Part shown: one piece after another, positions 1-64,000 of the stretch
Layout of the letters: every line of letters starts with the position of its first letter
Position numbering within the stretch: the stretch's first letter is position 1
Origin: a candidate division Zixibacteria bacterium SM23_81
GTDB taxonomy: Bacteria > SM23-81
Length of the DNA: 64,000 bases
Reading direction: 5' to 3'
NCBI GenBank assembly: GCA_001304015.1
Contig: LJUY01000010.1
Coordinates: 31,507 to 95,506, forward strand
Program-made: the position numbers and the translations under genes
Notes under the pieces: generated by a model
Database searches by the model: none
What the model saw: the letters and a program-made list of their open reading frames with translations, nothing else
Told to the model about the DNA's origin: nothing

Positions 1-1071
1 GCGACCCAGGGTTATGACCATCGACCCATGAACCTCCTCGTGTTTCAATCCCAAGGCCAAGAGCACATGAGAAGGCTCTAGCGTCTTCGAGGAGCATGCT
101 GACCCTGTGGAGACCTGAATATTGTACCCCATATCCATGTTCAACACGATGCTCTCACCCTCTATGCCGCTGAAACGAAAACTGACATGATGTGGAAGCC
201 TCTGAGCGGGATGGCCGGTGAGATAGGCCTGGTCGATTTTCTGTATCTCCTCAATAAGCTTGTTCCTTATCGTTTTAAGCCTGTTAGTTTCCTGCTCCAT
301 CTCGTCCTTCGCGATCCTGGCCGCCTGACCCATTCCAGCAATGGCGAAGATGTTCTCCGTGCCCGACCTGAGCCCGCGCTCCTGTCCGCCACCGGGAAGG
401 ACGGTTTGCAGCTTGATGCCCTTCTTGATATACAACGCCCCAGCCCCTTGGGGTCCGTAAAGATCGTTCGATGACAGGGTCAGCAGGTCAATTCCATCTT
501 TTTGCACATCTATGGGGATACGCCCAGCAGCCGCTGTGGCATCAACATGAAAATAAAGCCCTCTTTGGTGCACGATTTCGCTGATCTCCCCGATGGGTTC
601 GACGGTCCCGATTTCGTTGTTGGCGTACATGACGGATGTCACCGTGGTCTCTTGGCTGACCATCTCAGAGAGTCTCTCCGCCGAGACGATGCCGGTCGCA
701 TCCACCGGTATACGGTTCAGCTGGAAGCCGCTTTTCTGCAGCTCCTTCATGGGATTGAGGACGGACATATGTTCTATTGCGCTGGCGCCGATCTCTTTCC
801 CCTGCGCCATATTCCTCACAGCGGCCCCCTTGATGGCCAGGTTGTTCGCTTCTGTTGCTCCGCTGGTGAAGACAATGCATTGCGCCTCTTCAGCGTTGAT
901 GAAGTCGGCGATCTTTCCCCTGGCCTCTTCCACGACCTTTTTGGCCTCTGAGCCTACCGAATGGGTGGATGAAGGGTTGCCGAACCCTTTTCGCAGAAAA
1001 GGTTCGGCAAACTCCCACACCTTAGGATGGATGGGCATCGCGGAGGCGTGATCTAAGTATATCGCTTCCAT
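1..1071 (-). CDS. NifS/IscS-like cysteine desulfurase lacking the PLP lysine (3' end outside window)
   Basis: Class V aminotransferase-fold protein of the NifS/IscS family, expected to move sulfur from L-cysteine onto its own cysteine. ATG at 1071; about 357 residues are visible and the C-terminus lies beyond the left edge. The sulfur-accepting loop STGSACSS is intact (Cys326), as are the His of IEHMSV and the Asp of HVDATAAAGR that normally contact PLP. Where the family has SxHK, this protein reads LTLSSNDLYGPQGAGALY, so the Schiff-base lysine is replaced by Asp203. From memory of the literature, an Archaeoglobus fulgidus IscS with Asp at this position has been characterised structurally. 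The gene lies 21 bases after the DsrE-like gene and downstream of tusA, so it probably feeds sulfur to those carriers. Family assignment is firm; whether it is active alone is open. Confidence 0.9.
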   Translation of the reverse strand, partial: MEAIYLDHASAMPIHPKVWEFAEPFLRKGFGNPSSTHSVGSEAKKVVEEARGKIADFINAEEAQCIVFTSGATEANNLAIKGAAVRNMAQGKEIGASAIEHMSVLNPMKELQKSGFQLNRIPVDATGIVSAERLSEMVSQETTVTSVMYANNEIGTVEPIGEISEIVHQRGLYFHVDATAAAGRIPIDVQKDGIDLLTLSSNDLYGPQGAGALYIKKGIKLQTVLPGGGQERGLRSGTENIFAIAGMGQAARIAKDEMEQETNRLKTIRNKLIEEIQKIDQAYLTGHPAQRLPHHVSFRFSGIEGESIVLNMDMGYNIQVSTGSACSSKTLEPSHVLLALGLKHEEVHGSMVITLGR

Positions 1072-1092
1072 AATCTTCGCGTCTCCCTTTGT

Positions 1093-1455
1093 TTAAAACC
1101 ACATGGTTGTCCCTGCCTCCAGGGCAAGATCGTTCAGAGTCGCAGCACCTACGATTTTGACATCTGGTATCAGGTCCACTTTGTCCCAACCCAACATCTG
1201 CTTGGATGCCTCACAGACTAAGATCTCAATTCCCATGTCCAGTGTTTTCTTCATCAGCTCCATAACGGAGGGAAAGGATCCCAGCTTTATGTTATCGGCT
1301 GCACCCGGCTTCAGTATTTTCAAGCCTTGGCCCAAATAGTAGATTTTTGGATTGAGATCCATAGCCTTGGCCGTCTGGGCCAACACCAGAGGAGAATACT
1401 GCCTCTCTGGCTCGTCGCTGGTCTGCACATAGAGGATTAACTTTTCGTCTTTCAT
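1093..1455 (-). CDS. DsrE/DsrF-like sulfur-carrier protein
   Basis: A 120-residue soluble protein with the DsrE/TusD-like alternating beta-alpha pattern: an N-terminal strand KLILYVQTS, a predicted helix, then GIEILVCEASKQ with Cys81 at the place where sulfur-relay members carry the reactive cysteine. Proteins of this family accept persulfide sulfur from a desulfurase or TusA and pass it on. It sits between tusA and the desulfurase gene on the same strand with short gaps, which supports a three-gene sulfur-relay operon. Only one cysteine is visible, so a single-thiol relay is the simplest reading. The family call is good; the final sulfur acceptor is unknown. Some relatives are annotated only as peroxiredoxin-family or DsrE-family hypothetical proteins. 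Confidence 0.75.
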   Translation of the reverse strand: MKDEKLILYVQTSDEPERQYSPLVLAQTAKAMDLNPKIYYLGQGLKILKPGAADNIKLGSFPSVMELMKKTLDMGIEILVCEASKQMLGWDKVDLIPDVKIVGAATLNDLALEAGTTMWF

Positions 1456-1533
1456 TTCTGCGCTCCTTGCTTGTTTTTCTCTCTCATATATTACAGTAAC
1501 AGAGATAGGTGGAAAGATGACTATCGTTTTGCC

Positions 1534-1776
1534 TCATTTCGTCTTTCGTATCAAGAAGGTCAAGATTGGCCCCTCTTTTTCTAACTTCAAGATCTCATTC
1601 CCAGTCCTCTTGGCCCATCGTTTGATATCCTCCTCCGCCGCAGGATCATCCGCCTCCACCTTTAACACCTGCCCTACATCGATCTGGTCTATTTTCTCCT
1701 TGGTCATAAAGATCGGCATGGGGCAGTAGAGGCCAACACAATCCAACTCAGCATCAGCATTGATGTCCAAATCCAT
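1534..1776 (-). CDS. tusA: TusA-family sulfurtransferase
   Basis: An 80-residue protein with the TusA/SirA/YeeD signature: LDCVGLYCPMPI, where Cys18 of the CPxP motif is the persulfide-carrying residue, followed by the family pattern of a central acidic helix (DDPAAEEDIKRWAKRTG) and a last beta strand. It has the usual length for the family. TusA proteins take sulfur from a cysteine desulfurase and deliver it to tRNA thiolation, molybdenum cofactor or dissimilatory sulfur pathways. It is the first gene of a minus-strand set with the DsrE-like and desulfurase genes, which matches that partner list. The extra Cys13 just ahead of the motif is seen in a number of family members. Confidence 0.88.
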   Translation of the reverse strand: MDLDINADAELDCVGLYCPMPIFMTKEKIDQIDVGQVLKVEADDPAAEEDIKRWAKRTGNEILKLEKEGPILTFLIRKTK

Positions 1777-2056
1777 GAGAACCCCCTTTGTCTCGCAGTT
1801 TACCTATTCGACCCTTAAATGACGCTTTTCCTTTTAGCCTGAATTATTCATAAGATTCGATTGATCCTTGAAAACCCGAGACTCGTTAAACGTGATTCGT
1901 GATTCGTGAAGAACCGCTTCCTGCCTCCCATCTTTTCTGCCAACTGCCAACGCTTCTCTTACTGCCATTGCCATTGCCTTTATCCTTGTCCGCAGAAGCA
2001 GATGTTTCTGCAGGACACAAAGAACATTTATGAATAGATCGGCTTAGGTCCGCCCT

Positions 2057-2551
2057 CTACGGTCCCACGTGCATCATGGGCCACTGTGAATCGTAATCCT
2101 CGAATTTTTTGGCATTATCCCTCTCAATCTCAAGGATCTTGTAGTGTCCCAGCTCCATGGACGCGATGTATAGAAGCATTTTTTTGACATCTGGTTGCTG
2201 ATCGTATCTATCTGCTAACCTATTGTAAAAATCATGAGCGGCTAGCTCCGCCTCCATGGCGCTCTCCAGAATTTCACTGAGAGGCATATTCTCTGCATCT
2301 ATCTGAATCTGAGGCAGGGGAACAGGGCTCTCCTGCGGTAATGTCATCTCCTTATGGGGGAAGCTCTTTTTATAAAGCCGCTCAAAAAACCTTCTATGCT
2401 TTTCTTCCTCTCCTGCCAGGAAGTTCAACCTTTCCTTCAAAATGAAGTTCTCCACACCCTCGGCTAATTGCGAGTAGGCCACTTTAGCCTCAATCTCGCT
2501 CTTCAACGCCGTCAGCATCAGATCCTCAACGCTGTAATTGCTTAATTCCAT
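2057..2551 (-). CDS. Ferritin-like diiron protein (rubrerythrin family, no rubredoxin domain)
   Basis: A 164-residue all-helical protein of the ferritin-like/rubrerythrin superfamily. Two half-repeats are visible, each with an E...ExxH type pattern: the first around EIEAKVAYSQLAE and GEEEKHRRFFERL, the second around AMEAELAAHDFYNRLAD and MELGHYKILEIE. These glutamates and histidines would build a carboxylate-bridged diiron site. No Cys4 rubredoxin domain follows, unlike classical rubrerythrin. It lies 43 bases after the ferredoxin-like gene and appears to share the Rrf2 operon. A likely role is peroxide reduction or iron handling in an anaerobe; the physiological electron donor cannot be told from sequence. 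Confidence 0.78.
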   Translation of the reverse strand: MELSNYSVEDLMLTALKSEIEAKVAYSQLAEGVENFILKERLNFLAGEEEKHRRFFERLYKKSFPHKEMTLPQESPVPLPQIQIDAENMPLSEILESAMEAELAAHDFYNRLADRYDQQPDVKKMLLYIASMELGHYKILEIERDNAKKFEDYDSQWPMMHVGP

Positions 2552-2594
2552 GGCCCCCTCCTTTCAGTCCTGTTCGCTGGGCTTGGCTACCCCC

Positions 2595-3371
2595 TCAGCT
2601 TGTGGCCGTTGCCGCTTGGCTTCGCTCCAATATCTCACCTCGGATGCCGACCTTGGTCAGGACCAGAGGAATCTCCTTTCCAGAATCTCGCAGGGCCGCT
2701 TGTACCAGCTGTACCAAGCCAAAACAGCAGGGCACCTCCATATGGGCCACTTCCACCATTCGAATGTCATTCTGGCGGAATATCTCCGAGAGCTTCCGGC
2801 GATAGGCCTCCATATCATCCAGCTTGGGACATCCCACTACCAGCGCACGACCTTTCAAGAACTTACGATGGAAATCTCCATAGGCGAAGGGAACGCAATC
2901 GGCGGCGATGAGCAAGTCGGCGTCCTGAAAATAAGGAGCATTCACCGGGACCAAATGAAGCTGTACCGGCCATTGGCCCAGTTGTGTAGCTATCGCTCCG
3001 GTTTCTTCTGCGGCCGCAGACGGGGATGTTCCCTGGCGCTGGAGCACCTGAGACGCGGAACCCGGACAGGTGAAGTCACATGCTGGAGTCTTCGATTTAG
3101 GCTCCCAATCTGGAGTGGTCTTCTCCTCAAGGAAAGACTCGAGATGCTTCTCGACGGCCCCCTCGTCAAAGGCATCTGCCTCCCTCGTCTCGATTGTCAA
3201 AGCACCTTGCGGACATTCCCCCAGGCAAGCACCCAAGCCATCACAGTAAACTTCGCCCACCAGCTTGGCCTTGCCGTCGATGACCTGGATAGCTCCCTCA
3301 GCGCAGGCTGGAACGCACAGTCCACAGCCATCACACCTCTCCTCGTCGATCTTGATAATCTCTCTACGCAT
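2595..3371 (-). CDS. 4Fe-4S ferredoxin-domain protein, Rrf2-associated
   Basis: About 259 residues. An N-terminal two-cluster ferredoxin domain is clear: Cys13, Cys16, Cys19, Cys23 (RCDGCGLCVPAC) and a second set Cys43, Cys49, Cys53 before Pro. After a variable linker comes a conserved C-terminal domain with more cysteines (AADCVPFA, VVGCPKLDD, VPCCFG). Proteins with this layout are found in anaerobes next to Rrf2 regulators; their reaction is not established. The start is placed at 3371 because GGAGG sits six bases upstream, and this ATG overlaps the last codons of the Rrf2 gene, giving translational coupling. Upstream in-frame codons (3389) are less well placed. Likely an electron-transfer or Fe-S sensing partner of the neighbouring diiron protein. 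Confidence 0.75.
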   Translation of the reverse strand: MRREIIKIDEERCDGCGLCVPACAEGAIQVIDGKAKLVGEVYCDGLGACLGECPQGALTIETREADAFDEGAVEKHLESFLEEKTTPDWEPKSKTPACDFTCPGSASQVLQRQGTSPSAAAEETGAIATQLGQWPVQLHLVPVNAPYFQDADLLIAADCVPFAYGDFHRKFLKGRALVVGCPKLDDMEAYRRKLSEIFRQNDIRMVEVAHMEVPCCFGLVQLVQAALRDSGKEIPLVLTKVGIRGEILERSQAATATS

Positions 3372-3795
3372 CAACATCCTCCTGACCATAAACGTCAGTT
3401 AACTCAGACAACTTCATTCCCTCTAAATAGGCTCGATACCGGTTGTTCGTGGTCAACAAAAGATCGCCGAAAATGCATTGCGCGCCGCTACATATAGGAG
3501 TTTCAAAAAGACACCTGTTAGATGTAAGGGGGCCGTCAATGGCTTCATATACCTCCAAAAGGGTAATTTCATCGCCCTTTTTTCCTAGCGCAAAACCCCC
3601 TTTCGGTCCTCGGCTTGACCTGACCAGACCCACTCTAGCAAGTCGCTGCAGTACCTTTGACAGGTGAGCCTCGGAAACGTGAAGAGCGGAGGCAATCCCC
3701 CTTACCGAGAAAATCGTTTCCGGCTTTGAGGCCAACAAAGCCATTGAATGCAGCGCCAGCGAGGCTGCCTCAGAAATGTGCATCACTTTCGGCAT
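3364..3795 (-). CDS. Rrf2-family Fe-S cluster transcriptional regulator
   Basis: 143 residues with the Rrf2 layout: a winged helix in the first 75 residues (VRGIASALHVSEAHLSKVL followed by the wing RGPKGGFAL) and a cysteine triad Cys95, Cys102, Cys107 that in IscR, NsrR and RsrR relatives binds an Fe-S cluster. It therefore probably senses Fe-S status, O2 or NO. The triad spacing (x6, x4) is not the IscR spacing (x5, x5), so the sub-family is left open. Its own promoter carries an inverted repeat that overlaps the -10 box (3813-3830), pointing to autorepression. The next gene overlaps its end, so it likely heads an operon with the ferredoxin-like and ferritin-like genes and possibly the tusA set. 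Confidence 0.88.
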   Translation of the reverse strand: MPKVMHISEAASLALHSMALLASKPETIFSVRGIASALHVSEAHLSKVLQRLARVGLVRSSRGPKGGFALGKKGDEITLLEVYEAIDGPLTSNRCLFETPICSGAQCIFGDLLLTTNNRYRAYLEGMKLSELTDVYGQEDVDA

Positions 3796-3812
3796 TCCCC
3801 ATCCCTCAAAAA

Positions 3813-3830
3813 TTGGTATTCAAGTACCAA
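3813..3830. promoter_or_regulatory. Probable Rrf2 operator
   Basis: The palindrome TTGGTA-N6-TACCAA has perfect 6-base arms. It touches the -10 box and covers the expected transcription start, the right place for an autorepressor site. The assignment to the Rrf2 protein is inference from position. Confidence 0.6.
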
Positions 3831-3857
3831 TATACCAGAATATTTCCCAGATGTCAA
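3829..3857 (-). promoter_or_regulatory. Sigma-70-type promoter of the Rrf2 operon
   Basis: On the minus strand TTGACA (3852-3857) is followed after exactly 17 bases by TATATT (3829-3834). The Rrf2 gene starts about 30 bases further on. Confidence 0.8.
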
Positions 3858-3979
3858 GAGAAAATTTCGTTCCTCACGAAAAAATTGACAAACCTCATAT
3901 GTTTAAAGAGGTTTGATCTTTAAAAAGTATTTTCCTTCCCATACGACTGCTTGAGAAGGAACGCGCCAGCGCGGTTTGG

Positions 3980-4016
3980 TAAAAAAAAGCCCCGACCGTT
4001 ATTCCAGTCAGGGCTA
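3980..4016 (-). terminator. Intrinsic terminator after the rubredoxin gene
   Basis: Read on the minus strand, AGCCCTGAC and GTCGGGGCT form a 9-bp stem (one G-U pair) with a 10-base loop, followed directly by a run of eight T. It lies 25 bases after the stop of the high-molecular-weight rubredoxin gene and closes the fprA operon. Confidence 0.85.
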
Positions 4017-4040
4017 GTGCATACTGTTGAGCGATGATGA

Positions 4041-4814
4041 TTAGCTTTCGGGCGAAAATTGATCCTTGCCGGCTCCACAGACCGGACACACCCATTCGTC
4101 CGGCAGAGCATCGAACTCGGTCCCCGGGGCGATGTCGCCGTCCGGATCTCCCTGGGCGGGATCGTAGACATAGCCGCACACTTCGCAGATATACTTCTGC
4201 ATCCCTTCCCTCCTCTTCTCTGGTTTCAGTTCCTTTTTTTCGATGTGACCTCTGTAAGTTGGGGCATTCTTCGAGGCCTTGCCCTTCTTCACCTCATGGT
4301 AATGGGCGTACGTCAGGGGCTTTCCCTTACGCAGCCTCTCAGCACGTACCACCTGACCCACAAATATGGTGTGTGTGCCCGCATCGCACTGATCGATGAC
4401 CTTGGCTTCGAACACCGAGATGACGGAATCGGTGACCAGAGGACAGCCGGTGATGCCCTTCTTGTACTTGCACATGGCCAGTTTATCGACATCCCGACCC
4501 GACTTGAAGCCGAACAGCCCAATCAACTTCATGGGTGTAGATTCATCCAGAACCGAGACGCCGAACTGGCCACTTTTGACGATGTACTCGTGGGTCAGAT
4601 TGTTCTTGGAAATGGCCACTGCAACCCGGGGAGGCTCCGCTGTAACCTGCATGCATGCATTGGCTATCTGGCCATTTAACCTTTCCCCGTCGTGGGATGA
4701 GACGATGTAGAGGCCATAGCTCCAATCGAAGAGCGCCGTGAGATCCACTTGGCCCGTTGCGATGATCACCCTCCTTGTTATAAGATCCCCTTCATAGGAC
4801 ATTGACTTCGTCAA
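4041..4814 (-). CDS. hrb: High-molecular-weight rubredoxin (flavin reductase domain plus rubredoxin)
   Basis: 257 residues in two domains. Residues ~20-190 form a flavin-reductase-like (flavoredoxin) domain with the typical [20 protein letters not shown] start; residues ~205-257 form a rubredoxin with YICEVCGY and [13 protein letters not shown], the four iron cysteines. This fusion is known as Hrb in Moorella, where it passes electrons from NADH to the flavodiiron protein FprA. The gene directly follows fprA and overlaps its stop codon, the same partnership. The start is uncertain: a TTG at 4814 overlaps the fprA stop (translational coupling), while the ATG at 4802 is an alternative; neither has a strong ribosome site. 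Function is well supported. Confidence 0.9.
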
Positions 4815-6016
4815 GAAGACACTTTGCCCAGCTTTTCAGCCACCCTGGATCCCAGGGAAAAGCATTCGGCCAGGACAGACTCATCTGGCACGTACTTGAC
4901 TTTCAAGCCATCGCCTATTAGATCGATCTTCATCTCAGCCAGCACTTCCATCACTTGTCCCACTGCCTCTCCACTCCAGCCGTATGAGCCGAAGGCCGTG
5001 CCCATGAGATTTTTGGGCTTCAATCCCTTTAGATAAGCCAGAGTGCCAGCCACCGTGGGAAACATGTTGTTGTTGATGGTCGGAGATCCCACCAGAAGAG
5101 CGCCCGCATCCAGAACCTCGGTGACCACCTCGCTGCGATGGCATGATTCCAGGGGCATCAATTTCGTCATCGTCCCGCCAGCCCTCAGCCCCTCGGCGAT
5201 GGTTCTGGCCATCAATGCGGTGCTCTGCCACATGGTGTCGTATACCACCACGGCCTTATTGGTCGGTCTCTGAGCAGCCCAGGTGGCATACAGCTTTGGC
5301 ATCCTGCTCACTTCTTTCCGCCAGATGGGCCCGTGGTCCGGGGCTATGGTCTCGATGGTGATGCCCAGTCCCTTCACCCTTTCCAGAAGCTTGGAGACGA
5401 GTGCAGAAAACGGCAACAGAATGTTGGCATAATACTTGGCCGCCTCATAGTTCAGAATCCAATCCTCAATCTGGTCGGCGAACCGCTCGCTGGAGGCCAG
5501 ATGCATTCCAAATGCGTCCTGGGAGAAGAGCAATTTATCCTCGGCCAGGTAGGTGACCATGCTGTCGGGCCAGTGAAGCATGCGAGTCTCCAAGAAGGTG
5601 AGGTTGAGGTTCCCAAGGCTGAGGCTTTCCCCGTCCTTGACCTCGGAGATCTCCCGGTCCAGGTGAAAATGTTCCTGCAAAGCCTTAGTTCCCATGACAG
5701 AGGCGAATACCTTCTCGGGCTTCACCGCCTGAATCGCCTGGGGCAGGCATCCAGAGTGGTCCATCTCGGAATGGTTGGAGATGATGTAGTCGATCTTACG
5801 GGGATCGATGACCGAGGCTATCCGGACCAACATCTCCTCTAGGAAAGGAGCTTTGACCGTGTCCACCAGGGTAACCTTATCCGCAAGAATCAGGTAAGCA
5901 TTGTAAGTCGATCCCCGATCCGTGGCATAGCCGTGAAAATTTCGAATGCTCCAGTCGATGGCTCCCACCCAGTAGACGCGGTCGTTCACCTGCGTCGCTT
6001 GGAAATATGTTTTCAT
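4811..6016 (-). CDS. fprA: Flavodiiron protein (O2/NO reductase)
   Basis: 401 residues, the normal length for class A flavodiiron proteins. The N-terminal metallo-beta-lactamase-like domain has the diiron ligands HSEMDH (His82, Glu84, Asp86), His148 (MLHWPDSM), Asp167 (FSQDAFG) and His228 (APDHGPIW). From about residue 253 a flavodoxin domain follows ([15 protein letters not shown], the FMN phosphate loop). The enzyme reduces O2 to water or NO to N2O using electrons from rubredoxin; the gene for a rubredoxin-flavin reductase fusion follows immediately. It sits in an operon with two ferritin-like genes and desulfoferrodoxin, a classic anaerobe oxygen-defence set. Confidence 0.95.
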
Positions 6017-6038
6017 ATGCCTTCCCCCGGGTGCTGAG

Positions 6039-6536
6039 CTATGGTTTCAGAGAGGTCAATTGGTTACTCAAAATGGTCACGTGTCTCATCTCCTCCTTGA
6101 TCACGTCGTCGATCTTGTTCCTGCCCAACCTCTCCGGCACCATCTCCCGGATGCCCTGATAAAAGACGATGGAGTCCTTCTCCAACCCCAGGGCCGTTCG
6201 GTAAATCTCCTCCAGGGTCTCTTTTCCGGTGAGCTTTTCGCTGGGATCCGTCTTCACGTCGAAGACATGTCCATCGGCCATGGCTCGCAAGTACATGGCG
6301 GCTTGACCCTCGGGATCGAACATCTCCCAGCCACGATCCTTATCCGGCAGATTGGCTCTCATGTTCGAGAAAATCTTGAGGTGCTGGTCTTCCCAGGAAG
6401 CCAGATTGAGCAGTGTATCGCGTGTCCCAGAACCTTCAAATCCCTCAGCTGCCTTGCGGTAGAACTTGGCGCCATTTCTCTCGATCTGTTCGGCCATCTC
6501 GAAGATCTCGTCAGCATTGAACTCGACACCCATCAT
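6039..6536 (-). CDS. Ferritin-like diiron protein (rubrerythrin-type)
   Basis: 165 residues, all helical, of the ferritin-like superfamily. Metal-ligand patterns are visible in both halves: [16 protein letters not shown] with [10 protein letters not shown], and [15 protein letters not shown] with [11 protein letters not shown]. It has no rubredoxin domain. Similar stand-alone diiron proteins occur beside flavodiiron proteins and desulfoferrodoxin in anaerobes and are thought to act in peroxide reduction or iron storage. Its start overlaps the end of the ferritin gene by four bases and fprA follows after 22 bases, so the three are one transcript. It is a distant paralog of the 2057-2551 gene. 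Confidence 0.8.
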
Positions 6537-7054
6537 TCGCCTCCTTCCTCTGCCGCAGGTGGAGTGAACACACGCTGACCCAGCTCCCGATCAATCATAA
6601 ACATCCCTCCCCCTTCCTTGCCCACCATCTTGAGTTTCTGCACGACATCATCAGCGGAGGCCTCTTCCTCCACCTGCTCGGAGACGAACCACTGGAGGAA
6701 ATTCTGGGTAGCGTGGTCTCGCTCTGTGATGGCCAAATCCACCAGGCTGTTGATCATGCCAGTGACCTTCTGCTCGTGTTTGTAGACGGTTTGGAAGGCG
6801 GCCAAGGGCGAAGACCAATTGGTGGCCGGTTTCTCTATGGCGCTTACCAGGATCCTGCCACCGCGCTCGTTGACGAAATCGAAAATCTTCATGGCGTGGG
6901 TTGATTCTTCCATGGCCTGCACGCGCATCCAGTTGGCGAAACCTCCAAAACTGATCGAATGAAAGTAAGCGGACATTGACAGATAGAGATATGCGGAATA
7001 CAGCTCCGCCACGATCTGCTTATTGAGTGCTGTTTGCATCTTCTTGCTCAGCAT
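6533..7054 (-). CDS. ftnA: Bacterial non-haem ferritin
   Basis: 173 residues with the standard ferritin four-helix bundle: [18 protein letters not shown] (first ferroxidase glutamate), [15 protein letters not shown] (ExxH), and the later [16 protein letters not shown] segment with further ligands. This is the FtnA class that forms a 24-subunit shell and oxidises and stores iron. It has the usual length plus a short acidic tail. It lies four bases downstream of desulfoferrodoxin and overlaps the next ferritin-like gene, so iron storage is co-expressed with superoxide and oxygen reduction, which limits Fenton chemistry. No haem-binding methionine of bacterioferritin is apparent at the dimer interface. 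Confidence 0.92.
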
Positions 7055-7058
7055 GGCA

Positions 7059-7433
7059 TTATCCTTTCCATAAACCGTGAAGATTGCAGTACTCCCGGGC
7101 CGTTACCTGATCTGCCTCGATGCAGAAGGTGGCCTCGGGCACTCCCCCTGGCTTTAAAAACTGACGGTAGGTCTGGCCATCGGCGATGACCTGGATCCAC
7201 TCGATGTAGTGCTGCGCCTCCATGGGATGAGCCACACTCCCCACCTTGACCTTAAAGCCATCGGCGGTCTTCTCCACCACGGGCACGTGCTTCTCCTTGG
7301 CCGCGTCCACCGTGTTCTCGACATAGAGCTTCATGGGCTTTCCGCAGCAGATCATCTGCCCGGCGCCGCCGTGGAGCATCTCCACGATATTGCCGCAGGT
7401 TTCGCATTTATAGACTTGCATTTTCTCAGTCAT
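7059..7433 (-). CDS. dfx: Desulfoferrodoxin (superoxide reductase)
   Basis: 124 residues, two iron domains. Residues 1-40 form the desulforedoxin-like Cys4 site (YKCETCG, then MICCGKPM). The rest is the neelaredoxin-type catalytic domain with the Fe-His4-Cys ligands: [22 protein letters not shown] and the final [10 protein letters not shown]. The KHVP lysine near the active site is present. The enzyme reduces superoxide to peroxide without making O2. It is first in an operon with ftnA, a ferritin-like gene, fprA and hrb. Its product, peroxide, can be removed by the catalase and rubrerythrin encoded just upstream. Confidence 0.95.
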
Positions 7434-7769
7434 TTTTCTCCTCCTCTTGGACTATCTTATGACACAGCCACTAGTTTAAATATGCTGATATTTCAGTCTT
7501 CCTAATGAGGCTAAATTTAGATGCAAAATTACCTTTCTCGGTTCAAGACGACAATTCCTTATAAAAGCCACGTCGATGGCTCTCACCTTTGAATTCCAAC
7601 CTGCTTCAACCAGCTACACGCTCATTCTGGCCACCTCCTTTTGAGAGTTCCTGGCGATAGTAACGGATACTAAACCTCTCTCTTAATCCCTACGGCTGCT
7701 GCCTTCCAACAGCCCTATACCCTGTCATTCCAAATCCAATGGAAGGGATATGCTCTTCGTAGGACAGGC
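7434..7769 (-). other. Intergenic region upstream of dfx
   Basis: 336 bases without a credible gene. A purine-rich ribosome site precedes dfx. No clear TTGACA/TATAAT pair is visible. CTAAATTTAG (7511-7520) is a perfect but short palindrome in an AT-rich part and might be a regulator site. A GGCTGTTG/CAGCAGCC hairpin lies nearer the catalase end but has no T-run, so I do not call it a terminator. Confidence 0.4.
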
Positions 7770-9281
7770 TTATTTCTCAGTGGCCTTTATTCGATCCTCC
7801 TGGGTCATCTCGGCCAAACCCTGAACCTCTTTGACGTCCAACCCGATCCCTGTAGCCACGCGACGACCGTAGTCCTCATCGGCTTTGCCAAACAGCGCTG
7901 TCTGGCGCAGCTGAATGTACTTCTGGGCATTGCCCAGGTGACCCACGATGTTGCCGATCAGGTGGTCGCGATCCTCATCGGTCATCACCTTCCGATAGAG
8001 ATCTCCGGCCTGTACGAAATCGTCATCGGTCAGGGCCTCTGGATGGCGAGCAGCCATTCCTGAGACCTCGAATGGCGGTTCGGCCACGTTGGGGTCTGGC
8101 ACAGGACCACCGAAGCTATTGGGATTGTAATTCGGGCCACCTCCGCTGTTGCCATCAACGCGCATGAAACCATCTCGCTGGTAATTGTTCATGGCTGAGG
8201 CCTTGGGTGCGTTGATGGGCAACAGATGATAGTTGGGTCCCAGGCGATACCGGTGAGCATCGTGGTAGGCGAAGATGCGCCCCTGAAGCATCTTGTCCGG
8301 CGATGCAGCCATGCCGGGGACGAAGTTGCCCGGAGAGAAAGCAGCCTGTTCCACCTCGGCGAAGTAGTTTTCCGGATTGCGGTTTAAGACCATGCGTCCC
8401 AATGGCATCACAGGAAAATCGCCGTGGGGCAAAACCTTGGTGACATCGAACGGGTTGAAGCGATATGTCTTGGCCTGTTCGGGTGTCATGATCTGTACCT
8501 GCACATTCCAAGCGGGGCCATCGCCTCGCTCGATGGCATCGAACAGATCCCCGGTGGCATGGTCGGGATCCTTGCCGGCCATGAGTTCTGCTTCCTGGTT
8601 GGTAAAGTTCTGGATGCCCTGGGCTGTCTTGAAATGAAACTTCACCCAGACATACTCTTCTTTGTCGTTGTACCACATCAGGGCATGCCCGCTATAGCCG
8701 TTCATGTGGCGGTAGCTCTTGGGTGTGCCCCGATCGGAGAAGAGAATGGTGACCTGGTGTATGGACTCCGGGGTCAGGGAGAGGAAATCCCAGAACATGT
8801 CAGGATCTTTCGCGTTTGTGCGGGGATTCCGCTTCTGGGTGTGGATGAAGTCGGGGAACTTAATCGGGTCCCGAATGAAGAAGACCGGCGTGTTGTTACC
8901 CACCATATCCCAGTTGCCCTCCTCGGTGTAGAACTTCACCGCGAATCCCCGGGGATCGCGCGCCGAGTCGGCCGAACCCTTTTCGCCACCGACGGTGGAG
9001 AATCGAGCGAAGACCTCAGTTCGCTTGCCCACCTTTGACAGAAATTTGGCCTTGGTGTACTTGGTCAAGTCGTGAGTGACCTCGAAATACCCGTGAGCAC
9101 CCGCTCCCTTGGCGTGCACCACGCGCTCCGGGATGCGCTCCCGGTTGAAGTGAGCCAGTTTTTCGAAGAAATGGATGTTCTGGATCAAAACAGGTCCAGG
9201 GGAACCAGCGGTCATGAGTTTCTGGTCGTTATCCACCGGTTGACCGAAGTTTCTGGTGAGGGTCTTTTTCCCCTTTGCCAT
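7770..9281 (-). CDS. katA: Monofunctional haem catalase
   Basis: About 503 residues, a small-subunit (clade 3 type) catalase. The distal His56 is in [12 protein letters not shown], the catalytic Asn is in [11 protein letters not shown], and the proximal haem ligand Tyr339 is in [14 protein letters not shown]. The NADPH-region and C-terminal helices are present and there is no large-subunit flavodoxin-like tail. The start is set at the ATG at 9281: the upstream in-frame GTG at 9290 lies inside the GGAGGTG ribosome site, which is correctly spaced for 9281. It dismutates hydrogen peroxide in the cytoplasm. It follows the rubrerythrin gene by 114 bases and is probably in the PerR-controlled set that begins with the regulator at 11.8 kb. 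Confidence 0.96.
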
Positions 9282-9395
9282 CTGAAACACCTCCCTCTAC
9301 TTAGAACTAGAATGGAGACCTTTGGCCAGGCGCCATTTTAGCTATTTGTTCCCCGATCCCAATGAATTTCTCTTCATTCACAAGAGAGTTTTCCC

Positions 9396-9968
9396 CTACC
9401 AGTTCTCACACAGCAGCTCGAAGTGAGCCTGAGGATGGGCACAGGCTGGACACAGCTCCGGGGCCTCTGAGTCCTCATGTAGATAGCCACAGTTGAGGCA
9501 GCGCCAGACAACCGGCTTGTCCTTCTTGAACACCGTCTCCTGTTCCACGTTGGCCAACAGTCCCAGGTAGCGTTTCTCGTGCTGTTTTTCCGCCACGGCT
9601 ATGGCCCGGAATATGGCGGCTATTTCGTCGAAACCCTCCTCCTCCGCCACTTTTGCGAAGCCGGGATACATATCCGTCCACTCGTAGTTTTCCCCGGCTG
9701 CGGCCTCCTTCAGATTCTCCGCGGTGGTGCCGATGACACCTGCCGGAAAGGAGGCCTGAATTTCAGCCGTTCCGCCCTGAAGCTGCTTGAAGAGCCTCTT
9801 AGCATGCTCTCGCTCCTGATTGGACGTCTCCTCGAAGATGTCGGCGATCTGCCGATATCCCTCCTTTCTAGCTTGGCTAGAGAAATAGCTATAACGGTTC
9901 CTGGCCTGTGACTCGCCGGCAAAGGCGGTCAACAGGTTTTTCTCGGTTTTGGATCCCTTCAGAGCCAT
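9396..9968 (-). CDS. rbr: Rubrerythrin
   Basis: 190 residues: an N-terminal ferritin-like diiron domain ([16 protein letters not shown], then [11 protein letters not shown], and [26 protein letters not shown]) and a C-terminal rubredoxin-like domain with [10 protein letters not shown] and [12 protein letters not shown]. This is the standard arrangement for an NAD(P)H peroxidase acting through electron-transfer partners in anaerobes. The start is chosen at 9968, where GGAGGAG lies just upstream; a longer in-frame extension to 10007 has no ribosome site and would overlap the permease gene. The gene begins one base after the permease stop, so the two are co-translated. Confidence 0.95.
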
Positions 9969-9969
9969 G

Positions 9970-11271
9970 TTACTCCTCCTTTTTTGAGGTGCTTTGTTGT
10001 TCTTCATCTACTTTCTCGACCCTATAGCCGATGTTCTCAACACCTCTCCGAAGCGCGGGGATGTCGAGATTCTTCCCTTCGACACGGGCTTTACCTTCCT
10101 TAAGGTCCACCACCACAGATTGAACGCCGGGCCCCTTGCTGAGCACACGATGCACGCTTTGCACGCAGTGGTGGCAAGTCATTCCCGAAATCGAAAGAGT
10201 CACCATGGGACCCTCCCTGCTAGATGACGTGATCTGCGCCGGCCCGCGAACGGAGAACCAGATGGCAGGCCCCAACACGGCAAGCAAGATGAAAGCGCAG
10301 ATAGTTTTGACGAAAGCCGGTATCATCCCAGGCATGCTGGGCGCAGCCGAACCACCTCGGGCGGTGAATATGTAATCCAGAAACAGGCCCGCCGCCAAAG
10401 CAGTGATGGCGACGGTGGTTAAATAGATAACGGCGGTCCTGCGGCCCATAATCTTCCAGGTAGTGGTGATGGCGGCGGCATTTGTGGCTGGCCCGGTCAT
10501 GAGGAACACCAAGGCGGCGCCGGGGGACACACCCTTGGCGATGAGAGCCGCTGCCACTGGCACCGAGGCCGTTGCGCACACGTAAACGGGTATGCCCAAG
10601 AGCATCATGACCAGCATAGCCCCTATGCCAGCCCCAAGCACCCCAGAAAGGTAGTCATCAGGGATGATGGCGGATATGAAACCCGCTATGACCAGTCCGA
10701 TCAACAAAGCCTTGCCGATGTCCCGAGGGAGTGTCACAAAGCCATAACGAAGAAGCCGAATCACTCTGCCGCTCCGGTTCACATTCGTGCAGCATTCGTC
10801 CTCACAGCTGGGCACACCGTTCCCCCCTTTCTCAGCCTCAGCCGGCTGAAAAAGGGTCACCAAGGAACCGCCCACGAGCCCTGTGAAAAAGGCAGCCAGG
10901 GGCCGGAAAACGGCGAAGACGGGCCCGAGCAGACTGAAGGTTACCATAATGCTGTCCACGCCCGTCTGGGGGGCCGAGAGAAGAAATGACGTTGTCGCAC
11001 CCCGTGAGGCCCGATGTCTGTGCAGAGATGCCGCCACTGGTATCACACTGCAGGAACAGAGGGGCAAAGGTATGCCGAAGATGGTGGCCTTCACCACCGG
11101 CCATATGCCCCGCCCCCCCAGATGTCGTTCCACCATCTCTGCCGAGAGGAGCACCGAAAGTGTTCCCGCGAAGAGAAAGCCAAACAACAGATATGGAGCC
11201 ATCTCGCTGAGCACAAACCAGAATTCTGTGGCAACATTTATCAAAAGTTCTAACATGTCACGTTCCGTCAC
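9970..11271 (-). CDS. Metal efflux permease (SO_0444/ArsP-like) with C-terminal HMA domain
   Basis: 433 residues. The first ~350 residues are a two-half permease of the DUF318/SO_0444 family with about eight membrane helices; each half has a conserved polar motif ([18 protein letters not shown] and [18 protein letters not shown]), and a cysteine-rich cytoplasmic loop (CEDECC) lies between them. Residues ~365-425 form a heavy-metal-associated domain with [15 protein letters not shown]. Related proteins export copper, zinc or organo-arsenicals; the HMA domain and cysteines favour a soft metal such as Cu(I). The start is GTG at 11271 or ATG at 11256; neither has a strong ribosome site. It lies between perR and rubrerythrin, tying metal export to peroxide stress. 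Confidence 0.8.
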
Positions 11272-11371
11272 AAACTCTATTGAAAGCCGGGATTCAATTA
11301 AGCTCTGAATGGAAGCACAGATTGCAGTTGAAAATACTTACCTCGCCGGCAAATGAAACTCTTCAGAGGCA

Positions 11372-11788
11372 TCACGCGGCTTCGTCTCCACCCTCCTCAT
11401 CCTGACACCGGGGACAGACGCCGATGAATTCCAGACAGTGACCGACAATCTTATATCCAGTCTGCGCGCTGAGGATCTCTTCAGATAGATTCAGAGGGTC
11501 CAAAGGCAGATCATCCACACGATCACAACGCAGACAACGGATATGATAATGCTCATCCCTGCAATCGTCGAACCGCATCTGAGCGCCGCCCAATTGTACT
11601 TTTCTGATCACTCCAGATGAAGTGAGTATTTCCAGATTGCGGTACACGGTGCCCAGACTGATGTGTGGCACCTTCCGCCGAACCATCTCGTAAACCTCAT
11701 CGGCAGTGGGATGGCAATGGAGGTCATTCAATGCTTCCAGAATGGCCTTTCTCTGGCGGGACATCCGTAACTTCTTGTTCGAAAGCAA
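11372..11788 (-). CDS. perR: Fur/PerR-family metalloregulator
   Basis: 139 residues if started at TTG 11788. Winged-helix domain RMSRQRKAILEALN...TADEVYEMVRRKV...SLGTVYRNLEIL, then the metal domain with HYHIRCLRCDRVDDL and a second pair VCPRCQDEE (structural zinc Cys4). The first pair is CxxC after HIR, as in PerR/Fur proteins. The TTG start is preferred because GGAGG stands five bases before it and because the 7-1-7 box and -10 element occupy the bases just upstream of the alternative ATG at 11800; a still longer frame would begin inside the -35 box. Neighbours (rubrerythrin, catalase, desulfoferrodoxin) suggest a PerR-like peroxide sensor rather than classical Fur. Confidence 0.85.
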   Translation of the reverse strand: MLSNKKLRMSRQRKAILEALNDLHCHPTADEVYEMVRRKVPHISLGTVYRNLEILTSSGVIRKVQLGGAQMRFDDCRDEHYHIRCLRCDRVDDLPLDPLNLSEEILSAQTGYKIVGHCLEFIGVCPRCQDEEGGDEAA

Positions 11789-11805
11789 GTTATCCTCCAT
11801 TCTCA

Positions 11806-11820
11806 GAATAGTAATTATTC
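11806..11820. promoter_or_regulatory. Fur/PerR-type box (autoregulatory)
   Basis: On the minus strand GAATAAT-T-ACTATTC is a 7-1-7 inverted repeat with six of seven pairs matching, the geometry of Fur-family boxes. It lies three bases after the -10 box and over the expected transcript start, so binding would repress the regulator's own promoter. Confidence 0.65.
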
Positions 11821-11822
11821 CT

Positions 11823-11851
11823 AATATACCTCCCGCTCTCTCATTTGTCAA
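11823..11851 (-). promoter_or_regulatory. Promoter of the perR gene
   Basis: TTGACA (11846-11851) and TATATT (11823-11828) are separated by exactly 17 bases on the minus strand, immediately upstream of the regulator gene. Confidence 0.82.
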
Positions 11852-12034
11852 GTCTTTTTTTTAAAATTTTTTCATTCCGCTGATGAATGAAATGTTTTGG
11901 GAGGATTTAGGGAAGGCATTTCATGGAGGTTCTGATTCACCTGAGATGGGTTCAAAACCCTTGCAACGACTCCAGGAGCGAATTTTTCCCGCCGATATTC
12001 GCTTGGCTTCTCTTTATCTCGACTACCTATTTAT

Positions 12035-12883
12035 CTATGGGGAACCTTCTTTTCTATCTGTACTGTTTGTACTGGGAAATTCATCTAATGTCGAATGCCT
12101 GTCTTTATAGAAGATTAAATGGCGTAGCTCCTTTTCAGCCCTTTCAATATTCCTGCGATAATGCTCCAACTGTGCTTTGAATGAAGACAGAGGAAAGGCT
12201 GCTTTATAACCGGCCGTCATTTGATTGTACCAATCCCTGAGGATTTCCATGTCGGCTTCCCCATAGCACGGCGCGTTGGAGAGAATGGCTTCCAGTGGCA
12301 ATTTGGGGGGCATCGGTGCAAAACCACCTTGTGAGTATCCAAATACCATGGTCATCAAGGGAAATACGCCATTGGGCAGCGACAATTTCTCTTTCAGATA
12401 TTGGGCATCGAAATAACCACTCTTCCCAGTTTCTGAAAGCATCACCGATGAGACTTTTAAAGCTTCTGCGGCGATGTTCATATTCATGGCGGCGAGAGAG
12501 GCGTTAATTACCGCTGTCGTGTATTCTACCAACGGAGAGTAAGGAAAGGTAGTGATAATCTGTTTTGTCCGGTTTATGTCGCCCAGTACGATCACAGCCC
12601 GGTTGCCTTTGAAGGGAATTTGTTGGCCAAAATGCTGCTTCCAAGAACTATTGGTGAAGGCTATAAAATGCCAGGTCTGTAAATTCACCGTCGATGGAGC
12701 TAAACGACCGGCTTCGAGTATTGCTCCAAAAACGTCATGGGGGATATCCTGATCTGAAAATCTCCTTATGCTGCGCCTATGGAGGATCATCTGCAATGGT
12801 TCATTCTCGCTCAAAGACTCAGGTATGTGAGGTTTTGCTCGAAGAATTTTGATGAGATTTTTAAAAAAATCGAGGGGATTCAT
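12035..12883 (-). CDS. Nitroreductase-family protein
   Basis: 282 residues with the FMN-binding nitroreductase fold: MILHRRSIRRFSDQDIP (phosphate/ribityl contact RRSxRxF) at ~residue 32, EAGRLAPSTVNLQTWHFIAF, and later ASLAAMNMNIAAEALKVSS and VFGYSQGG. The N-terminal ~30 and C-terminal ~60 residues are extensions beyond the ~200-residue core; the tail is rich in charged residues. Such enzymes reduce nitro groups, quinones or flavin-type substrates with NAD(P)H. The substrate cannot be read from sequence. It starts 20 bases after a radical-SAM gene and the two form a pair, which suggests joint action on one molecule. Confidence 0.85.
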   Translation of the reverse strand: MNPLDFFKNLIKILRAKPHIPESLSENEPLQMILHRRSIRRFSDQDIPHDVFGAILEAGRLAPSTVNLQTWHFIAFTNSSWKQHFGQQIPFKGNRAVIVLGDINRTKQIITTFPYSPLVEYTTAVINASLAAMNMNIAAEALKVSSVMLSETGKSGYFDAQYLKEKLSLPNGVFPLMTMVFGYSQGGFAPMPPKLPLEAILSNAPCYGEADMEILRDWYNQMTAGYKAAFPLSSFKAQLEHYRRNIERAEKELRHLIFYKDRHSTLDEFPSTNSTDRKEGSP

Positions 12884-12903
12884 CTGTTGCTCGCAGTCAC
12901 GTT

Positions 12904-14184
12904 TTATTTTTCATCCGACGTAGGATGAGATCCTGCTTCTAGCTCGGCTCTCGGGCTGTTCTTACCCTCCTGGAAGGCCACATTGACAAAACCGCCCAAC
13001 TTGCGATACTCATCCAGACGACACGAATTTACCAAATGCCCTTCATAGACGGTCATATCAGGACAACTATCGCACATGTCGGCCTGACCGTCCGGCAGCA
13101 CATCTGGAGCCTGGATGATGGCCACACTCTGCAAATATACTCTTCGAAAAACATGAAGTGGATTATGCAAAGCGCTTCTCAGAAATTTTCCAAATGCTTT
13201 TCGTATGCTTTTGTCGAAGAAAGCCGTGAGGAAGACAGCCTTGCTCGTTTTGGACAAATTTGGATATGCCACATAGGTGCCCCATAAAAGGTGATGAAAG
13301 GTCTGAGTCAACTCCATGGTTTTCTTCCCCACAGATCCATAAACCTCATTTTTAGAGGCCAGAAGAGCGGCAATAAACCACTTATAGGCATCATGCGAAC
13401 CTGTCCCCCCGAGGTAACCAGAGGGTTCGTATTCCTCAAGCTCGTTTTTGATAATGGTGTAGATATCGGTAGACATGATGTCGATCTCTGAGAGCTTATC
13501 CGTGGTATATGAAAGTTTGTCTTGTACACGAATCGTCTTATCTCCAACGACGTAATCTATCTTATCGCTTATGGGCACTCCCCGATAGGTGATAAATATG
13601 ATGCCGTTTACGATGTCGATGTTTTCTATGGCCCACCGGAGTACCTCTGGTATATGCCTGAAATTGGAATAATAGATGGTGGAGTTGAAGCTGCAATATA
13701 CGTCCTTTTCTTCGCTGACCATCTCGGCGTAGTATTGTCGAAGCTCGTTTAATTCCGCCTCATTTTTCCCTTTCCACTTAGGCCTATCCTGAAGACAATC
13801 TATGTGTATGGTAAGCCCTGCTAATCCAGCTTTTTTCAGCTCTCTCAGTTTTTCTCTGCTGAGAGTGAGGGCATTTGTCAGAACAACGGGTTTCATGCCA
13901 TTTTCGGCAGTAAATTCAACGACTTTCTCAATTTCCGGATAAATTAATGGCTCTCCTCCTGCAATGGAGATGTTATCGCAATTTCGCCATCTCTTGAAAA
14001 AGCGTATCTCCTCCTTTATCTCATCCAATGTTTTATGACCCGTCAGTCTTTGGCGATAACATCCCTTGCAATGCATATCGCAGATGTCAGTTACTTCGAG
14101 CCAGCCTATGGGATTATCGTTTTTGGACCACGGCAATCTGTAATAGTTTTTCTTAGGTGGGTAGATGCTCTCAAAATCCTTCAC
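12904..14184 (-). CDS. Radical SAM protein
   Basis: 426 residues. The radical SAM cluster motif CDMHCKGC (Cys35, Cys39, Cys42) is followed by the glycine-rich SAM motif ISIAGGEPLIYPEIE and the partial TIM-barrel pattern (VVLTNALTL, LTIHIDCLQDR). Towards the C-terminus CDSCPDMTVYEGHLVNSC supplies four more cysteines that could bind an auxiliary cluster, though the canonical SPASM spacing is not obvious. A helical section at ~300-360 is unusual in length. Upstream 213 bases carry no recognisable promoter. The neighbour is a nitroreductase-family gene. Possible jobs include peptide or lipid modification; the substrate is unknown. Confidence 0.85.
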   Translation of the reverse strand: MKDFESIYPPKKNYYRLPWSKNDNPIGWLEVTDICDMHCKGCYRQRLTGHKTLDEIKEEIRFFKRWRNCDNISIAGGEPLIYPEIEKVVEFTAENGMKPVVLTNALTLSREKLRELKKAGLAGLTIHIDCLQDRPKWKGKNEAELNELRQYYAEMVSEEKDVYCSFNSTIYYSNFRHIPEVLRWAIENIDIVNGIIFITYRGVPISDKIDYVVGDKTIRVQDKLSYTTDKLSEIDIMSTDIYTIIKNELEEYEPSGYLGGTGSHDAYKWFIAALLASKNEVYGSVGKKTMELTQTFHHLLWGTYVAYPNLSKTSKAVFLTAFFDKSIRKAFGKFLRSALHNPLHVFRRVYLQSVAIIQAPDVLPDGQADMCDSCPDMTVYEGHLVNSCRLDEYRKLGGFVNVAFQEGKNSPRAELEAGSHPTSDEK

Positions 14185-14397
14185 GTCTCTTCCCCATCAG
14201 TCGCAGAATCAAAGTACAAGGATTAATTCACAGCTCCAGTGATGAAGCAGTCGAGGCTGTTATCATGAAACAGATGAAGCGCCATCGCTCCCCCATGACT
14301 TTCCTCTGCAGCCCTTAGCTGCACAAGTCCAGGCGAGCTCTCCAAGGATATTGCATACCCATGATGCTGCCAAGCGCCTCATGCACTCTCTGTATCG

Positions 14398-15354
14398 TCA
14401 TCCACCAGGTGGCAAGCTTTTCAGATACTTGAGATAGTCGCTGTCGGTCGTCAAGATCAGCCAGGTGTTCTCATCAAGGGTGTTCTTGTAGATCTCTAAG
14501 GTTTTGACAAATGAATAAAACTCCGGGTCTTTCTTGAACGCATCCGCGTATATTTTGGTGGCCTCGGCGTCGGCCTGGCCCTTTATTTCCTGGGACTGGC
14601 GGTAGGCCTGGGACAGGATCGTCTTCAGCTGAATTTCCTTGTCTCCCAAGATCTTCGATTTTTCCCCCTCTCCCTGGGATCGGTACTGAGCCGCCATCTG
14701 CAGTCGTTCGGCGATCATCCTCTCGAATACCCTCTCCCGCACGGTCTCCACGTAGTTGATGCGCTTGATCCGCACATCTACAAGCTCAATTCCCAGAGCT
14801 AAAGTTTTCTCCGCGGCATCTTCCAAGATAGCCCGGGTTATCTTCTCTCGACCCACCTCTATCTCCTCCACCTCTTTCTGCACCCGCACCTCCGCGCCCC
14901 CCGAACTCACCTGAGTGGTGTATATGGGCCGATTAGAATTTCTCACCACCTCGATAAGTGCATTGTCGGCTATTCGGTTTCTCACAGCCCCCTCGATGAT
15001 ATTGTCCAGCTTTGCCTGGGCAATGCTCTCATTGCCCTCTACCGATTCCAAGAATTTTAAGGGGCTGATGATCCGCCACCGAGCGCAGGTGTCTACCCAA
15101 ATGTACTTCTTATCCAGGGTGGGAATACGAGTAGGGCGACCATCCCATTGAAGAAGCCTCTTGTCAAAAAGGATCACCCGCTGTATGAATGGCCATTTGA
15201 CCTTTAGCCCGGGTTCCTTCACTTCCCTGATGGGTTTGCCAAATTGCGTGATGATGGCCTGCTTGGTTTGATCAACGATAAAAAAGGCACTATTGATAAT
15301 GATCAATCCGAAGATCACAACGACGATGAGCAATATTACTTTGTTCGGTCTCAT
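14398..15354 (-). CDS. hflC: HflC, membrane protease modulator (SPFH protein)
   Basis: 318 residues. One N-terminal membrane helix (VILLIVVVIFGLIIINSAFFIV) precedes a periplasmic SPFH/band-7 domain (VDQTKQAIITQFGKPIREVKEPGL) and a long helical C-terminal half (AERLQMAAQYRSQGEGEKSKILGDKE...). HflC pairs with HflK in a large cage around the FtsH protease and limits its attack on membrane proteins. The length is that of E. coli HflC. Its ATG overlaps the hflK stop by four bases, so the two are co-translated as in other bacteria. Confidence 0.93.
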   Translation of the reverse strand: MRPNKVILLIVVVIFGLIIINSAFFIVDQTKQAIITQFGKPIREVKEPGLKVKWPFIQRVILFDKRLLQWDGRPTRIPTLDKKYIWVDTCARWRIISPLKFLESVEGNESIAQAKLDNIIEGAVRNRIADNALIEVVRNSNRPIYTTQVSSGGAEVRVQKEVEEIEVGREKITRAILEDAAEKTLALGIELVDVRIKRINYVETVRERVFERMIAERLQMAAQYRSQGEGEKSKILGDKEIQLKTILSQAYRQSQEIKGQADAEATKIYADAFKKDPEFYSFVKTLEIYKNTLDENTWLILTTDSDYLKYLKSLPPGG

Positions 15355-16298
15355 TTGGCACCTCCAGCCTGAGGAGTAATTCCCAGGAGGGGCATCAAGC
15401 CCTTCACCCCATCGTCGATGATATATTTCTTCTCCAGTCTAGGAATCACCTCTTGAATGGTTTCCAGGTATAACCTCCTCTTGGTCACATCCTTAGCATT
15501 TCTGTATTCCCTCCACAGGGCCATGAACTTTTGGGCGTCACCTCTGGCCGTGTTGACCCTCTCCACCGCATACCCCTCCGCCTCTTTGATCATCTTCTCC
15601 GCCTCCCCCGAGGCCCGAGGCACCACCTCGTTATACTCCCTTCTGGCTTCCTGAATGAGCTTGTCCTTGTCCTGCATGGCTGAGTTGACCTCGTCAAAGG
15701 CCGGCTTGACCTTGTCCGGAGGATTCACGTCCTGCAGGGCCACCAGGATGATCTGGATTCCCAACTCATACGCGTCCAGAACCGCTTGGAGCCGCTCCCT
15801 CACCTCCTCGGCGATGTCCATTTTGCCAAAGGTCAACACCTCGTCCACGCTGCCATCTCCCACGCTGAGCCTCATGGCCACCTCGGCGATGTCCCGAATG
15901 GTCTCCTCCGCTTCCCTGACGTTGAAGAGGTAAGCCTTGGGATCCTCAATTTTATATTGCACGATCCATTCGACGACCCCCACGTTCAGATCGCCTGTTA
16001 ACATCAGGGATTCATCTGCATAGCCGGTCTTCCTGATCTGGGTTAGCACTCCGGGCTTGACGGTCCTGAAACCGAACTCCTGGGTGAAATTTCTCTTCAC
16101 TTTGGGTTTCTTCAACGTCTCGATGCCAAAGGGCCATTTGAGATGCAGCCCTGGCTGGGTGGTACGGCTATAACGCCCAAAACGGCGAATGATTCCCACT
16201 TCGTCGGCACCAACTTTGTAAAAGGTGGTCACCAAAAAGATCAACCCCACCACGATGATGACAACGAATCCTATCGTCCTCTTGCTGATGGCGGGCAT
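15351..16298 (-). CDS. hflK: HflK, membrane protease modulator (SPFH protein)
   Basis: 315 residues from ATG 16298, chosen because GGAGGAG lies upstream; a 17-residue upstream extension has no such site. One N-terminal membrane helix, then the SPFH domain (YKVGADEVGIIRRFGRYSRTTQPGLHLKWPFG) and the coiled region with GEAEKMIKEAEGYAVERVNTARGDAQKF. It is shorter than E. coli HflK because the Gly-rich N-terminal arm is missing. A long leader of about 240 bases separates it from a good promoter at 16541-16568. It partners HflC encoded immediately downstream. Confidence 0.92.
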   Translation of the reverse strand: MPAISKRTIGFVVIIVVGLIFLVTTFYKVGADEVGIIRRFGRYSRTTQPGLHLKWPFGIETLKKPKVKRNFTQEFGFRTVKPGVLTQIRKTGYADESLMLTGDLNVGVVEWIVQYKIEDPKAYLFNVREAEETIRDIAEVAMRLSVGDGSVDEVLTFGKMDIAEEVRERLQAVLDAYELGIQIILVALQDVNPPDKVKPAFDEVNSAMQDKDKLIQEARREYNEVVPRASGEAEKMIKEAEGYAVERVNTARGDAQKFMALWREYRNAKDVTKRRLYLETIQEVIPRLEKKYIIDDGVKGLMPLLGITPQAGGAK

Positions 16299-16540
16299 GT
16301 GGAACTCCTCCCCACCGAGCACGACACTGTTCCTTCCTCTAGAATCCATGATTTTACCCTCCGTGGCTTCTTGTAAGTGCTTCTACTAAATTGCTTTACT
16401 CTAGGAAATGCCGAATTTCCTTTGAAAACTCATGGGATCTCACCAGACTTTCAGCGCTCACCTCCTCAGCTGTCTCATCAAGAGACAGAAAGTGCCTCCC
16501 GTTATCGCTAAAAGGAGAAACCAAAAGTTTCCACTTTAGC

Positions 16541-16568
16541 ATAATAGGGGGTCAAAAACAAAAGTCAA
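16541..16568 (-). promoter_or_regulatory. Probable promoter of hflKC
   Basis: TTGACT (16563-16568), 16 bases, TATTAT (16541-16546) on the minus strand. The stretch 16299-16540 between it and hflK holds no gene; it is a ~240-base 5' leader. Confidence 0.6.
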
Positions 16569-16668
16569 GATAAATGTTGTCAAGCACCTTCTCCTGATCA
16601 TTTAGATGCTTGCCCATGTCAACATCACAAAAGCCTTTTCAATAAACATCAACGCAACAGACCGCCTT

Positions 16669-16703
16669 GAAAAAAAATAGGCAGAGCCATGAAGACTCTG
16701 CCC
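16669..16703 (-). terminator. Intrinsic terminator of the flavoprotein gene
   Basis: Minus-strand GGCAGAG / CTCTGCC 7-bp stem with 9-base loop, followed by TA and then a run of seven T. It stands 24 bases past the stop codon at 16727. Confidence 0.88.
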
Positions 16704-16726
16704 AAAATCGACCTTAATCTCGGCCA

Positions 16727-17296
16727 TCAGCAAGCACCCACGATATCCTTGGCCATTTGCCTGGCCACTTCTATGGCTTTGTCTTTGAGGGCATCTGGTG
16801 TCGAGGAGAAGGGGATAATATATTTGCCGACGAGATCACATCGCACGTAATCGCCGATCCTCTCAAAAGCTACTTGGATGAGGTCGGCATTATTCTCGAT
16901 GGGCCCGTCACAGGTGACCAGGAGCGCCAGCCGTTTGCCAGCTATCAGCGACTGGTAATCCGGACCACCGTATCCTGTTACTAAGCAAAAATGCCGATCG
17001 ATAAATGCCTTCATCTGTGAGGTAAAACCCCAGGAGTAAAGCGGTGATGCATATATCAGTATATCAGAGTCCAGCATGCGCTCAAACAGCGCATTCGCCT
17101 CGTCATCTTGAACGCATCCCGGCTGATCGGTTATTTTCTTACAGGCACCACATCCCAGGCATCCCCTCACCTGGAAGTCCGCGATGTCGATTCGGTCAAC
17201 CTTATGCCCCTGGGCAAGGAGCTTCTCGAGAAGACCAAGCACTTTTGCCGTATTTCCATTTTTCCTTGGGCTTCCCAGGATGGTCGTCACTTTCAT
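16727..17296 (-). CDS. Iron-sulfur flavoprotein (NADPH-dependent FMN reductase fold)
   Basis: 189 residues. The N-terminal ILGSPRKNGNTAKVL is the FMN-phosphate loop of the flavodoxin-like FMN reductase family. Cys46, Cys49, Cys52 and Cys61 (GCLGCGACKKITDQPGC) match the compact cysteine cluster of archaeal and clostridial iron-sulfur flavoproteins. YASPLYSWGFTSQMKAFIDR is the isoalloxazine-side segment. It would shuttle electrons between ferredoxin-like donors and an acceptor, possibly O2 or peroxide. It has its own strong promoter (17357-17385), GGAGG ribosome site and terminator, so it is a monocistronic unit. Confidence 0.86.
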   Translation of the reverse strand: MKVTTILGSPRKNGNTAKVLGLLEKLLAQGHKVDRIDIADFQVRGCLGCGACKKITDQPGCVQDDEANALFERMLDSDILIYASPLYSWGFTSQMKAFIDRHFCLVTGYGGPDYQSLIAGKRLALLVTCDGPIENNADLIQVAFERIGDYVRCDLVGKYIIPFSSTPDALKDKAIEVARQMAKDIVGAC

Positions 17297-17356
17297 AGGT
17301 ATTCCTCCTTGTTTATCAATTGTATCATTAGCAAATCCTTTTCGTCAGTGCAGAAA

Positions 17357-17385
17357 AATATATGCTGATGAAGTCGTCTTGTCAA
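17357..17385 (-). promoter_or_regulatory. Promoter of the iron-sulfur flavoprotein gene
   Basis: TTGACA (17380-17385), exactly 17 bases, TATATT (17357-17362) on the minus strand, about 60 bases before the ATG. Confidence 0.85.
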
Positions 17386-17460
17386 GCATCCAGGCATTGC
17401 CAAATGTGGCTGAGCGTGCCTCACCGGGATCTCGGGTTCCCGTTTCTCCCAAAACCGACA

Positions 17461-17563
17461 AAAAAAAGCGGGTGCCCAAGCATGGGTTCCAGAGGTGCTA
17501 GAATTACTCTCTCGGCTCGCGTAGCAGAGAAAGCCACCTCTCACATTTCGGCACCCGCTTAAA
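17461..17563 (-). terminator. Structured terminator or small RNA after the 17.6 kb gene
   Basis: On the minus strand an 11-bp perfect stem AAGCGGGTGCC/GGCACCCGCTT (arms 17550-17560 and 17466-17476) is followed by T7, as in an intrinsic terminator. Instead of a small loop it encloses 73 bases that fold further: AGAGGTG/CACCTCT (17535-17541 with 17491-17497), an inner TCTCT/AGAGA, and a CCCA/TGGG hairpin that would compete with the outer stem. It begins ~20 bases after the stop codon of the secreted-protein gene. The next gene has its own promoter further on, so this is not simply its leader. No known riboswitch class is recognised. Confidence 0.6.
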
Positions 17564-17583
17564 AAGAAGCCTTCTTTATGAAA

Positions 17584-19623
17584 TTACTTTGCGTTCATCA
17601 AAGCTCGGTCGAACTCTCCCACCGGATCGGAATCGTCCGACTCTTTGGTGACGGAGACGGCAGTCACCGAGTAGTAATAATGGGTCCCGGTGTCGCCCAC
17701 CACTCCAGTGGTGTCCAAATAGAAGAGATCCTCGGTGGAATCGATCAAGGTGCTACCCGCATCCTGGGCGGTGGTATCTCGATAGATACGATAGCGATCC
17801 ACCCATACGGGATGATCATTCAAATTCAAGGTCACCGCCGACCACTCGAGAGAGATATCGCCGCTGCTGGACTTGGAGCTGCCGTCCGAAAGAGTGGCCG
17901 ACAGATCATCAACAGCCTTAGGGATCACGTCCAGAAAGTACCCGAAAAGGTCCGCGGGTCTCACCTGCGGATTGCCCACGGAATAGTTGTCGTCGTCGAC
18001 GATATGGACCCTGTTGACAAATGGTGGTAGATCATTGTCCTCGGCGCCGTTGCCGTACTTGTAGTCCACCCACTTGTTGGACCCCAGGGGGAAAGTGACG
18101 GTGATGGTCCAGATGCTATCCCCTGCGGTGGCATCGCCGTTGAGACCCTCATCGTTAAGGGTATCCGGATTCGTCGGCAGGAAGTCCCAGGTGAGCGGAG
18201 AGACGCTACCCACGATGATCAGTGGGCTCTTCACCGTATCCACCATGCTCATGTCCACGCTGAAGACGACTGCCACAGCCTGTTCGGTCAGCTCAATGGG
18301 TGTGTAGGTAAGCTTTTGATCCGTGGTGTCGGTCACCTGGAACTGCCAGTTGCCATCGATCCAGATCCCACCCGTGTCGGTGACACCCCACTGCCATGTG
18401 TTGGCTCCATTGTCTGTCACCAAATCAAGGATGTGCGTCCAGATGTGGTCTCCGGGGGTCTCATCCCCGTTGCTTCCATCGTCGTACATGTCGTAGAGGA
18501 AACCCATGCCCCAGGATGGATCGTAGGCGTGATAGGTGTTGGTATCCCAGCTCCCCTTGAACTTGTAGCCGGGTGCATAGAGGGTATCCATGGTGTCGAT
18601 AACGCAGAAGCTCACCTGTGCGATGCCGAATCCGATGAAGCTGGCATCATCGGCGGTGGGGTCCATACCATTACCCCCCAGGTCCTTCACATTTGAGCTA
18701 ACCGTCACGGTATAGGAAACGCCATAAGTTTGGCTGCTGGTTGTTAACAGCACCTGGTCGGTGGCTAGAGACTCGGCAGCCGATACCACCAGACCATCAG
18801 TAATGGAGTAATTGGCGGGATTATAAGCCGATGTGTCCATGGCCTCGCTGAAAGTCACACTCACATGGGTCCAGTCCGTGGCGACAGCACCTTCCACCCG
18901 CGGCTTAGTTGTATCCGCTCCCACGGATCGGTGAACCAGGGTGGAGAGGGCGATCTTGGCCGTGTCGGCCCAATCGCCCGCCACGCCGTTCCAATCGTCG
19001 GACGGGTCGTTAGATGTGTCCCTGGCGTTGTCGCTGCTTCCACCTCCGGTACTCCATACCTCACACCACAGGGAGTCTGGGTTGCCGATTCTCGACCTGG
19101 CTATCTTCCACTCCAAACCCGAGGTGTCCCCCGCGCTCAGGGCTGCGCCATCTAAGCCATTAAACATAGCCCAACTACCTGCACTGTCGCTATACCCCCA
19201 AAACTGCGTGTGGTCGGTGCCATAGGGGGGGCTGTCCACCCAGCTGTATAGGCCGTACTCAGGCAAATGCGTGGCTATGCCGCGGACGCTGCGGGTCCAG
19301 GCGTCGGAGGTGGCTCCTAAGCTGCTATCTCCGTTCGTGTCCAGATAGATGACGTACTTGCCCCAGTTGGTGGTCGCGATGTCGTCGTCAATGGTGAAGC
19401 AGAAGTACCAGTAGGAACCGTCATTACACACATATAGATTGAGCAGGTCCATGTTGTCGTTGCCGGCTCCATCCGTATCGGGGTCGGCAGCCTCAAAGGT
19501 CCCATAAATGGCATCGGGAATTCCATCCATGATGGGCGAGCCAAAACCCTCAGACCATGCCCCCGAGGTCCAAACCAGTGAGCAGGCCACCAGCATCACC
19601 ATAGACAAAATGATCCTTTTCAT
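17584..19623 (-). CDS. Secreted multidomain protein (DOMON/CBM9-like, Ig-like, starch-binding-like, FN3)
   Basis: 679 residues from ATG 19623 (GGAGGAG upstream). Residues 1-25 are a signal peptide (MKRIILSMVMLVACSLVWTS). Then, in order: a CBM9/DOMON-like beta domain (~30-230, with VIYLDTNGDSSLG), a bacterial Ig-like domain of the SbsA type (DTTKPRVEGAVATDWTHVSV), two domains resembling CBM20/choice-of-anchor modules with a repeated YDDGSNGDETPGDHIWT / LNGDATAGDSIWT motif, and a final fibronectin-III-like domain. The C-terminus reads VGEFDRALMNAK, similar to the end of the 37.5 kb protein. Probably exported and surface-bound; a polysaccharide ligand is possible but unproven. Confidence 0.72.
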   Translation of the reverse strand: MKRIILSMVMLVACSLVWTSGAWSEGFGSPIMDGIPDAIYGTFEAADPDTDGAGNDNMDLLNLYVCNDGSYWYFCFTIDDDIATTNWGKYVIYLDTNGDSSLGATSDAWTRSVRGIATHLPEYGLYSWVDSPPYGTDHTQFWGYSDSAGSWAMFNGLDGAALSAGDTSGLEWKIARSRIGNPDSLWCEVWSTGGGSSDNARDTSNDPSDDWNGVAGDWADTAKIALSTLVHRSVGADTTKPRVEGAVATDWTHVSVTFSEAMDTSAYNPANYSITDGLVVSAAESLATDQVLLTTSSQTYGVSYTVTVSSNVKDLGGNGMDPTADDASFIGFGIAQVSFCVIDTMDTLYAPGYKFKGSWDTNTYHAYDPSWGMGFLYDMYDDGSNGDETPGDHIWTHILDLVTDNGANTWQWGVTDTGGIWIDGNWQFQVTDTTDQKLTYTPIELTEQAVAVVFSVDMSMVDTVKSPLIIVGSVSPLTWDFLPTNPDTLNDEGLNGDATAGDSIWTITVTFPLGSNKWVDYKYGNGAEDNDLPPFVNRVHIVDDDNYSVGNPQVRPADLFGYFLDVIPKAVDDLSATLSDGSSKSSSGDISLEWSAVTLNLNDHPVWVDRYRIYRDTTAQDAGSTLIDSTEDLFYLDTTGVVGDTGTHYYYSVTAVSVTKESDDSDPVGEFDRALMNAK

Positions 19624-19689
19624 CTCTCCTCCTTTCTGTCCCTGAGCCAATACCCAAGGAATGAAAAAGGTCACTTTCGGTATATTTTT

Positions 19690-19718
19690 ATTCTACCAGA
19701 TGAATATCCTTGTGTCAA
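19690..19718 (-). promoter_or_regulatory. Promoter of the secreted-protein gene
   Basis: TTGACA (19713-19718), 17 bases, TAGAAT (19690-19695) on the minus strand; the ATG follows about 65 bases later. Confidence 0.82.
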
Positions 19719-20063
19719 GAAATTTTTTTAAAAAATACCCGGCCCAGCAGTTTCCTTTGCATAACCTAAAAGAACAAAATCTTTACAATATAATCTCTGC
19801 CTTCTAATTTCGTGGTTACAAAAAGATCGCCAGAGCCACAGAATGCCATCCCTATGTTGCCTCGAATCTTCATTATTCACTCAGCTGTTAATTTCCGTCC
19901 GACATCACAGAGACATCACGTTACGAGGCTTCTCTGGTCCTGATGGGATAGAGGCAAAGAAGAATCCATGTTCTTATGGGGATTTGAAAAGGTCATAAAG
20001 GGCAGAGGCACATATGGTTTCCTCTTATTCTTTTAACTCGATTATGGCCCAGTGATCATTGAA

Positions 20064-20600
20064 TCAACAGGAGGGAGCGAGCCTCATCGCCTGGTCGATG
20101 GTCATAGTCTCATTATATGATCCGGCTACGGTGATCACAGTTCCCCTTGATAGCACTTTGGAACTCCTCCGTATAGCGCGCATCGAAGGGTCAGAAGATA
20201 GTGCCATCTTCATCGACAATGAGATGACCTTTATCGACATAAACGACATTCAGGCCTGGGAGGGTCTTAATGGCATTTCCCAGATCATAATTCTCAAAAC
20301 CGTTTCCTATACTCCCCGTACCAGGTGGCTCACATCCCCAGAGTTATGGACTCCGACTGCCACCGTCGAAGTTAAAATGCTAACTGGTGCCCCGGAGTTA
20401 CCTTCCTTTGTACCAATAAAGGTACTCGATCATGACATCTGAGGACCCCGATATCCTCACCAGAAAGTCGCCCGAACTCGGGTGGATTGCATACACCAGG
20501 CTCCCCTGAATGCCACAGAGAATGGATTTCTACGGCATCGTGTCCCGTCGTTCCACAGTGTAGCTTTTGCAAAGGGCACGTGTTCAAGGACACAACAGTT
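20064..20600 (-). pseudogene. Possible decayed beta-helix/secreted-protein remnant
   Basis: The 890 bases between the promoter at 19.7 kb and the one at 20.6 kb hold no intact gene. On the minus strand, short stretches in different frames look like protein: SLVYAIHPSSGDFLVRISG and MIEYLYWYKG near 20.4-20.5 kb, NAIKTLPGLNVVYVDKGHL near 20.25 kb, and SRGTVITVAGSYNETMTID near 20.1 kb. The last resembles the opening rung of parallel beta-helix proteins. Frame changes and stops between them suggest a degraded gene. The + strand frame 20059-20442 is taken as its shadow. Low confidence. Confidence 0.3.
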
Positions 20601-20611
20601 CTGTTAAACCT

Positions 20612-20639
20612 TTGAACACTCAAGATTCCCACATAATAT
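20612..20639 (+). promoter_or_regulatory. Possible promoter of the + strand envelope operon
   Basis: TTGAAC (20612-20617), 16 bases, TAATAT (20634-20639). It is the best-looking promoter upstream of the operon; the -35 is one base off consensus. Confidence 0.45.
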
Positions 20640-20877
20640 TAGGACGAGCGGGATCAGTTTTCCTAATTTGTTCCGAATTAGTTTTTACTCAATAGGTTTC
20701 GGCGACCTAGCAAATTTGAAGCAACCATCGGCAGCCCCTATGGCATACATTTTGCCGATATCCATCAATTAGGTGAAGCATCGAAACGGGAAATCAGGAA
20801 AAATTCCCGATATCGTGAAGCCACGCGGCAAGCCTCGTGGCTTAAAAAATAAGAGGTCCAATCTAGCGAGGTGGGTA
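20640..20877 (+). promoter_or_regulatory. Structured 5' leader of the envelope operon
   Basis: About 238 bases before the first ATG with four hairpins in series: CTAATT/AATTAG followed by T5 (20663-20686, shaped like a weak terminator), ATCGGCA/TGCCGAT near 20730-20760, GGGAA/TTCCC near 20790-20815, and AAGCCACG/CGTGGCTT (20819-20845). Early terminator-like hairpin plus later stems is the usual arrangement of an attenuation-type leader. No known riboswitch consensus is recognised. Confidence 0.4.
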
Positions 20878-23800
20878 ATGGTGAACGATATTTTCAAACG
20901 CTCTCACACTGCCTTCTTTCTTGCGGTGGCGGTGCTGTTCGGCGCTGTTTTAATCCCAACGTCGACTCTTGGCCAAGCCTACACGCAATTGCAGGTCTTG
21001 TTACCAGGAGAAACCGAGGCTCCTGGAACCCCAACTGGGAAATTGGGCTCCCCACAAGCGCAGACTGTACAAGTCCCTTTTACAGTCAAGGTGAGGGCCT
21101 GCGACTTATCTTGGAATACCGTGACTTCAATCACAAACATCGTACTGATCGGCTCCTCGGATGAAAGTGCCACCTTGCCGGGATCCACTCCGCTGGTCAA
21201 CGGACAGGTCAATCTGACCGTCACGCTAAACGCGGCGGGTTCGTTCACAATCTGGGCACGTGATGAGACAGATCCTACGATCCCGGAGGCGACTTCTGCC
21301 GCCGTCACAGTGTTAGCCCTACAGACCTTCCAGTTCTCCGACATTCATCAAAAGCACACATACGCCGGTGTGTCAGAATCGTATACCATCTGGGCGATGG
21401 ACCCCACCGGAAATGTGGTGACGGGATATTCAGGGCCTGTCCGCCTGAGGCAAATCACCAGTTATGGCGATGGACGCGTCTCACCCGAGGTGGTCACGCT
21501 CACGGGGGGGATCTGGTCGGGCTCGCTGACGATGTACCGAGCCGATGAGTCCAGCATCAATCGCGGCAACGTAAACCTTTTTGCATTTCTAGAAGCGAAT
21601 CCATCGATAAACGGCACCAGCGATCCCTTCATCGTGCACCCTGGTCCTTTTACGCGCGTGCAAATAGTTGTCCCCGGCCAGAATCCAGCGCCCGGAAGCG
21701 TAAGTGGAGTCTCCGGCTCACCGGCCACCCAGGGAGCTGGCCAGAACTTCAACGTTGACATCTACGCCACCGACACATATTGGAATCCAGTCCCGAGCTT
21801 TGATAATGTCCGCATCACCTCCAGCGATCCTGGAGCTAGCACTCCGGTGTCTGGTGCTTTGATGGAGGGTTTTCGGCAGTTCAGCATTTCCCTTGGCACC
21901 GTGGGATCCCAAACCCTTACGGTCACCGACCAGACCAATGGTTCCATCCAGGGAATGACCAGCACAGGAATCCCGGTCATTCCCAGTGCGCCGGATCACT
22001 TCGAGATCGATCCAATTTCCTCGCCGCTTGTGGCCGGCGAACCTGAGATCGTCACGATACGCGCCACCGATGTAGGCGGCAACACTCTTCCTGACTATCA
22101 CGGCAATGCCACATTATCGGCCAACACCGGACCTGGAAGCATTTCCCCAGAGGACATCGTCTTCAGCAACGGCGCATGGACCGGCGAGATGATCTTCCGA
22201 GGCGCAGGGGGTGCTGTTTCGTTCACCTGTTCTGACTTCGCAACACCTCCCCACACCGGGACGAGCATCAATTTTCAGGTTTTGCCGGGACCATTTGCGG
22301 GGCTTCAGGTCCTTCTGCCCGGACAGGTTCCTCAGGGCGGAACGGACTCGGGCTTCAGCGGAACCCCCTCGATCCAGAACGCCGGATCGAGCTTCAGCAT
22401 CATGGTTCGGGCGGTCGATGCCTTCTGGAACAGGGTGCCAGGTATTGACGATAGAATCGCCTTAAGTTCCAGCGATGCGTTCGCCGACATCGTGCCTGAG
22501 ACCACCCTGGTCAACGGAGAGCTCATTCTCCCCGTCACGTTGTTCAAGTCGGGCAGCCAAACCATCTCGGCTGCGGATCTCGACTCTGCCAGCATCGACC
22601 CTCATACCTCTAGCGCCGTGGAGGTCCTCACAGGGCCATACTCACGTCTTCTCATCCTGGTCCCAGGCGAGGAGCTCGCGCCGGGCACAGAGAATGGCCG
22701 CACCGGCACGGCTACCGATCAATCCATAAACTACGCCTTCACCATCACGGTATATGCTACCGACGCCTGGTGGAACCCAGTGACTGGGGTGAGCGACCTG
22801 GTCCGCATCACTTCCAGCGACCCATTAGCCGAGCTACCACAGGACACACCCTTAGTAGATGGACGAGTCGATCTGAATGTTCGATTATCCACAGGCGGAT
22901 ATCAACAGATCACCGTGTCCAACATCACTCAGCGGGGAATGCCGACCAGCACAACCGAAGTTCGTGCCATCTCCAGTGGCTTACACCTCGAGGCGGAAGT
23001 GAACCCGACCACGGTTCAGGCCGGTGAGTCATTCACCCTCACAGTGAAGGTGACCAACGACGCTGGGAGCATCATCCAGGAAATCAACTCCTTTGTAGAC
23101 GTCGAGGTGCAGAACGCGTCAACTCAAGAGCCAGGCAAGGGCACTCTGCTGACCACACGCTTCCAGCTCCTACAAGGGCAGCGTTCCATCCAGGAAACGT
23201 ACACGTTTGCAGAATCTATCATCCTTATTGTGAACGACAACCAAGGGAGCGCGCCAGCGGCCACTGACGTGATCCTCATTGAGCCAGGTCCTCCTGTGGC
23301 CATCGAAGTTGCCAGCAATCCCACCTGGGTTGGCGGAAACAAACACGCCGCGGTGAACGCTCGTGTGATGGATCTCTATGATAATGGTGTCCCCGAGCAA
23401 CCTGTAGACTTCGAGCTGATCAGCGGTTTGGGAACCCTCACGTCCATCGATTCCATAACGAACGCCGATGGGGTGGCCAGAGCCGACTTCTTAAGCCCAC
23501 GCATCCCCGAGATCAGCCGCGTCCGGGCCACTTCAAACAGTCTTGTCGCAGAGCTAGATATCGAAACGGCCCTGGTGAATCCCAACCTGCCGGGTGGAAC
23601 CGTTACCAACTACCCCAATCCGTTCCATCCCGGCGAGGCTCCCACAACGATTGCATATAAGCTCGCGGACAACGCCACCGTTGCCCTGCGAATCTACACC
23701 CTGAGTGGGGGACTGGTGCTCCGCAAAGATTTCTCATCCGGCAGGCCCGGGGGAATCGCCGGGCTCAACGAGTACAAGTGGGACGGCCGAAACGGCGCTG

Positions 23801-23901
23801 GTGACTATGTCTCCAGCGGGGGTTACGTCCTGGTCATCGAAGCCAAAGGTAGCGGCGAAACACTTCACGTCATGCGCCGCAAGATTGCGGTGGTGCGTTA
23901 A
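20878..23901 (+). CDS. Large Ig-repeat surface protein with FlgD/T9SS-like C-terminal module
   Basis: 1007 residues from ATG 20878, chosen for the GAGGTGGG ribosome site; an in-frame extension to 20773 is basic and lacks one. A signal peptide (FFLAVAVLFGAVLIPTSTLG) is followed by Ig-like/invasin-like domains. Four modules start with the same phrase, (L/V)(L/V)PGxxxxPGTxxGxxG, followed by WNPV and ITSSD motifs (near residues 35, 265, 485 and 605). The last ~95 residues, beginning NYPNPFHPGEAPTTIAY and containing YKWDGRNGAGDYVSSGGY, are a FlgD-Ig/por-secretion-type C-terminal module. Probably an exported filamentous surface protein; it heads the PorV-TPR-ExbBD-TonB operon, whose machine may export, anchor or move it. 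Confidence 0.78.
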   Translation: MVNDIFKRSHTAFFLAVAVLFGAVLIPTSTLGQAYTQLQVLLPGETEAPGTPTGKLGSPQAQTVQVPFTVKVRACDLSWNTVTSITNIVLIGSSDESATLPGSTPLVNGQVNLTVTLNAAGSFTIWARDETDPTIPEATSAAVTVLALQTFQFSDIHQKHTYAGVSESYTIWAMDPTGNVVTGYSGPVRLRQITSYGDGRVSPEVVTLTGGIWSGSLTMYRADESSINRGNVNLFAFLEANPSINGTSDPFIVHPGPFTRVQIVVPGQNPAPGSVSGVSGSPATQGAGQNFNVDIYATDTYWNPVPSFDNVRITSSDPGASTPVSGALMEGFRQFSISLGTVGSQTLTVTDQTNGSIQGMTSTGIPVIPSAPDHFEIDPISSPLVAGEPEIVTIRATDVGGNTLPDYHGNATLSANTGPGSISPEDIVFSNGAWTGEMIFRGAGGAVSFTCSDFATPPHTGTSINFQVLPGPFAGLQVLLPGQVPQGGTDSGFSGTPSIQNAGSSFSIMVRAVDAFWNRVPGIDDRIALSSSDAFADIVPETTLVNGELILPVTLFKSGSQTISAADLDSASIDPHTSSAVEVLTGPYSRLLILVPGEELAPGTENGRTGTATDQSINYAFTITVYATDAWWNPVTGVSDLVRITSSDPLAELPQDTPLVDGRVDLNVRLSTGGYQQITVSNITQRGMPTSTTEVRAISSGLHLEAEVNPTTVQAGESFTLTVKVTNDAGSIIQEINSFVDVEVQNASTQEPGKGTLLTTRFQLLQGQRSIQETYTFAESIILIVNDNQGSAPAATDVILIEPGPPVAIEVASNPTWVGGNKHAAVNARVMDLYDNGVPEQPVDFELISGLGTLTSIDSITNADGVARADFLSPRIPEISRVRATSNSLVAELDIETALVNPNLPGGTVTNYPNPFHPGEAPTTIAYKLADNATVALRIYTLSGGLVLRKDFSSGRPGGIAGLNEYKWDGRNGAGDYVSSGGYVLVIEAKGSGETLHVMRRKIAVVR

Positions 23902-23913
23902 TTAGGAGGACCC

Positions 23914-25182
23914 ATGAATTACTTTCTTAGTCATAGAAACGGCACGTTCGCCCTGGCCTTGGCTATAAGTTTCGGGCTGGCCATGGCCGGTGGAACCAGC
24001 GCACGGGCCGCAGATCAAAACGGAGGAGTGCCGGGAGACTGGCTCTCTCGTTATGCAGGAGCTCGTGCCCTAGGCTTTGGAGGAGCGTTTGTCGCTACTG
24101 CCGACGAGCCTTTGGGTGTGGTGTGGAATCCGGCAGGCCTCTCCCAGATGTTTCAGAACGGGGTCCACTTCGAGACGGCCTATCTCTTCGAAGGGACATC
24201 GATCAACGCTTTCAGCTTTGGAGTGCCTGCAAGATGGTTTCCAAGCTTCGGTCTGACCGTGCTCTCCTTGCGATCCGATGGTTTCGAGCGGACCAATGAG
24301 CTCAATGAATCGCTGGGAAGCTTTTACGAAGGGGAAATGGCCTTCTTGCTTTCCGCTTCCAAGAACCTCTCGCCACGCCTCTCGCTTGGCGCCAACGTCA
24401 AGGTTGTCCGTCAGACCATCGAGGAGTTCGACGCCGCGGGCGTTGGGGCCGACTTCGGCCTCCTCCTCTATCTCACTCCGACGTTGCGTCTAGGTACATC
24501 CCTGCTCAACGTGGGCGGGCCTAGGCTGACTCTGCGCGAAACAGATGAGGTTTATCCATTAGAGATCCGTGGTGGGCTCTCCAAAAATCTCTTTTCTGAT
24601 AGAGGTTTAATTACGTTTGAGATCGACCGACGCTCTGGACCAGGGGTGAGCTTTCACGGCGGCAGCGAGTTTTGGGTTCATCCCAGTATGGCATTGCGTC
24701 TCGGCTACTATGACGACTCCCCTACTGGAGGCTTTAGCTATCGCTTTCCACATGGCATACGTCTCGACTATGGGTTGTCTGACCACGAATTGGGCGTTAT
24801 CCACCGCATCGGGCTCTCGTTTCAGTTCGGCGGTTTCTTCGCCAGCTCTGAGGCTATCCCGCCGGTTTTTTCTCCTATCGGGGAGCAGTCAGTGACCAAG
24901 TTTCACCTGAAGGCCAAGACCAAGGCGAGCAGCAGTAACTGGAGCCTTGAGATTGTGGATAAATCCAACCAGATGGTGCGCCGTTTTAGTGGAAAAGGAG
25001 CACCTCCAGCGCACGTGATGTGGGACGGCAAGGGCGAATCAGGGCTATCTCTGCCCGATGGCCTCTACAGCTATCAACTCACGGTGGAGGATCAGGAGGG
25101 ACGGAAATTCACCGGGCCCAAAAGGACAGTCGAGATCACCACATCCGGGCCGCAAGGAACGGTGCCCATCGTCATCCAGTAA
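23914..25182 (+). CDS. PorV/PorQ-family outer-membrane barrel fused to a FlgD-like module
   Basis: 422 residues with a signal peptide ending near SARAAD. The start of the mature part, LSRYAGARALGFGGAFVATADEPLGVVWNPAGL, is the hallmark of the PorV/PorQ (UPF0164) barrel family, which in type IX secretion binds the C-terminal signals of cargo. Alternating beta strands continue to ~residue 305. From ~325 a FlgD-Ig-like module follows (MVRRFSGKGAPPAHVMWDGKGESGLSLPDG). It begins 12 bases after the Ig-repeat gene with an AGGAGG site. Pairing of a PorV-like barrel with a protein carrying a FlgD/T9SS-like tail suggests a barrel-cargo relation; no other type IX core genes are in the window. Confidence 0.82.
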   Translation: MNYFLSHRNGTFALALAISFGLAMAGGTSARAADQNGGVPGDWLSRYAGARALGFGGAFVATADEPLGVVWNPAGLSQMFQNGVHFETAYLFEGTSINAFSFGVPARWFPSFGLTVLSLRSDGFERTNELNESLGSFYEGEMAFLLSASKNLSPRLSLGANVKVVRQTIEEFDAAGVGADFGLLLYLTPTLRLGTSLLNVGGPRLTLRETDEVYPLEIRGGLSKNLFSDRGLITFEIDRRSGPGVSFHGGSEFWVHPSMALRLGYYDDSPTGGFSYRFPHGIRLDYGLSDHELGVIHRIGLSFQFGGFFASSEAIPPVFSPIGEQSVTKFHLKAKTKASSSNWSLEIVDKSNQMVRRFSGKGAPPAHVMWDGKGESGLSLPDGLYSYQLTVEDQEGRKFTGPKRTVEITTSGPQGTVPIVIQ

Positions 25183-25206
25183 ATAGAATAATAAGGAGTC
25201 GAAGGC

Positions 25207-28200
25207 ATGTCTCACCTGAAACCGAAGAGCTCGATGGCTTTTGCCACGCTGGCACTTTCAGGAATGGTCCTGTTCGCCATGGCCATCTTGTCTGGGCCTG
25301 CAGCCTCAGAGGCCAATGCTCCCGTTAACGCTCAGCCGACCACATTATCTGACGTCGGAATGGAGCTAGAAAAAATACGACTATTCCCAATTACAGGGCG
25401 ACAGAACGCTCTGGAAGAGGTGGCGCGTTCCATAAACGAGCTGATGCGTGTTGGCATCCCCTCAGAGCAACGCAGCGCGGCCTACTTCTTGTCCGGAGAA
25501 ATCCGCTATGACCTGGGCAACTACCTCCAAGCTGCTGAGGAGTTTCGAAAATCCGAGAAGGCCAGCAAACACAACTCGTTCTCTGGCGCAGCCGCAGCCG
25601 CGTCCATCATGGCCCTGGAGGCATCAGGGAGGGACGATGATGCCGCCCGGGCTTGGATGAAGTGGGAAAACAAGTACAAGAACAATCCGTTTCTTCCAGA
25701 AGTTCTCCTGGCTCGAGCATGGAACGCTCTTCGTCGAGACACCCTCGCCACAGCGACAAAAAGATTGGAACAGTTGACGTCGAGCTTTCCATGGATGGAG
25801 AAGGACCCCCGTACCATTCTGTTGATCGCCACGGTGGCCTATCTCGAGGAGCGTCCCGCGGACGCTCTCGCTGCCCTAACGGATGAAATCACCGGTGCTG
25901 CGGCAACTTATCTGCGCGCTCTGTGCTATGAAGCTGAGGGGGCGATGCTGAAGGCAGCAGCCCAATACCAGGAGGTGGTAGAGCGTTATCCCGAATCGAC
26001 GCTTCGGGACCATGCCATGCTGGCCAAGGCCAATATCTTTATGACCAGCGGTGTTTATCGGAGCGCCACAGAGGAGTTCACACTCGTGGTCGAGAAGGCC
26101 TCGCAGCCATACGTACATGCCGAAGCAGCACTGCGGAATGCAGCCTCGGTCTTTTTGGACGGCGACGCCACAGGAGGAGCTGATCTTCTCCGCGAGGTAG
26201 TGAAGAATCATGCAGGTACCGACCAGGCGGCTCGTGCACAGCTCCTCCTGGGCGAAGTGCTCTTTAGCCAATCATTATATAAGGAGGCCATCCCCGAGTT
26301 CAATCGTGTGCTGACAGATTATTTCGAGCATTCGCTCGCCGCAAGAGCCCAATACCGCGTGGGTCGATGTCTCGACGCCTTGGGACGCCAGTCCGACGCG
26401 ACCAGCACATATCAAGCTGTTGTTTCAGGTTACCCTTTGGCCCCAGAGGCGCCGGCGGCAGCATATCTCGCGGGTGTCGGTCTTTTGGAACAAGATCGTC
26501 CTCTTGCAGCTGTGCCCTATTTCCAGCTGGTGCTGGACCGCTATGCTCGCGACGACAGCACTGGAACGCTCGTTTTTGCATCGCCCGATCATCAGGAGCT
26601 CGTCGAGGCTTCGCTGTGTCTCCTGGAGCTCTCATATCACAGGGCGGGAGACCTGGGACAGCTTTCGGGCGTGCCTCATCTCATGCTTCAAAAGATGCCA
26701 CACAGTAGCTCGCCGTGGCGAGCGTATGCTCTCCTGATTGATGCCGACGCCCTGGCGGCACAGGCCCGCTATTCCGATGCCCAGGCCGTTCTGGACAATC
26801 TCATTCAAGAATTTCCCGAACACCCTGTGGGGATCTCTGCCAACCGCCTTTTGGCATGGACCTTTGCCCAGCAGGGTCGCGATGACCTGGCCATCAAAAC
26901 CGAGGAACGGATGCTGGCGCGATACGCATCCCACGGTGACATGAAAAGCCTGAGTTCGGCATACCTCAACAAAGCCCATATTCTTTTCAATAGGAAAAGC
27001 TACCAGGAGGCCGCCGCGACATATGATGAGTTTCTAGATCGATTCCCGAATAATCCGCAACACTTGCTGGCACTATATCAGGCAGGACTTTGCTACCTGC
27101 GCCTCAACCTGGCTGGTGACGCGGTGGATCGCTGGGAAGCTATTGTCGCCAAGGCGCCAGATGCGGAAATCGCGGAGCGCGCCTGGGTGCGCGCCGGAGA
27201 CTTGTATTTCCAGGCGGAGCGCTTCGAAGATGCCAAACGCTGCTACCAAGGTTTGCTCGACCATTTTACCAACAGTCGCATCACCGCCTTGGGCTTACTT
27301 CGCCTGGCACAGTGCGAGTACAACGCGAGCCGGGACCCAGAGGCTCTGGAGCTCTACTCAGTTGTAGTGGCCCGTTTCCCTGACTCGGCCGAGGCTCGCG
27401 AAGCGGAGCGGGGTATGGAGTTGGCTCTTTACCGCTTAGGGCAAAGGGAGGACGGCAGCGAAGTATTGGCCCAGCTGGTCGAGCGCTATCCCACCAGTGC
27501 CTTCGCGGCGGACGCGCAGTTCGAGATCGCCATGCGTCACTACAAGGAGAAGCATTTCCGTCAAGCAGCCGAGGAATTCCGCCGTGTTGTGAGCCAGTTT
27601 CCCGACTATTCCGCGGCTGATCGAGCCCATTTCCTTATGGCAGACGCCCACGGCCAGGTTGGCTCGGCTCAGGAAGCTCGCCTCGCCTATGAGCAGTTTC
27701 TGCTGTTCTTCCCCGAAAGCGAACTTCGCACCACGGTGCGGTTCCGTCTGGGATCACTCCGATTCGGTGAAGGTGACTACATACGTGCGGCTGTTGATTT
27801 CACAAGTGTCCTGGATGCGAATGCCTCTGAGGAACTGTCGTCGGCCTCCCTCTATAACCTGGCACTATGCCATCGCATGATGGGGGAGGCTGCTCAGGCC
27901 CAAGAGGCGCTCGAGCGTTACCGAGAGCAACATTCCACCGACGATGAACGTGCGGCTGATGTAGCTTATCAACTGGGCGAAATCCATGATTCTGCAGGTC
28001 GGACTGCACTGGCAGCGGAGGAGTTTAAGCGGGCACTTGCCTCACAGCCCTCCGCGAATCTGACCATAGAGCTCTACTATCGTCTCGGTCAGTGCCGGGA
28101 GCAACTCGGCGATCACGACGGTGCCATCAATGCCTACAAAAAGGCCGGCGCCGCAAAAGATAAAGCCGATGCTTTCCGCCTCTCCGCGGTGGCCCGTTGC

Positions 28201-28338
28201 GCAGCTCTTTACGAGGAAGAAGGCAAATTCAAAGAAGCTCTCTCTGCTTACTATTCTCTCATCCAAGATGCCGAAGATCCCGAGCTGGTATTTGCGGCTG
28301 AGCAGCGCGCTTCTCAGCTCGAGACCATTATCAAGTGA
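25207..28338 (+). CDS. Large periplasmic TPR-repeat protein
   Basis: 1043 residues, signal peptide at ~10-35 (ATLALSGMVLFAMAILSG), and then almost continuous tetratricopeptide repeats. Many carry the P-x-S/D or YP end pattern, for example AAAQYQEVVERYPES, AIPEFNRVLTDYFEHSLAARA, YQEAAATYDEFLDRFPNNPQ and EEFKRALASQPSANL, giving well over a dozen units. TPR solenoids scaffold multi-protein assemblies; YbgF/CpoB of the Tol system and GltD/GltE-type proteins of gliding machines are functional parallels. No catalytic motif is visible. It lies between the barrel and exbB genes in one operon, the position expected for a periplasmic bridge between the outer-membrane part and the inner-membrane motor. 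Confidence 0.85.
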   Translation: MSHLKPKSSMAFATLALSGMVLFAMAILSGPAASEANAPVNAQPTTLSDVGMELEKIRLFPITGRQNALEEVARSINELMRVGIPSEQRSAAYFLSGEIRYDLGNYLQAAEEFRKSEKASKHNSFSGAAAAASIMALEASGRDDDAARAWMKWENKYKNNPFLPEVLLARAWNALRRDTLATATKRLEQLTSSFPWMEKDPRTILLIATVAYLEERPADALAALTDEITGAAATYLRALCYEAEGAMLKAAAQYQEVVERYPESTLRDHAMLAKANIFMTSGVYRSATEEFTLVVEKASQPYVHAEAALRNAASVFLDGDATGGADLLREVVKNHAGTDQAARAQLLLGEVLFSQSLYKEAIPEFNRVLTDYFEHSLAARAQYRVGRCLDALGRQSDATSTYQAVVSGYPLAPEAPAAAYLAGVGLLEQDRPLAAVPYFQLVLDRYARDDSTGTLVFASPDHQELVEASLCLLELSYHRAGDLGQLSGVPHLMLQKMPHSSSPWRAYALLIDADALAAQARYSDAQAVLDNLIQEFPEHPVGISANRLLAWTFAQQGRDDLAIKTEERMLARYASHGDMKSLSSAYLNKAHILFNRKSYQEAAATYDEFLDRFPNNPQHLLALYQAGLCYLRLNLAGDAVDRWEAIVAKAPDAEIAERAWVRAGDLYFQAERFEDAKRCYQGLLDHFTNSRITALGLLRLAQCEYNASRDPEALELYSVVVARFPDSAEAREAERGMELALYRLGQREDGSEVLAQLVERYPTSAFAADAQFEIAMRHYKEKHFRQAAEEFRRVVSQFPDYSAADRAHFLMADAHGQVGSAQEARLAYEQFLLFFPESELRTTVRFRLGSLRFGEGDYIRAAVDFTSVLDANASEELSSASLYNLALCHRMMGEAAQAQEALERYREQHSTDDERAADVAYQLGEIHDSAGRTALAAEEFKRALASQPSANLTIELYYRLGQCREQLGDHDGAINAYKKAGAAKDKADAFRLSAVARCAALYEEEGKFKEALSAYYSLIQDAEDPELVFAAEQRASQLETIIK

Positions 28339-28371
28339 TACACAGGAAAGTCAACCAGAAGGAGAATGAAA

Positions 28372-29070
28372 ATGTTTTCAGACTTCAATTGGATGGACGC
28401 GATCTTTAATAGCCCCATCTTCCTGGTCTTGGTGGTCTGCAGCGTCGTTACTTTAGGGATTGCCATTGAACGAGCCTACTATTTTTGGAAGCGACGTGGC
28501 AATCCAGACGAGACGCTCACGCTGGCGCTGAAGAAACTACGCACGGGAAAAATAAAAGAGGCCTCTTGGACCTGCGAGAACAGTCCCCATCCAATGGGAC
28601 CGGTGGCAAGCCAGGTTTTCCAGAGCGAGAACCCCCAGGGAGAATCGTTTGAGGAGCGTCTCCATATCACTTTGAGCCAGCAGAAGATCTTGCTTGAGCG
28701 CAATCTTGGCTTTCTGGGAACAATGGCAGCTATTGCGCCTCTTATTGGACTCCTGGGAACGGTATGGGGCATCATGCGCGCTTTCCACGACATGGCCCTG
28801 ACTGGGTCGGCTGCGCCAGCGATAGTGGCTGCAGGTGTAGCGGAAGCGCTCATGACCACGGCCGCCGGCCTGATTATCGCCGTGCCCGCCCTGATTCTTT
28901 ACAACCACTTATCCCGCCGCATGAATGTAATGCTCACAGTGGCCGAGAACCACGCCCGTAGCCTTCGCATGGCTCTGATTGAGGCGATGACAAACGAAGC
29001 TCCCCAACCTAAGATCAGCGACTCTCGAGTAGACGTGCGTCCTCTGGAGCCGGTGGGCACGGAAGGTTGA
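28372..29070 (+). CDS. exbB: ExbB/TolQ-family proton-channel protein
   Basis: 232 residues. First membrane helix near residues 14-34 (PIFLVLVVCSVVTLGIAIERA), then the cytoplasmic loop, and the conserved MotA/TolQ/ExbB core: LGFLGTMAAIAPLIGLLGTVWGIMRAF and GVAEALMTTAAGLIIAVPALILYNHL, the two helices that line the proton path. Start chosen at 28372, where GGAG is seven bases upstream; an ATG two codons earlier is too close to that site. The protein would form the pentameric motor with the two ExbD proteins that follow and drive the TonB protein encoded after them. Confidence 0.93.
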   Translation: MFSDFNWMDAIFNSPIFLVLVVCSVVTLGIAIERAYYFWKRRGNPDETLTLALKKLRTGKIKEASWTCENSPHPMGPVASQVFQSENPQGESFEERLHITLSQQKILLERNLGFLGTMAAIAPLIGLLGTVWGIMRAFHDMALTGSAAPAIVAAGVAEALMTTAAGLIIAVPALILYNHLSRRMNVMLTVAENHARSLRMALIEAMTNEAPQPKISDSRVDVRPLEPVGTEG

Positions 29071-29108
29071 CGGGAGAAATCAGAAGGCACGCTGACGAGG
29101 TGCGCATC

Positions 29109-29519
29109 ATGTTCCACAAAAAGGTACACCAAAACGAACAAGGGGAGCGTGAGATCAACATGACCCCCCTTATCGACGTTTCTCTGGTGCTGGTGGTGAT
29201 GCTCCTGCTGGCAACGCCCCTCACCTTCGAATCAAGCATCGCCGTGAACAAGTCTGCTACCAGCGCCCAAACGGCCGATAGCGTGAGTAATGAGAAACGC
29301 ATTGAACTACGTGTGGTCTCGGAGGAGAAGGTACAGGTTAATCGCAACCTTGTGAATCGTGAGGTCTTAGTGGAAACGCTGCAGCCTCTCCTAGAGGCTA
29401 GCTCACCTGCTCTAGTGGTGGTGGCGTGTGCAGATAACGTCTCCCATAGAGCTTTCGTGGATGTCCTCGACAAGGCCAAATTATGCGGCGCAACAGAGAT
29501 CGCCGTGATGGGGAGGTAG
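29109..29519 (+). CDS. exbD: ExbD/TolR-family protein 1
   Basis: 136 residues. Single N-terminal helix with the diagnostic proton-carrying aspartate: REINMTPLIDVSLVLVVMLL, the Asp of PLIDV, followed by a periplasmic TolR-like domain (KRIELRVVSEEKVQVNRN... VVVACADNVSHRAFVDVLDKAK). The ATG at 29109 is preferred (GAGGTG eight bases upstream); an earlier TTG at 29067 overlapping exbB has no spacing for a ribosome site. It is one of two consecutive ExbD genes, so the motor may hold a heterodimeric ExbD core, as described for MotAB-like and gliding motors with two TolR homologs. Confidence 0.92.
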   Translation: MFHKKVHQNEQGEREINMTPLIDVSLVLVVMLLLATPLTFESSIAVNKSATSAQTADSVSNEKRIELRVVSEEKVQVNRNLVNREVLVETLQPLLEASSPALVVVACADNVSHRAFVDVLDKAKLCGATEIAVMGR

Positions 29520-29520
29520 C

Positions 29521-29946
29521 ATGCGACTCTTCACCGTAACCCCCAATTCCAATATCCCGAAGATTAACGTCGCGCCTATTATCGACGTGGCGCTTGTTCT
29601 GGTCATTATCCTGCTCATCACAGCGCCGATGCTTTCGGTGACAGATATGGGCGTCAGCTTGCCCCAGGCGCAAACGCGCGGCGTAGAAGACGCGGTCCGA
29701 TTGAGCATCACGCTGAGCAAGACTGGAGAGATGGCTATCAATGAGCAACCCATCGCGCCTGACGACTTAACCAGTATTCTCTGCTCATGCCTTTCTAAAC
29801 AAAACAACGAGAACATGCTGGTTGTGGTACGTGCCGACGAGGACGTCTCTTATCAGGCCGTACGCAAAATCCTCCGGGCAGCACGGGCTGCAGGAGCAAA
29901 GCGCCTCGCCATAGCGACGCGCCAGAGTGGGAGAGAAAACCGATGA
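29521..29946 (+). CDS. exbD: ExbD/TolR-family protein 2
   Basis: 141 residues. Helix KINVAPIIDVALVLVIILLI contains the conserved Asp in the IIDV motif; the periplasmic part has the TolR-like beta-alpha pattern (LSITLSKTGEMAINEQPI... LVVVRADEDVSYQAVRKILRAARAAG). GGGGAGGTAGC immediately precedes the ATG, one base after the first ExbD's stop. It diverges from ExbD 1 outside the motor helix, so it is not a recent duplication; two distinct ExbD types are the more likely reading. The tonB gene overlaps its stop codon. Confidence 0.92.
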   Translation: MRLFTVTPNSNIPKINVAPIIDVALVLVIILLITAPMLSVTDMGVSLPQAQTRGVEDAVRLSITLSKTGEMAINEQPIAPDDLTSILCSCLSKQNNENMLVVVRADEDVSYQAVRKILRAARAAGAKRLAIATRQSGRENR

Positions 29947-30887
29947 ATACATCCACCATGAGCCTTGAACTGACCGCCATCCGGTCACATACCCGCAAGG
30001 GCATGGGAGCTAGCTTCCTGGTTCACATCCTTTTCTTCGTGTGGCTCATTCTGTACAGGAATTTGGTTCCCGCACCGCCCGGGATTATCGAAATCACCTG
30101 GATCGAATCAGTGGAGGCTGAACCTGTCGCGGCGCCAATCACTGCCGCAGCGATCATAACGGAAACCAATCAGAAATTGGTAGATTGGAGACCTTCGTCC
30201 CAACAATCTCAGGTTCATTTTCCTCGGGAAACGCCCCAGGCTGATGTGGCACTTCGCCCGCAAAATAAGGAAGCAATAGAGGATAAGCTAAGCGAACGAT
30301 TAGCTTCACTGCAGAGAAATGCCACCGAAAAGCATACTTATGTGGCTGCGCCGATAACATCCAGCCCCATAGCGAGTTCACCTTTAGCGAACATTCCCAC
30401 CAAGGGGAGTACAACTCACGGATCGATTGAGCTCGCCCGCCAGCCAGTCACTGATTACCAACCCATCGAGCTCCGCTACGCCGAGTCGAAACTTCCCAGG
30501 CCGACCATGGCCATGGTCAAGAACCCAGCGCCCTCAATCACCCCGGCATCGGAAAAAAAGACGGACTACGTGGCGAGGCGCACTCTTGCGGGAGCATCCC
30601 TAGTTGGGCCTGTCGTCGACAGACCGTTAGTCTCGTATAACACCCCTAGGTATCCTGAATGGGCCAAGCGAGAAGCCATAGAGGCCTCGGTAACACTTTA
30701 CTTTGTAGTTCTCCCCGACGGGCGGGTGAAGGAGAACGTCTTGATTCAGAAAACCTCTGCCTTTGAGGACTTCGACCGTAATGCAACTTCCGCGCTCCTC
30801 ACCTGGCGTTTCGAGCCCCTGCAGGGGGACGCTACCGGTGAACAGTGGGGTTTGATCACTTTTCACTACAAGCTGAGCGATGCGTAA
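29943..30887 (+). CDS. tonB: TonB-family protein
   Basis: 314 residues. One N-terminal membrane helix (GASFLVHILFFVWLILY, with the His seen in TonB helices), a long ~190-residue periplasmic linker with many Pro/Ala/Thr residues but without the classical EP/KP repeats, and a C-terminal TonB domain from ~residue 225: NTPRYPEWAKREAIEASVTL, VVLPDGRVKENVLIQKTSA and ALLTWRFEPL. ATG overlaps the stop of exbD 2. It would carry motor energy across the periplasm. No TonB-dependent receptor gene is in the operon, so its target is either elsewhere or a partner encoded here (TPR protein or barrel). Confidence 0.9.
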   Translation: MNTSTMSLELTAIRSHTRKGMGASFLVHILFFVWLILYRNLVPAPPGIIEITWIESVEAEPVAAPITAAAIITETNQKLVDWRPSSQQSQVHFPRETPQADVALRPQNKEAIEDKLSERLASLQRNATEKHTYVAAPITSSPIASSPLANIPTKGSTTHGSIELARQPVTDYQPIELRYAESKLPRPTMAMVKNPAPSITPASEKKTDYVARRTLAGASLVGPVVDRPLVSYNTPRYPEWAKREAIEASVTLYFVVLPDGRVKENVLIQKTSAFEDFDRNATSALLTWRFEPLQGDATGEQWGLITFHYKLSDA

Positions 30888-30919
30888 GTTTGCTAACTGA
30901 CAATAAGAAGGAATTAGCC

Positions 30920-31882
30920 ATGTTTTTTACCGTTTCTCGCCACACTTGTTCCGTTTGCACGGCTGCTTTAACGGGGATAGTGCTGCTGTTCTCGTCTACC
31001 TGGGCTGCTGACGACATGGTCTCGCCCGACAGCGGCATGATATTGCGGGGAGGTGAGCAAGGCACCGTGTTTAAGAGCCTGACGGTGGAGGGTGAAGATC
31101 AAATTAGGATCGAGTTCAGCCGCCCCTCACTCGATCTCGAATTGGATCCCAAGTTGGCTCCAGGTCTCGAGTGGGAGAGCACTCACGAACTTCTCGATCA
31201 CTATGGGCTCGACCTCGTCTCGCCACTGCTTAAAAAATCCGCCTACGAACGCTGCCCCTATCTCCCTCGTCCCTGGCTAAACCAGTTCGCCTCCGGCGAT
31301 ATAGTCCACTTTCGCCCCGCTGTGGAAGGCGTCGACCGTTGGGAATTGACCGTTGCCAATTCTCAGGGGCACAGTGTCGCCATCTTTAAGGGAAAAGGAA
31401 AACCTCCCAAAGAAATCGGTTGGGACGGCCGTTCGCTGGACGGAGCTCTAGTACCACCAGGACTTACCTATTCGTATGTCCTGGAGGCATTTGATCGTGC
31501 TGGGAATAAGCGCAACTTCGTGGGTGAGGGTTTCGAGCTGCCTTCGTACCGGCGAGAGACTCCAGATGGCTTTGCTTTACTGCTCTCGGGCCGCGAACTT
31601 TCGAGGTCAGCATCCCTCAGTCATAACGACAGCGAAGCGCTGCCAGCACCCATCCTCCTGGAGGCCGCAAGCTGGATAAACCTGTTCAGCCGACCGGATC
31701 ACTTGATCCGCGTGGAGGTGACTGCGCGCACCTACGACCAAGCCAACGCCCTGTCTCAAAAGGTTGTGGATACCCTTAAGCCCTTATTATTGGGGGACCC
31801 AATCCGCATCCAAGATTACACAAACGTGCAGCCCGATGCTCCGGACCAGGGAACAGTGTCGATCACCGTTTCTCGCTCATGA
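30920..31882 (+). CDS. Exported protein with FlgD-like module and OmpA-like C-terminal region
   Basis: 320 residues from ATG 30920 (AAGGAA site). Signal peptide near 10-30 (AALTGIVLLFSSTWAADD). A middle section repeats the FlgD-Ig pattern (VAIFKGKGKPPKEIGWDGRSLDGALVPPG) seen in the PorV-like protein of the same operon. The last ~75 residues (LIRVEVTARTYDQANALSQK, VVDTLKPLLL) resemble the second half of an OmpA/Pal peptidoglycan-binding domain, though without the clear NxxLSxxRA motif. It closes the operon and is followed by a strong terminator. A likely job is holding the machine to the wall or the outer membrane; this is inference from domain resemblance. Confidence 0.65.
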   Translation: MFFTVSRHTCSVCTAALTGIVLLFSSTWAADDMVSPDSGMILRGGEQGTVFKSLTVEGEDQIRIEFSRPSLDLELDPKLAPGLEWESTHELLDHYGLDLVSPLLKKSAYERCPYLPRPWLNQFASGDIVHFRPAVEGVDRWELTVANSQGHSVAIFKGKGKPPKEIGWDGRSLDGALVPPGLTYSYVLEAFDRAGNKRNFVGEGFELPSYRRETPDGFALLLSGRELSRSASLSHNDSEALPAPILLEAASWINLFSRPDHLIRVEVTARTYDQANALSQKVVDTLKPLLLGDPIRIQDYTNVQPDAPDQGTVSITVSRS

Positions 31883-32004
31883 GCGAAGAATGCCCTGTTT
31901 TGGATGTCGTATTTTCGAACTCTACCTGGAAGCACATAAAGCTCATTCCTCATTGCCGTAGACCATCTGAAATAATCGCTGTCGCCAATAGTGCTTGTCA
32001 AAAA

Positions 32005-32040
32005 GAAAAGGCTGTCTTTCCACAGAAAGACGGCCTTTTC
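32005..32040 (+). terminator. Terminator of the envelope operon
   Basis: A 16-bp stem, GAAAAGGCTGTCTTTC against GAAAGACGGCCTTTTC with one G-U, and a CACA loop. Its 3' arm contains the T4 run. It ends the + strand operon 120 bases after the last stop. Confidence 0.75.
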
Positions 32041-32509
32041 GATATCTGGCCCCCCAGGTTGGACCATAGATAGACTTTCGAGGTGGTGTTTGAATACCCA
32101 AGCGTTGATAAAAGGCGTAAGGCCCTCAAGTCAAGCCGTTCAAGCTCTATTGCAATCACAACATCCTGGCCGAGGAGTGGCGAAGGATGATTAACAATGG
32201 GATTTCTCTTATCCTGCCTGTCTGGCCCGGAAGTCAGGCTTTCCCCACTCCCGGGCGATTTAAATCCTGCGGCTTCTCACGTTCAACTAGGATGTTTTAA
32301 AACCCTGGCGCATTCGGAAAGCCCTCACTTAGGACATTATCAACCAACGGAATTCAGGTCTCTTGTCAACCCCCAGCGAAAAAACAGAATTTGCATGAAT
32401 TTATAGAAAGGGAAAACGTTATAAAAGCTCCTTTATACGAAGCTATAACCTAGATTTTCTTGACTCGCCTTTATTCTGGTAAAGATGAGACCATGGAATT
32501 CCCTTCATC
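32041..32509. other. Intergenic region, no gene seen
   Basis: About 470 bases between the + strand operon terminator and the converging secreted-protein gene. Short open frames occur on both strands but none has a ribosome site or recognisable product. Confidence 0.5.
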
Positions 32510-34480
32510 TCATTGCCCCGGTGGGAACGGATTGATGATTAGGTAATGCACTTGAATATCGCCCGGGGGAGGAAATGGTGGGGTCACACAGGTGACCCGG
32601 ATGCTGGCAACCCCAGTACCTTTAGCGACCACCTGAGCGAACATGGGCTCAGTAGCCTCAACGGTTAAAAGGATGATGCTGTCCTGAACGATGAGAGGAT
32701 TCATGAGTGTCGTTAGAGTCCAATAGTAATATATGTGGCAGTGGGGGTCATGCTCGCATCCGCAGGTGCAGGTCACTATGACCCACTCGTTTGTTTGCGA
32801 TGTCCATGAGGGCGTAAACACTAACGTACCAGCGGGTCTATTTGGTCCGCTGACCGTGACAGCTCCGTCTCGGATTTCCAGCGCGGCTGCCCGGGGATCT
32901 CCGAGCGCGTTGACGCCGTCCCCAATAGCTTGGACTCCAGCTTTGGAAGAATCGTCCAAATCCGCCTCCCCAATTACCCCATAGCTGATGTCCGAGTAGC
33001 CATAGACGCCGGCGCTATCGAGAAGATCAGGATATTGTAGCTGCCTGCCTACGGTCCCAACGACACCCATTTTGTAGATGCTCTCGCCCCAAACTCCCAC
33101 ATACTCAGCAGCTTGCCCTAAAACACCCACTTGTTCTTTGATGATGGCGGGCGTGAGCGGAAAGTGGGCCGGTGGCCAACCTCCCTCATAGGTAATGCCA
33201 CGGACGCCTGCAGTGGTAAAACCAGGTTCATCACCCGGTATGCCGACAACACCATGTCCTTTCATGCCACCAATGCCAAGAACGCCTGTCGCGGAATTCT
33301 CGTCAGGAGTCCCAACGACGGCGAAGTTATCCGCATCATCATAGTAAGCCATCTTGGGGCTACCATGAACCCCTCCTTTAATATCGGTGAGGATATTGAA
33401 GGTCTGGGCTCTTTGGGTTTTCCCATGCACACCGTCGTTATGTTGGCTCTCGCCATAGACACCGAAACCGGTGCCAGCCGTCCACGAGTCAATCCCATTA
33501 AGGGCATTTGCTGGATTGTATAAACTGACAAAGATGCCGTGACCTAATGGTCCCACATTGGCAACACCTATGCCGTTATCACTGGAACTTATGATGTCAA
33601 CATTAATGTTGCCCCTGGTAACTTCTACTTTCGACCCAGAAACAGGTGATGTAAGCCCAATGCCAATATCATCGCCAACATTGGAAGCATACATAAAGCC
33701 AGTGCTGGCTCCTGACCAGTCGCCGTCTCCGACACCGCCTGGAGGCTGCCAAGTTCCCACACCAGTTGCGTCTGAAGTTAACACATAACTGGCAGTTGCA
33801 CCCATGGGCATTTTGAACCCGGTCATCTGGGCTGTGCCCGCAACCTCGAGCTTCTCAGCCGGACTCAGCGTCCCAATGCCGACGTTGCCTGTTGTGTCGT
33901 CGATATATACTCTGGTCATTCCAACCGTCTGCAGTTGTAATGGACTGTTACTGGAAACGCGGTTGGCAAATAATGTACTATCGATTTTGGCACTCCCGAC
34001 CACATGCAGCTTCTCCGCTGGACTTGCCGTTCCGATGCCAACACTGTCCGTTACCGTTGTGAGCCTCACCACCGTCCCATCGTCAGTCCAGCCACCACTG
34101 GATTGAGCATCAGCCGCCTTAAATGCATACCCCACACTGGCAATCCGCTCTCGGGGCTGCAGCTCCGCATCGGTGCCCACCCGGACCCCCAACCAGAGGG
34201 AGGGATCATCGAAGGTCGTGTCCGGGATGCTGTTCACCTTTCCCAGCAAGACGTTGAATAGACCACTGCTCACCACCACCCCCGACTGAGTTTCTGTCCA
34301 TACTTGAGTTCCTCCCGTTGAATCACTATAGATGGAGAAGGTCATGGAAACGGTCGTGTCCAATGCCACGCCGTTCGTGTCGGTAAGCGTGCCCTGGTAG
34401 TTGATCAGACCGGGCACATCGGCCATCGCTGCTGTCGATAACAGGACTATCGACAGCACCATTAAAGTGGTCGCTCTCAT
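32510..34480 (-). CDS. Secreted beta-rich adhesin/fibre-like protein (paralog B)
   Basis: 656 residues. Signal peptide MRATTLMVLSIVLLSTAAMA, then an N-terminal domain shared with the 34.9 kb protein: DVPGLINYQGTLTD, TMTFSIY-type strands, SGLFNVLLG and PRERIASVGYAFKAADA. A phage-tail-fibre-like section follows with repeated VGIGT(A/L)SPAEKL motifs, then a long Gly-rich part with short repeats (GVxGxx) typical of beta-helical fibres, and a unique tail with CTCGCEHDPHCHIYYYW. GGAGG precedes the ATG. No membrane anchor is visible. A trimeric fibre exposed on the surface is a reasonable guess; no enzyme motif is seen. Confidence 0.7.
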   Translation of the reverse strand: MRATTLMVLSIVLLSTAAMADVPGLINYQGTLTDTNGVALDTTVSMTFSIYSDSTGGTQVWTETQSGVVVSSGLFNVLLGKVNSIPDTTFDDPSLWLGVRVGTDAELQPRERIASVGYAFKAADAQSSGGWTDDGTVVRLTTVTDSVGIGTASPAEKLHVVGSAKIDSTLFANRVSSNSPLQLQTVGMTRVYIDDTTGNVGIGTLSPAEKLEVAGTAQMTGFKMPMGATASYVLTSDATGVGTWQPPGGVGDGDWSGASTGFMYASNVGDDIGIGLTSPVSGSKVEVTRGNINVDIISSSDNGIGVANVGPLGHGIFVSLYNPANALNGIDSWTAGTGFGVYGESQHNDGVHGKTQRAQTFNILTDIKGGVHGSPKMAYYDDADNFAVVGTPDENSATGVLGIGGMKGHGVVGIPGDEPGFTTAGVRGITYEGGWPPAHFPLTPAIIKEQVGVLGQAAEYVGVWGESIYKMGVVGTVGRQLQYPDLLDSAGVYGYSDISYGVIGEADLDDSSKAGVQAIGDGVNALGDPRAAALEIRDGAVTVSGPNRPAGTLVFTPSWTSQTNEWVIVTCTCGCEHDPHCHIYYYWTLTTLMNPLIVQDSIILLTVEATEPMFAQVVAKGTGVASIRVTCVTPPFPPPGDIQVHYLIINPFPPGQ

Positions 34481-34585
34481 GGCGCACCTCCTTTAAAGGT
34501 GAAAGAGTTAGAAGAGATGGTGGTTAAAAGTAATGAGGTTTATTAGGGTTTCTTTGACAAAATTTTATGCACAACTTCCAAAACC

Positions 34586-34614
34586 ATTTTAGCACGGACA
34601 GTCGTTTCTGTCAA
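34586..34614 (-). promoter_or_regulatory. Promoter of paralog B
   Basis: TTGACA (34609-34614), 17 bases, TAAAAT (34586-34591). A ~100-base leader follows. The same bases (TTGACAGAAA...TAAAAT) occur upstream of paralog A. Confidence 0.82.
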
Positions 34615-34666
34615 GAAAAAAGTTGCGAAATTTGTGCTTGGGGCCAGACCAAAGAAATCACTGAAA

Positions 34667-34790
34667 ACAAAAAAGGCAGAACTCTCATCACAGAAAGTTC
34701 TGCTTCGACTAACAAAGAAAAGCTCCGGCGGCAGGACGATTTTCGAACTCAGTTGGCAGTGCCGTCATAGGAGATGGAAGTCCTATTCCA
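34667..34790 (-). repeat. tRNA-Asn 3'-end plus terminator repeat, copy 1 (degenerate)
   Basis: Minus strand: TGCCGCCGGAGCTTTTC (34714-34732 region) matches the last bases of the tRNA-Asn gene and its exit sequence, followed by the same terminator hairpin (GCAGAACT/AGTTCTGC with T5-6, 34667-34703) used by tRNA-Asn at 40.8 kb. Upstream bases keep a T-loop-like TTCGAAA but the stem does not pair, so this is no functional tRNA. It serves as the terminator of paralog A. Confidence 0.65.
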
Positions 34791-34856
34791 GGAGGCAGCT
34801 AAACTCATCAGCAGCAAACAACACGATGTTTATTACTTCAGTTCATCAGTGCTTCT

Positions 34857-37178
34857 CTAATCCAGCTGACTCCAAACACCATTCAAGTAGCAATAGATAT
34901 GACGACTACCCGCAGAGCCTTTGATGCAAAGATCCCCATCGCTGGGACTTGATGGGAAGTCGCTGCGCGGCTCCAATCTCATCACATCGCTGATGTGTAG
35001 TTTTCTCGCCGGGCTGGTCGTTCCGACGCCGACACGATGATTGGCTCCGCCGACGAATAAAGTCGCTGTATTGGTGTTGAATCCAACCATAAGGGAATAC
35101 TCGATGTTATTAACCAGAGGATCCAAATAGCTTATTCCACTGCCAATAGTGATGGCGAAGGGTGCCTCTGCCGTCACATGATTGCCAATCGCGGTTGAAT
35201 AATTGGAGCTGGCGTTTGTGAAAAATCCGATTGCGGTGGAAAGACCCCCGCTGGCATTGGCGCGCGCCCCTATTGCGGTGGAATTGGTCCCGCTGGCTTT
35301 TGCATTTTCTCCTAAGGCCAACGAAACATGACCTATGCTGTCTGGGGCCCAGTAGCTTCCATCAGAGTCTTTGCCAGCTCTGAGGGCCATCTTGTCTTCG
35401 GCCCAGTAAAGCCTGCCTCCACCGTCCGCTCCATAAAAGTTCACATCGTAGCCTGTGCTGTCTTTGCCCACATTCAATGTTCCTTGAATATCTAACTTTG
35501 CCCCAGGACTCGCCGTCCCGATGCCTACCCGCTGATCGGCTCCACCGACGAACAGAGTGGGCGTTGTGGCGTTGAAACCAACCATAAGGGAATTCGGGAT
35601 GTTATTGATAAGACGGTCGCTATTACTTATCCCTCTGCCAAGGATGATGGCGTCGGTTGTGTCTGCAGCTACATACCTGCCAATCGCGGTTGAATAATCT
35701 CCGCTGGCGGCCATGAAATGCCCCATTGCGGTTGAATAATCTCCGCTGGCGGTCGTGAGACGCCCCATTGCGGTTGAATAGTTTCCGAGAGCCGTGCTGC
35801 TCCCCATTGCGGTTGAAGAGTGCCCGTTAGCTAAGCTGCCATACCCCATTGCGGTTGAAGCGTTCCCGACGGCATAAGTGTATACCCCCATTGCGGTTGA
35901 ATTGTTTCCGGTGGCGCGTGTATCCCACCCCATTGCGGTCGAATAGTGCCCACTGGCGGTCGTGAGACCCCCCGTTGCGGTTGAATAGTCCCCGCTGGCT
36001 TGTGTATTGTATCCCGTGGCCAACGAATAACTTCCTATGCTATCAGGCGCCCAGTGGGTTCCATCAGAGTCACGGCCGACTCGAAGGGCCATCTTCGACT
36101 CAGCCCAAAAAAGTCTTCCTCCGCCAGAAGCCCCATAAAAGTTCACGTCATGGCCGCTGTAGTTTTCACCAACGTTCAACGTTCCCTGAACATCGAGTTT
36201 TACTGCAGGGCTGGTTGTCCCAATGCCCACCCGGCCGGTCGAGAAATCACCATAAATGATCACGGCGCTGGGGACATTGTCATTGGCGATGTACAGTTTG
36301 TTAGAACCGGTCTCAAAGTATCCAGCCTGATGGCCCAGAAAGAGGTTGCTATTGCCTTCGACATTGTGATAGCCGGCCTCATAGCCCATATAGACATTGT
36401 TATGGCCTGTGGTGTTGGAAAAGCCCGCTCGTTGTCCTAAAAATAAGTTGGAAGAGCCGGTGGTGTTGGAAAAGCCGGCGGATGGTCCTAAGAATGCATT
36501 CTCATCGCCTTGATTATCACGGCCGGCATCCTGTCCCACAAAGGTTCCATAACTTCCCGTGTTATTCTCTCCCGCACCAGGACCCACAAAGACATTCTCA
36601 GTATCCGGAACGGACAGCACAGTGGTTCCGCCGATCTTGTATACCGAGTTTATGTTGATATCCCCACTGAGATCAAGCTTGGCCGAGGGCGTGCTCGTCC
36701 CGATGCCAACCGAATCGGCCTCGGTCTCTAGCCGGACCACATTGCCATCATCGACCCATCCACTGCCGCTCCCACCACTCCAGGCATATTCTGCTGTATC
36801 GGCCTCAGCGGCCCAAAATGAATATCCCACCGCGGTTATTCTCTGTCTGGGCTCCAACTCCGGGTCGCCACTCACCTGCACACCTAGCCAGCGAACAGGA
36901 GCTCTGAACACCCCGACCGTAAGAGTATTCACGCTGCCCAAAAGAACATTGAATACACCACTGCTCACTAGCACATCTGGTTGCGTTTCTGACCATTCAG
37001 TCAATCCGCCCGTTGAATCGGTGTATATGGAAAAAGTCATGGCCACCGTAGTGTCCAAAGCCACACCGTACTCATCGGTGAGAGTACCCTGGTAGTTGAT
37101 CAGGCCGGGCACATCGGCTATTGCTACCGTCGATAGCAGAAGCAACGACAGCACCATCATATAAGCGGTCGCCTTCAT
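34857..37178 (-). CDS. Secreted YadA-head/tail-fibre-like protein (paralog A)
   Basis: 773 residues. Signal peptide (MVLSLLLLSTVAIADVPG) and the same N-terminal domain as paralog B (LINYQGTLTD, SGVFNVLLG, PRQRITAVGYSFWAAEA). Residues ~200-300 carry GxxAGxxN-type repeats (NAFLGPSAGFSN, NLFLGQRAGFSN, NVYMGYEAGYHN), and two blocks of YadA/Hia-head repeats of ~14 residues follow (NYSTAMGRLTTASGDYSTAMG; TAIGARANASGGLSTAIG). It ends FPSSPSDGDLCIKGS...YLNGVWSQLD, as many tail-fibre-like proteins do. These are left-handed beta-roll folds usually forming trimers. The autotransporter anchor domain of YadA is absent, so attachment must use another route. GGAGGTG precedes the ATG. Confidence 0.75.
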   Translation of the reverse strand: MKATAYMMVLSLLLLSTVAIADVPGLINYQGTLTDEYGVALDTTVAMTFSIYTDSTGGLTEWSETQPDVLVSSGVFNVLLGSVNTLTVGVFRAPVRWLGVQVSGDPELEPRQRITAVGYSFWAAEADTAEYAWSGGSGSGWVDDGNVVRLETEADSVGIGTSTPSAKLDLSGDININSVYKIGGTTVLSVPDTENVFVGPGAGENNTGSYGTFVGQDAGRDNQGDENAFLGPSAGFSNTTGSSNLFLGQRAGFSNTTGHNNVYMGYEAGYHNVEGNSNLFLGHQAGYFETGSNKLYIANDNVPSAVIIYGDFSTGRVGIGTTSPAVKLDVQGTLNVGENYSGHDVNFYGASGGGRLFWAESKMALRVGRDSDGTHWAPDSIGSYSLATGYNTQASGDYSTATGGLTTASGHYSTAMGWDTRATGNNSTAMGVYTYAVGNASTAMGYGSLANGHSSTAMGSSTALGNYSTAMGRLTTASGDYSTAMGHFMAASGDYSTAIGRYVAADTTDAIILGRGISNSDRLINNIPNSLMVGFNATTPTLFVGGADQRVGIGTASPGAKLDIQGTLNVGKDSTGYDVNFYGADGGGRLYWAEDKMALRAGKDSDGSYWAPDSIGHVSLALGENAKASGTNSTAIGARANASGGLSTAIGFFTNASSNYSTAIGNHVTAEAPFAITIGSGISYLDPLVNNIEYSLMVGFNTNTATLFVGGANHRVGVGTTSPARKLHISDVMRLEPRSDFPSSPSDGDLCIKGSAGSRHIYCYLNGVWSQLD

Positions 37179-37282
37179 AGCTGCACCTCCTATTGGAAAA
37201 AAGGGCTGGGGAATAAAAAGACACTAAAATAAATAGTTATAATTTGCTCATTTAGAAAAAAACATTATACACCTTCAAAATT

Positions 37283-37311
37283 ATTTTACCACGATTCTCT
37301 ATTTCTGTCAA
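37283..37311 (-). promoter_or_regulatory. Promoter of paralog A
   Basis: TTGACA (37306-37311), 17 bases, TAAAAT (37283-37288), followed by a ~100-base AT-rich leader as in paralog B. Confidence 0.82.
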
Positions 37312-37354
37312 GTGCAAAATCATGGTTTACAAAGAGAGTCCTTCGCAGAGCAAA

Positions 37355-37475
37355 GAAAAAGGCAGAACTCTCATAAAAGAAACTTCTGCCTTGACTTAAA
37401 AATAAAGCTCCCCTGGCGGGACGATTTTCGAACTCAGATGGCCATGCCGTCAGAGGAATTGGAGGCCTTATTCAC
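37355..37475 (-). repeat. tRNA-Asn-like/terminator repeat, copy 2 (degenerate)
   Basis: A GGCAGAA/TTCTGCC hairpin with T5-6 on the minus strand (37355-37390), then TTTAAGTCAAGG-type spacer and GGGACGATTTTCGAACTCAG on the + strand, as in copy 1. About three quarters of a ~60-base stretch matches copy 1; the match to the real tRNA-Asn is weaker. It provides the terminator of the LVIVD-repeat gene. Confidence 0.6.
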
Positions 37476-38681
37476 GAAGGTTGAAGACTTATCCTTGTCC
37501 CTATAGGATGATCCCTTTAACAGCCAAGCACTATTCCATACTCGCCAAACTCTTGTCAAACTCCCCGACTACATTCGAGACAGCCGATTCATTACCGACT
37601 CCATCTAGGACCGTGACCACATAGTACAAATTTGCTGCCGGATCGCCGATGCGGGCGTCGGTATGGGCATAGCTGAGATCAGCCGTCGTGGTCAACAGAT
37701 TGCCCGGCCCCGGTGTGAAGTTCGGGTCCTCGTCGCAATATACTCGGTAGCTAATAGGTCCCGGCTCCGAGGAACCATCCACCCCGGTGCTTACCTGGTC
37801 CCAGGTCAGCCAGATGGTGCCTACAGATCCCTTGGCGCTACCGGCGGCCATGACACTCACCTGGGTCTTGGCTGGATTTACATTATCCTTCGAGTAGCCG
37901 CTGTCCGGCGGGCTGAAATAAGAGACCGAAGGGGTATCTGTCTGCGCCTGGATGCAGTACACCGAATAGGTCAGTGTCGAGCAGGAGTCTGCCACCGTGG
38001 GGACCAGGCAACTGTACTGATCCTCCCCAAGGGCGAGCAGGCTGTCCACCACCTCCCAGGTCCCCGGCGGAAGACCATCCGATTTCCCTTCCGAAATCAG
38101 AGAATGGCCATCGTTCAGATAAAAACTCCCTGAACCTCTGGCTGATGCCGGAATCACAGGGGTCTTCTGCCTCGCACCTGAGGTTTCTCTCTTTCCCTTC
38201 TCAACGATCTTCGCCTCCCCAATCATCCTCGCTTTCTGGAAAAGATCCTCAATCCGCCGGAAGATGTAGTACCCGCTGATGGGATAGGTCGGCTCATCGG
38301 CAAAATCGCGCCCGGAGCGAGTGAAATGGACCCGCGCCCAACCTCCCTGATCATCGGGAACGTCCACGATGGAATCGATGACAGCGAAGTTATACAACCA
38401 CTCGATCTCCAGGTCGCTGCAGGCCGGGTTGACGCCCTGGCCGGCATAGACATGCTCCGATCTCCACACCAGACTGCTGCCCGGGGTGGCGAAGGCACAC
38501 CACCCCCCTCCAGGCGTCAATCCCTCCCAGCTGGTGCCGCCATCGGCGCTCAACTCCCAGCCGATGGAATCAAGTTGCGTGGCAGCGAGCCGGGCTCTGG
38601 GAATCTCCTCGCCCGATGCGGACACCACCAGTGATCGCCCGGTATTTTTCTCCAGACTGAATGCTCGCTGAAAGACCTCCA

Positions 38682-38837
38682 CCACCACCAGACCGGCATC
38701 ATCACAGGCCACATAGGCATAATCGCCGGCAATGGCCACGCCATTGGCCCAGCCGGGCGTGTCATAGTAGCCGGCCCAAACCGGAGCGGCGGGATCGCTG
38801 ATGTCCACCACCACCAGACCGGCATCACCATCGATCA
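38682..38837 (-). repeat. 155-base near-exact direct repeat, copy 2 (other copy 39637-39792)
   Basis: The block starting GTGATCGATGGTGATGCCGG is repeated 955 bases apart with a single visible mismatch. Both copies begin at a point where the reading frame breaks. The intervening 126-base LVIVD units are more divergent. Confidence 0.75.
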
Positions 38838-39800
38838 CCGGCCCAAACCGGAGTGGTGGGATCACCGATGTCCACCACCACAAGACCGGTACTTCCATCG
38901 CCCACATAGGCATGATCGCCGGCAATGGCCACGCCATTGGCATGGCCGGGGCCGGGCGTGTCATAGCTGCCGGCCAGCGCCGGAGTAGTGGGATCGCTGA
39001 TGTCCACCACCACCAGACCGGCATAACCATCGGCCACATAGGCATGATCGCCGGCCAGGGCCACGCCATAGGCAGAGCCGGGCGTGACATAGCTGCCGGC
39101 CAGCGCCGGAGTAGTGGGATCGCTGATGTCCACCACCACAAGACCGGCATCATCACAGGCCACATAGGCATGATCGCCGGCCAGGGCCACGCCATAGGCA
39201 TAGCCGAAGGTGTTATACCTGCCGGCCAGCGCCGGAGTAGTGGGATCGCTGATGTCCACCACCACCAGACCGGTACTTCCATCGCCCACATAGGCATAAT
39301 CGCCGGCAATGGCCACGCCACGGGCACGGCCGGGCGTGTCATAGCTGCCGGCCAGCGACGGATTGGCGGGATCGCTGATGTCCACCACCACCAGACCGGC
39401 AGCATAACAGGCCAAATAGGCATGATCGCCGGCTATGGCCAAGGCATGGGCACGGTAGGGCGTGTCATAGCCGCCGGCCCAAACCGGAGCGGTGGGATCG
39501 CTGATGTCCACCACCACCAGACCGGAATCATCACAGGCCACATAGGCATGATCGCCGGCTATGGCCAAGGCATGGGCACGGTCGGGCGTGTCATAGCCGC
39601 CGGCCCAAACCGGAGCGGTGGGATCGCTGATGTCCACCACCACCAGACCGGCATCATCACAGGCCACATAGGCATAATCGCCGGCAATAGCCACGCCATT
39701 GGCCCAGCCGGGCGTGTCATAGTAGCCGGCCCAAACCGGAGCGGCGGGATCGCTGATGTCCACCACCACCAGACCGGCATCACCATCGATCACTTGATCT

Positions 39801-39808
39801 CCCCCCCC
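39801..39808. repeat. Homopolymer tract C8/G8 inside the LVIVD gene
   Basis: Eight consecutive C on the + strand (G on the coding strand) between the signal peptide and the repeats. With eight G the signal-peptide frame ends at TGA 5 codons on; nine or six G would join it to the repeat frame. Confidence 0.7.
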
Positions 39809-40087
39809 ACCGTATCCCACCAGGCCGTGGTGTTCAGGGTGTCCTGGTATTGTGTGGTGGAAAAGTCCTCCAGGTGTCGATGGACGACCGCTTCGGCTGC
39901 AAGGCAGAGCAGAAACACCAGCAGCACAGAAAGTAAAAGGCTACCAACAGACAACCGCTTTTTCATGGCACCCTCCTTTTGGGCTTTTGGATTCACCATT
40001 TATACACGGCGATAGCCTTTGGCCTCACACCATATCGGTCAACACCCAGATGACGTCGATCCACTCTGTCCAAAACGCTCCAGGTTC

Positions 40088-40116
40088 ATTATATCATAAC
40101 TGAACGAATTTGTCAA
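40088..40116 (-). promoter_or_regulatory. Consensus promoter of the LVIVD-repeat gene
   Basis: TTGACA (40111-40116), exactly 17 bases, TATAAT (40088-40093): a perfect sigma-70 consensus on the minus strand, about 120 bases before the ATG. Confidence 0.88.
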
Positions 40117-40280
40117 GTCAAAATTGGATATAGCAAAATAGAATATGGTTATTCAGAAAAGATTGGTGCAGAAAGAATTTTATGCCATCAAGCGACCTCA
40201 TCAGACGGCCTGTTGGCATCTGCTATCGGGGTCAGGAGAATAAAAAGGGCCGGGTGATGCTCGATGCCGCCTCTTCTTCT

Positions 40281-40549
40281 GTCATTCTGGAGGAGGCGAA
40301 GCCTCCGAAGAATCTCAGGCGAAAGATCAAACGCGGCATGAAAGAGTGCTGCAAAAACCGTTTTTCCGGCATTCTGGAGAAGTTACCCAAGAGGTTGGCA
40401 GGTACAGGAAAGAATGTCCATTGGGCCGCTGGCTGGCTTAACGGCTGAGATTCTTCGGGCATGCTTTTCCCTGAACTCTCAGGCAAAGTTTATCCTAATG
40501 CCAGGCGAAGGACTCCGGTATAACTTGGTGAATCTGCCCTCAGAATGAC
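40281..40549. mobile_element. MITE-like element with inverted termini
   Basis: 269 bases bounded by GTCATTCTG (40281-40289) and its reverse complement CAGAATGAC (40541-40549). Inside, CCGAAGAATCTC (40305-40316) and GAGATTCTTCGG (40447-40458) form a second perfect 12-base inverted pair. There is no transposase; a + strand open frame across it (40182-40448) is not credible as a gene. The end sequence resembles the widespread TCATTCTGAG...GAAGAATCT class of short intergenic repeats. Confidence 0.55.
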
Positions 40550-40788
40550 AACATGGTATTACTATCAGGATTGGGAGAGGTATCTTAAAATTTGGAGCGT
40601 TCATTTTTACTTCGTAATGGGTGTTTTAGAAGGAAAGGCGGGGAATGCGACGAAAAGGAGCATTATGAGGGGGAGGTCTCCTCGCTCGCTGTGGATGTTA
40701 TCATCCACAGCCTCCCTCTCGACAGCCGACATCCGAGATGCTTGACACCTTGAATCTTTGCATTCCAATCTCATAGATACTAAAAATA
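40550..40788. other. Intergenic region with one strong hairpin
   Basis: No gene. GCTGTGGATG/CATCCACAGC (40688-40711) forms a perfect 10-bp stem with a four-base loop and no T-run on either side; purpose unknown. Confidence 0.4.
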
Positions 40789-40807
40789 CCGACCTTTTTA
40801 AGGTCGG
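40780..40807 (-). terminator. Second tRNA-Asn terminator
   Basis: CCGACCTT/AAGGTCGG 8-bp stem with three-base loop, followed on the minus strand by TATTTTTAG. It backs up the terminator at 40811-40847. Confidence 0.75.
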
Positions 40808-40810
40808 CTC

Positions 40811-40847
40811 AAAAAAAGGCAGAACTCTCATAACAGAAAGTTCTGCC
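40811..40847 (-). terminator. tRNA-Asn terminator
   Basis: Minus strand GGCAGAACT/AGTTCTGCC 9-bp stem followed by T7, about 20 bases after the tRNA 3' end. Confidence 0.88.
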
Positions 40848-40865
40848 TTGACTTAAAAAGAAAAG

Positions 40866-40938
40866 CTCCGGCGGTAGGACTTGAACCTACAACCTAGTGG
40901 TTAACAGCCACCCGCTCTACCGATTGAGCTACGCCGGA
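40866..40938 (-). tRNA. tRNA-Asn (GTT)
   Basis: 73 bases. Acceptor stem TCCGGCG/CGCCGGA plus discriminator G, D-arm AGCTCAATCGGTAGAGC, anticodon arm GGTGG-CTGTTAA-CCACT with anticodon GTT, T-arm GTAGG-TTCAAGT-CCTAC. CCA is not encoded. It has its own promoter (40960-40988) and two terminators in tandem, so it is a single-gene unit on the minus strand. Confidence 0.95.
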
Positions 40939-40959
40939 ACGATTTCTTGTTCTTGGCTC

Positions 40960-40988
40960 AAAATACAAAACTGCAGGCTGGTTGTCAA
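40960..40988 (-). promoter_or_regulatory. tRNA-Asn promoter
   Basis: TTGACA (40983-40988), 17 bases, TATTTT (40960-40965). The -35 box overlaps the last codons of the upstream GlcF-like gene. Confidence 0.75.
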
Positions 40989-42232
40989 GATTTTTTGCTC
41001 GCCGCTGCCCCCGGTTTGGCCCCTAGGGACGAAGCTTGACCAACGCCCCATGCCCCAGCTAAAACTTCCGCTGTATGCATGATCCTGTGCGGTATACCCC
41101 GGATTTTCAGCCCCCACTCCAGCTGCAACATGCTGAGTGGGTTTCCCGTAACCACCGCGTCAACACCCAATTTCGCTATGGTTTCAAGCCTGCCATCCAG
41201 AATTTTCCCGAAAAGCTCAGGCTGAACGGCCCAGAAGAAGAGAGATCCGGCCCAACGCGCCTCGGGAACCTCCAGCTCGACCAGCTCAAGCTCCGGGATC
41301 TGGGTCAACAACTTATGGTGCCAATCCTCATCCCCATTTAGTCCAGGGGAAGTCAGGTAGGCCACCTTTAAAGGGAGAGCCGAAAAGTCCACATGGTCGG
41401 GCAAAACATCTGTGAGAAATTCCGCCACGTCATAAATGGGGACTAGAAATCCCTCCAATCCCAAAAGCTCCCGGCAATCCCGCTTCAACATCCGCACCCC
41501 CACCGCACAGCCGGTCAAGATCGCATCCAAGCCCTGTTTTTGGAGAATCTCTATGTTCTGCTGGGCCAGCCTTCGGGCGGTGGAGAAATCGCCAGCCTCA
41601 AGAAAGGGCCACCCACAACACGCCAATCCCTCGGGGATAACTGCGGCGATGCCATTCCTTTCCAGAATACTCACAACCGCTTTTACCACTACGGGATAGA
41701 TCTCCTGGGCACACCCGGGAAAATAGGCCACACGCATCCTTGGATTTTTGGGCTCATTTTGCCTGTCTCCATGATCAGACAACAATTCCCCGTGAACCCT
41801 CGCCATGGCCTGGCCATGTGTTTCATCCAACAGCTTCAGGATGGCCGACAGAGGCCGCTGTGCAGAGCTTTGGGCTGTTTGGAGATACTGCGCCCACCGG
41901 GCCAGGGACGGAAAGTCTCTCTGCCCGATATCCAAAACCTGACCTGAGACCAGCTCTGCCCTGGCTCGCAGGATGATCTCGGTGACCTGGACATCTCCAG
42001 GACAGGCTTCCTGACAGGCACCACAAGTGAGACACCGGGACAGCAAATGCGCCAGGTTTGCCGAAGGCTCAATGTCGCCATCCAACATGGCCTTGACCAG
42101 CTGAACCTTTCCCCGGGCCACGGCTGGCTCTCGTCCCAATTCTAAAAAAACCGGGCATACCGCCCGGCACAGGCCACACCGAAAACATCGAGCTATGAGA
42201 TCTTTCAATGGCTTTGGACTTTTATTCACCAT
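40985..42232 (-). CDS. GlcF-like (Fe-S)-binding oxidoreductase subunit
   Basis: 415 residues. The N-terminus holds two 4Fe-4S motifs, RCFRCGLCRAVCPVF and RCLTCGACQEACPGDV. The rest has two cysteine-rich CCG-type domains: FPGCAQEIYP with LACCGWPFLEAGD, and a second, degenerate one (LTSPGLN, TGNPLSMLQLEWG) in which the CC pair and some cysteines are missing. This is the layout of the glycolate oxidase iron-sulfur subunit GlcF and of HdrD-like proteins. The FAD subunit (GlcD) is not next to it in the window. It follows secA by 25 bases and its 3' end carries the tRNA promoter. The substrate is uncertain. Confidence 0.75.
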   Translation of the reverse strand: MVNKSPKPLKDLIARCFRCGLCRAVCPVFLELGREPAVARGKVQLVKAMLDGDIEPSANLAHLLSRCLTCGACQEACPGDVQVTEIILRARAELVSGQVLDIGQRDFPSLARWAQYLQTAQSSAQRPLSAILKLLDETHGQAMARVHGELLSDHGDRQNEPKNPRMRVAYFPGCAQEIYPVVVKAVVSILERNGIAAVIPEGLACCGWPFLEAGDFSTARRLAQQNIEILQKQGLDAILTGCAVGVRMLKRDCRELLGLEGFLVPIYDVAEFLTDVLPDHVDFSALPLKVAYLTSPGLNGDEDWHHKLLTQIPELELVELEVPEARWAGSLFFWAVQPELFGKILDGRLETIAKLGVDAVVTGNPLSMLQLEWGLKIRGIPHRIMHTAEVLAGAWGVGQASSLGAKPGAAASKKS

Positions 42233-42257
42233 TGACTATGGCGGAAAAGAGAGAGTC

Positions 42258-45200
42258 TTAAGCCCCGCAACATTTCTTGTACTTCTTACCACTGCCGCAG
42301 GGACAAGGATCGTTGCGGCCAACCTTCTGGGCCGCTTTGACGGGTTGGGGCTTTCCTGATCGCGCGGCCCGCACCTGGACTGGATCGGGAGCCACCTCCG
42401 GGGCAGGAGGTCGAGAATCTCCCCGGGGTGCATGAGCCATCTCCGGAACTGGAGGTCGATAAGCCCTCTGAGTCTGGGCGGCCGTGGGAACTTCCGGGGG
42501 ACGCGTGGTCACCTGGGCCCGGAAGATGAGCTCTACCGTCTCCTCGTCAATGCGGTCCAGCATCTCTCTGAAGGTCTCAAAACCCTCGCGTTTGTATTCT
42601 AACAGCGGATCTTTTTGCCCATATGCCCTGAGACCGATGCCCTCTTTGATCAGGTCCATCTCGTAGAGGTGTTCCTTCCAGCGCTCGTCGATGATCCGGA
42701 GAGCGGCAAAACGTTCCAGCTGCCGCATCATCTCCTCTCCCAGGTCCTCCTCCTTGCGCTGGTAGGCAGCTTTGACAGCCTTTAAAACGATCTGCTGCAA
42801 TTTTTCCTGGTTTAGACCGGAAATCACTTCAGGAGACAGGGTCAGGTCGACGAAAAAGGTTCTGCGCAGCTCATCCAGCAGTCCCTCAAGGTCCCATTTC
42901 TCGGCCACCAGGCTCTCATCTGTGTGAGCTAGGACCTTCGTCTCGATGGTCTTTTCCAGCATCTCCATAATCTCGGGCTTGAGGTTATCGCCCTCCAGGG
43001 CATGGAGTCGGCGATCATAGACCACCTCCCGCTGCTGGTTCATGACGTCGTCATATTCCAGAAGATGTTTTCTGATGGCGAAGTTTTGGGCTTCAACCCG
43101 TTTCTGCGCCCGTTGGATGGCCTTGGTCACCATAGAGTGCTGAATCACTTCACCCTCCTCTACACCCAGCTTATCCATGATGGCAGAGATGCGATCAGAG
43201 CCAAACAGCCGCATGAGGTCATCCTCCAGAGATAGGTAGAACCGAGTGTAGCCGGGATCGCCCTGCCGTCCGCAGCGTCCCCGGAGCTGTCGATCGATGC
43301 GCCGTGCCTCATGCCTCTCGGTGCCGATGATGTGAAGCCCGCCTTCGGAATAATCCCTGGCTTTAACGTGGCGAAGATCCTCAGGCCGCCTCCGGCTGTC
43401 TTTGGGAGCGCTGAGCGGGCGGGGGATAATCACCACCTCTCCCGGTGATGGGCCATCACCGGAGGAGAGCATGGCTTCTTTCTCCTGGGCCGTTTGCAGG
43501 ACTTTTGGGGAGATACCAATCTCCTTTAAGGCTCCCTCAAATAAAGCCAACTGCTCCTGAGAGACCTCATGAACCACGACGCGTTCTTGGCTTGAGGCCA
43601 GAGATTTCACGTGTTCAGCTAAATCTTGCGTCTTCTCCTGGGGAAACCTGATAATTCCGGGTCCCAACTTGATATCGGTGCCCCGGCCAGCCATGTTGGT
43701 GGCGATGGTCACAGACCCGGGTTGGCCGGCCTGGGCTACAATTTCGGCTTCCTTTTGGTGATATTTTGCGTTCAAAACCGAGTGATTGATTCCCTTTCGC
43801 TTGAGCATGCGACTCAGGGTTTCGGAGACTTTCACGTCGACGGTGCCCACCAGGACAGGCAAACCCTGCTCGTGGATACTGGTGATCTCCTCGATAACGG
43901 CATTATATTTCTCTCGCCGGGTGCGATAGATGAGATCGTCCTGATCATAGCGTCTCACCGGCTCGTTTGTGGGGATGACCACCACCTCCAGGTTATAGAT
44001 CTTGAAGAATTCCTCTTCTTCCGTCTCGGCGGTGCCAGTCATCCCGGCCAGCTTCTCGTAAAGTCGAAAGAAGTTCTGGAGCGTAACGGTAGCCAGGGTC
44101 TGGGTTTCTCGCTCTATGGTGACGCCCTCTTTGGCCTCAATGGCCTGATGTAAACCATCGCTGTAGCGCCTTCCAGGCATCAAGCGGCCGGTGAACTCGT
44201 CCACGATGAGCACTTTCCCATCGGAGACAACATACTCCTCGTTTTGTTTGAAGAGCGTATAGGCCTTGAGCAATTGACTGATGTTATGAAGTTTCTCGCT
44301 CTTCTCGCCATACTCCCGATAAAACCGTTCTCTCTTTTTGGCCTTTTCCTCTTGTGACAGGGCTTGATCACTGTCGATCTCCTGCAGACCCTCGCTGAGA
44401 TCTGGCATGGTGAATAGCTTCTGATCCTGAGGAGAGAGCAGCTTGCGCCCCTTTTCCTGCAGATCTACGACATTGCTGCGTTCATCGATGGCGTAGTAGA
44501 GCTCATCGTCGACCTCGCTGATTCGCTTGTCCCGCATAAAATCCAGCTCCACCCGGGTGATCAGCTTCTTCACACCGGGCTCCTGCATGAGCTTCATCAG
44601 CTTATTGTTTTTGGGATCTCCTCGCTGTGCCTGGAGCAACTGGATGCCCGCCTCGTATTCCTTTCCCTCCTGGAGAAGCTTCTCCCCTTTGGCCACAAAC
44701 TGGTTCACCAGGGGTATCTGTCGCCGATACAGCTGCTCAACCCGGGGCTTCAGCTCCTGAAACCGGTGAGTGGATTGGGCCACCGGACCGGAGATGATCA
44801 ACGGGGTCCGAGCCTCATCGATGAGCACGCTGTCCACCTCGTCGATGATGGCGTAATGGTGGCCTCGCTGCACCCGATCCTCCAGCCGAACGGCCATATT
44901 GTCCCGTAGGTAGTCGAATCCAAATTCGTTATTGGTTCCATAGGTGATGTCGGCTGCATAGGCTTCCTTGCGCCTCTGGGGATCCATATCGTGCTGAATG
45001 ACGTCCACGGTGAGACCCAGAAATTCGTAGATCTTGCCCATCCACTCGCGATCGCGACGGGCCAGATAATCGTTCACGGTTACAAGGTGAGCGCCCCGTC
45101 CCGTGAGGGCATTGAGATAGAGGGGCATAGTGGCCACTAGGGTTTTCCCCTCTCCCGTGGCCATCTCGGCAATCTTGCCCTGATGCAGCACAACGGCTCC

Positions 45201-45509
45201 GATGAGCTGTACGTCAAAGGGCACCATGTCCCAGGTGATGGGCAAGCCACAAACTTGCCAACTCTTTCCCAGAAGCCTGCGGCACGTCTCTTTTACGGCA
45301 GCGAAAGCTTCGGGAAGAAGGTCATCTAAGGTCTGGCCCTCTTTGAGCCGATCTCGGAACTGCTCCGTTTTGGCCTCCAGCTGAGCGTCTGTGAGACCTT
45401 TATATTCCTCGGCATAGTGGTTGATCTCCTCCACCACAGGCGCGATTTTCTTGATGTCCCGTTCGTGTTTGCTACCGCCGAGGACCTTGGAGAAAAGTTT
45501 ATCGAGCAC
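42258..45509 (-). CDS. secA: SecA preprotein translocase ATPase
   Basis: About 1083 residues, longer than the ~900 of E. coli SecA. Walker A MATGEGKTLVATMP, DEAD-type box YAIIDEVDSVLIDEARTPL, the helicase motif NMAGRGTDIKLG and GRCGRQGDPG are all present. The C-terminus ends in the zinc-binding CPCGSGKKYKKCC. Extra length sits in an insertion around residues 230-400 and another in the second nucleotide-binding domain (~640-720), as in many Bacteroidetes/FCB SecA proteins. The start is GTG at 45509 (VLDKLFSK), with AAGG upstream; a TTG further up is less likely. It drives export of the many secreted proteins in this region. Promoter at 45566-45594. Confidence 0.96.
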   Translation of the reverse strand: MLDKLFSKVLGGSKHERDIKKIAPVVEEINHYAEEYKGLTDAQLEAKTEQFRDRLKEGQTLDDLLPEAFAAVKETCRRLLGKSWQVCGLPITWDMVPFDVQLIGAVVLHQGKIAEMATGEGKTLVATMPLYLNALTGRGAHLVTVNDYLARRDREWMGKIYEFLGLTVDVIQHDMDPQRRKEAYAADITYGTNNEFGFDYLRDNMAVRLEDRVQRGHHYAIIDEVDSVLIDEARTPLIISGPVAQSTHRFQELKPRVEQLYRRQIPLVNQFVAKGEKLLQEGKEYEAGIQLLQAQRGDPKNNKLMKLMQEPGVKKLITRVELDFMRDKRISEVDDELYYAIDERSNVVDLQEKGRKLLSPQDQKLFTMPDLSEGLQEIDSDQALSQEEKAKKRERFYREYGEKSEKLHNISQLLKAYTLFKQNEEYVVSDGKVLIVDEFTGRLMPGRRYSDGLHQAIEAKEGVTIERETQTLATVTLQNFFRLYEKLAGMTGTAETEEEEFFKIYNLEVVVIPTNEPVRRYDQDDLIYRTRREKYNAVIEEITSIHEQGLPVLVGTVDVKVSETLSRMLKRKGINHSVLNAKYHQKEAEIVAQAGQPGSVTIATNMAGRGTDIKLGPGIIRFPQEKTQDLAEHVKSLASSQERVVVHEVSQEQLALFEGALKEIGISPKVLQTAQEKEAMLSSGDGPSPGEVVIIPRPLSAPKDSRRRPEDLRHVKARDYSEGGLHIIGTERHEARRIDRQLRGRCGRQGDPGYTRFYLSLEDDLMRLFGSDRISAIMDKLGVEEGEVIQHSMVTKAIQRAQKRVEAQNFAIRKHLLEYDDVMNQQREVVYDRRLHALEGDNLKPEIMEMLEKTIETKVLAHTDESLVAEKWDLEGLLDELRRTFFVDLTLSPEVISGLNQEKLQQIVLKAVKAAYQRKEEDLGEEMMRQLERFAALRIIDERWKEHLYEMDLIKEGIGLRAYGQKDPLLEYKREGFETFREMLDRIDEETVELIFRAQVTTRPPEVPTAAQTQRAYRPPVPEMAHAPRGDSRPPAPEVAPDPVQVRAARSGKPQPVKAAQKVGRNDPCPCGSGKKYKKCCGA

Positions 45510-45565
45510 GACCTTACCCCTTAGATGAATCAACTGGAATGAAAATGGTCTCTTTGTTCGATTTC

Positions 45566-45594
45566 AAAATAGACAAATTCCCCTTCATCGGCAA
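45566..45594 (-). promoter_or_regulatory. Possible secA promoter
   Basis: TTGCCG (45589-45594), 17 bases, TATTTT (45566-45571) on the minus strand, about 55 bases before the GTG. Confidence 0.5.
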
Positions 45595-45647
45595 GGGAAA
45601 AATGCTCACGGCACCGGAACCGAAGGCGATATGGGGCCACAATTAAT

Positions 45648-45681
45648 AAAAAACCCGCCCAACTATACTGGGCGGGTTTTT
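45648..45681 (-). terminator. Terminator of the cold-shock gene
   Basis: CCCGCCCA/TGGGCGGG 8-bp stem with a seven-base loop, T6 on the minus strand; the + strand also has T5, so it can work in both directions. Confidence 0.9.
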
Positions 45682-45717
45682 CACCGGGTTACATTCTAAC
45701 GCCTTTATTAAAAGTCG

Positions 45718-45918
45718 TTACGCTTTAACCACGTTGGCTGCCTGCGGTCCTTTTTCACCTGACACGATCTCGAACTCGACTTCTTGACCTTCCATCAGAG
45801 TCTTGAATCCCTCTTCTTGAATGGCGGTGAAATGGACAAACACGTCAGGACCATCTTCTTGTTCAATGAAACCATAACCCTTGTTTTCATTGAACCACTT
45901 CACTTTTCCTCTTGCCAT
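45718..45918 (-). CDS. cspA: Cold-shock-domain protein (CspA family)
   Basis: 66 residues, the standard size. RNP1 GYGFIEQED and RNP2 VFVHFTAI are intact, with the opening [18 protein letters not shown] of the family. It binds single-stranded RNA and DNA and melts RNA structure. It is a single-gene unit: a strong promoter lies upstream (45972-46000), and the 5' leader has a GAGAGC/GCTCTC hairpin (45950-45967), which could be a temperature-responsive element as in other csp leaders (inference). A strong terminator follows. Confidence 0.96.
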
Positions 45919-45971
45919 GCTTTCTACTACCCTCCTTTACAAAAAGCTGAGAGCCCAATTGCTCTCGTTGG

Positions 45972-46000
45972 AATATATGGCACAAGCAATCCTTTGTCAA
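45972..46000 (-). promoter_or_regulatory. cspA promoter
   Basis: TTGACA (45995-46000), 17 bases, TATATT (45972-45977) on the minus strand. Confidence 0.87.
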
Positions 46001-46061
46001 GATTTTATTTAAAAAAATTTTCGTTTTGGTCAACTTTTCAGCGACCATGCTAAGGGCCAGA

Positions 46062-47033
46062 TCAAAATGTCACTAGGACGGAGAGGCGATGGCTGTTATC
46101 CAGCTCGTTGTGGCCCAAAAAGGCATAGTCTACATCGCCGATGCCCAGGCGAATGCCGGCTCCCGCCGAGAATCCGTCAGGCTCAATCCCCGCTCGCAAG
46201 GCAATCCGATGCTGGTAACAGTACTCAAAACCTGCTCGGGGATCGAAACTTACCCCACTCACGGAGGCCCATGCAGCGTAATCTCTGTCTTCAAATCTGG
46301 TGTCCGCGTCTAGGGCTATGAGAATCGCGCCTCGCACAAGACGGGAAGTCAGCTTATAGGCCGTGCCCAACTTCAGCATTGGCAGGATATACTCTCTCTG
46401 TCCCGAGTTCCAGACCAAGGGTGTTGTGGTCATATCGGCCAACTTCACACCCACCACCCAGCTTGGCCGCAGATACCAAAAAACGCCAGCATCCACACCC
46501 AAACCCAGGGCATGATCATCCCCCACGCCCTTTCTGATGAGCTTGGCGCTGCCGCCGAGGCTTAGCCCCTTCCATCCGCTGCGAGCATAAGACAAAAACA
46601 AAGCATATTCCGCGTCATTGACCTCTCTCACAATCCGAGGCCGCTGCGTTTGGAGATTCCATTCGGTGTAGGGAATGTCCTCAATTCCCAGGCGCAATAG
46701 GCCTATACCCAAAGCGCTGCGGTTGGGCTCCAAGGGAAGGACAACGCCCAGATAATCGTGGCCCACCAGACCGCCAAAGCTCTCGGCATGCATGAACATC
46801 ACCTGGCGCTGGGACACGTGGACTAAGCCAGCGGGATTCCAATAGATGGCGCTGGCATCGTCGCTGATGGCTGCGTAGGCTCCCCCCATGCCCATGGGCC
46901 GGGCCCCCACACCAAGGCTTAGGAATTCCCCAGCGTATTTGGAAAAGCCCCATGCAGCACTCTGGATCGCCAACAGGGGGCCTAGAAATAGAATGGGGCT
47001 CCTGATTATTTTCCATAACGTACGCACAGTCAT
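46062..47033 (-). CDS. PorV/PorQ-family outer-membrane barrel protein
   Basis: 323 residues: a signal peptide (ILFLGPLLAIQSAAWG), then FLSLGVGARPMGMGGAYAAISDDASAIYWNPAGL, the diagnostic start of PorV/PorQ-type (UPF0164) barrels, and alternating strands to a C-terminal phenylalanine (LSVLVTF) typical of BAM-inserted barrels. It has no FlgD-like tail, unlike the homolog at 23.9 kb. It lies 44 bases after pilQ on the same strand as the last gene of the pilus operon. A pilus-linked role (secretin companion or minor pilin/tip export) is possible by position only. Confidence 0.83.
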   Translation of the reverse strand: MTVRTLWKIIRSPILFLGPLLAIQSAAWGFSKYAGEFLSLGVGARPMGMGGAYAAISDDASAIYWNPAGLVHVSQRQVMFMHAESFGGLVGHDYLGVVLPLEPNRSALGIGLLRLGIEDIPYTEWNLQTQRPRIVREVNDAEYALFLSYARSGWKGLSLGGSAKLIRKGVGDDHALGLGVDAGVFWYLRPSWVVGVKLADMTTTPLVWNSGQREYILPMLKLGTAYKLTSRLVRGAILIALDADTRFEDRDYAAWASVSGVSFDPRAGFEYCYQHRIALRAGIEPDGFSAGAGIRLGIGDVDYAFLGHNELDNSHRLSVLVTF

Positions 47034-47077
47034 AAAATACCGGTATCAGGAGCCCCGAGTCAAGCCTTTTTTGCGAC

Positions 47078-48361
47078 TCAGCCTTTAATGACTTGAGGTG
47101 TGATCTCCACGATGAGATCCGTCTTTCTTTTGCTCTCCACAGTGTGCTGAAAAAGCTTGCCCAGCACTGGAATATGTCCTAACAGCGGCAACTTGCTAAT
47201 CTCGAGGGTTTCGTCCTCATTCAGCAGACCAGCGATGAGGATGGTCTCCTTGTCTCTGACTCTCACCGTTGTGGAGGCCAATCGCGTTTTGACCCATGGA
47301 ATTTCATCGTTGGGACCCCTAAAGCCAACGATGGAGCTGACTTCTGATTCTATCTTGGTGATGATAAAGCCATCGTCGTTCACATGGGGAGTGATTTTGA
47401 GCTTGATCCCCACCTTCTCCTTCTCCACCTGAGCCATCTCCGTGACGCCACCTGCTCCTGCGGCGTAAGTGGTAACGACATAGGGAATGATGTCTCCGAT
47501 GTGAATGGTGGCTTCTCTGTTATTCATGGTGGCCAGTTTGGTATCGGCCAGGATTTGCGCTTCCCCTTCGTTGATGAGCAGGTCCAAGACGACCTCAAAG
47601 GCCTTCAGCTGTCGATGTATAGTGTGAGCCTTGTCTACGAAGTCGTTATGATCCATTATCTCAAAGGGCATTTCCTCAGGGAAAGCGTCCGGCTCAACTG
47701 GGGCCGGTTTACCTTCGGTCACGATGGTCGTGATGGAGTTGATTTTATCCCAATCGATGCCCAGCTTGAACAGGGCATCCACCGAGACCTCTGTCAATTT
47801 GGCCTGCAGCATGACCTGTTGGGAGGGTTTGTCGATCCCGTCGATGATATTCAAGATCTCTCCGCGCACTTTTGGACTGGCTCTGATGACTAGCCGATTT
47901 CCTCCCAAATCCACCTGAACGTGGGGGTAGAGGTCCCGCAACATGTCCTGCACTTCCCAGGCATCGGCATAGTCCAGTTGGATCACCAGGGAGGAGAGGT
48001 TGGCATCTTTTCCCAATACCTCTGGAGTTTCAATCACGATGGAGTTGCCGATTTTCTCGTATCCCAAACCGACGGCCTTGACCACCAGATCGAGGGCTTC
48101 CTCCACGGGTACATCCACAATCCGCAGGGAGATGGTTCTCGCCTCTACGCTGGGACCGGTGACGATGTTTAATCCGCTCTTTTCAGTGAGAATCTGAAGC
48201 ACCGAAATAAGCGAGGCATTGTCCACCTCCAGGGTTACCAGATTCTCCAGCATATTCTTAGCCTCCGCTCTCGCTGGTGCGATCGTCAGCGTGGCTATCA
48301 AAATACACAGAATTAGGCTGGATAGAAGTCCTGTGGGAAACCACAAGCCTTTCGTCATCAT
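47078..48361 (-). CDS. pilQ: PilQ-type secretin
   Basis: 427 residues, shorter than most PilQ because AMIN domains are missing. Signal peptide near residues 10-32, a secretin/TonB short N-terminal domain (VTLEVDNASLISVLQILTEKSGLNIVTG), one N-domain (LVIQLDYADAWEVQDMLRDLY... NRLVIRASPKVRGEILNIIDGIDKPSQQV), and the secretin core with VGIKLKITPHVNDDGFI and the final VPVLGKLFQHTVESKRKTDLIVEITPQV. It forms the outer-membrane gate for the type IV pilus. It follows pilM-N-O-P in the canonical order. Confidence 0.92.
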   Translation of the reverse strand: MMTKGLWFPTGLLSSLILCILIATLTIAPARAEAKNMLENLVTLEVDNASLISVLQILTEKSGLNIVTGPSVEARTISLRIVDVPVEEALDLVVKAVGLGYEKIGNSIVIETPEVLGKDANLSSLVIQLDYADAWEVQDMLRDLYPHVQVDLGGNRLVIRASPKVRGEILNIIDGIDKPSQQVMLQAKLTEVSVDALFKLGIDWDKINSITTIVTEGKPAPVEPDAFPEEMPFEIMDHNDFVDKAHTIHRQLKAFEVVLDLLINEGEAQILADTKLATMNNREATIHIGDIIPYVVTTYAAGAGGVTEMAQVEKEKVGIKLKITPHVNDDGFIITKIESEVSSIVGFRGPNDEIPWVKTRLASTTVRVRDKETILIAGLLNEDETLEISKLPLLGHIPVLGKLFQHTVESKRKTDLIVEITPQVIKG

Positions 48362-48394
48362 TGTAACGCCCTCCTCTTCATCTTGAGAAGTTGT

Positions 48395-48898
48395 TTATTG
48401 TAATGTGACGACCGTTCTGCCGACTAACATATGCACGCCCCGTTCGTCGATATCGATCACCTTGTGCCCTTCAAGCAGATCCCCCTTCCTGACCTCAAAG
48501 TGCCTTTTGCCAATCTCAATGATGGCCACCGGGTCCTGATCCAGCACCAAACCGGTTAATTTCGGCTTCGAATCCTGTGGGATTTGCTGAACCGCCTTCG
48601 CTGGCAGCGGTTTCGCCTTCGCCTTGGGTTTCTTTTCGGGTTTCACTGGTGACCCCTTGGCCACCAGTGGATTTTTGGATTCGTTCCAATCAGACCCGGA
48701 ATCGACTTCTTCCGCAAAAGCCTGCTGCAAATTTTGAAGAATAGATTTTAGCCCAAGATCTTCAGCACCTGTCCCCAGGGCGACAACCTTTCCCTCGCTT
48801 ACCCCCACCGTCGTCAGCGTTCTGGCCCCGCTATATAGCAGGACCACAAACAGCCCAAGAACGGTGAGACCTACAACAGTCAACTTATCTCTCATCAT
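48395..48898 (-). CDS. pilP: PilP-like pilus assembly protein
   Basis: 167 residues. N-terminal membrane helix (VVGLTVLGLFVVLLYSGA), a Lys/Pro-rich linker (VKPEKKPKAKAKPLPAKAVQ), and a C-terminal beta domain (PKLTGLVLDQDPVAIIEIGKRHFEVRKGDLLEGHKVIDIDERGVHMLVG) resembling the PilP/GspC homology region, which binds the secretin N-domains. It has a helix rather than a lipobox, so it looks more GspC-like than the PilP lipoprotein. Its position between pilO and pilQ is the canonical pilP slot. Confidence 0.78.
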   Translation of the reverse strand: MMRDKLTVVGLTVLGLFVVLLYSGARTLTTVGVSEGKVVALGTGAEDLGLKSILQNLQQAFAEEVDSGSDWNESKNPLVAKGSPVKPEKKPKAKAKPLPAKAVQQIPQDSKPKLTGLVLDQDPVAIIEIGKRHFEVRKGDLLEGHKVIDIDERGVHMLVGRTVVTLQ

Positions 48899-48910
48899 AT
48901 CTACATACCT

Positions 48911-49417
48911 TTACTTGAAAAGATAAATTTCCACTGAAAGCTTCACCACAGCCTCTCCCTCGACGACAGATAGATGAAACTCCCTGACATCAATAAGATC
49001 GCGGGACCTCTCTATGGCCTCCAAGAGCTTTCCAAACTGATAATATCTACAGCGAAACTCGATTTCAAAAGGGCTCACCACGAAGAATCCTTCCTGCCGG
49101 ATGTCCTTGGGCACAATTGAAAGCAGCTCTATCTGCAGCTCTTTCAAAATGCCAGTTAGCTTTCCAAGAGACTGGGCAGCGTAATCCTGATTTCCGTGGA
49201 TAGTTCCGCCAGCTGCGGAGTTCCGCTCAAGTAACTCCTTGACAGTTTGAAGCTGTTCTACCGGAAACTGATGCCCCAGAACCTGCCCACGAGATTGACT
49301 TATAGCCTGGTTCAAGTGATTCAGCCTTTTGTTCCCAGGCCGGTAGAAAGCCCAATCCTCCACCGCAAAAGACAGGAACAGAAAAGCCGTTGCTATCCAG
49401 AATAAATGCTTCCTCAT
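48911..49417 (-). CDS. pilO: PilO-like pilus alignment protein
   Basis: 168 residues, low sequence conservation as usual for PilO. One N-terminal helix (HLFWIATAFLFLSFAVEDWAF), a coiled-coil region (NKRLNHLNQAISQSRGQ, VEQLQTVKELLERN) and a ferredoxin-like C-terminal domain (VSPFEIEFRCRYYQFGKLLEAIERSRDLIDV) with the PilO pattern. It pairs with PilN in the periplasm and joins the inner-membrane platform to PilP-PilQ. The gene is nine bases downstream of pilN. Confidence 0.8.
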   Translation of the reverse strand: MRKHLFWIATAFLFLSFAVEDWAFYRPGNKRLNHLNQAISQSRGQVLGHQFPVEQLQTVKELLERNSAAGGTIHGNQDYAAQSLGKLTGILKELQIELLSIVPKDIRQEGFFVVSPFEIEFRCRYYQFGKLLEAIERSRDLIDVREFHLSVVEGEAVVKLSVEIYLFK

Positions 49418-49426
49418 GAGTTCCTC

Positions 49427-50008
49427 TTAAGGTATAAGACAGATAAACTCAAAGTTCAATTCTTCTCTCTCCAAATCCCTGGACCGCCTCGAGGAGAGGA
49501 GCTCGATGCTTTCGAAATTCTGGGAGAAACTCTCATTTTCTCTAAGAGCCTTTAAAAACTCCAGGATCACACCAAGTCCTTCATGTCCCTCCCTGATGTA
49601 CGTGGCCCCTTCCACCTGGAGAGCGTCTCTTTGCTTACCGTCTATTGTCGCTTTCGCCAATGAGATTTCGGTCAGCCACATTCGCGACGGAAGCAAGGAA
49701 CTCAGAATTTTCAACTTCGTGCTCCACCTTGGCCTGCCACTTTTTATCTGCGATACTAAGAAAATTTTATCCGCAGAAACATTCCCATCCACCGGCTCAT
49801 AGCGGACCAGCATCTCCTGGATCTTGCTCAACTCCTCTTCCTTGGCGCTTATATTCTGTTGAAGAAGAAGTAGATGAAATGTAAAGGTTGCGGTAATGAG
49901 AGCGAGGACCACCACGTATAGAGCCCGGACGATGAGGATTTTCACCTGCCTTTTTTGAGCCCTGTGCCTTTTCTCTAGGGCCTCGCGATGTACATTTATC
50001 TTAAACAC
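49427..50008 (-). CDS. pilN: PilN-like pilus alignment protein
   Basis: 193 residues. The N-terminus has the PilM-binding motif area (INVHREALEKRHRAQKRQ; the usual INLLP is replaced by INVHR), a membrane helix (ALYVVVLALITATFTFHLLL), a coiled coil (NISAKEEELSKIQEMLVRYEP) and a C-terminal fimbrial-assembly domain (LSSLLPSRMWLTEISLAKATIDG). Two bases separate it from pilM. The altered PilM-binding motif is a small departure from model systems. Confidence 0.82.
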   Translation of the reverse strand: MFKINVHREALEKRHRAQKRQVKILIVRALYVVVLALITATFTFHLLLLQQNISAKEEELSKIQEMLVRYEPVDGNVSADKIFLVSQIKSGRPRWSTKLKILSSLLPSRMWLTEISLAKATIDGKQRDALQVEGATYIREGHEGLGVILEFLKALRENESFSQNFESIELLSSRRSRDLEREELNFEFICLIP

Positions 50009-50010
50009 CG

Positions 50011-51042
50011 TTAGTCCTCCAGGTCTCTTAAGGCCAGACCAACAGCTAGGGTTAACTGAGGGACTGCGGTCCGAAGTTCCATCTGGCTCCCATCAATTTC
50101 AATCCCTTTCAGGGGATTCATCTCCTCTACGGGCACTCCCAAATTGGATTGGAGATGCGTGTCGATCTTGACCAGGCGAGAACTACCTCCCGCCAGATAG
50201 AGTTTGTCAAAACCACCTTTGCCGGTCCGATTCTCATAATAGGTTAGAGAACGCCGAATTTCAAAGACAAGTTGGTCCAAAGGCGCCTTGAGGATGGTCA
50301 GCAGCTTCTGGTTCGATTTGCCGTCCTTTTTAATCTCCTCCGCTTCTTCATAGGTGACGCCCAACTGTTTCTGCACCTCAGAGGTCATTTTGTGGCCGGA
50401 AACCGAAATCTCGCGGGTAAAAAAGAGCCCACCCGGTCGGTAAACGCTTAAAATGGTGTTCTTCGCTCCCATATCCAGCACCACCAAAGCTCTGTCCTCC
50501 ACTAATTCTTGCGTGGCCAGCAAGGTATTGAGCAGCGCTAAGGGGCTAAAATCGATAATCAGTGGCTCAATGCCCACCTTCCTGAGAAGCTCAAGATGTT
50601 CTGCCAGATAGGTCTTGGTCACAGCGGCCAACAGGATGGACATACTCTCGGACTCCTCGTCCCGGCTGAGGACCTGATAATCCAATACAGCCTCCTCGGG
50701 CCCAAAGGGAAGATGCTTGCTGGCCTGCCATTTGATGGAGGACCTGAGCTCTTCATCTGTGAGCAGAGGAAAGTTCACTTGCTTGATGGTGGTCCCCGAT
50801 CCGCTCACGGAGGTCACCACCTCTTCACATCGTCTGAGCTTGAGACCAGCCCGGTGAAAAACTTTTTCGATGGCCTCGACAACTTTCTCCAGGTTATCAC
50901 CCTCAGGGACAAAACATTCCTCTTCAAGGCCGGAAAGAAGCTTATAACCCTCTTCCTGATGCAGGAGGTGTACCAGCTTGACGCTATATGATCCCACGTC
51001 CAATCCGACGACGGACTTGTCTCGACGGTTCAACGCCTTCAT
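50011..51042 (-). CDS. pilM: PilM actin-like pilus assembly ATPase
   Basis: 343 residues from ATG 51042, which overlaps the stop of the upstream pilX gene and has GGAGGAGGG just before it. FtsA/actin-like fold: phosphate-1 VVGLDVGSYSVKLVHL, phosphate-2 ALVVLDMGAKNTILSVY, adenosine motif KLYLAGGSSRLVKID. PilM sits on the cytoplasmic face and holds the PilN tail. The gene starts the canonical pilMNOPQ run and directly follows the minor-pilin genes. Confidence 0.93.
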   Translation of the reverse strand: MKALNRRDKSVVGLDVGSYSVKLVHLLHQEEGYKLLSGLEEECFVPEGDNLEKVVEAIEKVFHRAGLKLRRCEEVVTSVSGSGTTIKQVNFPLLTDEELRSSIKWQASKHLPFGPEEAVLDYQVLSRDEESESMSILLAAVTKTYLAEHLELLRKVGIEPLIIDFSPLALLNTLLATQELVEDRALVVLDMGAKNTILSVYRPGGLFFTREISVSGHKMTSEVQKQLGVTYEEAEEIKKDGKSNQKLLTILKAPLDQLVFEIRRSLTYYENRTGKGGFDKLYLAGGSSRLVKIDTHLQSNLGVPVEEMNPLKGIEIDGSQMELRTAVPQLTLAVGLALRDLED

Positions 51043-52235
51043 CCCTCCTCCTCTGGAGCCACCTCTGCCCAGCTCTTTCGGTTCAAGCACAACGGCAGAG
51101 TGGCCATCTCCGACTCTAAAACCTCTATGCCCTCATTCATCAGCACAACATCGAGGTCTTGGTATATCTCCCAGCCTCGCTTAAACTGCCATTGCTCAAT
51201 CGGATCATAGCCCATCATATCCACATTTTTAGCCATGACAAATCCGTTGATTATACCTCCCCCACCGGCTCCACCCCAATAGCCCTCAGTTTTGAACTTC
51301 TTGCCTGCCAAGATGACGGCGTTGAGCTCATCCCAGATTCCCATTCCTCTCATGGTCACATCTTTATAGGCGATGAGCACCAACCTGTCATCGTCATCAT
51401 TCACACCTGACTTCACCGTGATATCTCCAGTGGCGATGATGGTCACGTCCACCGATTTTTCCATCCAATTATCGACGTTCAGGCTGATTACCACATCTCC
51501 CTCAACAAAGACTATGTGATCATCGCCGACGGTGTTCCACGTCTCGCCCTGCTTGCCAAAGAATTTATCCCCCGTGTAGACCGTATCTGCCTTGCCCTGA
51601 AAATGATCGATGAAGTCGTCTTTTTTATCGAAGTAATTGGGCAACGAAATATCAGCCTGACTGGCCTCGTCGTACTTGTGCTCGTCTTGCCCGATGAGCT
51701 GATTGCCGTATTTAAGCCTTCCCTCGATGTACACATCGTTGAACCGGTCAAAGAAATCTGACCAACTTCCATCGTTGGGACCTCCATGAAATTTCACATT
51801 ATTGACGGCGCCTACGGCATAAGCCATCGACGGAGCAAGAACCACCAGGAGCTCGCGCGCCTGCCCCTTCTCAAGGCCCCGAGAGTTTACCCTCACTTCG
51901 TGATGAAAATCGATCAGATCCTGGCCCTCACGCACCACCTGCCCATTCGCGTCGATCTCTGCCACCCTCACTTCCAAGCCAGCACTGTCCACCTGCGCCT
52001 TGGACTTCGACAGAGTGTTGACCAGCACCCACCGAGCCCTCTCGGTCCCAGACTCAGCGTGGCAGAACGCCTGGGCAGCCTCTTTGTGCCGTTCCAAAAG
52101 GCCTGCCTCATAGGAGCTCAAGGAGAAAAAGGCTAACCCGGAAATGACGAAAATGGCTGAGAAGATCAGGACGGTCACCAGGGCTATGCCTTTCTGCGTT
52201 TTTTCCCTGGATTTCAGATGCGTGATAAAACACAT
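51039..52235 (-). CDS. PilX-like minor pilus assembly protein, copy 1
   Basis: 398 residues. A short basic leader (MCFITHLKSREKTQKG) and hydrophobic segment IALVTVLIFSAIFVISGLAF give a type III prepilin-like start, with Thr not Glu at position 5, as in GspK/PilX-type proteins. A region typical of PilX follows (SYEAGLLERHKEAAQAFCHAESGTERARW), then a large beta-rich domain (VEGDVVISLNVDN, DVTIIATGDITVKSG, NAVILAGKKF). It is the third of three tandem homologs. The C-terminal domain matches the polymer-forming/autotransporter-like beta pattern in general look only. Probably a tip or minor component of the pilus. Confidence 0.78.
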   Translation of the reverse strand: MCFITHLKSREKTQKGIALVTVLIFSAIFVISGLAFFSLSSYEAGLLERHKEAAQAFCHAESGTERARWVLVNTLSKSKAQVDSAGLEVRVAEIDANGQVVREGQDLIDFHHEVRVNSRGLEKGQARELLVVLAPSMAYAVGAVNNVKFHGGPNDGSWSDFFDRFNDVYIEGRLKYGNQLIGQDEHKYDEASQADISLPNYFDKKDDFIDHFQGKADTVYTGDKFFGKQGETWNTVGDDHIVFVEGDVVISLNVDNWMEKSVDVTIIATGDITVKSGVNDDDDRLVLIAYKDVTMRGMGIWDELNAVILAGKKFKTEGYWGGAGGGGIINGFVMAKNVDMMGYDPIEQWQFKRGWEIYQDLDVVLMNEGIEVLESEMATLPLCLNRKSWAEVAPEEEG

Positions 52236-52365
52236 GATGAAAAAGTCCCTTCCCCTTCCAGAGCTAAGTCTCTGGATCTCTTTCCTGGAGAAGAAGTGGC
52301 ACGAGTTTCACACTGTGCAGGACGATATCCTGCTCGGCTGGGGTTTGGCTTGACGATAGCCGTTT

Positions 52366-53547
52366 TCATACCTGTCCCTCTGGTGTCACCTCTTTCCAGT
52401 TTTTTTGGTGCAAGTCCAAGGGCACTTCCCCAATGAGTGACTGTAACGCCTGCCAGCCACCGTGCAACGACACAATCTCGTAACTCGCGTTGACATGCCA
52501 TCCAAATGTCACCGGCCCTCCGTCCTGCGGATCATGGCCCTTAAGGTCCATGTCCCAGGCGAGCACAAACCCGTTGATCACGCCCGTCCCCCCAGGAGAA
52601 CCCATGCAGCTGGTCTTGAACTGCCTGCCTGCTAAGATAACGGCGTTGAGCACATCAGCCAGCCCGTTGCCCACCATCGTCACGTCCTTAAAAGCGACTA
52701 ATACTAGCCTGTCGTCCTCGTCGGTGGTTCCCGAAGTGACCGTGATGTTTCCGGTGGCGATGATGGCCACATCCAGTGACTTTTCCCAGTACTTATCGAC
52801 GTTCTTGTTGATTTCCACATCCCCCTCAACAAAGATGATGGGAGTATCATCGCCGTTACTGCTGACCCCAAAGCTCTTATTCGTCCAATACACGGTGTCT
52901 GCCATGCTCTGGAAGTGATTTCTGAAAGATGAAAGATCGTTAAAGTAATCGGGCAAGGAAATATCGGACCGATTGGCCTGATCGTATTTATAATCATCTT
53001 CCCCTATCAGCTTATTACCATAACGAACTCCCCCATCGATGTATACGTCGTTGACCTGGCAGGAGTGATCAGACCAGCTCCCGTCGTTGGGACCTCCGTG
53101 AAATCTCACATTATGGGCGGCACCCAAAGCATATTCCAGCCCCGGCGTGAAGACAGCCAGAACTTTACTCTCCTGCTCTCTCTCAAAACCTCGAGAACTC
53201 ACTCTCACATCGTGATAGAAATCGATCAGATCCTGATCCTCACGCACTGCCTGCCCACTCGCGTCGATCTCTGCCGCTTCCACTTGCATATCAGCATTGT
53301 CCACCTGTGCCTTGGACTTCGACCGAGTTTCAACCAGTACCCATCGCGCCCTGCCAGTCCCAGACTCAGCATTGCAGAACGCCTGAGCCACCTCGCTTCG
53401 CCGCTCAAAAAGACCGGCCTCATAGGAGCCGAGAGAAAAGAAGGCCAGTCCGGAAATGATGAACATGGCCAGGAAGACCAAGATGGTCATCACGGCCATG
53501 CCATCTTGTGCCTTTTCCCTACTTTTCAGTTGTGTGAGAAAACGCAT
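52366..53547 (-). CDS. PilX-like minor pilus assembly protein, copy 2
   Basis: 393 residues if started at ATG 53547, aligned with the start of the other two copies (MRFLTQLKSREKAQDG); longer in-frame starts exist up to 53694 but overlap the preceding gene. The hydrophobic segment is MAVMTILVFLAMFIISGLAF and the PilX-like region is SYEAGLFERRSEVAQAFCNAESGTGRARW. The large C-terminal domain keeps VEGDVEINKNVDKYWEKSLDVAIIATGNITV and GVINGFVLAWDMDLKGHDP but differs in the middle (KSFGVSSNGDDTPIIF) from copies 1 and 3. Distinct specificity or heteromeric tip assembly is plausible. Confidence 0.75.
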   Translation of the reverse strand: MRFLTQLKSREKAQDGMAVMTILVFLAMFIISGLAFFSLGSYEAGLFERRSEVAQAFCNAESGTGRARWVLVETRSKSKAQVDNADMQVEAAEIDASGQAVREDQDLIDFYHDVRVSSRGFEREQESKVLAVFTPGLEYALGAAHNVRFHGGPNDGSWSDHSCQVNDVYIDGGVRYGNKLIGEDDYKYDQANRSDISLPDYFNDLSSFRNHFQSMADTVYWTNKSFGVSSNGDDTPIIFVEGDVEINKNVDKYWEKSLDVAIIATGNITVTSGTTDEDDRLVLVAFKDVTMVGNGLADVLNAVILAGRQFKTSCMGSPGGTGVINGFVLAWDMDLKGHDPQDGGPVTFGWHVNASYEIVSLHGGWQALQSLIGEVPLDLHQKNWKEVTPEGQV

Positions 53548-53677
53548 GATAAAAGAATCCATCTTCCTATTAAAAAAGTCAGTGGACCTCTTTGCCATAG
53601 AACCGGTGGTACTGATCACAGACTGTATACGTCCATATTCCATCAGGCAATTGATTCGGGGGCCAGAGAGAACCTTG

Positions 53678-54862
53678 TTATCCTTCCTCCCCAACCACCT
53701 CAGCCCAGTCTTTTCGGTCCAAATCCATCGGTAAAACCCCGGTTTCTGATTCCAGGACCTCTATACCGCCATTCATCAATAGGATCTCTATGTTTTGGAT
53801 GATGTTCCAGCCCCCAGATTGCTCCAGCGGGTCATAGCCCTTCATATCTATGTTTTCGGCCATGACCAGACCGTTGATCGTACCTCTCCCACCTGCCCAA
53901 CCCCAATAGCCCTGAGTTTGGAACCTTTTGCCAGCCAAGATGACGGAGTTAAGGACATCACTGGCCTGGTTGCTTTTCATGGTCACATCTTTATAGGCGA
54001 TGAGCACCAGCCTGTCGTCCTCACCGCTATGGCCCGAGTTCACCGTGATATCTCCAGTGGCGATGACGGTCACATCCACCGCTTTTTCCCACCATCTGTC
54101 GACATTTTCCCTGATCTCCACGTCCCCTTTTACAAAAACAATCTTATCATCGCCCACGGTGTGCCAAGTGCCGCCATCTTTCCCAAAGAATTTGTCCTCA
54201 TCGTATACGGTGTCTGCCATGCTTTGAAAATGATCTTTAAAGTCGGATTTTGAGTTGAAGCAATCCGGCAAGGACACATCGGCCTGGAGGGCCACATCGT
54301 ACTTATATTGGTCCTCGCCTATGAGCTGATTGCCGTATTGAAGCTTTCCATCGATGTACACATCGTTAAACCGATCAAAGAAATCCGCCCAGCTCCCATC
54401 GTTGGAACCTCCGTGAAATTTCACATTATGGGCGCTGCCCGCAGCATACTCCAGCGCCGGGGTAAAAACCACCTGAAGCTCACGCTCCTGTCCTCTCTCA
54501 AGGCCCCGAGAGCTCACCCGCACATCGTGATAAAAATCGATGAGATCCTGGCCCTCTCGCACCACCTCGCCATTCTCGTCGATCTCCACCACTTCTACCT
54601 CCATGCCGGCGCTGTCCGCCTGAGCCTTGGACTTCGACAGAGTGTTGACCAACACCCAGCGGGCCCTCTCCACGCCAGATTCCGCATTACAAAAAGCCTG
54701 AGCCGCCTCTTTGCGCCGTTCAAAAAGACCCGATTCATAAGAGCTCAGGGAGAAAAAGGCCAGCCCGGAAATGATGAAGATGGCAGAGAAGATCAGTACG
54801 GCCACCAAGGCTATTCCCCTCTGAGTTTGAGGTCTCGATTTTCGATGTGCGAAATGATCCAT
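53678..54862 (-). CDS. PilX-like minor pilus assembly protein, copy 3
   Basis: 394 residues from ATG 54862 (MDHFAHRKSRPQTQRG), the start that lines up with its paralogs; a GTG at 54880 directly after the pilW stop is the alternative. Hydrophobic segment IALVAVLIFSAIFIISGLAF and the motif SYESGLFERRKEAAQAFCNAESGVERARW are very close to copy 1. The large domain contains DVTVIATGDITVNSGHSGEDD and NSVILAGKRFQTQGYWGWAGG. It is the first transcribed of the three. The high similarity with copy 1 suggests a recent duplication or gene conversion. Confidence 0.77.
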   Translation of the reverse strand: MDHFAHRKSRPQTQRGIALVAVLIFSAIFIISGLAFFSLSSYESGLFERRKEAAQAFCNAESGVERARWVLVNTLSKSKAQADSAGMEVEVVEIDENGEVVREGQDLIDFYHDVRVSSRGLERGQERELQVVFTPALEYAAGSAHNVKFHGGSNDGSWADFFDRFNDVYIDGKLQYGNQLIGEDQYKYDVALQADVSLPDCFNSKSDFKDHFQSMADTVYDEDKFFGKDGGTWHTVGDDKIVFVKGDVEIRENVDRWWEKAVDVTVIATGDITVNSGHSGEDDRLVLIAYKDVTMKSNQASDVLNSVILAGKRFQTQGYWGWAGGRGTINGLVMAENIDMKGYDPLEQSGGWNIIQNIEILLMNGGIEVLESETGVLPMDLDRKDWAEVVGEEG

Positions 54863-54880
54863 GGTATGCTCTTCCTGCAC

Positions 54881-55345
54881 TCAATTCCTCAGAGAAGCAG
54901 CTGTCGAAAAGAGTGCCCTTTGCGCTTCGGTATCGGTCAACACCAGAGTGACGAACACCATCTTTCCGGAAAGCGCAAAATGGAGGCTGTCTACCAAGCT
55001 GGGAACTACTTTTGCTCCTGAGAGATCCCTGAGGGTCTTATCGCTGATCTGCCAATAATATTGTCCCACAGTGCTGTCGGCCTCGTCTTTGATAACCAGC
55101 CGGGTCGACTGGGGGACCTCCGCTGTCGCGCCCGAACGAATCGTTGAGGTCATCTCCACCAGCGCATATGATCCATCCCTTTGCAAGTTGACCAAAGAGC
55201 TGCCTCGGTTCCACGAGTCGTCCACGAGCATATAGACGCTAGCCAGGGCAAAGAAGAACGCGCCCGCCAAAGCCGCGACGACCATCACCTCCACCAAGGT
55301 AAATCCCCGTGACACGCCAAAAGATTTCGCTGTGATGTGATACAA
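54881..55345 (-). CDS. PilW-like minor pilin
   Basis: 155 residues from TTG 55345, chosen because AAGGAG lies six bases upstream and because it yields a short prepilin leader. Leader MYHITAKSFGVSRG, cleavage before FTLVEVMVVAALAGAFFFALASVY with Glu at +5. The C-terminal part is a small globular domain (STRLVIKDEADSTVGQYYWQISDK) as in PilW/PilV/PilJ-type minor pilins. A longer reading to 55432 would overlap the previous gene and spoil the leader. It lies between pilV and the pilX series, as in other minor-pilin clusters. Confidence 0.83.
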   Translation of the reverse strand: MYHITAKSFGVSRGFTLVEVMVVAALAGAFFFALASVYMLVDDSWNRGSSLVNLQRDGSYALVEMTSTIRSGATAEVPQSTRLVIKDEADSTVGQYYWQISDKTLRDLSGAKVVPSLVDSLHFALSGKMVFVTLVLTDTEAQRALFSTAASLRN

Positions 55346-55377
55346 GACTCTCTCCTTAAGCTGCAAAGGAGTCAGGC

Positions 55378-55815
55378 TCAAGGATAAAAACGTCCCTTCA
55401 GGAAAACGGTGTCCGCATGAGATAGCTCCCACGACCAGGCGACCTTGACCAGCACCTCTTTGCAGTCCTGATCAAAGGCAGAAAGGCCATTGGCTGGATC
55501 GTCTTTCCAGGCCACAGACCAAGTTCGATTCCCCATGAGGTTCTCCGACAGTTGCACTGACTCCGGGCCGTGATTTCCCACCGATAAAGGTGCGTCGATG
55601 AAGTTCACTGTCCGTAACTCCTCTAACTTCTGTTCAGCAAGAGCCAGTCCGTTTCTCCTCACACCAACCTCCATGATGTGTCCTCGGCCCCAATGAAAGA
55701 AATCGACCATGGCCACAACGACGATGGCAAATACCATGGCCGCCACCAGAATCTCCACCAAACTGATCCCCCGCTGGGAGCGCAGCCGCTTTTTATGACT
55801 GCATAAGCCTAACAA
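55378..55815 (-). CDS. PilV-like minor pilin
   Basis: 146 residues from TTG 55815, preceded by AGAGGTGAT, an almost complete match to the anti-Shine-Dalgarno complement with four bases spacing. Leader MLGLCSHKKRLRSQRG, then ISLVEILVAAMVFAIVVVAMVDFF with Glu at +5, the prepilin signature. The rest (GLALAEQKLEELRTVNF... RTWSVAWKDDP) matches the PilV/GspI family. It is processed by a prepilin peptidase, whose gene is not in the window. Confidence 0.85.
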   Translation of the reverse strand: MLGLCSHKKRLRSQRGISLVEILVAAMVFAIVVVAMVDFFHWGRGHIMEVGVRRNGLALAEQKLEELRTVNFIDAPLSVGNHGPESVQLSENLMGNRTWSVAWKDDPANGLSAFDQDCKEVLVKVAWSWELSHADTVFLKGRFYP

Positions 55816-55882
55816 GATAATCACCTCTTGAAAAGAACTTCTGATGAGCAAGGAGCCACGGCCTGAGGCTTAACGCCTTCTT

Positions 55883-56302
55883 CTAGATACCCTCAACAGA
55901 AATGAAAGCCTCAGAGAGGGCATCGGGGCAGGTCATGGTGACGGTTATGCCGCTCATGCCATGGACATCGAGACCATTAGCTTGCAAAGCGAAGGAGCCC
56001 GTACCTCCACCGCCACTGTCGATGGAGTAAGAGAAGTGTTTCGTATTGGTGAAATCAGCGTAGAAACCATCATCGCCGGGTGCCGCCGGCCACTGGTTAA
56101 ACCTCTGATAATAGGCCTTGGCTGCTTTCATGATGGCACCCAGCCTGGCCACCGCCTCAGAGGTCCTGGATTTCTCCAGATAGCCTGTGTAAATTGGATA
56201 GGCTATCGCCGCCAACACGCTGAGGACAATCACCACGACGATGAGCTCGATCAAAGTGAATCCTCGATCGCGCCGCTTCCCAGCACATGTCCTGATCCGC
56301 AA
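55883..56302 (-). CDS. pilA: Type IV pilin 1
   Basis: 140 residues from TTG 56302 (AAAGGAGG upstream, six-base gap). Leader MRIRTCAGKRRDRG followed by FTLIELIVVVIVLSVLAAIAYPIYTGYL, a perfect type IV prepilin helix with Glu at +5. Then LEKSRTSEAVARLGAIMKAAKAYYQRF and a small beta domain (HFSYSIDSGGGGTGSFALQA) ending SVEGI. It is about 75% identical by eye to pilin 2 encoded next to it. One of them is probably the major pilin. Confidence 0.9.
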   Translation of the reverse strand: MRIRTCAGKRRDRGFTLIELIVVVIVLSVLAAIAYPIYTGYLEKSRTSEAVARLGAIMKAAKAYYQRFNQWPAAPGDDGFYADFTNTKHFSYSIDSGGGGTGSFALQANGLDVHGMSGITVTMTCPDALSEAFISVEGI

Positions 56303-56387
56303 TCCTCGCCTCCTTTGTTCATGAAATCGATTCTCTTTAAGAAGTTGTAGAGGTCTTAACCTCATACGCAGAACTTCCAAGGGGGCA

Positions 56388-56417
56388 GAGTCTCAGGCTC
56401 CTCTCGGCCTGAGACTC
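56388..56417 (-). promoter_or_regulatory. Intergenic hairpin between the two pilin genes
   Basis: An 11-bp perfect stem GAGTCTCAGGC/GCCTGAGACTC with an eight-base loop. No T-run follows on the minus strand (it reads TGCCCCC), so it is more likely an mRNA-stability or processing element protecting the first pilin message. Confidence 0.6.
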
Positions 56418-56428
56418 CACCCTTAGCC

Positions 56429-56848
56429 TCAGATGCCCTCTACCGAGACCACGGCCTCAGAGGAGACGCTGGCGCAGGTCATGGTGATGCTCACGCCACT
56501 CATGCCGTCCACATCAAGACCGTCGGCCGCAAGGCCAAAGGAGCCGGTACCTCCACCGCCACTGTCTATGGAGTAAGAGAAATGCTCCGTATTCGTGAAA
56601 TCGGCGTAGAAACCATCATCGCTGGGATCAGCCGGCCACTGGCTAAACCTCTGATAATAGGCCTTGGCCGCCGTCATGATGGCACCCAGCCTGGCCACAC
56701 CCTCCGAGGTTCTGGCGTTCTTGATGTAACCGGTGTACAAAGGAATGGCCACGGCCGCCAACACGCCGAGGATGATCACCACCACCATGAGCTCGATTAA
56801 TGTAAATCCCTTAGCGTCTTTCTTGAGAGCCTTATTCCATCTCAACAT
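56429..56848 (-). CDS. pilA: Type IV pilin 2
   Basis: 139 residues from ATG 56848, with AAAGGAGGTGA just upstream, the strongest ribosome site in the locus. Leader MLRWNKALKKDAKG, mature start FTLIELMVVVIILGVLAAVAIPLYTGYI, Glu at +5. The C-terminal part (AKAYYQRFSQWPADPSDDGF, HFSYSIDSGGGGTGSFGLAA) closely matches pilin 1. The strong translation signal and the following hairpin suggest this is the major pilin. Neither has the C-terminal disulfide-bonded D-loop of Pseudomonas-type pilins; only one cysteine is seen. Confidence 0.92.
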   Translation of the reverse strand: MLRWNKALKKDAKGFTLIELMVVVIILGVLAAVAIPLYTGYIKNARTSEGVARLGAIMTAAKAYYQRFSQWPADPSDDGFYADFTNTEHFSYSIDSGGGGTGSFGLAADGLDVDGMSGVSITMTCASVSSEAVVSVEGI

Positions 56849-56917
56849 CTTCCTCACCTCCTTTCGCCTGAGGATGCGAATCGCATTTTTCTGCCGAAAA
56901 GCCTCTTTCATTGGCCA

Positions 56918-58156
56918 TCATCTCAGGACCATGCCCAGCTTGAAGATGGGCAGGTACATGACCAGAATGATACCTCCCACTGTCACTCCCAGGGCCACGA
57001 TGGCCGCGGGCTCGATGAGACTCACGATGCCATCAACCGAGCTCTTTACCTGTTTCTCATAGAACTCAGCTACTTTGGCGAACATCTTATCCAGGGTGCC
57101 TGTCTCTTCGCCAGTGGTCACCATTTGAATCACCAGCTCCGGCATGAGTCCAGTTTGGTATAAAGCCGCGGCCAGCGGCTGGCCTTGTTCCAGCCGGCGT
57201 TTTGCGTCCATGAGTCCTCGTTCGTAAACCCGGTTATTGGCCACCCGATAGACCACTGACATGGCCTGAACGATGGGCATGCCACTCGAGGACAGGACGC
57301 TCAAGGTGCGAGATAATCTGCCCACTACTGATCTCTTCATTAATTTGCCAAAAACAGGGATGTGTAACTTCAGCTGATCCCACAAATATCCGCCCTTTTC
57401 GGTGCGCACGATCAACTTTATGGCCACAATGATCAGGCCCACCACCAGGAAAGTGAGCAGAAGGTTCTGCCGGATGAGGGCGCTCAATGATAGGATCAAC
57501 TGGGTAGGTAGGGGAAGTGGTGCGTCAAAACTCTCGTAGATTTTGGCGAACTTAGGGATAACCTTCAGAAAGAAAATGACGATGATGATGCTGATGAAGG
57601 ACAAGACGAAAATCGGGTAGCGCAGCGCCGACTTCACCTTCATGCGGATCTCCGACATCGTCTCCAAATAATCGGCCAATTGATCCAAAATGACATCCAA
57701 TTGGCCGCTCTCCTCACCCGATGTCACCAGGGCAGTGAAGAGCCGATCAAAAACCCGGGGATGCTTGCGCAGGGCATCTGAAAATGTGCTTCCATGTTTC
57801 ACATCGTCTGAGACCTGATGAAGTACTTTCCGAAAATCCGGTTTTTCCTCGGAGGCTAAACCTCGTAGAATTTTGACTATGGGAAGCCCCGCAGCGACCA
57901 TTGTGGCCAACTGTCGGGTGAAGAAAACCAGGCGATCTCCCTTCACACGCACACCTTTTTTCTTTCTAGTAAGAGCTATACCCGGCTTTACCTTTGATCT
58001 TTCACCGAACCGTTCGCTTTTCCCCTCTGTGATCTTAATGACGAAAAGGCCCTCTTGCTGCAAGTTCTCCATCAACTCCCCACGTCCCGAGGCCTCCCGT
58101 CGCACCTGGATCCTCTTGCCCTGGCTGTCTTTGACGGTGACGATGAACTCTGACAC
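56918..58156 (-). CDS. pilC: PilC, type IV pilus inner-membrane platform protein
   Basis: 412 residues from GTG 58156, which has GGGAGG five bases upstream; a longer frame to 58204 has none. A ~70-residue N-terminal section (EFIVTVKDSQGKRIQVRRE) precedes two GspF-type domains: VFFTRQLATMVAAGLPIVKILRGLA and LSVLSSSGMPIVQAMSVVY, with membrane helices near residues 205-225, 255-275 and 385-405. The protein is turned by PilB and loads pilins. It lies 69 bases upstream of pilin 2 and is read from a sigma-54-type promoter at 58246. Confidence 0.94.
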   Translation of the reverse strand: MSEFIVTVKDSQGKRIQVRREASGRGELMENLQQEGLFVIKITEGKSERFGERSKVKPGIALTRKKKGVRVKGDRLVFFTRQLATMVAAGLPIVKILRGLASEEKPDFRKVLHQVSDDVKHGSTFSDALRKHPRVFDRLFTALVTSGEESGQLDVILDQLADYLETMSEIRMKVKSALRYPIFVLSFISIIIVIFFLKVIPKFAKIYESFDAPLPLPTQLILSLSALIRQNLLLTFLVVGLIIVAIKLIVRTEKGGYLWDQLKLHIPVFGKLMKRSVVGRLSRTLSVLSSSGMPIVQAMSVVYRVANNRVYERGLMDAKRRLEQGQPLAAALYQTGLMPELVIQMVTTGEETGTLDKMFAKVAEFYEKQVKSSVDGIVSLIEPAAIVALGVTVGGIILVMYLPIFKLGMVLR

Positions 58157-58245
58157 TTTTTCCTCCCTCTTATTTATCGCCATTATAACCAGTGCATATG
58201 GCAAACCATGTGATCAGCTTGTGCCATAATGCCTATTGGCAGGAG

Positions 58246-58261
58246 AGCAAAATATATGCCA
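58246..58261 (-). promoter_or_regulatory. Sigma-54 (-24/-12) promoter before pilC
   Basis: On the minus strand TGGCATATATTTTGCT matches TGGCAC-N5-TTGCW: GG and GC elements are exactly 10 bases apart. It lies ~90 bases upstream of the pilC start, in an otherwise gene-free gap. Confidence 0.65.
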
Positions 58262-58381
58262 ACCTATTCAAGCTCTCCTTCATATACCTGACAGAAGCCA
58301 GCCTCTTCTCGTAAATCTTGGCTAATATTCTTAATCATTCAAGAAACTCTGCTTGTCCCGCGAGGCTTCGGTGCCACATCC

Positions 58382-60100
58382 CTAATCATGAATGTGGGAA
58401 CCCATGATCTCCTCAAAGGTGGTCACACCTTCTTGAACCTTGCAAAATCCGTCTGCCTGTAAGGTTCTCAAACCGAGCCGTTGAGCTTCTTGACGTATTT
58501 CCTCCTCGCTGGCCCTCTCGAACACCAGTTTTCTCACCGAGGGCTTCATCTCCAGCATCTCAAAAAGGCCCGTCCGACCCCGGAAGCCGGTATTCTTGCA
58601 ATGAATACAGCCCTTTCCCCGATAGAATTGAATCTTCTCACCTCTTTTTCGTTCCCACCTCAAGCTGTCCAAAAGTTCCGAGGGTGGTTCGAAACTTTCC
58701 TTACATTCGGGGCAGATGGTGCGCACTAGCCTTTGGGCCAGGACCAAATTAACCGCAGAGCCAACCAGGTAGGGTGGCACACCCAGATTAATCATTCGGG
58801 TCACCGTGCTCACAGCGTCGTTGGCGTGAACGGTGGAGAAAACCAGGTGACCGGTCAAAGCGCACTTGACGGCAATATCGGCCGTTTCTCCATCTCGAAT
58901 TTCGCCAACCATAATGATGTCCGGGTCCTGCCTCAGAATGGACCTCAAGGCAGAGGCGAAAGACAGGCCGGCCTGGGGATTGGTGTAAACTTGATTCACT
59001 CCAGCTATCTTGTACTCCACGGGATCCTCGACTGTCACGATATTTTTTTCGGGCGATTTAATGTCGTTCAAAGCCCCGTAGAGCGTCGAAGTCTTGCCGC
59101 TTCCCGTAGGCCCAGAGACTAAAATCATCCCATATGGCTCTCGAATCCAACGGCGGATGGTCTCTAACATCCTTTTATCAAATCCCAAGTTGGGAAGGTC
59201 CCGTCCAAAAGCCTCTTTGTCGAAAAGCCGTAAAACCACCTTTTCCCCAAACACCGTGGGAAGGGTCGAAACCCTGACGTCGACGTTCTTCTGTGGAAGT
59301 TTGATGGTCAAGCGACCGTCCTGGGGCACTCGTCTGTCTGCGATGTCCAGTTCCGAGAGGATTTTAATACGGCAGACCAAAGGCGCATGTAGCTTTTTGG
59401 GTGGACTCATGACCTCACGCAACACCCCATCTATGCGAAAGCGGACGTTGACGGCCGTCTCCAGTGGCTCTATGTGGATATCAGAAGCTCTGTCCTTGAT
59501 GGCCTCCGCTAAGATCATGTTGACCATCTTCACCACGGGGGCATCATCTACCTGTGCCTTGACCTTCTCAACATCCACGTCCTCATCTTCGCCCACTCCC
59601 TTGACATAATCGATGCCCTCAATGAGCTCTTCAATACCCTCAAAAGCTTTTACTTCTTTATAATACCTGCTGATAGCTTCCTTTATCTCCTTGGCCTTGC
59701 CGATGAACGGCTTGATGGTACACCCCGTTATCTTCTCCAAGGTGTCCAAAATCTCCAGGTCGAAAGCGTCTGACATGACCACTTCCAACTCATTCCCCTC
59801 TTGAGCGACGGCTATTAGAACGTGCTCTTTGGCCAGGTCTTGAGGAATTCTGCCGACGGCCTCGAGATCCGCATTGGAAAGAGCATCAGATTTGGCGATA
59901 GGAATTTCCAGCTGTCCCGCCAAGACTCTGTTCAGCTCGTCTTCGCTGATAAATCCTAATTTGACGAGAATGGCACCAAGACGCTCCTTGCTCGCCTTTT
60001 GGACCCTGAGGGCCTCTTCCACCTGCTCATTGCTGACAATTCCCTCAGCAATGAGAATGGAGCCGAGACGTTGTTTGGTGATCCTATAAGTCGATGGCAT
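58382..60100 (-). CDS. pilB: PilB, pilus extension ATPase
   Basis: 572 residues. An N-terminal MshEN domain (GSILIAEGIVSNEQVEEALR... LGAILVKLGFISEDELNRVLAGQL, the c-di-GMP-binding-type pattern), then the secretion-ATPase core: Walker A GPTGSGKTS, Asp box VEDPVEYKIAGVNQV, Walker B DPDIIMVGEIRDGETA, His box TGHLVFSTVHAND. A zinc motif CPEC...CIHC follows, as in PilB and GspE. It powers pilin polymerisation. No retraction ATPase (PilT) gene is in the window. The sigma-54-type promoter lies 51 bases upstream. The 177-base gap before pilC contains the second such promoter. Confidence 0.95.
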   Translation of the reverse strand: MPSTYRITKQRLGSILIAEGIVSNEQVEEALRVQKASKERLGAILVKLGFISEDELNRVLAGQLEIPIAKSDALSNADLEAVGRIPQDLAKEHVLIAVAQEGNELEVVMSDAFDLEILDTLEKITGCTIKPFIGKAKEIKEAISRYYKEVKAFEGIEELIEGIDYVKGVGEDEDVDVEKVKAQVDDAPVVKMVNMILAEAIKDRASDIHIEPLETAVNVRFRIDGVLREVMSPPKKLHAPLVCRIKILSELDIADRRVPQDGRLTIKLPQKNVDVRVSTLPTVFGEKVVLRLFDKEAFGRDLPNLGFDKRMLETIRRWIREPYGMILVSGPTGSGKTSTLYGALNDIKSPEKNIVTVEDPVEYKIAGVNQVYTNPQAGLSFASALRSILRQDPDIIMVGEIRDGETADIAVKCALTGHLVFSTVHANDAVSTVTRMINLGVPPYLVGSAVNLVLAQRLVRTICPECKESFEPPSELLDSLRWERKRGEKIQFYRGKGCIHCKNTGFRGRTGLFEMLEMKPSVRKLVFERASEEEIRQEAQRLGLRTLQADGFCKVQEGVTTFEEIMGSHIHD

Positions 60101-60150
60101 GGAGTATTTCCTTTCTCCGACGAGCTTTCTTTTCGCCTCGATTTCTTTAA

Positions 60151-60166
60151 GGCAAAAAATATGCCA
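60151..60166 (-). promoter_or_regulatory. Sigma-54 (-24/-12) promoter before pilB
   Basis: On the minus strand TGGCATATTTTTTGCC: GG and GC of the -24/-12 consensus at the correct 10-base interval. It shares TGGCATAT with the pilC promoter. Confidence 0.6.
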
Positions 60167-60547
60167 AAGTGAATGTTCTTAAACTTGACGACCTGTCATT
60201 GTAACCTCTTCAAACCTGAAGAGATGTTGTCAGCACTGTTTTGGGCTAGGGCGCACCTTAAAAAATGCCCCCATAGCCAGAGGGGCATATGGCAAAATGC
60301 AAAAAACCGAGTGCAACTTCAGCACCGTATCTTCTCAGCCCTGAAGCTGCTCCGAGCGGAGGGAATGAGGATGCAGCCATGCTAGAAAGGGAGCACTCCA
60401 GAAGGATAGCAGCAGCTAAATGGAACAGGCTGTTGAGTTGATGTACGAGATGGCGAAAGTGGCCAGGATAAACTATGAATTGAACAGGTATTGAGGGAGA
60501 CTACTTTCGGGGGGAATATAGAGGAAAGCTGGAGAAGGTTGTGACCT
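60167..60547. other. Intergenic region, no convincing gene
   Basis: About 380 bases. Contains a GCCCC/GGGGC hairpin near 60265-60285 and short open frames (for example a 24-codon one at 60422 on the + strand) with no recognisable product. Confidence 0.4.
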
Positions 60548-61420
60548 CTAAAGATAAAGAATCACCCAGATGGCCACAAACCACAGCAGGATATTCAGCA
60601 TCAACGGCTTGTCCGTCAACAGAACCTTGGTGGGGCTGCCGCCTTTGGACTGTTGGTGAACGAGATAGAGATACCGAAAGATACCGTACAGAACGAATGG
60701 TATGGTGAATTTCAGGTTCGCAGTTTCAAGTTTACGGATGACTTCGGGTGAGAGGGTATACAGCATATAGGACATCAGGGTTGAGGCGGTGACCACGCCG
60801 ATCATCTGATCCAGAAAATAGGGACTATATTCTCCCAGCACTTTCCGATGATCCTGAGATCCCTCGGCCATGATGACCAGCTCGTGTCGCCTTTTGCTCA
60901 GTGCCAGAAAGAGAGCGATGAGGATAGTACAGATTAAAAGCCACGAAGAGATTTCGACTTCTATGACCACTGCTCCAGCTACAGCCCTCAAAACAAAGCC
61001 GAAGGCCAATAGCATCACGTCCAAGATAATCACGTGCTTGAGGAATGCCGAATAGGCAAAATTCATCAAGAAATAGGCCAGAGCCAACATCCCGAATTGT
61101 GTATGAAGTTTGAAGGAAAAACCAAGCGATATCGCGCCTAAAAATACGGCAATGAGTACAGCCTGGGATCGGCTTAGTCGTCCCGAAGCTAAGGGGCGTC
61201 TGGATTTGATAGGGTGCTTTTGATCCTTTTGGAGGTCGAAGAGATCATTGATGAGATAAGTGCTGCTGGCCAATGCACAAAATAGCACAAATCCCCAGCA
61301 GACCCGCAGGCTTTTAGATAATACCGCCAAGTTTTGAGAAAAGATCAAGGCTGCGAAAAGAAATAGGTTCTTCACCCATTGGGTTGGTCGAAGAGAGACG
61401 ATTGCATCTCGGAGGGACAT
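60548..61420 (-). CDS. UbiA-family prenyltransferase (decaprenyl-phosphate phosphoribosyltransferase-like)
   Basis: 290 residues with about nine membrane helices. The first Asp-rich motif is YLINDLFDLQKDQKHPIKSRRPLASG, the NDxxDxxxDxxHPxKxxRP pattern typical of the decaprenylphosphoryl-ribose synthase branch of UbiA; the second polar loop is SKRRHELV. In mycobacteria that enzyme makes the donor for arabinan; in other bacteria close relatives sit in cell-surface polysaccharide loci. The gene starts the small cluster with a DUF2007 gene upstream. The exact acceptor lipid is unknown. Confidence 0.82.
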   Translation of the reverse strand: MSLRDAIVSLRPTQWVKNLFLFAALIFSQNLAVLSKSLRVCWGFVLFCALASSTYLINDLFDLQKDQKHPIKSRRPLASGRLSRSQAVLIAVFLGAISLGFSFKLHTQFGMLALAYFLMNFAYSAFLKHVIILDVMLLAFGFVLRAVAGAVVIEVEISSWLLICTILIALFLALSKRRHELVIMAEGSQDHRKVLGEYSPYFLDQMIGVVTASTLMSYMLYTLSPEVIRKLETANLKFTIPFVLYGIFRYLYLVHQQSKGGSPTKVLLTDKPLMLNILLWFVAIWVILYL

Positions 61421-61447
61421 GGCTCGTCCTCCATGGACAGATATATG

Positions 61448-61762
61448 TCAGATGTGGTCTAACATCTGGTGGAGGATCTCCTCACTTTCTTCCTGGCGAT
61501 CCTCGGGCACGTAAATGGTGGCCTGAGTGCCAACCGCGCTGGTCCCATCGGACCCGAAGGCGCTGGACAAAGGATCAGTCTTGATCACGCAAGGGATACC
61601 CCGTTTTTCCAGGACTTCCTTGACCATTTCCGCATAAAGCTTGCTGGGCAGAGGATGAATGGCCACCATTTGGGGGGGACTGCTTAAAATCTCCTTATCA
61701 CAATTGGAACAACGCTTGACATCTGTGAGAAGCTGAGAATGACAGTGAGGACAGAATCTCAT
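61448..61762 (-). CDS. Zinc-ribbon DUF2007-type protein
   Basis: 104 residues: an N-terminal zinc ribbon (MRFCPHCHSQLLTDVKRCSNCDKEI, four cysteines in two CxxC pairs) followed by a ~65-residue DUF2007 domain (VAIHPLPSKLYAEMVKEVLEKRGIPCVIKTD... ATIYVPEDRQEESEEIL). DUF2007 proteins are called putative signal-transducing proteins, without a known role. It lies 27 bases upstream of the prenyltransferase gene and could be co-transcribed. No membrane segment. Confidence 0.7.
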   Translation of the reverse strand: MRFCPHCHSQLLTDVKRCSNCDKEILSSPPQMVAIHPLPSKLYAEMVKEVLEKRGIPCVIKTDPLSSAFGSDGTSAVGTQATIYVPEDRQEESEEILHQMLDHI

Positions 61763-61949
61763 TCTTGCCCCTTTTGAAAGAATGATAGAATTTCACGATA
61801 TGCTTCGGTGAGTTCTTAAACCGCCACTCATGAGACGATGGGTCCACACTGGGAGAACAGCTCACCCAAAGGTTTCTTTGAAAAGATGTAAACATATTTT
61901 CGAGACATCCACGATCTCCTGTTCTCTCCAGCAGGATCTCAGAAACCCC

Positions 61950-63002
61950 TCATCGCTTTTCGGTCTCCCCTTGACGAGACTTGATTTCTTTGAGATAATT
62001 CGCTAAGAACCCTCGGATGCGTTCATCTTGAGGATGGAAAGCCAACCATCTCTCCAAGATCTTGCTCGCCTCGACGAACTTTCCCTGCATATGATACGTC
62101 CTGAACAGAGCCCAATAGGCGCTGAATTCGTCAACACTTGTCTCAACGCGCTCGTTTAAGATGTTTGTAAGCTCATCCAGCTTACCAGCTCTTTGATACA
62201 GGGGCAACAGGCTCGCATAGATCATGGGCTTATCATTCTCTGCGGCCACCGCCAAACCTTTTTTCCCGAGCTCCAACGCCTTCTCGGTCTCGCCCAATCC
62301 CTCATAGGCTCTGGCTAAAACCTGATAGATCCCCCAGAAGGGATGAAGGACCTCCAGCCCTTTTTCCAGCACTGCCCTGGCCTCATCGAATTTCCCTTCG
62401 TTGCAGTGAGCCTGGCCTATCGCAGAGAAAACGGCCGCATAGTTGCTGAGCAATTTTTTGGTATTATCATCCTTGAAAATGGTCTCGTCATTGAGACCCC
62501 GAAAAGTGTGGTGGTTTAACACCAGATCTCGACTACGCTCTAGGTCGATCTGGTTCGCGGCTTCTTCCTTGACCAGCCTCAAAACCATGCTCTCCATCTT
62601 GAGATGCTTGTCCAAGCCCAATTTGTTCTCAGGCGAGACGGTGATAGCTAAGTAGATGGGACGCTTCCACCTGTTAGCCCTGATGATGTTCAGCAGTGCC
62701 CTATCCTGAATCCTGAGAATCTGGTCCTTCTTTAAGAGAAAGGAAAAGCCGCCCAAATCGATCTCCCTGTCCTCAGTCCAGCGCATGGGCGTCAACCTAT
62801 CCGCCTGCTCATCCGTATAGCCGGTGCGAACCCTGGGCTCCATGTGCTCAAGCTGTTTGATGTACCAGCCGGTGTTCAGCAGGCTCAGATTAACCACCCG
62901 CACATCCTTACGAACTTCCTCCACCTCCTGCAAAAACCACAACGGAAAGGTATCATTATCACCATTGGTAAACAAGATTCCGTTCTGATCACACGAATTC
63001 AA
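61950..63002 (-). pseudogene. DUF2723 protein, C-terminal fragment with TPR tail
   Basis: 350 residues opening at a TTG. The first residues, [30 protein letters not shown]-like (here QEVEEVRKDVRVVNLSLLNT), are the well-known internal segment of DUF2723 glycosyltransferase-like proteins, not an N-terminus. The rest has TPR-like helices (GKFDEARAVLEKGLEVLHPF, GKFVEASKILERWLAFHPQD). The upstream in-frame bases still encode VDYGYNI, part of the same family motif. So this is the 3' part of the gene at 63019-64000, separated by a frame change and by missing sequence. Confidence 0.75.
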
Positions 63003-63018
63003 GATGTTATACCCATAA

Positions 63019-64000
63019 TCAACCCTTCAGATATCGCAACACTAACCATAACAATCCACTGACCCCCAACCCCATCCACAAGGAGAAAGCCACGTAGGTC
63101 GGCGTGAAAAAGTAATCCCGATCACGCACTTCCAACTGCACCCCGCGCGTCCCATCTGAAAAATTCATCCACAATACCACCACAAAACTGCACAACACCA
63201 TCAAGGCCATCAAAAACAACCACCGACGGCGCTCCCGAAGCCAACCCACCACCATCCCCAACAATCCCACACCCACAACCAGCGGCCACCAGCTCACAGG
63301 TGCCCAGCCCTGACGGAAAAAACCCCAATATCCCATCCGCCTGTGCACCCCGAACTGGGACAACCAACTTCCCTTGCGACGAAACATCCCCTCTAACATG
63401 CTCGTCTGACCATACTGCTTGCGCTCCAGATACGCCATGAAACGCTCCCAGTTGTCCGGATTGTTCTCATCAATGGCCGGATCTAAAGCCGAACGCAGAG
63501 GAATAAACGCCTGCAGCGTATAGCCTAAAAGCGCTAATAGCACAAACCAAAAACAAAACCGCCACCGTTGACGATACGCTTTACTCCCCACCTCCATGCC
63601 CATAAAACTGATTACCAATAAGACTCCAGCCACCACCATAAATGGTTCTGCCAACGAAATCACGATCACGATCCCTAACGGCAACGTCACCAACCAGTAC
63701 CGCCAATCGAACAAACGCTCCCGATCTACGATGACCACAAATAGCCAAAACAACGGAAAGTAGGCTAAAAAGGCCGTCTGATGTACTCCTATCCCTAAAA
63801 ACAACACATACACCAACACCAACAGTATACTGTCCCCACCACGTTCACCATGAACCTCCTGCCACCTCAACGCCAGCCAAAGGGCCAAGACCATCAAAAA
63901 CATGGCCGGCGCATACACCTCCGCCTCAACCGTGTTCGACCAATAGGTATCACTAAAAGCCATAAACAATCCCGCCGCCACTCCCCCCACCATGCCCAAC
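63019..64000 (-). pseudogene. DUF2723 membrane glycosyltransferase-like protein, N-terminal part (5' end outside window)
   Basis: At least 327 residues with many membrane helices, running off the right edge. AFSDTYWSNTVEAEVYAPAMFL is the conserved early motif of DUF2723 proteins (GT-C-like fold, EVY signature). The frame ends at LRYLKG, just before the place where the family continues to its [11 protein letters not shown] motif, which is found in another frame from 63002. Leucine here is mostly TTG and the coding strand is unusually G/T-rich. It probably formed one gene with the downstream fragment. A role in cell-surface or protein glycosylation is inferred from the family. Confidence 0.75.

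Follow-up and report, generated by a model that had tools for sequence, protein, structure and literature searches.

A cysteine desulfurase paralogue without the PLP lysine is encoded with TusA and DsrE and may relay persulfide sulfur in Fe-S cluster assembly

The source of the sulfur that anaerobes and archaea build into their Fe-S clusters is an open question. An operon at the start of the window (the whole stretch of 64,000 nucleotides analyzed here) raises it in a particular form: what does a protein of the cysteine desulfurase family do once the lysine that binds PLP is gone? The operon is transcribed from the minus strand of positions 1-1776 in the order TusA, DsrE and IscS/NifS-like gene. 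The initial annotation had placed TusA and a DsrE-like gene alongside the IscS-like gene, and this agrees with their common strand and their Pfam matches (Table 1). The IscS-like ORF is complete on contig C36 (L009:11406-12578, minus strand; 3′ end at C36:31405), with its last 33 residues encoded beyond the window start, and its stop codon overlaps with the start codon (ATG) of the flavodiiron (FprA-type) gene that follows.

Table 1. Features of the operon and its upstream neighbors, in window coordinates.
Feature	Position	Strand	Remark
IscS/NifS-like gene without the PLP lysine	1..1071 + 102 bases beyond the window	-	390 aa
Lys329 (Cys+3) codon AAG	85..87	-	
Cys326 codon TGC	94..96	-	persulfide-carrying cysteine; retained in 59/59 lysine-less proteins
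Asp203 codon GAT	463..465	-	position of the PLP-Schiff-base lysine, E. coli IscS Lys206
Asn202 codon AAC	466..468	-	position of E. coli IscS His205
DsrE-family small sulfurtransferase	1093..1455	-	120 aa; Pfam PF02635/PF13686
DsrE Cys81 codon	1213-1215	-	
TusA-family sulfur carrier with CPxP	1534..1776	-	80 aa; Pfam PF01206
TusA Cys18 codon	1723-1725	-	
Rubrerythrin-like protein	2057..2551	-	upstream neighbor; putative role in the system
Fer4-containing (ferredoxin-domain) protein	2595-3389	-	upstream of the operon
Rrf2-family regulator	3364..3795	-	upstream; may regulate the operon

Farther upstream follow genes that, judged from their sequences, probably encode a flavin reductase with rubredoxin, a second FprA, another rubrerythrin, and ferritin-like, desulfoferrodoxin-like and catalase-like proteins. 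Positions 2057-9290 form a dense oxygen/peroxide-defense cluster with an Rrf2 regulator. The Fer4-containing protein near the operon belongs to one kind (250-264 aa) together with a protein of another genome (L061:4852-5604), where it is encoded directly upstream of a Gln-type IscS.

Active desulfurases read SxHK around the PLP lysine. Here the motif is SSND, with Asp203 at the lysine position (sequence context LTLSSNDLYGPQG), as the initial annotation had observed, and the normal NifS of the same genome reads LSMSGHKFYGPKG (SGHK) at the corresponding site (L010:6433-7605). The catalytic Cys326, also claimed to be retained, is present within GSACSS. The annotation's claim that further PLP contacts remain holds only in part. 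Although His101, Asp177, Thr73 and Ser200 have been retained, Asn202 and Ala180 stand where E. coli IscS has His205 and Gln183. The same replacements run through the lysine-less proteins with Asp, Asn or Glu (the D/N/E class) in the survey described below, where the Gln183 position is Ala in 42/46 and the His205 position Asn in 46/46. A lysine at Cys+3 is likewise found in 42 of these 46 proteins, vs 10 of 134 normal enzymes. In the other lysine-less classes, Q, T, S, H, R or L is found at the lysine position. Taken together, the residues suggest that persulfide-transfer chemistry is retained and that PLP chemistry has been abandoned.

The best PDB match is IscS of Archaeoglobus fulgidus (4EB5), which is 53% identical and has Asp at the equivalent place, so the archaeal parallel drawn in the initial annotation holds. 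The protein also carries the Asn202-Asp203 pair of the A. fulgidus type and falls on the same side of the branch as 4EB5 (support 100/99). This relative bears on whether the protein could still be a desulfurase, with PLP bound non-covalently or with another residue, for instance Lys329, or a partner providing the base. The retained contacts and the enrichment of Lys329 speak for such an activity, as does the PLP in the 4EB5 complex (PMC9769115). Use of free PLP, as the initial annotation suggested, is conceivable. It is nevertheless disfavored, because the Gln183 and His205 positions have been lost jointly and because the A. fulgidus protein is reported to have no desulfurase activity (PMC7585200, citing Pagnier 2014); the variety of residues that replace the lysine outside the D/N/E class also counts against it. 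We regard a persisting desulfurase activity as improbable.

A sequencing error, or a decaying pseudo-enzyme, would be another reason for the missing lysine, and the source genome is a draft MAG (92.6% complete). Yet the frame is full-length, Cys326 is invariant, and GAT needs two base changes to become a Lys codon (AAA/AAG). An orthologue from another family of the same phylum (L057; 69% identity) has Asn203, one from a Methanocellales MAG (L065; 71% identity) has Asp203, and relatives in Thermoplasmatota (Asp) and Methanomicrobiaceae (Glu) likewise lack the lysine. Chance or a read error is excluded by these relatives, and the possibility raised earlier that all close homologues carry Lys is contradicted by their Asn, Asp and Glu. 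The same operon recurs in distant phyla of two domains, and such conservation already refutes the error and decay readings, to which we assign next to no weight.

By its domain the protein is a member of the aminotransferase class V, fold-type I group (PF00266, E 4.9e-75). It nevertheless scores below every NCBIfam desulfurase cut-off and misses the curated equivalog thresholds for FeS_nifS (429 bits vs 531) and IscS (387 vs 643). Of the features of group I (NifS/IscS) desulfurases, the GSACxS cysteine is present and the SxHK lysine is absent. A model made with AlphaFold2 from 21 locus sequences (pLDDT 89.5, pTM 0.90) matches E. coli IscS (1p3w, Z 53.5), E. coli IscS from the TusA complex (3lvj, Z 53.7, 1.5 Å) and the A. 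fulgidus IscS-IscU complex (4eb7, Z 53.6, 1.4 Å). It superposes on 4eb7, 4hvk, the D199K mutant 4r5f and 3lvj at 1.2-1.5 Å, with the cysteine loop poorly modeled (pLDDT <50 at 325-328).

Homologues were collected from 98 prokaryote genomes, a named genome collection and archaeal genomes. For each one the flanks were taken, residue 203 was read, and the neighboring ORFs were searched with profiles for TusA, DsrE, IscU and Rrf2. This gave 193 distinct homologues, 134 with the lysine and 59 without it (44 D, 1 E, 1 N, 5 Q, 2 T, 2 S, 2 L, 1 H and 1 R). The lysine-less loci include archaea of the Methanocellales, Thermoplasmatota, Methanomicrobiaceae, Bathyarchaeota and Methanoperedens relatives, and bacteria represented by Stahlbacteria, Nitrospinota, Rokubacteria, Planctomycetota, Omnitrophota and Bacillota MAGs. 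TusA or DsrE was encoded on the same strand within 2 kb of 49/59 lysine-less genes vs 0/134 lysine-bearing genes (p 3e-36, for proteins that are not independent, given that a common ancestor is conceivable for the lineages that combine the two features). The association appears separately in the 98-genome sample (9/14 vs 0/63) and in the named collection (12/14 vs 0/67), and thus no single sample drives it. A bias of the TusA profile toward lysine-less loci was rejected as the cause, as a profile made from E. coli TusA and YedF alone gives 24/59 vs 0/134.

A comparison within genomes controls in part for relatedness. In the 17 genomes that have both forms, the relay genes occur only beside the lysine-less gene in 15 and only beside the lysine form in none (p 6e-5). 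A phylogenetic independent-pair test had too few pairs to reach significance. The remaining 10/59 lysine-less proteins have no TusA or DsrE nearby, some of them on short flanks and three (L164, L176 and L181) on full ones. In one genome (G088) a Leu-type lysine-less IscS is found beside IscU and Rrf2 without TusA or DsrE (L181/L185), and this may be a separate kind. With a further 18 loci, which by similarity to the A. fulgidus protein appear to be mostly or all Archaeoglobi and which have TusA and/or DsrE in 18/18, the lysine-less form stands beside TusA/DsrE in 67/77 loci from two domains. Neighboring TusA/DsrE genes are a mark of the lysine-less form as opposed to the normal one, which lends the sulfur-relay idea of the initial annotation strong backing from genomics.

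Beyond what that annotation had seen, IscU usually completes the operon in relatives. It adjoins 45/59 lysine-less genes and all of the further 18, and the order in the same-phylum orthologue (L057) is TusA-DsrE-IscS(Asn)-IscU; the operon of the Methanocellales relative L065 likewise includes IscU. In the lysine-less operons the candidate transfer cysteines are invariant (IscS Cys326 in 59/59, DsrE Cys81 in 40/40, TusA Cys18 in 23/23), and IscU retains its three cysteines in 45/46, 45/45 and 45/45 proteins. In Methanoperedens-type loci (L225:1395-2729, L244-L270) an IscU (NifU_N) fused to a flavin reductase domain, Pyr_redox_2 (~444 aa), directly follows the lysine-less IscS, and the redox domain would be a plausible electron source for converting sulfane sulfur to sulfide during Fe-S assembly. 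In a Methanosarcina locus, IscU is fused to FeS_assembly_P (MIP18-like) beside a Thr-type IscS, TusA and DsrE (L232:7256-7891). A haem-NO-binding (HNOB) sensor is encoded between DsrE and TusA in the operon of a Gln-type lysine-less IscS (L062:4867-5385).

On the tree, the D/N/E proteins including A. fulgidus IscS form one group (support 100/99) and the Q/T/S/H/R proteins a second (100/97); a Thr protein from Methanosarcina and a Leu pair belong to neither. The best tree requires four losses of the lysine, and TusA/DsrE neighbors occur in three of the four lysine-less groups. AU tests gave p 0.21-0.44 for a single lysine-less clade and so did not reject one origin; the four losses are the reading of the best tree and not a demonstrated number.

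The rest of the genome was searched for a second, normal NifS, as the initial annotation had advised, and one was found on contig C18 (SGHK) in a region with an MnmA-like gene. Another contig (C64; L012) has the same gene order as this NifS-MnmA region (L010) in a diverged sequence, which would fit a second strain or contamination of the MAG (4% contamination). The TusA of the operon is the only one found in the assembly; a second DsrE-family gene lies elsewhere, outside the operon. Within this small phylum, TusA and the lysine-less protein occur together in two genomes and are both absent from two others. The genome's own IscU is unlinked, on contig C75 with an Nfu-like gene, and its partnership with the IscS-like protein is therefore only a presumed one. 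Orthology of this IscU with the operon IscU of relatives was considered and is unsupported: it clusters with the IscU from a Thr-type operon (L064) and is about equally similar to normal IscUs.

We propose that this PLP-lysine-less paralogue is a persulfide relay and assembly partner, and not a desulfurase. The gene arrangement behind this reading is observed, the chemistry and the direction of sulfur are ours to propose, and we put its probability at roughly one half. Sulfane sulfur from sulfide, polysulfide or another donor would first be loaded on DsrE Cys81 and TusA Cys18. TusA/DsrE would then hand it to the IscS-like dimer, on whose mobile loop Cys326 would receive it; the dimer itself is presumed no longer to make persulfide from cysteine. 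Cys326 could finally deliver the sulfur to IscU while transiently ligating the nascent [2Fe-2S] cluster. Together these steps would supply Fe-S assembly with inorganic sulfur in place of cysteine, in parallel to the normal NifS. Points against the relay are the direction of flow in E. coli, from IscS to TusA, and the window operon itself, which has no IscU and a flavodiiron gene instead.

This exception could mean that the relay serves another acceptor than Fe-S clusters, such as tRNA thiolation, the molybdenum cofactor, thiolated metabolites or the flavodiiron/rubrerythrin proteins of oxygen defense encoded nearby. Besides the FprA gene in the window operon, several further loci (L059, L072, L091 and L140) have TusA and IscS without IscU nearby, and lysine-less genes more often have a gene for FprA, desulfoferrodoxin or rubrerythrin in their vicinity (7/28 vs 5/124, p 0.0015). 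On such small numbers these oxygen-defense neighbors would also fit cluster repair under oxygen stress. The prevalence of IscU next to lysine-less genes and its fusions to redox and FeS_assembly_P domains argue against another acceptor, and a role of TusA in tRNA thiolation with the lysine-less IscS is disfavored because the MnmA-like gene is found in the region of the normal NifS. On balance, a relay to something other than Fe-S clusters seems rather unlikely.

Another possibility is that the IscS-like protein acts as ligand and scaffold only, lending its cysteine to the cluster on IscU while free sulfide provides the sulfur and TusA and DsrE are co-expressed for other tasks. This is the published view for A. 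fulgidus IscS, as cited in two papers (PMC7585200; PMC9769115), and the IscU adjacency agrees with it, as does the finding that sulfide feeds SMS, another minimal system, in vivo (PMC12192291). It leaves unexplained, however, why TusA/DsrE stand beside the lysine-less form alone, even within one genome, and why the only TusA of the present genome is sited here. A pure ligand role is in our judgment unlikely, if the best of the competing explanations. The persulfide relay could also be extended to a widespread, cysteine-free branch of Fe-S assembly among anaerobic bacteria and archaea, running from TusA/DsrE through a PLP-free IscS to IscU, in which the lysine was lost repeatedly and the E. coli IscS-TusA step reversed; this wider proposal is tentative, and we hold it at somewhat short of even odds.

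A lysine-less IscS was already known from A. fulgidus, where it has been an oddity since 2012. What is new is the tie to TusA/DsrE, with a mechanism that is testable and possibly general: the components of a system can now be named, and the direction in which sulfur flows through it can be put to the test. Many genes annotated as 'cysteine desulfurase' in such genomes probably do not encode one. Our literature searches found no published link between TusA, DsrE, IscS and IscU, key subscription originals being beyond their reach, and the accessible literature on A. fulgidus IscS does not mention its TusA/DsrE linkage.

Among known systems, A. fulgidus IscS (4EB5/4EB7/4HVK; D199K mutant 4R5F) shares the cysteine loop GSACSSKTLxP and the TusA-DsrE-IscS operon. 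We take genome G438 to be A. fulgidus, since its protein is 100% identical to 4EB5; its two loci read TusA-DsrE-IscS(Asp)-IscU and DsrE-IscS(Asp)-IscU. A second, DsrE-like ORF lies close downstream of the former genes on the same strand (L298:4572-4970). A. fulgidus Cys321 is reported to be a ligand of the cluster on IscU (PMC9769115). The difference is that IscU directly follows there, whereas here the flavodiiron gene follows and IscU is unlinked.

The Methanosarcina locus L232 resembles the window in its order TusA-DsrE-IscS-IscU, with Thr at the lysine position, but the best tree places its protein outside the D/N/E clade. Methanosarcina acetivorans IscS1 (MA0808) is reported to lack the catalytic lysine and to lie beside iscU1 and four genes of unknown function (PMC7585200). 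As this archaeon is genetically tractable, the model can be tested there. MIS (MisS-MisU; Garcia et al.) is similar as an IscS-IscU pair of anaerobes and archaea, a pair that close relatives of the present genome show and that is here split between contigs. MIS is described as including a cysteine desulfurase (PMC12192291; PMC12442378), whereas the present kind lacks the desulfurase lysine and adds TusA and DsrE.

The E. coli IscS-TusA(-TusBCD-TusE-MnmA) system links IscS, TusA and a DsrE-family protein by persulfide transfer, as is proposed here. Of the parts of that relay, the CPxP cysteine of TusA is present, with one DsrE-family gene in the operon and the second elsewhere. E. coli IscS, which has the lysine, donates sulfur to TusA. 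With that lysine gone here, we propose that the sulfur may flow the opposite way, from TusA/DsrE to the IscS-like protein.

Follow-up and report, generated by a model that had tools for sequence, protein, structure and literature searches.

An eight-gene Ig-protein/PorV/TPR/ExbB-ExbD-ExbD/TonB operon conserved in at least three phyla: a candidate trans-envelope machine

Introduction

On what does a Ton-type proton motor act when its genes share an operon with those of a PorV-type outer-membrane barrel and an exported Ig-repeat protein? This question is raised by an operon in the window, the stretch of 64,000 nucleotides analyzed here, taken from contig C36 in a 3.07-Mb MAG. No description of the eight-gene assembly was found: no literature combining ExbB with PorV, TPR and Ig came to light, nor any on T9SS in Gemmatimonadota, and papers on ExbB, PorV and T9SS describe no such operon in their titles or abstracts.

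Organization of the operon

Eight ORFs, all intact and all on the plus strand, occupy 20878–31882 between flanking genes that all lie on the minus strand, exactly the isolated plus-strand run that had been read from the letters alone. Their order is Ig-repeat protein, PorV-family barrel, TPR protein, ExbB, ExbD1, ExbD2, TonB and P8, a FlgD-Ig/OmpA-like protein. The intergenic gaps, measured from stops to likely starts, are 12, 24, 27, about 38, 1, −4 and 32 bases.

The exported Ig-repeat rod protein (20878..23901, +) has 1007 aa from the likely ATG at 20878, within an ORF that opens at GTG 20773. The start region is conserved in alignment A3, which supports this ATG, so the left boundary of 20612 in the original prediction takes in upstream DNA. 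The PorV-family (FadL-fold) barrel (23914..25182, +; 422 aa) ends in a FlgD-like Ig domain, and the exported TPR protein (25207..28338, +; 1043 aa) has YbgF/PorW-like repeats. They are followed by an ExbB/TolQ-type proton channel subunit (28366..29070, +; 234 aa) and two ExbDs. ExbD1 (29109..29519, +) has 136 aa from the likely ATG at 29109, a start supported by the matching length of homologues, in an ORF from TTG 29067; its TM aspartate lies in PLIDVSLVLV, and that of ExbD2 (29521..29946, +; 141 aa) in PIIDVALVLV. The TonB-family protein (29943..30887, +; 314 aa) joins an invariant SxxxH in its TM helix to a canonical TonB C-domain. P8 (30920..31882, +; 320 aa) consists of a flexible N-terminus with a TonB-box-like motif, a FlgD-like Ig domain and a degenerate OmpA/MotB-like domain. 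The domain calls (Ig and PorV families, TPR/YbgF/PorW-like, MotA_ExbB, ExbD twice, TonB_C) agree with the gene identities first proposed; for the last protein the agreement comes from its structural model.

A hairpin with a 16-bp stem at 32005..32040 is a probable (bidirectional) terminator. Its strength was also foreseen: the MFE of 31990–32050 is −26.4 kcal/mol, with a z-score of −6.2. A general promoter/terminator scan gave a site count not above that of shuffles.

Other exported proteins are encoded nearby on the minus strand. One of them, 696 aa long and carrying a Big_5 Ig-like domain (17584–19674), adjoins the operon. Two adjacent proteins (32510–34480 and 34857–37178) have a common N-terminus (VPGLINYQGTLTD...), and the second of them carries YadA-head repeats.

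Recurrence and inheritance

About 40 retrieved regions, together with loci from one scan of named genomes, were annotated for gene order. Wherever the contig is long enough, the order Ig-PorV-TPR-ExbB-ExbD1-ExbD2-TonB-P8 is found. The one exception is L168 (1473–6629), where a 1404-aa Ig protein adjoins a PorV-like barrel without motor genes; its genome holds the full operon set elsewhere. Complete loci of type A, as defined below, number 17 with the window included. The named collection adds four more, some with the frame broken in one gene. Six type-B loci are complete or nearly so, two intermediate loci (L166 and L295) occur in further lineages, and one locus (L297) has seven operon genes before its contig ends.

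In another phylum, genome G028 has orthologues of all eight genes in identical order, at 29–53% identity, with TonB lowest. The nearest named relative found, Candidatus Zixiibacteriota CSMAG_1030, has an Ig protein 80% identical to that of the window. Among carriers with names, most are MAGs of Krumholzibacteriota/Krumholzibacteriia and Eisenbacteria, and some are labelled Latescibacterota or Gemmatimonadales. Because the genomes of L166 and L295 are listed outside the phyla of the window and of G028, the operon is present in at least three phyla. The gene-neighbourhood search that the original prediction had called for thus finds an order that is not unique to this contig, and the unit withstood the refutation test that the prediction had set. 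The reading that eight unrelated genes merely stand side by side, which has nothing in its favour beyond the commonness of each family taken singly, can be dismissed, because the identical order recurs in more than 25 loci, spread over several families and no fewer than three phyla. The eight genes are one conserved, co-inherited unit.

As search queries the parts differ: P8 retrieved only one distant orthologue, and the Ig protein performs far better. Ig matches in Mucilaginibacter, Elusimicrobia, Verrucomicrobia and others were rejected as generic Ig repeats, the operon being absent there.

The operon exists as two paralogous sets, A with a rod of about 968 aa and B with one of about 2000 aa. 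Type B also differs from type A in a longer TonB and in a diverged TPR protein and ExbD1. Three genomes carry both sets, and there each A protein is nearer to its A counterparts in other genomes than to the B protein encoded in its own. The worst A match exceeds the best B match in 17/17 rows for six of the eight proteins, and in 15/17 for ExbD1 and TonB. In the ExbB tree, all 18 type-A rows form one clade (support 98/99) and 6/8 type-B rows a second (98/98), the remaining two branching nearby, unresolved; the Ton and DUF4159-type ExbBs of the same genomes fall outside these groups. This separation across proteins, together with the ExbB clades, indicates that the sets are inherited as blocks.

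The rod and its barrel

The Ig protein contains Big_1, BatD and FlgD_ig domains. Measured from the first repeat motif to the C-terminus, type-A rods mostly have exactly 968 aa (usual range 964–978; outliers L137, L138 and L152), and in nearly all of them the stretch that runs from YPNPF to the C-terminus is 96 aa long. Most type-B rods have 1980–2003 aa. In the tails, type A has NYPNPF and ends in RRKIAVVR, and most type B have NRPNPF and end in RRKIAVVK. Since the length is near-constant to the residue, the rod is a structural part. Such a fixed length and such conserved tails are not what a variable adhesin would show. Against the T9SS sorting-domain model TIGR04183 the C-terminal domain scores 18 bits (cut-off 23), and against FlgD_ig 33 bits; by these scores the rod appears to end in a divergent T9SS-like domain.

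The barrel scores 94.4 bits against the PorV family (curated cut-off 90) and also contains FlgD_ig. Its profile matches F. johnsoniae PorV (E 9e-14), its model matches substrate-bound PorV (8gl6) at Z 31.4, and the model of its tail matches the PorU C-terminal domain at Z 12.8. Its fold is that of FadL/PorV, and its nearest sequence relatives are PorV/PorQ, not FadL. By sequence and fold, the barrel is a member of the PorV/PorQ family. The genome of the window, a MAG outside Bacteroidota, has 24 PorV-family matches, so a PorV by itself means little.

The motor and its periplasmic partners

The channel helices are kept in ExbB, the TM aspartate in both ExbDs, and the SxxxH of TonB in 26/26 rows. 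ExbB is about equally near to TolQ and ExbB, the only structures that the TonB C-domain matches are those of TonB, and two distinct ExbDs are common to sets A and B. Judged by its sequence features (MotA_ExbB, ExbD, TM aspartate, TonB C-domain and SxxxH), the motor belongs to the ExbB-ExbD-TonB/TolQR proton-motor class.

The TPR protein is YbgF/CpoB-like, with weak similarity to PorW, and no lipobox was seen in it. P8 has no family match at E <= 0.01, and its model matches the OmpA/MotB fold at Z ~10 and FlgD/PorU-CTD at Z ~8. In OmpA, a loop and the Asp/Arg serve peptidoglycan binding; as read from alignment A4, the OmpA-like domain of P8 lacks both. In its flexible N-terminus, a conserved stretch matches 6–8 of the 8 positions of the TonB-box signature of receptors, and some chance sites score equally. 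The resemblance is a lead only. No classical TonB-dependent receptor (22-strand, with plug) is encoded in the operon; the first reading that a TonB receptor is missing here holds for that class, with the TonB-box-like stretch of P8 as a possible qualification.

Compared with the ExbB-ExbD-TonB energizer of TonB-dependent receptors, the operon shares the motor and transducer with motifs intact; it differs in having no such receptor and in an ExbB of a separate clade.

Related motor genes occur elsewhere. In the same genome, locus L044 (contig C47, 2427–4535) holds an ExbB-ExbD-ExbD-TonB run of its own, after which comes a TolC-like gene. Locus L045 (C58:2000–21900) carries at 4815–14156 a run of PorV, an 870-aa barrel, a TPR protein (1041 aa), ExbB, ExbD and DUF4159; its design is related to that of the operon, without TonB C-domain or Ig rod, and it is partly present in relative G001 (L172). 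The ExbB-ExbD-TonB loci L170 and L171 were rejected as Tol-Pal; L171 adjoins aspartate kinase and phosphate-transporter genes.

SprA and type IX secretion

In T9SS, energy input is proposed to detach PorV from SprA together with its substrate (PMC10994853), and the power train of P. gingivalis consists of PorL/M, PorN and PorW (PMC8754138). SprA was found in 24/24 genomes tested, that of the window included, where it is encoded outside the operon (1969 aa; 799 bits in frame, cut-off 200). GldM was found in none of 14 SprA-bearing genomes, and neither was GldL above its cut-off, with a positive Bacteroidota control for each; diverged versions may escape the models, and one genome (G463) has a GldL match below threshold. 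A SprA match accompanies the operon-type PorV in 12/12 sampled genomes versus 126/386 overall, a count over related genomes without correction for phylogeny, and in 7 of those 12 it is weak or does not reach the curated cut-off. SprA also occurs without the operon in two relatives, G001 and G002, so the operon cannot be a general motor for SprA.

The 126/386 sampled genomes with SprA-like matches belong to many families, a distribution apparently wider than the restriction of complete T9SS to Bacteroidetes given by an older survey (PMC4793230).

The operon resembles T9SS in its barrel, homologous to PorV, in the seemingly substrate-like C-terminal domain of its rod, in a weakly PorW-like TPR protein, and in the presence of a proton motor with SprA in the same genomes. 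It differs in that the motor is ExbB/ExbD/ExbD/TonB, with GldL and GldM not found in the genomes tested. In addition, a FlgD-like domain is appended to its PorV, its rod has a divergent C-terminal domain, and it encodes its own presumed substrate while SprA lies outside it.

A proposed mechanism

The best-supported reading, to which we give about even credence, is that a Ton/Tol/Agl-type motor acts on a dedicated PorV carrier and an Ig rod. An inner-membrane motor of the Ton/Tol/Agl class, driven by the proton-motive force, would consist of ExbB, the two different ExbDs and TonB. The movement of TonB would be passed on through the periplasm by the TPR rod and P8, through presumed contacts. In the outer membrane, the PorV-type barrel would carry or anchor the Ig rod by the rod's C-terminal domain, the FlgD-like domain of the barrel probably facing the periplasm by analogy with FadL barrels, and the rod would stand on the cell surface. 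The purpose of such a machine may be export and anchoring of the rod, or its movement. The original prediction of a proton-motive-force-driven complex for the Ig fibre gains from the conserved trans-envelope unit, the intact motor motifs and the exported rod, whichever of export, anchoring or movement it may serve.

In this reading, the rod would most likely exit via the SprA translocon, encoded elsewhere, and then dock on the operon PorV. A pull by TonB, if force acts in this direction, would free or move PorV with its rod, replacing GldL/GldM for this one substrate. A bolder form, less likely than not, is that a Ton-type motor powers type IX-like export, with TonB pulling PorV and the fixed-length rod off SprA in phyla without GldL/GldM.

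Alternative readings

It is rather unlikely that the machine is an Agl-Glt-like surface motor, which would move or tether a rod exported by other means for gliding or surface traction, TonB cyclically touching P8 or PorV and pushing the barrel-rod complex sideways. The Agl-Glt core comprises one TolQ-type, two TolR-type, TonB-like and TPR proteins with outer-membrane partners; several bacteria encode it in a single region (PMC3169522), and a push from TonBC to the outer-membrane barrel through TonB-domain contacts has been proposed (PMC5349195). Compared by gene content alone, the operon fits this core of Agl-Glt/Nfs (Myxococcus, with the core in other bacteria), the two distinct ExbDs are conserved in both sets, and both systems point to trans-envelope work on outer-membrane proteins. 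However, the operon contains no cytoskeletal or polarity partner genes and no visible cytoskeletal link, and ordinary Ton operons may also have two ExbDs, as L044 does. We know of no Agl-Glt counterpart of the PorV barrel, Ig rod or P8.

Doubtful, too, is Tol-Pal-like envelope maintenance, with P8 as Pal, the TPR protein as CpoB and TonB as TolA, and with a surface layer tied to the outer membrane by PorV and the rod. The TolQ/TolR-type motor, an ExbB near TolQ, the YbgF/CpoB-like TPR protein and the OmpA-like fold of P8 speak for it. However, TolB, expected with Pal beside TolQRA, is absent from the operon, the degenerate domain of P8 is without the Pal-type binding residues, and the transducer is TonB-type, not TolA-type. 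PorV and the Ig rod are additions, and a patchy distribution, along with genomes that carry both A and B, is ill suited to housekeeping. As a change from the parallels originally drawn, the barrel and the C-terminal domain of the rod tie the unit more closely to type IX PorV than to Tol-Pal.

TonB-driven uptake, in which the FadL/PorV-fold barrel would import a hydrophobic compound caught by the surface Ig protein, has the FadL fold (Z ~31) and the Ton motor on its side, but is very improbable: in sequence the barrel is nearest to PorV/PorQ, a rod of constant length would be an odd ligand catcher, and the operon has no catabolic genes.

Biological meaning

Each part of the operon is of a known kind; the eight-gene assembly, of which no description was found, recurs unbroken across uncultured, little-known phyla. 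The constant rod length is a testable puzzle in itself. If a Ton/Tol/Agl-type motor does act on the PorV carrier and its rod, the operon would explain what energizes SprA/PorV-type export or surface movement in the absence of the known motor. Proton motors of different kinds could then drive PorV-SprA secretion, and the small set of Ton/Tol/Agl machines working at the outer membrane would gain one more member.
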